Positions 1-33,531 are shown, counted from the stretch's first letter. The stretch: 33,531 nt of DNA from Candidatus Methylarchaceae archaeon HK02M2 (GCA_024256165.1 JAKLZG010000002.1:1-33531); one strand, 5' to 3'. Notes: a model not told the origin generated them from the sequence alone. Numbers and translations: made by a program.

Positions 1-438
1 TTTGAATTACAAAAAAGACTTTTTTTCTTCCTAATCAATTACGGCTTAACACCCATAACTTATGGCGATGTTCTAATAAGAGAAGGAGGGTTTTATGTAC
101 TATCAGGGGATGAGATCATGAGGATGCTATCAGTAACTCTACGACCTTCGAGGGCTATTTTTCTTTTAAATGTAGATGGCATATTTGAGGATGTAAATCA
201 ACCGGACTCTCTTATAGATGAATTGAAGCCAGAAGACATAACAAAGATCAAGCTCAAGATTCCAGACATGGATGTTACTGGAGGAATGATACTTAAGTTA
301 AAAGAAGCAATGGGAATAGCAAAAAGTGGGATAAATGTTTTGTTCATCAATGGTAAAGATTCAGAAAGAATTCTCAAAGCATTGAAGGGTGAACGAATAA
401 AAGGTACCTTAATAAAAGGGATTCGAAATGAAAGATGA
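1..438 (+). CDS. Isopentenyl phosphate kinase, C-terminal part (5' end cut by window)
   Basis: The frame is open from base 1 to a TGA at 436-438, so the N-terminal part lies outside the window. The visible part carries the C-terminal signature of the amino-acid-kinase fold IPK family: a PITYGDV stretch, then LSGDEIM, then a VDGIFED loop and DVTGGM followed by a glycine-lysine rich end. IPK phosphorylates isopentenyl phosphate to IPP in the cytosol, the last step of the archaeal mevalonate pathway variant. The ATG at 118 is internal, because strong family similarity continues upstream of it to base 1. Its last codons overlap the start of the IPP isomerase gene, which indicates an operon. The family assignment is firm; only the missing N-terminus limits it. 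Confidence 0.9.
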   Translation, partial: FELQKRLFFFLINYGLTPITYGDVLIREGGFYVLSGDEIMRMLSVTLRPSRAIFLLNVDGIFEDVNQPDSLIDELKPEDITKIKLKIPDMDVTGGMILKLKEAMGIAKSGINVLFINGKDSERILKALKGERIKGTLIKGIRNER

Positions 439-1486
439 GATAACTAAGAGAAAAGCAGATCATATCGATATCTGCCTAGGTAAAGAGGTTGAAGCAAAGA
501 CATCAACTACTCTCCTTGAATGTGTGCACTTAATTCATAATGCTCTGCCAGATTTGAATTTCGATTCTATAGATACATCAATAGTATTTTTAAATCATAA
601 ATTTTCGGCTCCCATAATGATAGATGCCATGATTGGTGGCTCTTCTAACTCATTAAAGATAAATGAGAATCTAGCTTTAGCTGCTGAGGAGCTCAAAATA
701 GGAATGGTCATCGGTAGTCAAAGGGCAGGACTTACCACTCCATCTTTGGCTGAAACATATTCTATAGTAAGAAAGAGAGGGCCAAATATATTTTTAGCTT
801 CAAATATTGGTGCTACTCAACTTGTAAAAGGATTTAGTAAAGAAGATGCAAAGAAGTGTATTGATATGATAGGAGCGAACGCATTTGTAGTTCATTTAAA
901 TTCTTTACAAGAGGTTTTACAGGTTGAAGGGGAGCCGTTTTATAAAGGTGTTATCAACAAGATTCATGAACTTACGACTTATTTGGACATACCTGTTATA
1001 GTTAAAGAAGTAGGATTTGGGATTTCTAAAGAGGTAGCTATCAAATTAGAAATGGCTGGAGTTTCAGCGATCAATATCTCGGGAACGGGAGGTACAAGTT
1101 GGGCTGCTGTAGAGTATTTTCGGGCCTTGACTAACGGAGATAAAAAAAGGTCTGATCTTGGTCGACTATATTGGGATTGGGGCATACCAACAGCTATCAG
1201 CTTGATAGAGACGAAGAAGGCGGTCAAGATCCCTATAATCGCATCAGGTGGAATTAGAACTGGATTGGACATAGCCAAGAGCTTGGTTTTAGGCGCAAGT
1301 ATGTCAGGTATGGCTCTACCTTTGTTAAAGCGTGCAAACATCTCTAAAGATGAATTGGTTTCGTTCTTACAAAAGGTTATCTACGAGTTGAAGACAGCCA
1401 TGTTCGCAGTAGGTTGTAGTAACATACAAGCTATGGAACGTGAGAGATACGTGGTCACAGGACAGTTGGTTGAATGGCTGAGATAA
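428..1486 (+). CDS. fni: Type 2 isopentenyl-diphosphate delta-isomerase (FMN-dependent)
   Basis: The 352-residue product is close to the usual length of type 2 IPP isomerases, FMN/NADPH-dependent TIM-barrel enzymes that interconvert IPP and DMAPP. Visible family motifs are the N-terminal RKADHIDICL, MIDAMIGGS, VIGSQRAGL, the HLNSLQE segment, VIVKEVGFG, ISGTGGTSWA (phosphate-binding loop) and IIASGGIRTG near the C-terminus. The ATG at 428 lies inside the last codons of the isopentenyl phosphate kinase gene, so the two are probably translationally coupled. The prenyl synthase begins 12 nt after its stop. The unrelated type 1 (Nudix) isomerase is excluded by the fold. Confidence 0.95.
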   Translation: MKDEITKRKADHIDICLGKEVEAKTSTTLLECVHLIHNALPDLNFDSIDTSIVFLNHKFSAPIMIDAMIGGSSNSLKINENLALAAEELKIGMVIGSQRAGLTTPSLAETYSIVRKRGPNIFLASNIGATQLVKGFSKEDAKKCIDMIGANAFVVHLNSLQEVLQVEGEPFYKGVINKIHELTTYLDIPVIVKEVGFGISKEVAIKLEMAGVSAINISGTGGTSWAAVEYFRALTNGDKKRSDLGRLYWDWGIPTAISLIETKKAVKIPIIASGGIRTGLDIAKSLVLGASMSGMALPLLKRANISKDELVSFLQKVIYELKTAMFAVGCSNIQAMERERYVVTGQLVEWLR

Positions 1487-1497
1487 TTGATTGAATA

Positions 1498-2493
1498 ATG
1501 AGCCTAATTGAACAATTAGAAAAAACAGCATCTGAAGTTGATAAATACATTCTGTCAATATTAGAGGGTAAACCGAAGATTCTGTATGAGGCTTCCTCAC
1601 ATTTAATAAGGGCGGGAGGAAAAAGGTTAAGACCTTTTCTCGTTATAAAGTCTTGTGAAATCTTCGACTGTAATATAAAGAAGGTAATACCAGCTGCCGC
1701 AGCTCTTGAACTCCTACATAACTTTACTTTGGTTCATGATGATATAATGGACCATGATCTAATACGACATGGTGTGCCCACCGTACATGCTAAATACGGT
1801 ATACCTCTTGGGATAGTTGCAGGGGATATTTTATTCATAAAAGTCTTTGAGTCGATCATATCAGGGATGCAAGAACTCAAGATTAGTAAAAGTACTATAA
1901 TCAAGGTATTGGAGTTAGTGGTTAGATCGTCTATCAAGGTTTGTGAAGGACAGGTAAGGGATTTAAAGATGTCTTCAGAACGACGCTTCTACTCTATAAA
2001 AACATACTTGGAAATGATTCGAGAGAAGACTGGATCGCTGTTTGAGACCGCCTGTAGAGTTGGTAGTGTTATTGGAGGTGCGAAAAACGAGGATCAGAAA
2101 GCTATGGCTAAATTTGGTAGGTATCTTGGAATAGCCTTTCAACTGATAGATGATACCCTGGGTGTTGCAGGTGATCCTAAAGTGACTGGTAAACCTGTGG
2201 GTAGTGATCTTAGAGAAGGGAAGAAGACTTATGCCCTTTTAATGGCTATACAACTTGCAAATCAAGATGATAAGTTTAAGATTCAAAAAGTTTTTGGAAA
2301 GAAAGAAGCCAAACAAGAGGAAATGGATGAAGCATTAACTATAATATCTAAGACTGGTGCAGTCGATAAAGTAAGGGGTAAAGCCCAATTTTATACCGAT
2401 AAAGCGATATCAATTCTTAAAAGATTCCCTAATTCACATTCAAAAGAGACATTGTTAGAGCTAACTCATTTTATAGTAACTCGAAATCTATAA
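1498..2493 (+). CDS. idsA: Polyprenyl synthetase, probable geranylgeranyl diphosphate synthase
   Basis: The 331-residue protein is an all-alpha trans-prenyltransferase. GGKRLRP is at about residues 40-46, the first Asp-rich motif DDIMD at 81-85, and the second Asp-rich motif is the archaeal-style DDTLGVAGD followed by TGKPVGSDLREGKKT. The residue five places before the first Asp is Phe76. Archaeal GGPP synthases characteristically have an aromatic residue there that limits product length, so C20 GGPP for membrane lipids is the likely product. It is the third gene of the IPK-fni-prenyl synthase operon. The 190 nt that follow before gltX hold no gene; an AT-rich promoter-like patch lies just before gltX. 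Confidence 0.88.
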   Translation: MSLIEQLEKTASEVDKYILSILEGKPKILYEASSHLIRAGGKRLRPFLVIKSCEIFDCNIKKVIPAAAALELLHNFTLVHDDIMDHDLIRHGVPTVHAKYGIPLGIVAGDILFIKVFESIISGMQELKISKSTIIKVLELVVRSSIKVCEGQVRDLKMSSERRFYSIKTYLEMIREKTGSLFETACRVGSVIGGAKNEDQKAMAKFGRYLGIAFQLIDDTLGVAGDPKVTGKPVGSDLREGKKTYALLMAIQLANQDDKFKIQKVFGKKEAKQEEMDEALTIISKTGAVDKVRGKAQFYTDKAISILKRFPNSHSKETLLELTHFIVTRNL

Positions 2494-2641
2494 ACGTCAA
2501 TATCATCAAATCAGTCAATAATGCTGTTCAAGTCATTAAATAAGACCTAAAAATGTATCCCACACGATTCAAGCCAAGTGAAATTTATTCTTTAGAAGGG
2601 TTCAATAAGCAAATATTTTTCATCTATAGAAAAAAAAGGTT

Positions 2642-2656
2642 AAAAATATTTAATTA
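2642..2656 (+). promoter_or_regulatory. Archaeal TATA-like element for gltX
   Basis: An A/T-only patch (aaaaatatttaatta) ends about 28 nt before the TTG start at 2684. That spacing matches an archaeal TATA box serving a leaderless or nearly leaderless transcript. No clear Shine-Dalgarno sequence lies between it and the start codon. Confidence 0.45.
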
Positions 2657-2683
2657 AGCATTCTTAAAGTAAAGTTTGGTCAC

Positions 2684-4435
2684 TTGGTAGAGATTCAGCC
2701 CGATATTAGGCGCATAATTCTTAAACATGCTCTTTTAAACGCCTATAAGCATAATGGAGAGTGCAAAATAGGAGCAGTCTTAGGGAAAGTGATAGGCGAG
2801 AAGCCAAATCTAAAAATTCTCGCAAAGGATTTATATCCTATTGTGAATGATGTAGTTGATGAAGTCAACCAACTAAGTCAAAATGAACAAAAATCTATGC
2901 TCAATTCGAATTTCCCTGAAGCTATTATTGATATCCAAGATAGAGTTAAAGAGAATAAACTCCCTTTGCTTCCAAGTTCTGAGATGTACTCTACGATAGT
3001 TACCAGATTTTCTCCAAATCCAGATTGTGTGCTTCACTTAGGCTCAGCCCGTGCGATAATCCTCTCTCACGATTACGCTAGAGAATATGGAGGAAAATTC
3101 ATTCTTAGATTTGAGGATACAGATCCAAGGCTAAAGAAGGCATCTTTAATTTTTTATAAGTTGATAAGAGAAGACCTTGAATGGTTAGGATGTAAATGGG
3201 ATGAGGAGTTTATCCAAAGTGATAGACTTAATATTTATTATAATATTGTAGAAAAGTTAATCCAAGTAAGAGGAGCGTATATCTGCACTTGCCATCCAAC
3301 TAATTTTCGTAGCTACATAACTTTGGGAAAAGCTTGCCCGTGTAGGGAACTAAGTATTGAAGAACAGATGACTAGATGGAGAAAGATGTTGGATGGGAGC
3401 TATAAAGAGGGACAAGCTATAGTCAGAGTTAAAACAGATCTTAGCCATCCGAACCCTGCTGTAAGAGATTGGCCCGCCTTACGAATTATTGACACTATGA
3501 AGCACCCGCATCCAAGAGTTGGCTCAAAATATAATGTTTGGCCACTGTACAACTTCTCAACAGGTATAGATGACAAATTCATGGGCATCACTCATATCAT
3601 AAGGGGTAAGGAACATCTCACTAACACAGTTAGGCAGAAATTTATGTATAAGTACTTAAAATGGGAGTACCCCATAGCGATCCATTATGGAAGGCTAAAG
3701 ATGGAGGATGCCGTATTAAGCAAATCCAAGATAGTCCAAGGGGTAGAAGACGGTTCATATACGGATTTTGATGATCCCAGATTAGCAACTTTCCTAGCTT
3801 TTAAGCGTAGAGGTATTCAAGCTGACGCTATAAGGAAATTAATATATGATGTAGGAATCAAGCCAGTAGATGTTACAATAAGTTGGTCAAATCTCTATGC
3901 TTATAACAAACAGATTATAGATAAGATTGCATCTAGATACTTTGCCATCTTTGACGAGATCGAGCTTCATATTCATGGAGTTAAGGAGGATATAGAGGCA
4001 AATCTATTAAAGCATCCTGATGATAGATCGAAAGGGTATAGAAAGCTTAAAGTTCCACAGAAGAAGGGCATTGCAGTTCTCTTCGTATCTAGATCAGATG
4101 TTGAGCAGTTATTATTAAAACCAATAGTTAGGTTAATGGGGCTCATGAATATAGGAGATGTAAAATTTGGAGATGGCTGCCTTACGGCGAATTTTAAGGG
4201 ATGGTCGATTCAAGAAGCAAAATTGCATAAAGCACCAATTATTCATTGGCTCCCTATAAAATGCCTGATCAAGGTGATCTTAATCATGCCTACAGCAGAA
4301 AGAGTTGAGGGTTTAGCTGAAAAAAACCTTGGAAAAGAACCCATCAATTCATTAGTACAATTAGAGAGAGTAGGCTTTGGGCGTATAGATTCAAAATCGG
4401 ATGATATGGTTTTTATCTACCATACATCAAGATAA
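2684..4435 (+). CDS. gltX: Glutamyl-tRNA synthetase, archaeal type
   Basis: This 583-residue class I aminoacyl-tRNA synthetase attaches Glu to tRNA-Glu. In archaea it is often non-discriminating and also charges tRNA-Gln for GatDE transamidation. The HIGH-type motif is HLGSAR at about 118-123, preceded by FSPNP. The KMSKS-type motif is LSKSKI. The segment FEDTDPR and the archaeal/GlnRS-like beta-barrel C-terminus are present, and an N-terminal extension of about 100 residues typical of archaeal GluRS is visible. The start is TTG at 2684 and the transcript may be leaderless. Its place after isoprenoid genes resembles the arrangement in several TACK archaea (recalled, not checked). Confidence 0.93.
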   Translation: MVEIQPDIRRIILKHALLNAYKHNGECKIGAVLGKVIGEKPNLKILAKDLYPIVNDVVDEVNQLSQNEQKSMLNSNFPEAIIDIQDRVKENKLPLLPSSEMYSTIVTRFSPNPDCVLHLGSARAIILSHDYAREYGGKFILRFEDTDPRLKKASLIFYKLIREDLEWLGCKWDEEFIQSDRLNIYYNIVEKLIQVRGAYICTCHPTNFRSYITLGKACPCRELSIEEQMTRWRKMLDGSYKEGQAIVRVKTDLSHPNPAVRDWPALRIIDTMKHPHPRVGSKYNVWPLYNFSTGIDDKFMGITHIIRGKEHLTNTVRQKFMYKYLKWEYPIAIHYGRLKMEDAVLSKSKIVQGVEDGSYTDFDDPRLATFLAFKRRGIQADAIRKLIYDVGIKPVDVTISWSNLYAYNKQIIDKIASRYFAIFDEIELHIHGVKEDIEANLLKHPDDRSKGYRKLKVPQKKGIAVLFVSRSDVEQLLLKPIVRLMGLMNIGDVKFGDGCLTANFKGWSIQEAKLHKAPIIHWLPIKCLIKVILIMPTAERVEGLAEKNLGKEPINSLVQLERVGFGRIDSKSDDMVFIYHTSR

Positions 4436-4484
4436 TGAGAATAGAAATAAATAAGATTCCTTAAGATTTGTAGTGTGGTGAAAG

Positions 4485-5249
4485 TTGGTCTTTGTAAAGA
4501 TTATGCCATGTCTAGATATGAAGGATGGTCGAGTTGTCAAAGGTGTTAATTTCGTAGATCTACGGGATGCTGGTGACCCAATTAAAAACGCGAAGTTTTA
4601 TGAGGAAGAGGGAGCCGATGAACTTGCCATGTTAGACATTGCGGCGACCATTGAAGGAAGAAAAACAAGGCTTGAATGGGTTAAAAACGTAATAAATGTT
4701 ATCTCAATTCCTTTAACAGTGGGAGGAGGGATTACCAATTTGAAGGATATGGAAGAATTGTTTGATCTAGGTGTTAGCAAAGTATCGATAAATACTGCTG
4801 CTGTAAGAAAGCCTGATCTTATTAAAAAAGCTTCAAAAAAATTTAGTAAAGAAAGGATCGTAGTAGCTATCGACGGTAAGAGGAACCCTAAGATGCCCCA
4901 AGGCTTCGAGGTTGTAATAAAAGGAGGAACTGAAGGAACCAAAATAGATGCTGTTGAGTGGGCTAGAAGATGCGAAGAATTAGGTGCTGGAGAGATTCTA
5001 CCTACGAGCATGGATGAGGATGGGACCTTATCGGGCTACGATCTCGAATTTACTAGATCTATTGCTGAAGCGGTCGAGATACCAATAATTGCCTCAGGGG
5101 GGGCGGGAACATTAGAGCATTTATTAGAGGCAGTAGTCAAGGGCAAAGCCACAACGCTTTTAGCTGCTTCCATCTTTCATTTCAGAAAGTATTCTATTAG
5201 GGAAGTAAAGGATTTCTTACAAAATAAAGGCATAGAGGTTAAAATTTAA
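4485..5249 (+). CDS. hisF: Imidazole glycerol phosphate synthase, cyclase subunit HisF
   Basis: The 254-residue beta/alpha barrel has normal HisF length. HisF uses ammonia from HisH to convert PRFAR into imidazole glycerol phosphate and AICAR, in histidine synthesis. The catalytic aspartates are visible: Asp11 in PCLDMKDGRVVKG and the Asp of VAIDGKR near residue 130. DLRDAGDP and the C-terminal phosphate loop IASGGAG are intact. The TTG start at 4485 places the first catalytic Asp exactly at residue 11, and a GGTG Shine-Dalgarno-like stretch precedes it. No other his gene is in the window, so this is an isolated pathway gene. Two T-tracts follow within 190 nt. Confidence 0.95.
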   Translation: MVFVKIMPCLDMKDGRVVKGVNFVDLRDAGDPIKNAKFYEEEGADELAMLDIAATIEGRKTRLEWVKNVINVISIPLTVGGGITNLKDMEELFDLGVSKVSINTAAVRKPDLIKKASKKFSKERIVVAIDGKRNPKMPQGFEVVIKGGTEGTKIDAVEWARRCEELGAGEILPTSMDEDGTLSGYDLEFTRSIAEAVEIPIIASGGAGTLEHLLEAVVKGKATTLLAASIFHFRKYSIREVKDFLQNKGIEVKI

Positions 5250-5360
5250 AATTAGTGAAATTTTATTGAAAGTAAAAACAAGATAATGGAAGTATTAAGT
5301 CTTCAATGTAATTCATTATTTTCGACTTGTTATATCACTGAAGATAAAAAATCCACTTGG

Positions 5361-5437
5361 TTTTTTTTCGATAAGGATGGGATATACTATCTACCTTCAT
5401 ATGTTCATAATGTGTTCAGATGTTTGATTTTTTTTTT
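5361..5437 (+). terminator. Two T-tracts downstream of hisF (possible archaeal terminators)
   Basis: A run of eight T at 5361-5368 and a run of ten T at 5428-5437 follow hisF on the same strand. Archaeal transcription commonly ends at oligo-T tracts without a strong hairpin. This is a plausible termination zone and not a demonstrated one. Confidence 0.35.
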
Positions 5438-5502
5438 CAAATGTTAGAATTGAGTATATAATTGTACACTATCAAGCATATGTATTCTTATACATTATCA
5501 TT

Positions 5503-5747
5503 ATTAAGGAACGGATATTTGACTATTGAAATAAAAATTTTAAGCTAAGGAACAAGTAAAAAGTAGTAATTTGACAATTATTAAAGAAGCTAGATTATTT
5601 ATTAAGATATCGTCCTTATAGTTTCTTATTACGTAATTTCCATTATGTAGTTAAGAGGTTGTGCTCCAGTACGTCCTTCTTGTATATATGTACATAAATT
5701 ATTTAGGACTATAACCCCAATAAGCATTTATAGATCCGTTCCTTAAT
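5503..5747. repeat. Perfect 14-bp inverted repeat flanking 217 nt
   Basis: attaaggaacggat at 5503-5516 is exactly the reverse complement of 5734-5747, and the match stops at both ends. The spacer is very AT-rich and has no evident gene. It could be the terminal inverted repeats of a miniature (MITE-like) element, the closing stem of a non-coding RNA, or paired operators. No clean target-site duplication abuts the ends, so the mobile-element reading is weak. Confidence 0.4.
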
Positions 5748-5880
5748 TAGCATTACCTAAGACGTTGTTTTATTAGTTAAACACTTCGAGATTTTATCTG
5801 TAAAAAGTTAAAGTATCAATATTATTTAACGAAAATTTAATGAATCTTTATTGAAGTTACTTAAAAATTTTTAGCGTTTA

Positions 5881-5890
5881 CCTTATAAGC
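5881..5890 (+). promoter_or_regulatory. TATA box of the L7Ae gene
   Basis: ccttataagc is centred about 25-26 nt before the ATG at 5911. This fits an archaeal TATA box driving a leaderless mRNA that begins at or next to that ATG. No Shine-Dalgarno sequence is present between the two. Confidence 0.5.
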
Positions 5891-5910
5891 AAGTAGCTAA
5901 AAGATAATCG

Positions 5911-6345
5911 ATGCGCAAACCGCAGATGATAAATAAAATGGATGCGGAAAAACAAACTCAAAATAGTGAAAACCCAAAGCCTTATTTTGTAAAGTTTGAG
6001 ACTCCTAAGGAGCTAATTGATGCGACTTATGAAGTATTACGTCAAGCAAGGCAAACAGGAAAGATAAGAAAAGGAACAAATGAAGTTACAAAAGCGATTG
6101 AGAGAGGCATAGCGAAACTTGTGGTAATTAGCGAGGATGTCGAACCCCCTGAAATAGTTGCTCATCTACCTATACTTTGTGAAGAAAGAAAAGTGACATT
6201 TATCTTTGTTCCGAGTAAAGCCCAGATAGGTTCGGCTCTTGGAATCGATGTATCTGCTGCATCAGCATGCGTAATAGAGTCTGGAGAGGCAGCAAGTATT
6301 TTGGATCAGATCATCGATGCTGTTTCAAAGCTCAAGAAAAGTTAA
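5911..6345 (+). CDS. rpl7ae: Ribosomal protein L7Ae (eL8), kink-turn binding protein
   Basis: The 144-residue product contains the L7Ae core: a VKFETPKEL start, RKGTNEVTKAIERG (RNA kink-turn recognition) and LVVISEDVEPPEIVAHLP, then CEERKVTFIFVPSKAQIGSALG. L7Ae binds kink-turns in 23S rRNA and in archaeal box C/D and H/ACA guide RNPs and RNase P. The first 20 or so residues exceed the usual length, so M7 or M10 could be the true start. However, the TATA spacing supports the ATG at 5911 on a leaderless transcript. In many archaea this gene directly precedes S28e-L24e-Ndk; here that trio lies 13 kb away at 19517. Its stop overlaps the stop of the convergent flavin reductase-like gene by 4 nt. 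Confidence 0.93.
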   Translation: MRKPQMINKMDAEKQTQNSENPKPYFVKFETPKELIDATYEVLRQARQTGKIRKGTNEVTKAIERGIAKLVVISEDVEPPEIVAHLPILCEERKVTFIFVPSKAQIGSALGIDVSAASACVIESGEAASILDQIIDAVSKLKKS

Positions 6346-6896
6346 AAATGAAGATATTTATCTAAAATTAAATATTTTTTCTTGTGTCTTAAGATCATCT
6401 GTGCTTTATCTAGATCGTAATCCGTTTTGAAAATATCTTTTAAAGCTTCAGCGGCAACTACCTTTCCAACAAATATCATATGATCGCCTGTTTCAAGCTT
6501 TAAGACTAACTCACATTCTAAATGACCTATACATTCATTTATCAAAGGTGGCTTGACAATCTTAGCTGGCGAAGCTGTCAGACCTGATTTTTTAAACTTA
6601 TCTATGTCCTTTCCAGACACACTCCCTAAGTAGTCGATCTGTTTAGCAAGTTTTTTGGACGGTATATTGATTACAAACTCGCGAGTTTCTGTTATTAATT
6701 TATATGAGTATCTTTTCAGGGCCATACTTATAGCTATTAAAGGGGGATCGAATGATGTTGGCATCGTCCAAGCCATTGGGATTATATTAGGCTTTCCTGA
6801 ACTATCGATACACGTGATCAATACAACAGGTCTTGGGTACATCAACCTGGTACATATATCAAATTGAACATCAATTTTCTCATTGATTTGGTTCAA
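6342..6896 (-). CDS. Flavin reductase-like FMN-binding split-barrel protein
   Basis: The 184-residue protein has the features of the flavin reductase/flavoredoxin family (FMN-binding split barrel): MYPRPVVLITCIDSSGKPN near the N-terminus, MAWTMPTSFDPPLIAISM, and EFVINIPSKKLAKQIDYLGSVSG, followed by a GHLECELV strand. Such proteins bind FMN and act as NAD(P)H:flavin reductases or small electron carriers; the substrate cannot be read from sequence. The start at 6896 is TTG with no obvious ribosome-binding site, and there is no upstream ATG in frame. It is the last gene on the minus strand of the AT-rich block, 165 nt beyond the amidotransferase stop, so a role with that flavoenzyme system is possible but unproven. 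Confidence 0.8.
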   Translation of the reverse strand: MNQINEKIDVQFDICTRLMYPRPVVLITCIDSSGKPNIIPMAWTMPTSFDPPLIAISMALKRYSYKLITETREFVINIPSKKLAKQIDYLGSVSGKDIDKFKKSGLTASPAKIVKPPLINECIGHLECELVLKLETGDHMIFVGKVVAAEALKDIFKTDYDLDKAQMILRHKKKYLILDKYLHF

Positions 6897-7061
6897 TGTT
6901 CTATTGATTTTCCAAAAGCTTAGATTAATATCTTTTCTATTTATTTAGCGAAAAAAAATATTTGGATTAAATCTTGGAAAATGATAACATTAGAATTTAT
7001 AATCAAAGTATATCTACAATTATAAATTCATTTCAGTATCTTTTATCATCTAATTTTTTCA

Positions 7062-9656
7062 TTAACCAACCTTCGAGAGAGCTTTTATTGGGATTGGTAC
7101 GACCTTTCTATAAATTTCATACATACTCTTTTTCTTTCCATTTACAGTCAATAATCGATCGACCGAAATCCCATACAACCTCTCGTTTTCTTTCAAATAA
7201 GGAAGAATTAGTTTACAATCTTCAAAGGTAAGTTGTACGATCTTTCCACTATTAAGTTGATCTTCTGTCACTAATTTATGAGGGTCTCTCAAGTATATCG
7301 CCCCTCCAGATGCTAACGAAAAAAGATTACCTCCAGGATATGGAGTTTCTTGTTCAATAATTTCGCCAAGATCGTTATATTGTATTCCATTCAAAATTAC
7401 AAAACCTCCACCTTTTAAAGGATCACCTGCCATGAAAGATTCAGCCAAGTAGTCAAGACAAGTACCGTTTATTATTACTCGTGGTTTACCGACTGCGTTT
7501 ATTAAAGGTCTTCCTGCCGCATTTCCGGATACATAAACTTCTCCACCTTTTGCCCCATACATGAATGTTTGACCTACATCTCCATAAATAACGAGTTTTC
7601 CTCTCCTTACTATTTGCCCGATTTGGTCTTGCGCATCACTGTGAATGTAAATTTTAGAACCATCTAAGCCTGAGCCTAGATAATCGCCAGGACTACCATA
7701 GACATCAATTCGTATATCCGATTTAGGTCCAAGACCGCAACCAATAAATCTTTGACCACGAAGACTGTATGCAATTACTTTTTTCCACCCAAGATTGTAC
7801 GCTTTAACTAGGAATTTAGATGCAGAATCTATCCCTTCTGGATTAAAATCTTCCATATTAATAATTAAAGTTCGATATGGATCTTGGGGGCTTTGTAAAA
7901 GATTTTTACTCTGCCAATCAATTAGTTGATAACTAGTACTCGTGCCAATTCGTTGAGTCGAACTGAAGATTTCATTAAGTTCTTCTTGAATTTGTGTTAA
8001 CATCAGACTCCTTCTTTTAATACCAATATTCCAGTGCCGATCCATGAGAATTGTCAATATTTCAATAGTGAACCTTTTTTCTTGATCTCCTTTTTTCGAA
8101 TATTTTCTTAAGATATCTATAAGGTTATCAAAATTATTGTTATCATAGATGTAAAGAAAATCCTTTAATCGATCATACATTTTTTGGGGTGTCTCAAATG
8201 CATTAGCAGATAATTTATGTTCAATCTCAAAAGGAGAAAAATATGTTAGATTAGATTGATCGTATATTTGCTTAGGATTTTTTATCGTTGTAACAACTTT
8301 CCCAAATTTATCTGTACATTTCAATTCTTTTTCTTTTTTATTTCCTTCACTTTCTGTTATTGTGAAAATGAAAGCCCCCCCATCGGTGTGGCTACCACCA
8401 CGTGCATTCCAATATTTATCAGCTATAGGAAGAAAATTCTTATCTTCTTCCGATAAACTTCTTAATATAGCGTCAATAGCTTGCTTTTCTGAGGATATAA
8501 CCCCAATTTTCACATCACCTTCCAGTAAAGCGAAAACTTGTGGTCTGAGCATTGAAGTATCGGTGATGCCAATCATTTGATGTTGTCTTTTATAGGGATC
8601 ATTTCTTGCTATTATAAAGAACCAAGGCCCATCTGGAGAACCAATCATATGGGATAACTGAATCATCTTATAGATTTTCCTTTTCTCCTCAGAAAGGATA
8701 TGAAAATCTCTTTCAGTTGTTGGTGCTAATGCTTCAATAATATATTCTAATGGATATCGATAAACTCGACTAAAGAGATCAAATAGCAATACCGAGACTT
8801 CTGTATCAGTTAGAAATTGGGGGTATATGTTCCTCTGCTTCAAATATTTTGTTACTCTTACATAGTTAGCGAAATCACCATTATGAACTAAAGCTTCATG
8901 AAGCCCAACAAAAGGATGTGCTCCTCCAGGGTGCCAAACTCTTCCCTTGGTCGGATATCTTTGATGTCCAATCCAGATATGTGCTTTTATATCTTCAAGG
9001 CGATAATACTTTATCAATTGTTCTGCATAGCCCACAATTTTTAACACCATCATGTTCTTTCCATGGGAAAGAACAAAAGCCCTCTTTTTTCCTAATGAAG
9101 CATAAAATTTTTGATTTAATTGAAAACTATTTTGATAGATAAATTCATCCTCTATTTGTTGGGGCTCCATTTCGTCAAGATTATTTTTTTTAATAAAACG
9201 ATTTAAAACATCTTCATCAACTTTGACAAAGTATCTAATCACATCAGGTGGTTTTATTTCCAAACCTGGAACTTGACTATAGTCATCTAAAGAAGGTATT
9301 TTTTCGGTATAATCCACTTGTAAGTTAGGAAAGATAAACGAATCTTCAACCAATTTTCTCGAAGAAGGATCAAGATAAGCAATTTGTAAAAGATAATCTT
9401 TTTCCAATATTGCCCTTGAAATACCCATTTGTTCAGGTAAAAATCCTACAGCTGCGATACCTCCTCCCTTCCCATTTCCTCTATTATGCATTTGTTTACA
9501 TGATTGAAGTAAATGGTGACCCGCAACTGGTATTGTACATGCCAATCCCACAACTCCACAACCTCCCTCTGATTCAGCTTTGGAATTTGAAATTTGTCTA
9601 TGTTCTAATTTTTCTCTAGATTTAATTATCTTTTCAACATAATCTATCTTTAATAT
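7062..9656 (-). CDS. Glutamate synthase-like class II amidotransferase fused to GXGXG domain
   Basis: The protein joins an N-terminal class II glutaminase to a GltB-type GXGXG beta-helix. Glutaminase features are GGCGVVG with the nucleophilic Cys (codon 9560-9558), HNRGNGKGGG, GHQRYPT, AHPF...HNGDFANY and TDTE. The C-terminal domain shows DVYGSPGDYLGSGL, IVRRGKLVIYGDVG, MYGAKGGEVYVSG and MAGDP. It would release ammonia from glutamine for the FMN subunit encoded just upstream. The first AUG/GUG/UUG in frame (GTG at 9551) lies after the catalytic Cys, so it cannot be the true start. The frame is open back to the TGA of the preceding gene. A GGAGGATGATC ribosome-binding site overlaps that TGA and is followed by AUA at 9656, the start used here. 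This gives 864 residues and a 32-residue propeptide, as expected for GltB-type enzymes. Alternatives are readthrough of the TGA or a sequence error. No GltB central domain is recognised between the two parts. Confidence 0.85.
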   Translation of the reverse strand: MLKIDYVEKIIKSREKLEHRQISNSKAESEGGCGVVGLACTIPVAGHHLLQSCKQMHNRGNGKGGGIAAVGFLPEQMGISRAILEKDYLLQIAYLDPSSRKLVEDSFIFPNLQVDYTEKIPSLDDYSQVPGLEIKPPDVIRYFVKVDEDVLNRFIKKNNLDEMEPQQIEDEFIYQNSFQLNQKFYASLGKKRAFVLSHGKNMMVLKIVGYAEQLIKYYRLEDIKAHIWIGHQRYPTKGRVWHPGGAHPFVGLHEALVHNGDFANYVRVTKYLKQRNIYPQFLTDTEVSVLLFDLFSRVYRYPLEYIIEALAPTTERDFHILSEEKRKIYKMIQLSHMIGSPDGPWFFIIARNDPYKRQHQMIGITDTSMLRPQVFALLEGDVKIGVISSEKQAIDAILRSLSEEDKNFLPIADKYWNARGGSHTDGGAFIFTITESEGNKKEKELKCTDKFGKVVTTIKNPKQIYDQSNLTYFSPFEIEHKLSANAFETPQKMYDRLKDFLYIYDNNNFDNLIDILRKYSKKGDQEKRFTIEILTILMDRHWNIGIKRRSLMLTQIQEELNEIFSSTQRIGTSTSYQLIDWQSKNLLQSPQDPYRTLIINMEDFNPEGIDSASKFLVKAYNLGWKKVIAYSLRGQRFIGCGLGPKSDIRIDVYGSPGDYLGSGLDGSKIYIHSDAQDQIGQIVRRGKLVIYGDVGQTFMYGAKGGEVYVSGNAAGRPLINAVGKPRVIINGTCLDYLAESFMAGDPLKGGGFVILNGIQYNDLGEIIEQETPYPGGNLFSLASGGAIYLRDPHKLVTEDQLNSGKIVQLTFEDCKLILPYLKENERLYGISVDRLLTVNGKKKSMYEIYRKVVPIPIKALSKVG

Positions 9657-9662
9657 CCCCGA

Positions 9663-11177
9663 TCATCCTCCAAATTTTAGTAGACCTTTACCTCCATATT
9701 TTTTGTATTTTTCTGACAAGCCAGCCCCTCTCAAATCTGCTACATCATCTAAACCTAGCCTCCAAAGAATGTCAATAAGTTGATTGTTCCATGAATAATA
9801 CAGATTACTTATCCTTTGAGCGCCCCAATTAGGTTGAACAAGTTCAACAAGTTCATGATCAGTTGAAGCTATCCCATATGGACATCCTCTTCCAGACTCA
9901 CAGTTTCCACATCTAGTGCAACCACAAGCTACCAATTCTGCTGTACCGATGATGACACCATCAGCTCCTAGAGCGATAGCTTTTGCAATGTCATAAGCGG
10001 TTCTAATACCACCACTTACCATGAAGGTGAGTTCATCTCTTACGCCTTCATCAACTAAAAATCGGTGTACTTTTTGGATTGCATATTCTATAGGCATTGC
10101 TATATTTTTTTTCGCAATATCTGGTGCAGCTCCAGTTCCACCATAGCTACCATCGACATTAAGAATGTTAACACCTGCGTGATAACATCCTACAGCTACC
10201 ATCTCTATATCAGTTGGACTGGAAACTTTCGCTGAAATTAAGATATCAGGATCAGGATTCATCGCAATAATCCAATCGACATGCTTTTTATGATCTTCAA
10301 CAGAATAAACACTATGAAAGGGAAATGGCGAGAAAAGGGTATGCCAAGGTACCGACTCTCTAAGGTTAGCGACATCGGGTGTGACTTTGTCAGCTAATAG
10401 ATGGCCACCTAAACCCGGCTTAGCTCCTTGAGCGTATTTGATTTCTACTATTCTTGCATAATTGATAGTCTCTTCTGTAACACCAAATTGCCCAGTCGCA
10501 AGTTGTGTAATAACATTATCCTTATATGGTACCAATTGTTCTGGATATCCTCCTTCTCCTGTGCTTACGAAAGTATTCCAAGCTTGCGCAGCCATAGCCC
10601 TTGCCAACATCATGTTGAGGCTTATTGAACCAAATGACATCCCTGCACTGTACCATGGAATTGGGATATTGATTCTTGCTCCATAAGATCTTTTATTCAG
10701 TGTTATTGAAGTTTTGATTTTTTCTTTATCTATTCTGTCCTTAAACTCTTTCTCGAATTTAAATCTCAAATTATCGAAACCCCCACCTGAATTCCCAATT
10801 CGATATTCGATATCTGAAGGAGGCTCACCTGTTTCTGCTTGATACCACGTTGCTAAAAGCAAGTCTCTAGTCCACATAGAATCTCCTAGGACCATATAAT
10901 CTGAATTTGATTCAATACAAATTGCATTGTATGGGCAAAGGGATACACAATAAAAGGGATTCTCTTTACATTTAGGCCCTATACAGTTGGAACTATTCGG
11001 TTGATGCATCTTAAGGTGTCCAGACAATCTCATATGAACTCCATAGGGGCAGATATTTTCACAAAGACTACAATCGATACACGCATCGGTATAAGATACT
11101 TTATACTTAGAAATACTCCAAAATTCAGATGGAGTTCGTTCCACTATAACATTTTTGGGCACCATCTTTATTATCAC
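9663..11177 (-). CDS. Glutamate synthase-like FMN subunit with ferredoxin domain (catalytic paralog)
   Basis: A 504-residue protein. Two 4Fe-4S motifs lie near the N-terminus (CIDCSLCENICP and CIGPKC...CVSLCP). They are followed by the FMN-binding TIM barrel of glutamate synthase: WYSAGMSFGSIS, STGEGGY, KPGLGGHL, the VDGSYGGTGAAP segment and VSGGIRTAYDIAKA. The 3Fe-4S-type cysteine cluster CGCTRCGNC...CPYGI is intact. It would reduce 2-iminoglutarate formed from 2-oxoglutarate and glutamine-derived ammonia. The GTG start at 11177 overlaps the upstream TGA; the ATG at 11165 with a GGTGAT site seven bases before it is at least as likely. The next gene begins in the same frame right after its TGA. 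N-methylglutamate synthase or another amidotransferase-coupled flavoenzyme is an alternative function. Confidence 0.88.
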   Translation of the reverse strand: MIIKMVPKNVIVERTPSEFWSISKYKVSYTDACIDCSLCENICPYGVHMRLSGHLKMHQPNSSNCIGPKCKENPFYCVSLCPYNAICIESNSDYMVLGDSMWTRDLLLATWYQAETGEPPSDIEYRIGNSGGGFDNLRFKFEKEFKDRIDKEKIKTSITLNKRSYGARINIPIPWYSAGMSFGSISLNMMLARAMAAQAWNTFVSTGEGGYPEQLVPYKDNVITQLATGQFGVTEETINYARIVEIKYAQGAKPGLGGHLLADKVTPDVANLRESVPWHTLFSPFPFHSVYSVEDHKKHVDWIIAMNPDPDILISAKVSSPTDIEMVAVGCYHAGVNILNVDGSYGGTGAAPDIAKKNIAMPIEYAIQKVHRFLVDEGVRDELTFMVSGGIRTAYDIAKAIALGADGVIIGTAELVACGCTRCGNCESGRGCPYGIASTDHELVELVQPNWGAQRISNLYYSWNNQLIDILWRLGLDDVADLRGAGLSEKYKKYGGKGLLKFGG

Positions 11178-12517
11178 CCAACTAAAGAACGGAGTTCTTT
11201 TTCTTCATCAATGTAAAAGATAATCCTACCAGTCTCTCCCTGAAGCCGTCTAACCTCTCTCATTCCCATCGCACCAAGTACTTCTAGAAGTTGATCTCTC
11301 CATGAACTCATCAAATTTATTATTCTTTGAGTTCCCCAATCAAAATCCACATTTGCTAGATCTATTGGAGAGAAGCTCTGAATTGGAGTTCCGAATTGTA
11401 CCATTTCCAAGGCTATAAGATATGCAAAATCAATTCCTACAATATTCGCTCCACAAGCTATTGTTTTCGGAAGATGTTCAGCAGCGGCAATACCACCACT
11501 TGCAATTATTGTGATCTGATCACGAAGACAATTATCAACTAACAAATCATCGATCGATATTAAGGAATTTGTAATAAACCGTGGATTTTTCTCAAACTCA
11601 TTTCCTTGATAATCAGTATAAAGATGTAATATTTCAGCTCCTTTTTTTACAAGATCTAGGATCAATGTATCAGAACTCTTTTTTAATGGGACCCGTATTG
11701 AGACTATGACATTGGAATTTAGATTCTTCAAAGTCTTCAAATCTTTTATAATATCCTCTTTATAATCCACTTCAATTATTTTAGATCTTTTCACCAACTC
11801 TATATCAAGATTGGAGTGTGAAGAGATTCTCGGAATTAAATTATAATCGAATTCTTGGTAATCATCCGCATTGACGATAGCATATGTCCCAAGTTTTGTA
11901 GCAGCATTGGCCACTATCCATTGAAGAAATCTATTTTTAAATTCATCAGGAGGAGGGTTAAATAGAACAGGTATAGGAATTTCAATATTTTGTGGAAATC
12001 CATCCAAATCTTTTTTCGTTTTAAATTTTAAGTAAGGAAGTTTTCGCCCAAGATCAACCGCTGTAGAGATATATTCTCTCCCATGAATTCCATCACGGGT
12101 CGGTCTTACAATCTCTGACATATCAGTCCATATACTATCAAATCCTGGTCCACTAAAGTCCCCTCTATATCCTGCACCAGATACTGGAACTCTTCCATCC
12201 TCAGCTTCATTCCATATTGTTTTGATTATCTTTGGAGTATAATAAGAGTCACCTAGTTTGAGGAGTTTTGGATTATCATGTAAAGTAAGAGCTCTACGGG
12301 GACATTCTACAATACAACGAAAACATCCCTTACAATTATAGCTATCAGGTTCTGCCATTATTCTTATATCTTCTTGTTGTTTTTTATGAACATCGTATAA
12401 ACAGGCTCTGATACAATCGCCACAGTTTATACAATAGTCAAGATTTCTTTTTACTAAAAATTTTCCTATCTTTTTCTTTGATTTCGCAAATTCAGTATGG
12501 ATTTGATATTTATACAA
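11174..12517 (-). CDS. Degenerate paralog of the glutamate synthase FMN subunit, with ferredoxin domain
   Basis: A 447-residue protein similar to its downstream neighbour along its length. Two 4Fe-4S motifs remain (CINCGDCIRAC and CKGCFRCIVECP), followed by a reduced TIM barrel ending IIASGGIAAAEHLPKT and a shared tail (DWGTQRI...SSWRDQLLEV). The cysteine-rich 3Fe-4S loop of the paralog is replaced by a shorter stretch without cysteines, and the glycine-rich FMN/substrate loops are largely lost. It probably serves as an electron-transfer or structural subunit and not as a second catalyst (inference). The TTG start at 12517 is preceded by AAAGGAGG, 18 nt after the stop of the FAD/Fe-S gene, and its stop overlaps the next gene by 4 nt. 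The operon linkage is strong. Confidence 0.75.
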   Translation of the reverse strand: MYKYQIHTEFAKSKKKIGKFLVKRNLDYCINCGDCIRACLYDVHKKQQEDIRIMAEPDSYNCKGCFRCIVECPRRALTLHDNPKLLKLGDSYYTPKIIKTIWNEAEDGRVPVSGAGYRGDFSGPGFDSIWTDMSEIVRPTRDGIHGREYISTAVDLGRKLPYLKFKTKKDLDGFPQNIEIPIPVLFNPPPDEFKNRFLQWIVANAATKLGTYAIVNADDYQEFDYNLIPRISSHSNLDIELVKRSKIIEVDYKEDIIKDLKTLKNLNSNVIVSIRVPLKKSSDTLILDLVKKGAEILHLYTDYQGNEFEKNPRFITNSLISIDDLLVDNCLRDQITIIASGGIAAAEHLPKTIACGANIVGIDFAYLIALEMVQFGTPIQSFSPIDLANVDFDWGTQRIINLMSSWRDQLLEVLGAMGMREVRRLQGETGRIIFYIDEEKELRSLVG

Positions 12518-12534
12518 GCTTGTTTTTTCCTCCT

Positions 12535-13803
12535 TTATTTACAAACGATACCTCTCTTCTTCAATTCTTGATACTTCTTATTCTCTTCTGCATCTTCTAC
12601 AAATCTTGCTACAACTTCGGTTGGTCTTCCAAACTTCTTTTCTAAATGTCTTTCCCATAAATCCCAAATATTCATGAGCTCCAATTGAGTTTGACATACT
12701 TTCTCACAAGCTTTACAATGTGTACACAAAAACATTTTTTCAGAATTTAATTTTGTGAAAACATTCTTACTCATGTACTCTTTTATAAAAAATAATTTCC
12801 CCCTAGCTGTAACGCTCTCATCTCCACTTACAATATATGCAGGGCACACTGGGACGCAAGAGCCACATTTCGCACATTCTAAAATCGTTTTCTCTATAAT
12901 ACTGTGGGGTTTATTATCTTGAAAACTATGCTTTTGTAAAAAAGCTGAGATTTTTCCAAAGACAGGTGAAAATGATCTCAGAATTTTTAGTGTGATTTTG
13001 GTTGCTGGATTCAAAAATTCTGATGGAAAATCTAAATATTGTGATTTTAATGAAAAAAACTTACCTGGGTTACCTAAATTAAGCGGGTCTTCCTCTCCCT
13101 TATACCTTTTTAATTTGATAAATGTGTCTCGTCTGAATTTTTTTTCTACAAATGGTGTCATCCATGCTCCAACATTATATATTCTGCCTTTCAACTCAAG
13201 TCCTAATTCAAAAAGCATCATCACTAATACGAGATGTGTGAAATACCCTAATGTATTTTTTTGATTTGAAAGAAATGAAGAAATAATTAAAGCTTCTTTT
13301 TTATTCACAATATGACTCTCCGTCGATATTTCGATTCCACAACTTTTCCCAAGTTTGCATGCTTTTTTAATAAATTCGTGTAGTTTGGATATTGGTAATA
13401 TAAGTTCGCTAGCCAGAAGTGTAGGGCCAAACCTTTTTATACTCATAGTGAAGAATCGCTCGTTCCAGAGTTTATAGGCAAGATGATTTTCACTTTGATA
13501 TGGTTCCTCTTCAATGCATTTGAGGAGTGCTTTTTCAGACCCTAGATCTTCGAGATGAATCAATACACTATCTTTCTCCTTAAAAAAACAGTTTACGTTA
13601 GGATAGCCTTCTTTAAGTAATCTGTTTAATTGTCTCATATGGTAACTATTGTAATGCGTTATATGTGATGCATCTATTTCGTTATCGATCAATTCTTCAA
13701 TAAATTGATAGGATTTAGTGCTATCATCAAATTGAAATAAACGTGGAATTGAAATGCTTGGACGTTTCCTTATTTTCAATTTCACGTTTAAAATAATTCC
13801 CAT
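12535..13803 (-). CDS. FAD/Fe-S oxidase, C-terminal segment (after in-frame TAA)
   Basis: Together with 13846-14376 this forms one GlcD/GlcF-like gene. The 422 residues begin in the end of the FAD-binding domain (GIILNVKLKIR, equivalent to the GT-LGIITE region of D-lactate/glycolate dehydrogenases). They continue through the FAD-linked oxidase C-terminal domain and end with two CxxCxxCxxxC motifs (CAKCGSCVPVCP and CTHCKACEKVCQ) that bind 4Fe-4S clusters. The likely role is to oxidise an organic acid or other donor and pass electrons to the glutamate synthase-like subunits, replacing a GltD-type NAD(P)H subunit; the donor is unknown. The ATG at 13803 has no ribosome-binding site and lies inside a domain, so independent translation of this part is doubtful. 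Confidence 0.7.
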   Translation of the reverse strand: MGIILNVKLKIRKRPSISIPRLFQFDDSTKSYQFIEELIDNEIDASHITHYNSYHMRQLNRLLKEGYPNVNCFFKEKDSVLIHLEDLGSEKALLKCIEEEPYQSENHLAYKLWNERFFTMSIKRFGPTLLASELILPISKLHEFIKKACKLGKSCGIEISTESHIVNKKEALIISSFLSNQKNTLGYFTHLVLVMMLFELGLELKGRIYNVGAWMTPFVEKKFRRDTFIKLKRYKGEEDPLNLGNPGKFFSLKSQYLDFPSEFLNPATKITLKILRSFSPVFGKISAFLQKHSFQDNKPHSIIEKTILECAKCGSCVPVCPAYIVSGDESVTARGKLFFIKEYMSKNVFTKLNSEKMFLCTHCKACEKVCQTQLELMNIWDLWERHLEKKFGRPTEVVARFVEDAEENKKYQELKKRGIVCK

Positions 13804-13845
13804 CTGCCCATTAGTTCCAAAATAATAAGCAAATTCTGGCTCAAT

Positions 13846-13848
13846 TTA
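13846..13848 (-). pseudogene. In-frame TAA interrupting the FAD-binding domain
   Basis: Fourteen codons separate this TAA from the next ATG (13803), all in one frame. The codons on both sides read as continuous domain sequence (...QVKILK, stop, IEPEFAYYFGTNGQMG...). A single change AAA to TAA would explain it. UAA is not a known recoding signal in archaea. Confidence 0.7.
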
Positions 13849-14376
13849 TTTTAAAATTTTGACTTGCCCATTATAAGAAACAACTCTTAAACTATTTACT
13901 TGATCTTTAATTTGACCATACTTGTAACTATTAATACCATAACCACCAGTAGAAATCCAACCTCCAACTGTTGAAAACCAACTTGATGGATAGGTTCTAA
14001 CAGCATACCCTTTAGGTTTAAGAAAATACTCAAGGTCATCCCATCTTACTCCGGTCTCAATAGTAACTGTATTGTCAAGCTCATTCATACTTTGTATAGT
14101 TCTTAAGTTAGAAAGATCTAAGATCATTCCTCCTTTCATAGGTAATATATCACCAAATGCTGAAGACGCAGCTCCTCTTGGAATAATTGGCATCTTCTTC
14201 CCATGGGCTTCTTTTACTATTAATACAACATCTTCAGTATTTTTAGGTTGGATAACAACTTCAGGTGTTTTGGAAAATAGACTTTTAATTATTAAGGGAA
14301 TTTCAGTTTGATCTTGACTGTAAAGGATTCTTTCTAGTTCCCCTTTTAGAGATTTCACATTAGTAAAATCATTCAT
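13846..14376 (-). CDS. FAD/Fe-S oxidase, N-terminal FAD-binding segment (ends at in-frame TAA)
   Basis: The 176 residues form the first part of a FAD_binding_4 (PCMH/VAO-type) domain: PEVVIQPKNTEDVVLIVKEA, PIIPRGAASSAFGD, MILDLSNL, VTIETGVRWDDLE and VGGWISTGGYGINSYKYGQI. It stops at a TAA just before the end of that domain, and the same frame continues without shift into the rest of the protein. The ATG at 14376 is preceded by an AAGGTAAT site and AT-rich promoter-like sequence. Either the gene was recently inactivated, or it is a base error, or the two pieces act as a split protein. Homologous flavoproteins carry one uninterrupted domain here. Confidence 0.7.
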   Translation of the reverse strand: MNDFTNVKSLKGELERILYSQDQTEIPLIIKSLFSKTPEVVIQPKNTEDVVLIVKEAHGKKMPIIPRGAASSAFGDILPMKGGMILDLSNLRTIQSMNELDNTVTIETGVRWDDLEYFLKPKGYAVRTYPSSWFSTVGGWISTGGYGINSYKYGQIKDQVNSLRVVSYNGQVKILK

Positions 14377-14513
14377 TTTATTCTTATTACCTTCTTTTTG
14401 ATATATTTTCTGTTAACATGATCTAACTCAATTGGTATATCATCTAAGAACATTAGGCTTTTTCATATCGATTAATTTTATTATTTAAATCTATATAGAA
14501 TATGACAAATACT

Positions 14514-14759
14514 CTAGGTTATCTCATATAAGGGATACAAAGAGTAAGTAACATATGATATACTCTTTGGAGGTAGATAACGATGGATTAAACCTTTTTC
14601 TTCCATATTTTCTAAAATTTCAAGAGGCTCTTTAATTGCAGTATGTAATGAGATATAACCTAAAGGAACTGGACTTTTTGCAGTATCTAAGACTTTGAGG
14701 ATTTTATAAACTAGTTCATTTTCTCTATTTCTTGGTATATCTAAATTTATACTTAATAT
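14514..14759 (-). CDS. Small winged-helix-like putative DNA-binding protein with no AUG/GUG/UUG start
   Basis: An open frame of about 81 codons ends at TAG (14516-14514). Its middle reads like a winged-helix domain: a VYKILKVLDTAKSPVPLGYIS helix region followed by LEILENMEEKGLIHRYLPP. No ATG, GTG or TTG occurs before the conserved part. A GGGGAGGGG stretch (14776-14768) is followed 8-9 nt later by AUA at 14759, used here as the start. It is the first gene of the minus-strand block, upstream of the FAD oxidase, and diverges from the ribbon-helix-helix gene. It may regulate the operon, but no function can be assigned, and a pseudogene whose start has been lost is an alternative. Confidence 0.45.
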   Translation of the reverse strand: MLSINLDIPRNRENELVYKILKVLDTAKSPVPLGYISLHTAIKEPLEILENMEEKGLIHRYLPPKSISYVTYSLYPLYEIT

Positions 14760-14779
14760 TTTCTTATCCCCTCCCCGTA

Positions 14780-14843
14780 CTATTTTTTAAATATAGAAAT
14801 ATTTATAAATCTTATGTCTTTTATAAAAATATAAAGTGATAAA
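14780..14843. promoter_or_regulatory. Divergent promoter region between the glt-like block and the RHH/GvpD-like pair
   Basis: This strongly AT-rich stretch separates a minus-strand and a plus-strand gene, with TATA-like patches for both directions (atatttataaat near 14799-14810, ttttataaaaatata near 14818-14832). A GTGAT site at 14836-14840 precedes the ATG at 14844. It is a natural site for regulation by either small DNA-binding protein encoded beside it (inference). Confidence 0.45.
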
Positions 14844-15005
14844 ATGGAACTAAAAAATACTTATAATAACAAGATTATCATCAGAGTAGTTTTGGAAGGA
14901 GATCTTGCTAAAAAGTTTAATTTAATTAAGTCACGGAAAGGTATAAAGAATAACACTGAAATTATAAGATTACTAGTAGCCGAAGAGTTCGATAGGACTT
15001 CTTAA
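14844..15005 (+). CDS. Ribbon-helix-helix putative regulator (53 aa)
   Basis: A 53-codon gene with a clear CopG/Arc-type ribbon-helix-helix pattern. The basic strand KIIIRVVLEG is followed by helix LAKKFNLIKSRKGI, the turn KNNTE and helix IIRLLVAEEF. Such proteins dimerise and insert the paired N-terminal strands into the DNA major groove. A GTGAT ribosome-binding site is placed correctly before the ATG, and its stop is 22 nt before the GvpD-like start, so the two are probably co-transcribed. Targets cannot be read from sequence; autoregulation of the divergent promoter is a reasonable guess. Confidence 0.72.
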   Translation: MELKNTYNNKIIIRVVLEGDLAKKFNLIKSRKGIKNNTEIIRLLVAEEFDRTS

Positions 15006-15027
15006 ATTTACCTTGGGGTGATTTTTC

Positions 15028-16335
15028 TTGACTCGCTTTCTAAGAATATCGGAAGAACTAAAATATTTCCTTAAAATAGGACATACTTTGCTTATTAAAG
15101 GTGACGCTGGGACAGGTAAAACTACCCTCGCATTAGAAATACTGCGATGCCTTGATCCGGTTGATTGTATTTTTTTCTCTACGAAAACTCCGCCACCTAT
15201 TCTTTACGATTATTATCCTTGGCTGAAGAATAAATTAGTGCTAGGCCCTGAGGAAATAAGATTTTTAGAAACACGTCAGGAAAGCCCTGAACGTCTTTTA
15301 AACCGACTTAGAGATCAATTACTGAAGATGGAACACCCTTTACTCATACTTGACACTTGGAATGCTATGTCCTCAGAAATGGATCCTAAAGATCAAATAA
15401 GAATTGCAAAAGCGATTATTATGACAACTTATCTTATAAAAGGCAAAACGATATTAATAGAAGAGACAGATAAAAGATCTTTTCTTGACTTTTTAGTAGA
15501 TGGTGTTGTTATTCTGACGGCTACAGACGTTTATGGTGAAGCTGAAGCTGGACGTGTTTATGAAGATCGCCTCGAAAAACGATTTGCCAGGGAGATGGAA
15601 CTTAAAAAGTTGAGAGGAATTGAAATTTTAAATAGAAGATATGCTTTCACCTTGAAAGATGGGAGGTTTCTGTCCTTTCCTCCATTTTATGAAGATTTAT
15701 CTGTTAGACCAACAAAGATTGCAAATCTTTCTGAAGATCGAATTTCATCAGGCATCTTTGAATTTGATAATATAACAGGAGGTTTCAAAAAGGGAAGTTT
15801 TAATTTATTCGAGATTGAACATAGCGTTGATAAAAGATATTTACAAATACATACACAAATTGCTTGGAATATTATATTGAATAATGGAGGGATACTCATA
15901 ATTCCTTCAATAGGTGAAAAATACCCTTCTGAATTGTTACATGAAGCTATTCTACATCGACCTCGGTCAAATAATTCTGAAAGCGAAATAAAGATCATTC
16001 GAGAGATTGTAGAAAAAAACTATAATACTAAACATTTTAAGAATGGAATATTTATTTTCCTTGGTTTTGATACACTTATAAATCGATTTGGGTCTGACAA
16101 AACACTCGCATTAGTTGAATCTATTATTAATTATGCTGAAGAAAGTGGAACCATCATCATCGGAACTATGAAAAGAGGTATGGAATTCTTAGAATATGTA
16201 ACGCATACAATGGAATCTCATTTCGTATTTAAAGACCTTACTAATGCTCTAGTCATTTATGGAATGAGACCTAAAACAGGTCTTTACGCAGTGAATTTAA
16301 TTGAAAATGAAGTCAAACTCACACCTATCGTTTAG
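15028..16335 (+). CDS. GvpD/KaiC-like P-loop ATPase
   Basis: The 435-residue RecA-superfamily protein has Walker A GDAGTGKTT at about 25-33 and a Walker B-like HPLLILDTWNAM near 110-120. The early part (TLLIKGDAGTGKTTLALEIL, CIFFSTKTPPPILYDYYPW) resembles the P-loop domain of gas-vesicle regulator GvpD and archaeal KaiC-like ATPases. The second half (GIFEFDNITGGFKKGSFNLFEIE, then GGILIIPSIGEKYP) looks like a second RecA-like domain without a P-loop. No gas-vesicle structural gene is nearby, so a signalling or regulatory role is more likely. The TTG start at 15028 has a GGGGTGAT site five bases upstream. It is preceded by the small RHH gene and converges on glutamine synthetase. Confidence 0.65.
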   Translation: MTRFLRISEELKYFLKIGHTLLIKGDAGTGKTTLALEILRCLDPVDCIFFSTKTPPPILYDYYPWLKNKLVLGPEEIRFLETRQESPERLLNRLRDQLLKMEHPLLILDTWNAMSSEMDPKDQIRIAKAIIMTTYLIKGKTILIEETDKRSFLDFLVDGVVILTATDVYGEAEAGRVYEDRLEKRFAREMELKKLRGIEILNRRYAFTLKDGRFLSFPPFYEDLSVRPTKIANLSEDRISSGIFEFDNITGGFKKGSFNLFEIEHSVDKRYLQIHTQIAWNIILNNGGILIIPSIGEKYPSELLHEAILHRPRSNNSESEIKIIREIVEKNYNTKHFKNGIFIFLGFDTLINRFGSDKTLALVESIINYAEESGTIIIGTMKRGMEFLEYVTHTMESHFVFKDLTNALVIYGMRPKTGLYAVNLIENEVKLTPIV

Positions 16336-16382
16336 ATAGTCAATCTATTGTTACAATGGGAGGCGCTTTATAGATTATATAA

Positions 16383-17705
16383 TTAAAGTATGTGGAGATA
16401 TTGTTTTAATTCCCATTCAGTTACTTGTATTCTATATTCATCCCACTGTCTTTTTTGCGCTTCAATAAGCTTATTATAAATATGCTCTCCTAGAGCATCT
16501 TGTAAGATTTTGTCTTTTTCTATTTCTATTATCGCTTCTCCTAGTGATCCTGGTAGAGTCTCTATATATAGCTCCTCAAGTTTTTTATCATCAAAATGGT
16601 ATACATCTTCTTCGACAGGTTCAGGAGGAACCATTTTATTCTTTATACCGTCTAGACCACTTGCTAGCATTACTGTAAAGGCTAAGTAAGGATTACAAGA
16701 AGGATCAGGGCATCTTAGTTCGACTCTTGTTGAAGAATCTTTTCCTTTCCGTGTATTTGGAACTCTTATCAGTGCTGATCTGTTAACTCTCCCCCAACAG
16801 ATGTAAACTGGTGCTTCATATCCTGGAACAAGCCTTTTATACGAATTTACGGTTGGAGCTATTACTGCTGACATACTTCGTACATGTGCTAACTGCCCTG
16901 CGATAAATTGTTTTGCAGTTTCAGATAAATTCCCTATTCCTTTAGGATCATAGAAATCGTTTTTATCATCTTTCCATAGGCTTTGATGCACGTGCATACC
17001 AGAGCCGTTTATTCCGAAAATAGGTTTTGGCATAAAACTTGCAAATAAATTGTACTTCATAGCCACTGTTTTTACAGCAGCTTTGTATGTCGTAACACGA
17101 TCTGCTACAGTTAATGCCTTATCGTATTCAAAATCTATTTCATGCTGTCCTGGAGCAACCTCATGGTGGCTCATTTCAATTTTTATTTGCATAGCTTCCA
17201 AATCGGATACAACTTCTCGCCTAAGATCTGAAGCAAGATCTCTGGTTGAAAAATCAAAGTAACCAGCTGTATCGTGAGGTTCAGGCCTCTGGCCAGTAGC
17301 ATTATTCTTAAATATGAAAAACTCAAGTTCTGGTCCTACTTTGTAATTGAAATTCATTTTAGAAGCCGTTCTCAACATCCTTTTGAGAATGAACCGTGGA
17401 TCGCCTGGAAAAGGTTTACCTTCACTGAGGTAAACATCACACATTATTCTAGCAATTTTCCCATCTGTCCATGGCAATATCGCATAAGTTTCTATTTCGG
17501 GCATAAGGAACATATCGCTTTCGAAGATCCTAACAAAACCCTCTATAGAAGAGCCGTCGAACCATAAACCTTCTTCTAATACATTAGGTAGTCTTTTTGC
17601 AGTTATCGCACATGTCTTGAGTTGCCCCATTATATCTACGAACTGTAGATCAATATATTTCACATTCTTCTTTTTTATTTCAGAAATTACACTTTCTTTG
17701 TCCAA
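16383..17705 (-). CDS. glnA: Glutamine synthetase, type I
   Basis: The 440-residue enzyme makes glutamine from glutamate, ammonia and ATP as a cytosolic dodecamer. Visible motifs are FDGSSIEGF (beta-grasp), GPELEFFIF (metal site), HHEVAPGQHEIDF, GINGSGMHVHQSLW (ATP/metal site) and the RVELRCPDPSCNPYLAF segment. The length suits the GSI-alpha subtype found in archaea. The TTG start at 17705 is 34 nt downstream of a TATA-like AGTATATATATG and has no Shine-Dalgarno, suggesting a near-leaderless mRNA. It lies upstream of, and on the same strand as, the glutamate synthase-like block but is separated from it by the opposite-strand GvpD-like gene, so it is a separate transcript of the same pathway. 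Confidence 0.96.
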   Translation of the reverse strand: MDKESVISEIKKKNVKYIDLQFVDIMGQLKTCAITAKRLPNVLEEGLWFDGSSIEGFVRIFESDMFLMPEIETYAILPWTDGKIARIMCDVYLSEGKPFPGDPRFILKRMLRTASKMNFNYKVGPELEFFIFKNNATGQRPEPHDTAGYFDFSTRDLASDLRREVVSDLEAMQIKIEMSHHEVAPGQHEIDFEYDKALTVADRVTTYKAAVKTVAMKYNLFASFMPKPIFGINGSGMHVHQSLWKDDKNDFYDPKGIGNLSETAKQFIAGQLAHVRSMSAVIAPTVNSYKRLVPGYEAPVYICWGRVNRSALIRVPNTRKGKDSSTRVELRCPDPSCNPYLAFTVMLASGLDGIKNKMVPPEPVEEDVYHFDDKKLEELYIETLPGSLGEAIIEIEKDKILQDALGEHIYNKLIEAQKRQWDEYRIQVTEWELKQYLHIL

Positions 17706-17733
17706 ATTTCTACATCAAAAGAAAAATATTAAA

Positions 17734-17744
17734 CATATATATAC
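17734..17744 (-). promoter_or_regulatory. TATA box of glnA
   Basis: On the minus strand this reads TATATATATG following AAG, centred about 34 nt before the TTG start of glnA. It is a typical archaeal TATA element for a very short leader. Confidence 0.45.
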
Positions 17745-17788
17745 TTTTTCATATAGAAGTTGTTTAAATGTTCATTTATTATTCTAAA

Positions 17789-19339
17789 TCATTCCCACTC
17801 TATTGTTGCAGGTGGCTTATGTGTAATATCATATACAACTCTAGTTATCTGCGGTATTTCATTCGTTATTCTTGTTGATATTTTTTCTAAAATATCATAA
17901 GGAATTTTTGCGAAACTAGCTGTCATGGCCTCCTTACTTTCAACAGCCCTTATGACAATCGCGTATCCATAAGCCCTTGCATCGCCTTTAACTCCTGTGC
18001 TCTTGGTATTTGTCAAAACAGCGAAATATTGCCATAAGCCTTCATTAATACCAGATTTCTCTAGCTCCTGAGCTACTATATCATCTGCTTTTTTGACTAT
18101 ACCTATTTTTTCTTCCGTAACTTCACCAACAACTCTAACCGCTAAACCAGGACCAGGAAATGGTTGTCTCCAAACAATCTCTCTAGGCAGATCTAATTTT
18201 TCTGCAACTTTTCTTACCTCATCTTTGTAAAGGTCCTTTAATGGTTCTAGGATTGTTTTAAATTTAATTTTAATCGGTAAGCCAGCGACGTTGTGATGAG
18301 TCTTTATCTTATCTGAGTCTCTCCTTACTCCTGATTCAACTCTATCTGGGTAAATCGTTCCTTGTAAAAGGTATTCTGCTCCAACCTCACTTGCTATTTT
18401 CTCGAAAACCCTTATGAACTCTTTTCCGATAATCTTCCTTTTTTGTTCAGGATCTACTACTCCTCTAATTTTTTTCATAAATCTTTTCTTTGCATCAACA
18501 ATTACTAAGTTCATACCGAATTTTTTAAAAGTCTTCCTTACGAATTCTGTTTCAGATTTACGCATAAAACCATGATCTATAAAAACTGCTGTTAAATTCC
18601 TTCCAATAACCTTTGAAGCCAAGGCAGCTGTTGTACTTGAATCAATCCCTCCACTCAGAGCCACGATGCACTTATTATTTTTAAATAACTTTATCTCATC
18701 TATTGCTTTCTCAATAAAACTTTCTGGAATCCAGTTGGGTATACAAGCACAAACCTTAAAGATGAAATTTTTTATCATTAGAGTTCCATTCTTTGTATGG
18801 ACGACTTCGGGATGCCACTGTAAACCGAATATGGGTTTTTCCCTATGCTTAAAGGCAGCAATTGGACAGTTTTTTGAATGTGATAAGACTTCGTACTCTT
18901 TAGGTAGTTCATATACAAAATCGCTATGACTCATCCATACAATCTCTTTTTTACTCAAACCCTGAAGCACATCAACTGGTTTATCTATTTCAACATGCGT
19001 CAAACCGTATTCTTCAGCCCCTGGCTGAACTTTTCCATTATTCAAATAGGCTATTAATTGGTGTCCGTAACATAATCCTAAGATGGGCACACCTGTGTCA
19101 AATATCTTCGAGTCGAATTTTGGAGTATTTCTATCATACACGCTTGAGGGCCCACCGGATAAGATGATTCCTTTAATATTGAGTTTTTTATTAAGTAATT
19201 TTATTTCCCTTGGAGATATATCACATGGGAATACCTCTGAGTAGACCTTATTTTCCCTAACCCTCTTTCCTATAAGGTGGCTGTATTGACCACCAAAATC
19301 AAGGATAAGGATCGTATCAGGTTTTATAAGCTTTCCCAT
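17789..19339 (-). CDS. guaA: GMP synthase (glutamine-hydrolysing), fused amidotransferase and synthetase
   Basis: The 516-residue protein converts XMP, ATP and glutamine to GMP. The N-terminal class I amidotransferase has LDFGGQYSHLIGKRVRE, Cys90 in GLCYGHQL, and His176/Glu178 in LQWHPEVVH. The synthetase part has the PP-loop ALSGGIDSS at about 227-235. The dimerisation domain has PGPGLAVRVVGEVTEE and ends THKPPATIEWE. Many archaea encode these two functions as separate subunits; here they form one bacterial-style polypeptide. The ATG at 19339 is well defined by alignment to the family N-terminus. The gene is divergent from S28e across a shared promoter region. Confidence 0.96.
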   Translation of the reverse strand: MGKLIKPDTILILDFGGQYSHLIGKRVRENKVYSEVFPCDISPREIKLLNKKLNIKGIILSGGPSSVYDRNTPKFDSKIFDTGVPILGLCYGHQLIAYLNNGKVQPGAEEYGLTHVEIDKPVDVLQGLSKKEIVWMSHSDFVYELPKEYEVLSHSKNCPIAAFKHREKPIFGLQWHPEVVHTKNGTLMIKNFIFKVCACIPNWIPESFIEKAIDEIKLFKNNKCIVALSGGIDSSTTAALASKVIGRNLTAVFIDHGFMRKSETEFVRKTFKKFGMNLVIVDAKKRFMKKIRGVVDPEQKRKIIGKEFIRVFEKIASEVGAEYLLQGTIYPDRVESGVRRDSDKIKTHHNVAGLPIKIKFKTILEPLKDLYKDEVRKVAEKLDLPREIVWRQPFPGPGLAVRVVGEVTEEKIGIVKKADDIVAQELEKSGINEGLWQYFAVLTNTKSTGVKGDARAYGYAIVIRAVESKEAMTASFAKIPYDILEKISTRITNEIPQITRVVYDITHKPPATIEWE

Positions 19340-19446
19340 AAGTTACCTAAACCCTTTATCAAGATAATAAAAAGTTAGTAAAATATCGATGTTGAATTTT
19401 AAAATCGCCATTTTTGTCTCTTTAATCTGTCTACAACATTTATATC

Positions 19447-19480
19447 TATATAAATTAATTTATATGAAAGCTTATATTTA
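19447..19480 (+). promoter_or_regulatory. Promoter of the S28e-L24e-Ndk operon
   Basis: Overlapping TATA-like elements (ctatataaatt at 19447-19456 and gcttatattta at 19470-19480) lie 37-70 nt before the S28e ATG. An AGAGGTT ribosome-binding site lies between them and the start. The position suits a short-leader transcript of ribosomal protein genes. Confidence 0.45.
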
Positions 19481-19516
19481 CATTAATTCCTTGCATGGGT
19501 TACAGAGGTTCATTCT

Positions 19517-19735
19517 ATGAGTCAATCAGAGTCTGAAGAAGAACTTACTCCAGCAGAAGTTTTACAGATTGTAGGTAGGACAGGTGTAGCAGGTGAGATC
19601 ACACAAGTCAGAGTAAGGGTGATGGAAGGAAGAGACAAAGGAAGGATATTGACTAGAAATGTGAAGGGTCCTATTCGATTAGGAGACATTTTAATGCTCC
19701 GAGAAACTGAACGAGAAGCTCGAAAGATAAAATAG
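19517..19735 (+). CDS. rps28e: Small subunit ribosomal protein S28e
   Basis: The 72-residue protein matches S28e in length and in its conserved OB-fold sequence: [20 protein letters not shown], the [18 protein letters not shown] segment and the LRETEREAR ending. S28e binds the head/platform of the archaeal/eukaryotic small ribosomal subunit near the mRNA exit channel. It starts the S28e-L24e-Ndk operon, with L24e beginning ten bases after its stop. Confidence 0.96.
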
Positions 19736-19745
19736 GTGCCGACAA

Positions 19746-19934
19746 ATGCTCAGCTTGAAAAAGTGCAACTTTTGTGGCAAGGAAGTGCCACTAGGCGTTG
19801 GTACAATGTTCGTGAAAAAAGATGGTTCCATACACTGGTATTGTTCTTCAAAATGTAGAAAGAACTCATTAAAGCTAAAAAGAGATCCCCGTAAGTTAAA
19901 GTGGACTACACGTTATAAAAAAGGAAAAGAGTGA
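19746..19934 (+). CDS. rpl24e: Large subunit ribosomal protein L24e (zinc finger)
   Basis: The 62-residue protein has the L24e zinc-binding cysteines C7, C10, C33 and C37 (KKCNFCGKEVPLG and HWYCSSKCRKN) and the basic RDPRKLKWT tail. It is a structural protein of the 50S subunit. Its TGA overlaps the GTG that opens the Ndk frame, a tightly coupled arrangement conserved in archaea. Confidence 0.96.
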   Translation: MLSLKKCNFCGKEVPLGVGTMFVKKDGSIHWYCSSKCRKNSLKLKRDPRKLKWTTRYKKGKE

Positions 19935-20344
19935 TGGAAGACCAAACATTAATTCTTATCAAGCCAGATGCTATCAAAAAGGGCTTGATAGGAGCAATTC
20001 TTAAGAGATTCGAAGACAGTGGATTCAGAATCATTAAGTTGAAGATGATGAGATTATCTGAAGAAGATGCAAAAAAATTTTATTCAATACATACGAAGAA
20101 GCCTTTCTTCAATAATCTTATCCCGTTTATTACCTCTAGTTCTGTAGTTGCAGCGATAATTGAGGGTGAAGAAGTACGTGCTATAACAAGAAAGATAATA
20201 GGTACTACGAACCCGAAGAAGGCCCCGCCAGGTACAATTCGTGGTGATTTTGGTACAAGTATAACAGAAAACGCGATACATGCTTCTGATTCCTATGATA
20301 GCTTTTTAAAAGAATACAAGGTTATCTTCAGAAGCCAAGATTGA
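19931..20344 (+). CDS. ndk: Nucleoside diphosphate kinase
   Basis: The 137-residue enzyme transfers the gamma phosphate of ATP to NDPs through a phospho-histidine. LILIKPDAIKKGLIG is at the N-terminus; RGDFG and the active-site segment ENAIHASDS with its catalytic His are near the C-terminus. The frame can begin at the GTG at 19931 or the adjacent ATG at 19934, and the latter gives the usual length. It is the last gene of the S28e-L24e-Ndk operon. In many archaea infB follows; here a radical SAM gene with its own upstream region follows instead. Confidence 0.95.
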   Translation: MMEDQTLILIKPDAIKKGLIGAILKRFEDSGFRIIKLKMMRLSEEDAKKFYSIHTKKPFFNNLIPFITSSSVVAAIIEGEEVRAITRKIIGTTNPKKAPPGTIRGDFGTSITENAIHASDSYDSFLKEYKVIFRSQD

Positions 20345-20437
20345 TGTAATCATTCATTATATCCAATTTTATCAAATCATTTAAAAGGGCTGAAATACCG
20401 ACTTATTTCCGAATCGGATATTCTTAGAGATGAGAAC

Positions 20438-21979
20438 ATGAACTTCATAAAGGAGACTAAAAGCATCTGCCCTGAATGCAACAAGGTTCTCCCAGCCACG
20501 ATATTTGAGAGAAATGGCAAGGTTTGGATAGAAAAGAAATGTCAAGATCATGGAAGGATAGAGGAGTTATACTGGGGATCTTACGAAATGTATCAAAATG
20601 CCAGTAGATATAATATTAAAGGAAAAGGAGTCAGCAATCCCATCATACAAAAAGATGTTGTAAATTGTCCCTCTGATTGTGGTCTATGTAAAGAGCATTT
20701 AACCCACACAACTTTAGCAAATATAGTTGTTACTAATAGATGTGATTTGGCCTGCTGGTACTGCTTTTTCTATGCAAAAAAAGCAGGGTATATCTATGAA
20801 CCTAGCTTAGATCAAATAAGAGAGATGGCGAAAAATCTAAGGAATCAGAAGCCAGTGCCTGGTAACGCTGTGCAATTGACAGGAGGTGAACCATGCCTTA
20901 GAGATGACCTGATAGAGATCATAAAGATAATAAAAGAGGAGGATATAGATCATGTTCAAGTAAATACAGATGGGATAAGGCTTGCAACTGATCCTATATT
21001 AGCCCGAAAAATCAAGGAGGCTGGCACAAACACAATCTATCTTAGTTTCGATGGTTTAACTCCAAATACCAACCCTAAGAACCATTGGGAAATATCCACA
21101 ATTTTAGATAATTGTAGAAATGCAGATCTCGGGATAGTCTTCGTTCCAACCATTATTAAAGGTGTGAACGACCATGAAGTTGGAGGTATAGTCAAGTATG
21201 CATCAAAGAATATAGATGTGGTTCGAGGTGTCAACTTTCAGCCCGTATCTCTCACTGGCAGACTGACTAAAGCTGAGCGAGATAAGTATAGAATAACTAT
21301 TCCAGATGTAGTACAAAGAATAGAGGAGCAGACCGATGGAGAGATAGCTAAGAATGATTTTTATCCAGTACCATGCACAGACCCTGTAAGCAAATTTGTG
21401 GAAGCTTTAACAGGAAGGTCCCATTATGAGCTTTCTGTTCATTTTGTGTGTGGTGCTGCCACTTATGTCTTCAGAGAAGAAGATAAGTTGATTCCCTTGA
21501 CCAGATTTATAGATATAGATGGTTTTTTTAAATACTTATCAGAAAAAGCAGATGAGATAAATAAGGGCAAAAATAGATATTGGGTAGCTATAAAGGCACT
21601 ATCAAAGCTCAATAAGTTCGTGGATAAAGAGAAGCAACCCAAAGGACTGAACCTATCAAAAATAATATTCAATGCTCTTTGGAAGCATAATTATAAAGCG
21701 TTGGGCGTGTTCCATCATAAAGCACTTTTTATAGGGATGATGCATTTTCAAGACAAGTATAACTACGATATCCAGAGAGTGGTTAGGTGTGGCATACATT
21801 ATCTAGTTCCAGACGGTAGAATAATTCCATTTTGTGCTTTCAATGTTATCCCAGAATGGTATAGAGATAAAATCCAGAGAGAGTTTGGAATTTCTATTGA
21901 AGAATGGGAAAAGAGAACTGGAAGAAAGATCAAGGATGACCGTTACATCAGGAAAAAGCCAGAAATTATCGCGAAATGA
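20438..21979 (+). CDS. tes: Radical SAM protein, tetraether synthase (Tes/MJ0619)-like
   Basis: The 513-residue protein has the radical SAM cluster motif C102-x3-C106-x2-C109 (RCDLACWYC), the SAM-binding LTGGEP and the NTDG segment. An N-terminal CPEC...CQDHGR zinc-ribbon-like part (C11, C14, C35) and an extra C77/C81/C84 set are typical of the Tes family. Tes joins two archaeol tails by C-C coupling to make macrocyclic or tetraether GDGT lipids at the membrane. The ending GIHYLVPDGRIIPFCAFNVIPEWYRDK also fits this group. A related lipid radical SAM enzyme of the same family cannot be excluded. The ATG at 20438 is preceded by GAGATGAG; a TATA-like atttaaaag lies near 20381. Confidence 0.8.
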   Translation: MNFIKETKSICPECNKVLPATIFERNGKVWIEKKCQDHGRIEELYWGSYEMYQNASRYNIKGKGVSNPIIQKDVVNCPSDCGLCKEHLTHTTLANIVVTNRCDLACWYCFFYAKKAGYIYEPSLDQIREMAKNLRNQKPVPGNAVQLTGGEPCLRDDLIEIIKIIKEEDIDHVQVNTDGIRLATDPILARKIKEAGTNTIYLSFDGLTPNTNPKNHWEISTILDNCRNADLGIVFVPTIIKGVNDHEVGGIVKYASKNIDVVRGVNFQPVSLTGRLTKAERDKYRITIPDVVQRIEEQTDGEIAKNDFYPVPCTDPVSKFVEALTGRSHYELSVHFVCGAATYVFREEDKLIPLTRFIDIDGFFKYLSEKADEINKGKNRYWVAIKALSKLNKFVDKEKQPKGLNLSKIIFNALWKHNYKALGVFHHKALFIGMMHFQDKYNYDIQRVVRCGIHYLVPDGRIIPFCAFNVIPEWYRDKIQREFGISIEEWEKRTGRKIKDDRYIRKKPEIIAK

Positions 21980-22010
21980 ATTAAGAATTAAGAATAATCG
22001 GAATTTCTAG

Positions 22011-22098
22011 AGCCGGGGGCAGGATTCGAACCTGCATAAAGCAGGTTTCTACACATGAACTACTGCAGCCTGCCGCCTAACCACTCGGCCACCCCGGC
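22011..22098 (-). tRNA. tRNA-Cys (anticodon GCA) with a 16-nt intron
   Basis: On the minus strand the acceptor stem GCCGGGG pairs with CCCCGGC. The D stem is GCC/GGC with loop GAGTGGTTA; the anticodon stem is GCAGG/CCTGC; the T arm is GCAGG-TTCGAAT-CCTGC. The anticodon loop is 23 nt, starting CTGCAG, so the anticodon is GCA (plus positions 22064-22066). Removing 16 nt at the canonical 37/38 site leaves a 7-nt loop CTGCAGA and a 72-nt class I tRNA. The discriminator base is U73, a tRNA-Cys identity element. CCA is not encoded. The gene lies between the Tes-like gene and SepRS, on the opposite strand. Confidence 0.92.
22047..22062 (-). other. tRNA-Cys intron (archaeal bulge-helix-bulge type)
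   Basis: Sixteen nucleotides between positions 37 and 38. The central helix can form between C32-U33-G34-C35 and GUAG of the intron (one G-U pair). It leaves bulges A36-G37/U and A-A/A38, with cuts after the second nucleotide of each bulge, as the archaeal splicing endonuclease requires. The inner helix is poor, so it is a relaxed form of the motif. Confidence 0.75.
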
Positions 22099-22303
22099 AT
22101 TTACTCGTTAGATTTCAGCGTAAGATAACAGCGCTATAAACTTTATGTGGTATAATGTCTATATGTTATCGATAAATCAAGGATCGAGGTTGTAATTCAT
22201 CTTGGGCAATTTGCTGATTTGAAATAATTTATCATCTTTGTTTTTTTTAAATAGGACCTTTAAAAGTAGATAATTAAATGGTTAAGTTGATCATATAAAG
22301 GAA

Positions 22304-23803
22304 GTGTATTTATTGTCTTCAAAATCAAAAAGAGTTAGAAAGCATATACTCTCAGATGTTCTTGAAAAGCTTAGGCATACTTATGTCGATCTTGGTTTCA
22401 AAGAGGTTTATAATCCTATCTTCATAGAAGAGAGGGATATCTATAAGCAATGGGGTAATGAAGCTCCAACTATACTAGATCGATGTTTTTATCTTTCAAC
22501 ATTACCTAGACCTGACATAGGAATCAACCAAGAGAAGCTAGATACTATTAAAAAATGGGTCGATATAGAACCTAAAAAGAAGATCATCTTACAAAAAGTC
22601 TTCCATAATTATAAGAAAGGTTTTTTCGATAGTGATAAATTGGTCACTAAAATTGCTGAAACTCTATCAATAAATGAAGATAAAGCTTTGATGGTTCTGA
22701 GTGCCTTCCCTGAATTAAAGCATAAAAGACCTAATGTCACAAATCTAACCCTTAGGAGTCATATGACATCAGGATGGTTTTTAACTCTAAAAGAGTTTCA
22801 AGATAAAGAGTCACTACCGATCAAGCTTTTTTCGGTGGACCTATGTTTCCGTAGAGAACAAGCTTTGGATGCAACTCATCTTAGAAGCTACCATTCAGCT
22901 TCAAGCGTCATCATGGATAGACAAGTAGATCAAGAGCAGATAAAGCAAATTGTTGGAGGGTTATTAAAGCCGTTTGGAATAACAGTGGTCAAGTATGAAA
23001 AGAAAAAGAGGAGCGCTAGCTATTATGAAAAGAATACCGAAACTGAGGTCTTTGTGAAGATGAAAGGGCAAAAAGACTGGGTCGAAGTTGCAGACTTTGG
23101 AATTTATAACAATGATGTCCTTAAAAAATATAGAATAATGTATCCAGTCTTAAACTTAGGTTTGGGAGCAGAGAGATTGGCGATGGTTATCTTTGGCTTT
23201 TCAGATGTGCGTAAATTAGTATATCCTCAGTTCTATGTCAAGATAGAACTTTCTGATGAAGAGATAGCCTCTTCTGTAACTATAGATAAAGTCCCTAAGA
23301 CAGAAGAGGGGAAGAATATTCAACATGCAATAATTGAAGCGAGTGAAAAATTTGGAGATATACCTAGTCCTTGTGAACATACTGCATATGATGGTAAGAT
23401 TCTTGGAAGGAAGGTAATACTAAAGCTAGTCCAGAGTGAAAAAGGGAAAAAACTTCTGGGAAGGGCAGCTTTTAATGAAATTGTGGCTTATGATGGCAAT
23501 ATACTTGGAATTCCAAAAAAAGATGTGCTTTCAAAAAAAGAGTTAATAAAAATAGCGAGAGATCAAGGGATTAAAACTGGAATTAGATATATCGATTCTT
23601 TGGCTGCAGCTATAGCCTACGATATTGAGGAAGCTATAAAGTCAGGTGAGGAAGGATTTGTTATGAAAAGGGCTATGACAAGTACTGCTGGGGACCTTAA
23701 TATTAAAGTGAGAGAAGATGCATTGAAATTTATTACAAGTAAAAATAAAAGAATTGACTTAAGAGGTCCTGTCTTTATTGTGGCGATAGCTGAAATAGAA
23801 TGA
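22304..23803 (+). CDS. sepS: O-phosphoseryl-tRNA(Cys) synthetase (SepRS)
   Basis: The 499-residue class II synthetase charges tRNA-Cys with O-phosphoserine, which SepCysS then converts to Cys-tRNA. Family-defining sequences are IYKQWGNEAPTILDRCFYL, LPRPDIG, LRSHMTSGWF (with H153 and T155 of the phosphoserine site), CFRREQ and YHSASSVIMD (S198, S200), and LNLGLGAERLAM (Asn of the pocket). By alignment from memory it lacks roughly 50-60 residues found at the N-terminus of methanogen SepRS. The upstream DNA has stops, so this is a natural short form. GTG at 22304 or TTG at 22313 (better placed after AAGGAAGTG) is the start. Its substrate tRNA-Cys lies about 200 bp away. SepCysS and SepCysE are not in the window. 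Confidence 0.95.
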   Translation: MYLLSSKSKRVRKHILSDVLEKLRHTYVDLGFKEVYNPIFIEERDIYKQWGNEAPTILDRCFYLSTLPRPDIGINQEKLDTIKKWVDIEPKKKIILQKVFHNYKKGFFDSDKLVTKIAETLSINEDKALMVLSAFPELKHKRPNVTNLTLRSHMTSGWFLTLKEFQDKESLPIKLFSVDLCFRREQALDATHLRSYHSASSVIMDRQVDQEQIKQIVGGLLKPFGITVVKYEKKKRSASYYEKNTETEVFVKMKGQKDWVEVADFGIYNNDVLKKYRIMYPVLNLGLGAERLAMVIFGFSDVRKLVYPQFYVKIELSDEEIASSVTIDKVPKTEEGKNIQHAIIEASEKFGDIPSPCEHTAYDGKILGRKVILKLVQSEKGKKLLGRAAFNEIVAYDGNILGIPKKDVLSKKELIKIARDQGIKTGIRYIDSLAAAIAYDIEEAIKSGEEGFVMKRAMTSTAGDLNIKVREDALKFITSKNKRIDLRGPVFIVAIAEIE

Positions 23804-23879
23804 TTTAGAGTCATTTACAGATTATAAAAATGTAAATATAGTATGATAGTAAACCCACGAATGATGGGGTTGCCTTTCT

Positions 23880-24731
23880 GTGAAGGATGAAAGCTTATTA
23901 ACATTTAGTACTCTTAAGGAGAAGATGAAGGATTATCGCTCTCAGATAGAGAAGGCTTTAAATACAGAGTTAGAACATTATACACAATCTCACTTCTATA
24001 AACCTTTATGCTACGCTTTAAAGGGAGGCAAAAGGATAAGACCTATCATTCTCCTACTTTCAGCTGAGAGCATAGGCAGAAATGATGTTGAACCTTTATC
24101 GGCTGCGATAGCTATCGAGCTTTTACAAACAGAATCCTTGATTCATGATGACATTCTAGATGAAGAGATTCTAAGACGTGATAGACCAGCGTTCCATATC
24201 AAGTATGGTTTAGGTGCATCAATCTTGACTGCAGACTTTGTCTTTGGGATAATACTCGATATCGCTTTGAGATATAAGGATAAAAGGGTAGGAAAAGAGC
24301 TATCGTCAGTTGCTCTTCGCATGTGTGATGGAGAATTCCAAGAATTAAAGATTGATCCTAAAATTTATCGTTTGAGTTGGGAAGAATATCTAAACTTGAT
24401 CTCTCAAAAAACTGCCTCACTTTTTGAAGCATCTGCAAAGATAGGCGGCATAATAGGTGGTGGGACAAATAATGAGATAAAGGCTCTTTCCAGTTATGGT
24501 TATTTCTTAGGCTTAGCTTACCAATTACAAGATGATCTACTCGATTGGAATAAAAAAGATAAAGCATCAAACGCTTTAGATATAAAGAAAGATCTCGACA
24601 AACTATCTTACTTAAAAAAGATGTCTGAGACATATATAATCAGAGCCAAGCAGAAGTTAAATTTATTGAGTAACACAAAAGCTAAAGAGCACTTATTCGA
24701 TCTTGCTGATTTTATGATTTCGTATAGATAA
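23880..24731 (+). CDS. Second polyprenyl synthetase (trans-prenyltransferase)
   Basis: The 283-residue protein has GGKRIRP at 49-55, the first Asp-rich motif DDILD at 90-94 and the second QDDLLD, so catalysis should be intact. Unlike the GGPP synthase at 1498, the position five residues before the first Asp is Glu85, not an aromatic, and residue -4 is Ser86. Loss of the aromatic barrier usually permits longer chains, for example the side chain of a quinone or methanophenazine. It is about 40 residues shorter than typical. The GTG start at 23880 follows SepRS by 76 nt, with a TATA-like patch near 23821-23840. It ends 9 nt from the convergent NuoM-like gene, and a link to the respiratory complex is an inference. 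Confidence 0.85.
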   Translation: MKDESLLTFSTLKEKMKDYRSQIEKALNTELEHYTQSHFYKPLCYALKGGKRIRPIILLLSAESIGRNDVEPLSAAIAIELLQTESLIHDDILDEEILRRDRPAFHIKYGLGASILTADFVFGIILDIALRYKDKRVGKELSSVALRMCDGEFQELKIDPKIYRLSWEEYLNLISQKTASLFEASAKIGGIIGGGTNNEIKALSSYGYFLGLAYQLQDDLLDWNKKDKASNALDIKKDLDKLSYLKKMSETYIIRAKQKLNLLSNTKAKEHLFDLADFMISYR

Positions 24732-24740
24732 TGTTTTTAA

Positions 24741-26303
24741 CTATAGGATTGGTATAAGACTACTCAATAATTCTGATAGAAATCCAGATGCACCTATGGC
24801 TACTAGTCCAGGATATATACCAAGAATTATTGCAAGAGTAGCAAGGATTATCATCGGAGCGAGCATGACTACAGACCCTTCCTTAGCATCTCTAGTTTTT
24901 TCAGTGGGTTGACCATAGAAGACTCTCCGCACAGTCCATAAGCCATAGCCAGCAGTTAATATCGAGCCAATTATTGCTAGAGACGTTATAAGAATGCGAA
25001 TTGTATTCGGCTCGATAAGATAGCTAAAACCTTGAAGAGCGGTATACATAGAACCTGTGAAGATATATAATTCAGCCCAGAAGCCTATTATGAATGGAAA
25101 ACCCATCAATCCAAGGAAACCAATAAGCGTGGCAACTGCTGTATAGGGCATCTTTGGACCAAGGCCACCAAGCTCTTTTATACTTCTTGTATTAAACTGA
25201 TGGATTAAAACACCTGAAACCATGAAGAGTACAGCTTTAGCTAAACCGTGGCTTACATAAAGTAGAACTGCACCAAGAACACCTATAGTGGAGACTGATG
25301 CTATACCAAACAGCATATAGCCCATCTGGCTTATACTTGAGTATGCAAGGAGTCTCTTGATATCATCTTGTGCTAGAGCCATGTAACCTCCATATACCAT
25401 CGTTACCAAAGCTAAAACAGATAGGATAAGCATGAATTGCGGTGTTTGAGTGGTGACAACTGCTGGAAAGCCTGTATAGACAATCCTTATCATTGCATAT
25501 CCGCCAATTCCTATCATAGCAGGGGAAAGAAGTGCGCTTATTGGCGTTGGGGCTTCAGCGTGAGCATCTGGAAGCCATGTATGAAGAGGGAAAATCGCCA
25601 TCTTCACGAATAAGCCTAATAAAATAGCTATTACAATAGCTAGTTGAGTACCTAAAGCAATTCCCTCAATGCCTTGAGATATTTCAAATATATTAAATGT
25701 GTTCGCTATGAAGCCTGTAGCGACTATTCCAGCGAGTAATGAGAGAGCGCCAGCTTCTGTGAACATGAAGTATTTGAATGCCACTCTCTCTTTCAGTCCT
25801 GTACCCCATATACCTATCAAAGCCCAAGATGGTATTAACATGAGCTCAAAGAATAGGAAGAAAGCAGCTAAATTCGTTACAAGAACAGTACCAATCATAC
25901 CTGATGCATATAGAAGGTAAAGAGCAAAATATTTATCCAGAGCGTGCTCATGCGCCATATACTTTATTGAATATATAGAGATAACTGAACAAAGTATTGC
26001 TATAATTAAGGCTACAGGTGTACTGAGACCGTCTGCTCTTAAAGTGAAGTTACCAAGGCTTAAGGTTCCTATATCAGGAAGCCAAGCATATGAAGCTTCA
26101 AGCGCTTCAAATGTCGGGTCTAAGAATAACTGTAATTGAATATACCCTAAAAGACATGAGGAGTAAAGTAAGACTATGAATGATATCCAACCAGTCTTCT
26201 CTTTAAGGCGCTTACCACCGATTAAAGCAACAAGAGAAAAGGCAGCGGGTATGAGTATTGCCTGCATCAATATGAAGGAGTTGTCTTCGATCATATTCAC
26301 CAC
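24741..26303 (-). CDS. nuoM: Complex I-type antiporter subunit NuoM/FpoM
   Basis: The 520-residue polytopic membrane protein of about 14 helices is one of the proton-translocating antiporter-like subunits. NuoM-specific sequences are FFELMLIPSWALIGIWG (with the conserved Glu), PLHTWLPDAHAEAPTPISALL, DIKRLLAYSSISQMGYM and HGLAKAVLFMVSG. The frame opens at GTG 26303, overlapping the NuoL stop; the ATG at 26294 just after GGTGA may be the real start. It is the last gene of the minus-strand J-K-L-M arm, with no further NuoN-like gene after it. Confidence 0.92.
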   Translation of the reverse strand: MVNMIEDNSFILMQAILIPAAFSLVALIGGKRLKEKTGWISFIVLLYSSCLLGYIQLQLFLDPTFEALEASYAWLPDIGTLSLGNFTLRADGLSTPVALIIAILCSVISIYSIKYMAHEHALDKYFALYLLYASGMIGTVLVTNLAAFFLFFELMLIPSWALIGIWGTGLKERVAFKYFMFTEAGALSLLAGIVATGFIANTFNIFEISQGIEGIALGTQLAIVIAILLGLFVKMAIFPLHTWLPDAHAEAPTPISALLSPAMIGIGGYAMIRIVYTGFPAVVTTQTPQFMLILSVLALVTMVYGGYMALAQDDIKRLLAYSSISQMGYMLFGIASVSTIGVLGAVLLYVSHGLAKAVLFMVSGVLIHQFNTRSIKELGGLGPKMPYTAVATLIGFLGLMGFPFIIGFWAELYIFTGSMYTALQGFSYLIEPNTIRILITSLAIIGSILTAGYGLWTVRRVFYGQPTEKTRDAKEGSVVMLAPMIILATLAIILGIYPGLVAIGASGFLSELLSSLIPIL

Positions 26304-28399
26304 GCAAAAACCATAAACATCAATATAATTAGGAAGATAAAGCCAAGGATCATGCCGATGACATTATAGTTTAGGAGTCCAGTGTGGCTTCTTCTAAAGC
26401 GGTTACAGAAGCCTTTTGCAGTATTTGCCAGCACATAATTGAACTTATCGATTCCATTTTTCTCTATATGATTCAAAGCCCATCTGCTGATGGAGATAGT
26501 AGGGTAGATAAAGACCTTGTAAAAGAAAGCGTTTATGTACCATCTTCTAAATAGAAAAGTCCATAGTGATTTTAACATAGGTCTAACTCCAACGAGATTA
26601 ACTGGGTCTACAGATCGCTTTACATAGAGTCTATAAGCTAGCCATGTACCTATAGCGAGCATCACCAATGATGTTATTATCGTCATATAGACCGCCAATT
26701 CATGGGGTAATGCGCCCTCAGCTGCTGATAAAGATAGAGAGGAGTGGGTGTGTTCAACTCCTATCAGATTACCCAAATAACCCTCGAATATATTCTCTAA
26801 CCAGATACCGATACCATTGTATGGGAAGATACTGCCAATGCCGAAAGCCAGCGTTATAGCAGCTAGGATAGCATATGGAAGCCACATAACTTTTGGTGCT
26901 TCGTGTACATGGTGACCTTCATTTTCTAATTCATGGATACGATCACTCTTTTTACCTAAAAAGGTTAAAGCGACCAGTCTAACGCTGTAAAAACATGTTA
27001 TAGCAACCGTTATGGCTGCTAAAGCGAAAATTAGTGGTTGACCAGACAAGAGGGTAGACTCTAAGATCATGTCTTTACTCCAAAATCCACTAAATAGTAA
27101 AGGTACACCCATCAACGAGAAGGCAGTTAGTGACATGCACCAAAATGTTATCGGCATCTCCTTTTTTATTCCGCCCATATCATGTAGGAATCTTGACTCC
27201 ACAGCATGGATAACTGCACCAGCTGTAAGGAATAAAGCTGCTTTAAATACGGCATGGCTCATAAGATGGAAGACCCCAGCCGAATAGCCTAGGGCAAATT
27301 CGAGAGTCGTACCAGCAACTCCTAGCGCTAGCATCATGTATCCTAGCTGGCTAACTGTAGAGTAGGCAAGGACCTTTTTAATCTCATTTGAAGCCATAGC
27401 TTGTGTTCCAGCAACAAACGCAGTTAATACACCTATCCATGCAATTACATAAAAGAATGATATCATCTCAGGGTAAATCGTTGAAGCTAAATGCATTACT
27501 GGGAACATTCTACCAACAAGGTATACTCCGGCATTGACCATCGTAGCTGCATGTATAAGTGCACTGACTGTTGTTGGACCTGACATGGCATCTGGTAGCC
27601 ACTCCATCAATGGAAGTTGAGCTGACTTGCCTATAGGGCCACCGAAAAGTAAAATCGCAGCTGGAACCAAAACCCATATAAATTCATGAGGTAAGTGCTG
27701 AACCTCTTCAAGAAGCCCAATATAACTCAATGTTCCAGTGAAGGCAACTATTATCAAAGCGCCCAATAATAGGCTCAAGTCTCCAATTCTCGTTGTGATA
27801 AAAGCCTTCATCCCACAATGCGAGGGGGGATATGCTTCTGGTGGCTCTCCTACCCAACATTTAAGGTAATCTTCCTTTGAGTCCTTATACCAAAATCCTA
27901 TCAAAGCATAACTACAGAGACCTACACCCTCCCATCCAAAGAGAGTTAAAATCAAATTTTCTGACATAACGAGAAGGATCATACTCCCAATAAAGAAATT
28001 CATGAAGAACCAGTACCGAGTCAGGCTTGTGTCTCCCTTCATATAGCCTAATGAATAAATCATTATCAGGAGGCTTATTGCAGCGATAACATTGGCCATA
28101 ATAATACTGAGAGGGTCTATAAGAACACCCATATCGATCTGAGATAATATTGGAATACCTTCCAAATCGATCCAAGGCAGTACTTCCCACTTGGGTAAAG
28201 ACTCTATCGTAAATAAAAGCGGAATGAGTAGGGCAGCCATAAGGAATGATAAGAAGGAGAAGAAGACAGCGCCATAGTCTCTTACCTTAGGATGAATCTT
28301 TACCAATATCGGGGTTAAGAGAGCACCTATCATCGGGAATAACCAGCATAACCAAGCTGGGAGTGTTTCTATTCCTATAGTAGGTGTTATTGGCTCCAT
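26297..28399 (-). CDS. nuoL: Complex I-type antiporter subunit NuoL/FpoL
   Basis: The 700-residue membrane protein carries NuoL hallmarks: a long N-terminal helix bundle with GWEGVGLCSYALIGFWY, SAQLPLMEWLPDAMSGPTTVSALIHAATMVNAG, EIKKVLAYSTVSQLGYM and SHAVFKAALFLTAG. A C-terminal extension including the lateral amphipathic helix and final anchor helices follows the VKRSVDPVNLVGVRP segment. It belongs to the distal proton-pumping arm. The ATG at 28399 lies 6 nt after the stop of the preceding antiporter-like gene, so the genes are coupled. Confidence 0.94.
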   Translation of the reverse strand: MEPITPTIGIETLPAWLCWLFPMIGALLTPILVKIHPKVRDYGAVFFSFLSFLMAALLIPLLFTIESLPKWEVLPWIDLEGIPILSQIDMGVLIDPLSIIMANVIAAISLLIMIYSLGYMKGDTSLTRYWFFMNFFIGSMILLVMSENLILTLFGWEGVGLCSYALIGFWYKDSKEDYLKCWVGEPPEAYPPSHCGMKAFITTRIGDLSLLLGALIIVAFTGTLSYIGLLEEVQHLPHEFIWVLVPAAILLFGGPIGKSAQLPLMEWLPDAMSGPTTVSALIHAATMVNAGVYLVGRMFPVMHLASTIYPEMISFFYVIAWIGVLTAFVAGTQAMASNEIKKVLAYSTVSQLGYMMLALGVAGTTLEFALGYSAGVFHLMSHAVFKAALFLTAGAVIHAVESRFLHDMGGIKKEMPITFWCMSLTAFSLMGVPLLFSGFWSKDMILESTLLSGQPLIFALAAITVAITCFYSVRLVALTFLGKKSDRIHELENEGHHVHEAPKVMWLPYAILAAITLAFGIGSIFPYNGIGIWLENIFEGYLGNLIGVEHTHSSLSLSAAEGALPHELAVYMTIITSLVMLAIGTWLAYRLYVKRSVDPVNLVGVRPMLKSLWTFLFRRWYINAFFYKVFIYPTISISRWALNHIEKNGIDKFNYVLANTAKGFCNRFRRSHTGLLNYNVIGMILGFIFLIILMFMVFAW

Positions 28400-28405
28400 T
28401 TTTCA

Positions 28406-29947
28406 TCAACCCACTAATATGCCTAATAGCGATCGGGCAGCTACATCTGCAAAATTGATAATCTCAAAGGGCCAACATCCAATAATAATAGTTATCAAAC
28501 CTAATATGACGATAGGGATAACCATCAAAATAGATACTTCATGAATTCCTTTTATCCTTGGTTTAGGGTCTCTTAACATTACGCGTTGTAGAAGCCACAA
28601 ATAATAAGCCGCAGCAAAAATGCTATTGAGTACAACGATACTTGTGACGATAACCATAAAGGAATTTTCCAGTATTGAATAACCCGCGAGTATTATGAAG
28701 AGCTTGCTCCAGAATCCACTCAAAGGTGGAACCCCGGCTAGCGTCAAGAGCCCTATCGAGAAAGAAGTTCCTGTCCAAGGCATCTTCTTCCCAACACCTT
28801 CCAACTCAAGTAAGTCTCTAGTACCAGATTTATGTATGAAGCAACCAGCACCAAGGAACAAGAGACCCTTGCCTATAGCATGGTTAAATATATGGAAGAT
28901 GGCACCCATTAGAGCCAAAGCAGCTATACTTGAGCCACCAACACCATAAACATGTAAAGCATATGCGCCCACTCCAAAGCCGAAGATGATGTAGCCTATA
29001 TTGACAATACTAGAATAAGCTAGAAGGCGCTTGATATCTCTTTGAAGAAGAGCCATGAAGTTAGCCACAGTAATCGTGATGATACCAAATAGTATCAAGG
29101 CAGTTCCAAAGTCAAAAGCCGTTGGGATAAATATCGAGAAAAGGATTCGCGCTATAGCATAAATACCGGCTTTGATCACAACGCCAGATAACATTGCACT
29201 TATCCCACTCGGGGCTGCAGGGTGAGCGTCAGGAAGCCAAGAATGGAACGGTACTATCGCGCCAGTTACACCAAAACCCACTATTATTGTGGCGATGATG
29301 AAGTATGGTAATTGTGGAGGATAAGTTTCCAAAGTTGGGATTATAGATGCTAGTTGGGATATATTCAAAGTTCCAGCCAAACCATAAAGGACTGACATTG
29401 CGTATAAGGCTGTTAGTGATCCTATGGTACTCATGACAAGGTATTTGAAGCTTGCCTCTATCGCCTCCCAGCGGTACTTTTTAAATGCTACCAAAGCGTA
29501 AGAAGAGAGACTCATAACTTCCCAAAAGATGAATAAATTAAATAGATCTCCTGCAAATGAGATTCCAACTAGACCTGCAACCAGAGTCATAAGTAAGGAA
29601 TAATATTTATCAAGACCAGTGTCAGCTTCCATGTATTTAATCGAGTATATCGAGATCAAGAGGCCCAAAAGAATAAAGAGCAATGCCACAAAGATGCTAA
29701 ATTGATCAACAAAAAAGTCTACACCAATTGGAGGTACAAAGGGACTGAAAGAGTAAGTAAGTTGTCCAAGTATCTGAACCTCCATATAGATACCTAATGC
29801 GCTATACAGCGATAATCCGAAAATTATGACAGCTACAGTTTCCCTAAACTTTTCAAATTTAATGCCCAAGAATTCTGTTATTGGAAGTAAGAGAGCGCCT
29901 GCCAAGAGTATAATAATGGGTTGTAAGACTATCCAAGATTCAGACAT
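28406..29947 (-). CDS. Third antiporter-like subunit (NuoN position, MrpD-like)
   Basis: The 513-residue polytopic protein has the proton-conducting transporter fold, with FWEVMSLSSYALVAFKKY (conserved Glu) and PFHSWLPDAHPAAPSGISAMLSGVVIKAG. DIKRLLAYSSIVNIGYI and FNHAIGKGLLFLGAG follow. The PDAHPAAPS loop is more like MrpD and group-4 hydrogenase-type subunits than classical NuoN, which lacks PDAH. It sits between K and L, not at the end of the operon as N usually does. It probably supplies the third ion channel of the membrane arm. NuoN, FpoN or an Mrp-type name are all defensible; I leave the symbol blank. Confidence 0.85.
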   Translation of the reverse strand: MSESWIVLQPIIILLAGALLLPITEFLGIKFEKFRETVAVIIFGLSLYSALGIYMEVQILGQLTYSFSPFVPPIGVDFFVDQFSIFVALLFILLGLLISIYSIKYMEADTGLDKYYSLLMTLVAGLVGISFAGDLFNLFIFWEVMSLSSYALVAFKKYRWEAIEASFKYLVMSTIGSLTALYAMSVLYGLAGTLNISQLASIIPTLETYPPQLPYFIIATIIVGFGVTGAIVPFHSWLPDAHPAAPSGISAMLSGVVIKAGIYAIARILFSIFIPTAFDFGTALILFGIITITVANFMALLQRDIKRLLAYSSIVNIGYIIFGFGVGAYALHVYGVGGSSIAALALMGAIFHIFNHAIGKGLLFLGAGCFIHKSGTRDLLELEGVGKKMPWTGTSFSIGLLTLAGVPPLSGFWSKLFIILAGYSILENSFMVIVTSIVVLNSIFAAAYYLWLLQRVMLRDPKPRIKGIHEVSILMVIPIVILGLITIIIGCWPFEIINFADVAARSLLGILVG

Positions 29948-29950
29948 GAT

Positions 29951-30262
29951 TTACCACTTCAATTTACTTAGCTTTCTAAGGTCTGCAGAGCCATAAAGCC
30001 TGTAAGCTTGGATCACTAACATCAATGCTAAACTGGCAACAGCAGCACCAAGGACTATCGAGATTACGACGAAATACTGTGCTAGAGGTATCAATTTTGG
30101 ATCGAGTAACGTAAATGCCAAAAAATTCAAATTAACACTTGCTGTGATAATTTCAAGACCTATAACCGTTCTTACCATATTTTTCCGAATAGCTATACCG
30201 TAAATTCCTATAATATACAAAAATATTGCAGTCATAACGTATAAAGTGAAATCGTTGATCAT
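29951..30262 (-). CDS. nuoK: Complex I subunit NuoK/FpoK
   Basis: The 103-residue protein has three predicted membrane helices. The second carries VIGLEIITASVNLNFLAF, with the conserved Glu of the NuoK half-channel, and a basic cytosolic end follows. It lies between the J2 gene and the third antiporter-like gene. Its ribosome-binding site GAGGAGG is formed by the last Glu codons of the J2 gene, and the next gene starts within 4 nt of its stop. Confidence 0.92.
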   Translation of the reverse strand: MINDFTLYVMTAIFLYIIGIYGIAIRKNMVRTVIGLEIITASVNLNFLAFTLLDPKLIPLAQYFVVISIVLGAAVASLALMLVIQAYRLYGSADLRKLSKLKW

Positions 30263-30265
30263 AAT

Positions 30266-30580
30266 TTATTCCTCCTCTTCGAATTCCTCCTCTACATATC
30301 CTTCAGTAACAGATTCTTCAACAGGGAGCTCAGAACTTTCAGTCCGAAATAAGATAGAGAGGCCCACGATTGTAGCGAAGATGGCAAAAGCAAGGAAGAT
30401 CATATCAAAAAATCTATACCCCCAAAAGATAGCAAATAGGTCATCAATAAAAGGAGGTGGCTGGGCAGGAGTAGGTACGAACAATGCTATAGGGAGGATC
30501 AAAGGCATAAGAAATATGATAAAGAAAACGACAGTGATTGCGCCAAGAAACCTTCCTATCTGAGACATGCTCCTCACCAC
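30266..30580 (-). CDS. NuoJ second half / MbhE-like small membrane subunit
   Basis: A protein of about 100 residues with two membrane helices and a strongly acidic tail (EEEFEEEE). The segment FWGYRFFDMIFLAFAIFATIVGL resembles the YRGFDT-type motif of MbhE/MrpB-like subunits and of the C-terminal half of split NuoJ (FpoJ). The frame opens at GTG 30580, overlapping the J1 stop, but ATG at 30568 directly after GGTGAGGAG is the more likely start. It probably provides the final helices of the NuoJ-equivalent in the membrane arm. Confidence 0.65.
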   Translation of the reverse strand: MVRSMSQIGRFLGAITVVFFIIFLMPLILPIALFVPTPAQPPPFIDDLFAIFWGYRFFDMIFLAFAIFATIVGLSILFRTESSELPVEESVTEGYVEEEFEEEE

Positions 30581-30810
30581 TTTTTAATCGTGTGCAGAGT
30601 TACCAAGATCAGAATTACTATAACTCCTGCGTAAATAAGGATCTGAAAAGCAGCAGCGTAAGGTGCGCTGAGCATTATGAAAAGAAGAGCGACAAAAATG
30701 CTCATAAAGAGAAAAGAGATAACAGAATGGATTGTTCTTTTAAGTTTGATGGAAAGGAAGGCTGTAAATAGAGTCAACCCAATTAATATAAATTCATAAA
30801 TTTCAGCCAT
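30574..30810 (-). CDS. nuoJ: NuoJ first half (FpoJ1-like)
   Basis: The 78-residue protein has three membrane helices. The third is APYAAAFQILIYAGVIVILILVTL, matching the NuoJ helix that carries the conserved Gly-rich pi-bulge region. Archaeal Fpo complexes often split NuoJ into two genes, as seen here. It is the first gene of the minus-strand arm and diverges from NuoA across a 127-bp intergenic region. Confidence 0.85.
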   Translation of the reverse strand: MAEIYEFILIGLTLFTAFLSIKLKRTIHSVISFLFMSIFVALLFIMLSAPYAAAFQILIYAGVIVILILVTLHTIKKW

Positions 30811-30937
30811 AGATAGCCCCTACCATCCACTCCCTGATGGGAAAATTCTAGGAATTTAAATCCTTTGTTTTTGCTTTTAATCAAAAAGTTTAATAAAAAA
30901 GCATTAAAACGTCGTATGGAGCTGAGGGGGACAAGGG
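30811..30937. promoter_or_regulatory. Divergent promoter region of the two Nuo operons
   Basis: The 127 nt hold TATA-like patches in both directions: ggaatttaaatcc at about 30850-30862 for the minus-strand arm, and aagtttaataaaaaa at about 30886-30900 for NuoA. A GAGGGGG site (30924-30930) precedes the NuoA ATG. A short CCATC...GATGG inverted repeat lies in the leader of the J1 gene. Both halves of the complex could be co-regulated here. Confidence 0.45.
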
Positions 30938-31327
30938 ATGGATTCAAATTACTTTGATTTATTGGCTTTGACGATATACTTCATTCTGTCGGCTGTAGTC
31001 CCTATAGGTCTTTACAGTGCAGGTTTACTTTTAGGCGAAAAAAAGCCAAGCACAGAGAAGAACATGTCATTCGCTTGTGGACAAGTACCAGTGGGAGAAG
31101 CACATATGAGGATTACAATACAATATTACCCTTATGTACTCATATATGGTGTATTTACAGCTTTTGCGATCCTCATGCTTGTTTCTGCGCCGGGATTAGC
31201 TGACCTTGAATTGAAAACAAAGTTGTTTGGTCCGATAGGGATTCCGTTCATAACAATAGGCATATTGACATTGGTGGCGTTAGTTGCATCAGATGCCTTA
31301 AGACGTTTCAAGTTATGGAGGAAGTAA
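30938..31327 (+). CDS. nuoA: Complex I subunit NuoA/FpoA (atypical)
   Basis: The 129-residue protein with three membrane helices has the NuoA pattern FACGQVPVGEAHMRITIQYYPY, corresponding to the YECG...P.G.A.....YY segment. The second helix reads YGVFTAFAILMLVSAPG where NuoA normally has FDVE, so both conserved acidic residues are replaced. The basic C-terminus RRFKLWRK follows the third helix. It is the first gene of the plus-strand A-B-C-D-H arm, with NuoB beginning 1 nt after its stop. Confidence 0.85.
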   Translation: MDSNYFDLLALTIYFILSAVVPIGLYSAGLLLGEKKPSTEKNMSFACGQVPVGEAHMRITIQYYPYVLIYGVFTAFAILMLVSAPGLADLELKTKLFGPIGIPFITIGILTLVALVASDALRRFKLWRK

Positions 31328-31328
31328 G

Positions 31329-31802
31329 TTGTTTCCAAAAATAAGAAATTGGCTCATGAGTATAAAATTTCTTCGAAAAATATTCAATTGGGGCAGGGCA
31401 TGGTCACTATGGTCTGTACATTTAGAGACAGGATGCTGTGGTCCAGAAGATATGGGAAGGGCATGTTCTAGGTTCGATACAGAACGTTTCGGTACACTTC
31501 CTTTCCCTAGTTTGAGAGAGTGCGATCTGCTATTTATAACAGGTTTGGTTACAAAGAAAATGGCGAAAAGGGTGAAGATGATATATGATCAAATGCCAGA
31601 ACCAAAGTATGTAATAGCTTTAGGAGAATGCGCGGCTACAGGCGGATTCTATTGGGACTCATACAGCGTTGTTCAAGGTGTTGATAAGGTGATACCGGTC
31701 GATGTGTATGTACCGGGGTGTCCTCCAAGACCTGAAGCTTGGATTCAGGGAATACAGATGCTACAAGAAAAGATCAAGAAAGAAGGAATTGATGAAAAAT
31801 GA
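31329..31802 (+). CDS. nuoB: Complex I subunit NuoB/FpoB
   Basis: The 157-residue peripheral subunit binds the terminal N2 4Fe-4S cluster. All four ligands are present: C36-C37 (ETGCCGPED), C101 (GECAATGG) and C131 (PGCPPRPEAW). YDQMPEPKYVIALGEC and SYSVVQGVDKVIPVDVYVPGCPPRP are near-canonical. The N-terminus is short, and the TTG start at 31329 is accepted because it immediately follows the NuoA stop. The ATG of NuoC overlaps its TGA. Confidence 0.95.
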   Translation: MFPKIRNWLMSIKFLRKIFNWGRAWSLWSVHLETGCCGPEDMGRACSRFDTERFGTLPFPSLRECDLLFITGLVTKKMAKRVKMIYDQMPEPKYVIALGECAATGGFYWDSYSVVQGVDKVIPVDVYVPGCPPRPEAWIQGIQMLQEKIKKEGIDEK

Positions 31803-32275
31803 GTGGAAATACAGTAGAAGATCAAGTTGTTGAAAACGTAAAGGCCAGCTTCCCTAATGATGTATTAGACACTGAAGTTCAAAGAAAGGGAAGAGTATCG
31901 ATATCTGTAAAGAGGGATAAAATCTATGATCTAGGAATATTTTTGAGAGATCAGCTAGGATTTGACCATATAGCTTCAGTTTCGGGTGTGGATTACATAA
32001 ATGAGAAGGAGATTGAAGTAATTTACCATGTCTGGTCGATCGATAAAAAGATTTTAATTGGTTTGAGAACAAGAATCCCAAGGGATAACCCAGTTCTAAA
32101 GTCCCTCATTGGAGTATGGGAAGGGGCGCTCTATTTTGAGAGGGAAACATGGGAGATGTTTGGGATAAAGTTCGAGGGGCATCCAAATCTGTCCATACTA
32201 CTTCTTCCTGAAGATTGGGATGGAATACCTCCATTAAGAAAGGATTTTGTCCTCCCTAAAAAACCTCAAGAGTAA
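31799..32275 (+). CDS. nuoC: Complex I subunit NuoC/FpoC (30-kDa type)
   Basis: The 158-residue peripheral subunit has the 30-kDa signature FERETWEMFGIKFEGHPNLSILLLPEDW followed by PPLRKDF. Its N-terminal half (GFDHIASVSGVDY) also fits. It carries no cofactor and packs against NuoD. The ATG overlaps the NuoB stop by 4 nt, and NuoD begins 18 nt downstream. It is a separate polypeptide and not the NuoCD fusion of some bacteria. Confidence 0.94.
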   Translation: MSGNTVEDQVVENVKASFPNDVLDTEVQRKGRVSISVKRDKIYDLGIFLRDQLGFDHIASVSGVDYINEKEIEVIYHVWSIDKKILIGLRTRIPRDNPVLKSLIGVWEGALYFERETWEMFGIKFEGHPNLSILLLPEDWDGIPPLRKDFVLPKKPQE

Positions 32276-32293
32276 AATGGGGAGTTAAAGATT

Positions 32294-33376
32294 ATGCCTG
32301 TTATGAGATTGAGCATGGGACCGCAACACCCAGTAACAAGTCATTTTAGGTTTCTGGTTGATGTTGATGGTGATGAAGTCTTAAACTTTGAATGGGATGT
32401 AGGGTACACACATCGAGGAATAGAGAAGTTAGTAGAGAACAGAATATATCTCCAGAATATACCTGTTGTCGAGAGAATCAATAGCTATTGTGATGCCATT
32501 GGTACAACTCTTGGATATGTTGAGGTTGTAGAAGAGTTAATGGGTGTGGAGATACCCGAGAGGGCAAAGTATCTAAGGGTTATTGTAGCTGAGCTGAATA
32601 GGATCGCAAGTCACCTATATGCTGTATGCCTGGTAGGCATTTCAGCCGGGTTTGAGACTATGTTGATGTGGTGCATAAATGAGAGAGAATTGATATTAGA
32701 CTTACTAGTTCAACTATCTGGTCAAAGAATAACCTATACATATCCTACAATAGGTGGAGTCCGCTGGGATATGCCTGATGGGTTTAAAGAAGAAGCTTTG
32801 AAAAGGCTCGACTATCTTGAGAAGAGGCTTGAAGATTATTATAAGATGATGGCTTGGAATCGTACTTTCGAGATGCGCTTTAAAAACGTAGGTATCTTAA
32901 AACCTTCAGATGCGATAAGATTAGGGATAGTTGGACCTAACCTTAGAGCTTCTGGAGTGAAGGCTGATGTCAGAAAAGATGAACCGTATGAAGTTTATGA
33001 TAGGTTCGACTTTGAAGTTCCCATAGGCAAGAATGGAGATTGTTATGATAGAGCGTCTATGAGATTAAAAGAGATCGAACAAAGTATAGTCATTTTAAGG
33101 CAAGCATTAAAAGAAATACCAGAAGGCCCCTTAAAAGTAGGAACCCCGCCAACCGCACCTAAAGGAGAAACCTATAGCAGGGTTGAATCAGCTAGGGGAG
33201 AGTTCGGTTACTATCTCATAAGTGATGGAAAGAGCAAGCCTTACAGATTGAAAATCAGCACACCTTCTTTTAGAAACCTTCCAGCACTACCTCATCTATG
33301 TAAAAATATACCGCTTGGAGATATACCCGTTATATTCATAACTTTCGATTATATACCGTTGGATGTGGATAGGTGA
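32294..33376 (+). CDS. nuoD: Complex I subunit NuoD/FpoD (49-kDa type)
   Basis: The 360-residue peripheral subunit forms the acceptor-binding site with NuoB. GPQHPVTSHFRF (His17) and ERINSY (Tyr65) match the two quinone-site residues of complex I by my alignment. GYTHRGIEKL, AELNRIASHL, IGGVRWDMPDG and SARGEFGYYL are also present. The paired CxxC motifs of the related NiFe hydrogenase large subunits are absent, so this is not a group 4 hydrogenase. A lipophilic acceptor such as a quinone or methanophenazine is inferred. It is slightly shorter than bacterial NuoD. Confidence 0.94.
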   Translation: MPVMRLSMGPQHPVTSHFRFLVDVDGDEVLNFEWDVGYTHRGIEKLVENRIYLQNIPVVERINSYCDAIGTTLGYVEVVEELMGVEIPERAKYLRVIVAELNRIASHLYAVCLVGISAGFETMLMWCINERELILDLLVQLSGQRITYTYPTIGGVRWDMPDGFKEEALKRLDYLEKRLEDYYKMMAWNRTFEMRFKNVGILKPSDAIRLGIVGPNLRASGVKADVRKDEPYEVYDRFDFEVPIGKNGDCYDRASMRLKEIEQSIVILRQALKEIPEGPLKVGTPPTAPKGETYSRVESARGEFGYYLISDGKSKPYRLKISTPSFRNLPALPHLCKNIPLGDIPVIFITFDYIPLDVDR

Positions 33377-33380
33377 GAAG

Positions 33381-33531
33381 ATGCTAGGGTTAGGTTTTGC
33401 CGAACTCATCGAACTTTTCCTAAAGGTTTTGATCTTTCCTGGGACAGCATTTACCTTGCTGTTCTCTATAATCGTTATATGGTTTGAACGTAAATTCCTA
33501 GCAAGGATGCACCTAAGAATAGGGCCCCTTC
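33381..33531 (+). CDS. nuoH: Complex I subunit NuoH/FpoH, N-terminal part (cut by window end)
   Basis: Fifty codons are visible from the ATG at 33381, which has a GGTGAG site just before it and begins 4 nt after NuoD. One membrane helix (FPGTAFTLLFSIIVIWF) is followed by ERKFLARMHLRIGP, the conserved first loop of NuoH that lines the quinone chamber. The rest lies outside the window. Confidence 0.92.
   Translation, partial: MLGLGFAELIELFLKVLIFPGTAFTLLFSIIVIWFERKFLARMHLRIGPL

Follow-up and report, generated by a model that had tools for sequence, protein, structure and literature searches.

A three-gene core of the glutamate synthase type is maintained in the same order across Thermoproteota, and the flavoprotein gene that accompanies it changes from one lineage to another. 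The block from which this finding derives lies in a 33,531-nucleotide stretch of the genome of Candidatus Methylarchaceae archaeon HK02M2 (GCA_024256165.1 JAKLZG010000002.1:1-33531; hereafter, the window). Glutamate synthase occupies a central place in nitrogen assimilation, and two electron inputs are known for it: GltD, which delivers electrons from NAD(P)H, and ferredoxin. The bacterial enzyme GltB is a single chain with the domain order glutaminase-central-FMN-GXGXG, and its NADPH electrons come from GltD. The reading that we lean towards, on the basis of sequence comparisons, is that the block encodes a distinct archaeal glutamate synthase-type complex that would receive electrons via a lineage-differing flavoprotein instead of GltD. 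If true, this would constitute a third type of electron input for glutamate synthase and would tie the assimilation of nitrogen to the ETF- and GlcD-based electron transfer of anaerobes. A literature search, with most subscription journals outside its coverage, found no published description of a constant core with a changing flavoprotein partner. By genome grouping, the window genome belongs to the same genus as HK01M (locus L004) and H03B2 (locus L005), which are cytochrome b-containing methyl-reducing methanogens of Ca. Methylarchaeales, class Nitrososphaeria, phylum Thermoproteota (PMC9478090); the main text of that paper does not mention glutamate.

Layout and domain content of the block

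The block spans positions 7062-14376 of the minus strand and is transcribed in the order FAD/Fe-S, FMN1, FMN2 and glutaminase-GXGXG, the last gene beginning at approximately 9656 (Table 1). The preliminary description is right about its coordinates, strand and gene order, about the close packing of the genes and about the domain calls: FAD_binding_4, FAD-oxidase_C and Fer4 pairs in the first protein, Fer4 and Glu_synthase in both barrel proteins, and GATase_6 and GXGXG within one protein. The block had also been described as four proteins, and here the description needs amending; the block itself is real, but its FAD/Fe-S protein is split over two ORFs and its first barrel cannot be presented as an FMN enzyme. 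The arrangement is not a product of chance, as the three-gene core keeps the same order across the phylum.

Table 1. Features of the block and its surroundings, in window coordinates
Feature	Position	Strand	Basis or remark
FAD/Fe-S subunit, N-terminal part (PCMH-type FAD_binding_4)	13846..14376	-	PF01565 1.8e-35; ends at in-frame TAA 13846-13848
FAD/Fe-S subunit, C-terminal part (FAD-oxidase_C and two [4Fe-4S] motifs; no CCG domain)	12535..13803	-	PF02913, PF13183
FMN1 (two [4Fe-4S] motifs and degenerate Glu_synthase-type barrel)	11174..12517	-	Pfam, motifs, paralogy to FMN2
FMN2 (ferredoxin domain and catalytic glutamate-synthase FMN barrel, [3Fe-4S] cysteines)	9663..11177	-	PF01645 2.4e-88
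Glutaminase class II fused to GXGXG	7062..9656	-	PF01493 5.9e-14, PF13522
Small open frame, homologue of the 83-88 aa protein heading the locus in L004 and L067	14514..14786	-	tblastn 3.6e-17
KaiC-like ATPase, divergent from the operon; syntenic marker common to the sister genus	15028..16335	+	
Glutamine synthetase type I	16383..17705	-	TIGR00653 2.2e-167
GMP synthase (guaA)	17789..19339	-	NF000848 9e-209
Flavin reductase-like protein, downstream of the block	6342..6896	-	PF01613 5.1e-36

At the level of sequence, the glutamate synthase reading of the block holds. FMN2 aligns to the alpha subunit of glutamate synthase (GltS; 1ea0, 2vdc and 7mfm) across the FMN domain with E-values of about 1e-44 to 2e-44, possesses the SFGSIS, TGEGG, KxAQGAKPG and GGTGAAP motifs, and has three [3Fe-4S] cysteines (GCTRCGNC...GC) that align with those of GltS. 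Beside the substrate pocket its motif is altered, reading SPFPFHSVYSVED at the position where GltS reads SPPPHHDIYSIED. The glutaminase blocks GGCGVVG, GHQRYPT, HNGD and TDTE, found at positions 31, 230, 258 and 283 of the H03B2 protein, are also present in the window frame, whose start codon is uncertain, and the GXGXG beta-helix domain is present in the same protein. No match to Glu_syn_central (PF04898) was obtained among the window's operon proteins in a Pfam scan. The whole genome contains no other Glu_synthase barrel, save a weak 26-bit match in an FMN_dh-family protein (428-1486); that the core holds the only strong barrels of this type and lies near a glutamine synthetase gene supports a glutamate synthase complex. 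Glutamate dehydrogenase is also encoded in the window genome and the core enzyme therefore need not be essential.

The absence of GltD, originally claimed for the block, extends to the whole genome. A search of 17 genomes, including the window genome, with PF14691 (Fer4_20, a mark of GltD-like proteins) found no GltD in the latter and no gltD that co-occurs with the block in relatives, apart from one 199-aa match, confined to G457. Within the window genome this profile gave weak matches inside proteins of ~800 aa only, and a Pyr_redox protein of ~480 aa, checked as a possible hidden GltD, is dihydrolipoyl dehydrogenase. Together, the domains, motifs and genome-wide search support a split and reordered amidotransferase/flavoenzyme of the glutamate synthase type without GltD.

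Comparison with known systems places the block apart from each of them. It shares with bacterial NADPH-dependent GltB/GltD (Azospirillum 1ea0/6s6s) the glutaminase, the FMN barrel with [3Fe-4S] cysteines, the GXGXG domain and a propeptide-like leader ahead of the nucleophile cysteine, but it is divided among three genes, one of which joins glutaminase to GXGXG, lacks both a recognisable Glu_syn_central domain and GltD, and has the extra barrel FMN1 and ferredoxin domains on its barrels. The ferredoxin-dependent enzyme of Synechocystis (1ofd) resembles the block in having the synthase motifs and no GltD and in that it could accept ferredoxin electrons, yet it is a single chain without built-in [4Fe-4S] domains or a partner flavoprotein. 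Closer to home, archaeal three-gene GltS sets (L055-L058, L061) also keep a Fer4-FMN barrel separate from glutaminase and GXGXG; unlike the block, they have one barrel, unfused glutaminase and GXGXG and a standard SPAPHHDIYSIED motif, and they fall in a separate clade.

FMN1 and FMN2 are paralogues (hhalign 5.4e-58). FMN1 has none of the TGEGG, AQGAKPG and GGTGA motifs and, in the window genus, no [3Fe-4S] cysteines, and so the label of FMN enzyme is not warranted for it. Most members have two [4Fe-4S] motifs, and a WxDxSEIVRPTRDG-x2-GRE-x-IST block is nearly unchanged in 13 FMN1 sequences. FMN1 also shows a weak relationship to one part of two-barrel archaeal glutamate synthases, the second barrel, which matches PF04898 (hhalign 98%), and is nearer to FMN2 than to that barrel. 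In L054, FMN1 and FMN2 are fused into one protein of 969 aa; an alignment that combined fused with single barrels placed every FMN1 row on the FMN2 half and was excluded from folding. The structure model of FMN1 is of moderate quality (pLDDT 72) and its matches are at fold level only. A 535-aa barrel of the sister genus was considered as an FMN1 homologue and rejected, homology being undetectable (hhalign 0.8%).

Condition of the window copy

The window copy of the operon may be damaged or mis-assembled. The two ORFs of the FAD gene lie in the same frame with a TAA codon between them; the orthologue in HK01M is intact and encodes 632 aa (L004:5140-7038), and that of the more distant L054 encodes 690 aa. 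In the glutaminase ORF of 829 aa, the called start, GTG 9551, falls after the nucleophile cysteine (TGT 9560-9558, within GGCGVVG), and the 37 codons upstream of it are open and similar to the leader in relatives, with no ATG, GTG or TTG among them. The relatives are intact at 866-902 aa, and a codon comparison pairs the ATG codons of the HK01M and H03B2 genes with ATA in the window (at 9656 or 9647); given this pairing, the idea that the start of the glutaminase had suffered a GGGG frameshift was dropped. The small frame at the head of the locus likewise has no ATG, GTG or TTG start in the window copy. The nonsense codon and the want of a normal glutaminase start weigh against a working glutamate synthase complex in this copy.

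One reading of these lesions, compatible with any of the others discussed below, is that the operon is decaying and non-functional in the window species. We regard this as possible but on balance unlikely. Along with the TAA within the FAD gene and the missing starts of the glutaminase and small head genes, it is favoured by a TGA in the HK01M FMN2 gene where a ferredoxin cysteine codon is expected, and by the operon of G708, which is in pieces. However, dN/dS between the window and L004/L005 is 0.10-0.21 when operon genes are compared whole, and in the FAD gene it is still 0.13 downstream of the TAA (0.35 in the short stretch upstream), meaning that any decay would be very recent; consensus error in the metagenome-assembled genome is possible, and the family is conserved overall. 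The low dN/dS values imply either that selection was active until very recently or that the lesions are consensus errors.

Conservation of the core and turnover of its partners

We used FMN1 as a specific probe (E<1e-80) in a sample drawn from one phylum, Thermoproteota, and detected it in 27 sampled genomes, counting the window: 4 from Ca. Methylarchaceae, 8 from families f29/f49/f50/f73/f84, 14 from f79 and 1 from f87. The order FMN1-FMN2-GAT/GXGXG is constant across families wherever it is readable, with glutaminase and GXGXG forming two ORFs in L109. The FMN2 tree recovers the block as one clade with 100/100 support and a branch length of 1.92, within which the ETF-linked loci group at 83/100.

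The gene beside this core follows lineage. All four Ca. Methylarchaceae loci have an adjoining FAD gene (a contig-end fragment in L005) and no other locus with a readable upstream side has one. Instead, etfB-etfA follow the core in 5/5 readable f29/f73/f84 loci (L109, L111, L112 and L113; broken in L117), and 10 f79/f87 loci have a core with neither FAD nor ETF genes. FMN2 proteins of f79, which have no partner gene, also lack the Fer4 domain. Which flavoprotein accompanies the core thus depends on lineage. Judged by the checks set out in the preliminary description, the outcome is mixed. Co-occurrence is borne out for the three-gene core, and no gltD accompanies it; the FAD gene, by contrast, is confined to Ca. 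Methylarchaceae and absent from most homologous loci, and is consequently better seen as a lineage-specific input than as an obligate subunit.

Among the flanking genes, guaA also adjoins the block in L004, L005 and L111-L113; the flavin reductase-like gene is not conserved with it, being missing at the corresponding position in L004 and L005. In g3, the sister genus (L067), the same KaiC-like gene is divergent from a different glutamate synthase-like set, which adjoins the same 53-aa and 83-88-aa genes. This replacement at one locus suggests that the g3 set and the window block share a function.

Electron entry and competing readings

In the complex that we favour, the glutaminase domain would release ammonia from glutamine and the FMN2 barrel would receive it, a 2-oxoacid (most likely 2-oxoglutarate) then being aminated and reduced to glutamate, with the GXGXG domain and FMN1 contributing a structural role and electron wiring. 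Electrons would enter by a separate flavoprotein, which would be the GlcD-like FAD/2x[4Fe-4S] protein in Ca. Methylarchaceae and EtfAB in another clade, and in the former the two [4Fe-4S] motifs of the FAD subunit, together with those of FMN1/FMN2, could form a wire leading to the [3Fe-4S] cluster and FMN. We infer complex formation, electron path and substrate; that the genes are neighbours does not prove that their products form a complex.

A ferredoxin-dependent glutamate synthase, in which the Fer4 domains of the core are reduced directly and the FAD and ETF neighbours are accessory or unrelated, is the foremost rival for the electron source, although we judge it to be improbable. Since no flavoprotein gene adjoins the core in most loci (f79, f87), the core may draw its electrons straight from ferredoxin; FMN1 and FMN2 have their own [4Fe-4S] motifs, and these methanogens are expected to contain reduced ferredoxin. 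Arguing against this scheme, the very FMN2 proteins without a partner gene in f79 have also lost Fer4, and adjacency to the partner is complete in both the FAD-bearing and the etfBA-bearing clades.

Less likely again is that the block specifies another amidotransferase-linked flavoenzyme, for instance one that resembles N-methylglutamate synthase or acts on another 2-oxoacid. The long branch of FMN2, combined with SPFPFHSVYSVED in place of SPPPHHDIYSIED, weighs against a glutamate synthase complex and means that the substrate could differ, and with glutamate dehydrogenase present, glutamate is obtainable otherwise. Nonetheless, the FMN2 motif is nearer to that of GltS than is the form found in the sister-genus set, SPARHLDIVGPED, and the genome has no other GltS.

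We are more doubtful still of the stronger proposal that the loci represent a new GltS class run by exchangeable flavoproteins, EtfAB or a GlcD-like FAD/Fe-S protein, in place of GltD or ferredoxin, of which at least the G721-type (L109) would couple glutamate synthesis to ferredoxin reduction by bifurcation. In sequence, the L109 EtfB and EtfA stand nearest to bifurcating ETFs (CarDE, LctBC and EtfABCX; E 1e-46 to 1e-100); human ETF is more distant. Loss of a particular EtfA arginine at the bifurcating FAD (R205 of LctC) abolishes bifurcation, and this residue is kept in L109 (QIRPAFGG) and replaced by valine in L111-L113 (QIVPA). The b-FAD motif of EtfB, DGDTAQVGP in bifurcating ETF (PMC9232219), reads DGNTGQVGP in L109 and DGGTAQVGP in L111-L113. 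From these sequences, bifurcation appears possible in the L109 lineage and unlikely in those of L111-L113, and with the arginine exchanged in three of the four loci, a bifurcating ETF was rejected as a general trait. The ETF of the window genome itself adjoins a ferredoxin gene and the histidine operon, with a FixC-like protein encoded elsewhere; this context looks FixABCX-like and the ETF is not supported as a partner of the core.

One of the electron sources first proposed was oxidation of an organic acid, and the FAD subunit does have the D-lactate dehydrogenase/AGPS fold of the GlcD family, both in sequence and in a structure model of moderate quality (pLDDT 64) that matches at fold level only. 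The lactate site of Ldh-EtfAB requires His377, His384, Glu422 and His423 of LctD (PMC9232219). The corresponding metal ligands and catalytic histidine (H-x-GDGN-x-H, GEHG) are absent from the FAD subunits of L004, L054 and the window, as in all orthologues, and are kept in LctD-like proteins of related archaea (L151, L152, L154 and L155), which adjoin other etfBA pairs. Neither the 632-aa nor the 690-aa FAD protein has a C-terminal CCG domain, the Pfam scan ending with Fer4. That the subunit oxidises a 2-hydroxy acid such as lactate, glycolate or 2-hydroxyglutarate and passes the electrons to glutamate synthesis is therefore very improbable, and an organic-acid donor, rejected here on the missing catalytic residues, is not supported. 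Ldh-EtfAB (LctBCD) and other EtfAB-coupled flavoenzymes nevertheless resemble our loci in their etfBA partners (one clade) and GlcD-like FAD fold (Ca. Methylarchaceae); the loci differ from LctBCD in their core, an FMN enzyme of the amidotransferase type, in a FAD subunit devoid of the lactate-site residues, and in the valine that EtfA of L111-L113 has in place of the arginine essential for bifurcation. A longer homologue of the FAD subunit, of 903 aa, is found in L131.

Window genes beside the glutamate synthase-like operon

At synonymous sites, the window guaA gene is saturated relative to its counterparts in the two congeneric genomes HK01M and H03B2 (pS 0.80), whereas the neighbouring operon is far less diverged from the same loci (pS 0.44-0.53), hinting that guaA and the operon may have had different histories. 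The window also carries a homologue of the relatives' 83-88-aa gene whose frame is open and contains no ATG, GTG or TTG start. The radical SAM/HMPTM, SepRS-like and Mrp/Fpo-type genes are in keeping with a methanogen genome.

Coordinates of features in the window and in related loci
Locus	Positions	Feature
Window	14514-14786	Homologue of small gene
Window	17789-19339	guaA
Window	20438-23803, 24741-29947	HMPTM zinc-ribbon radical SAM protein; SepRS-like tRNA synthetase; three Mrp/Fpo-type antiporter-like subunits
L004 (HK01M)	8502-8504	TGA in FMN2
L117 (G708)	6208-14233	Block and etf genes, split into many frames
L067, L063 (sister genus g3)	2335-7272, 7453-12137	535-aa barrel; glutaminase (281-295 aa); GXGXG-FMN protein (711 aa)
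L055 (G009)	6698-11892	Polyferredoxin, PadH-like NADH oxidoreductase, three-gene glutamate synthase

Apparently disrupted and reduced copies

In HK01M, the TGA falls precisely on a ferredoxin-motif cysteine codon of FMN2, which is TGC in H03B2; it is either a nonsense mutation or a consensus error, and only remotely a selenocysteine codon. The entire G708 block, etf genes included, looks like a pseudo-operon, and genes elsewhere on its contig appear intact. At the family f79 loci (L187-L195), the block often has LAGLIDADG or MFS genes beside it, and FMN2 is without its ferredoxin domain wherever it was aligned.

Other gene sets and electron inputs

The g3 set, different but glutamate synthase/N-methylglutamate synthase-like, occupies the same locus. 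The two genes preceding the G009 glutamate synthase are a possible further electron input. Several Thermoproteota genomes carry etfB-etfA-glcD clusters (L148, L151, L152, L154, L155) resembling lactate dehydrogenase-EtfAB (LctBCD), and lactate-site motifs are present in all four aligned GlcD proteins (those outside L148).
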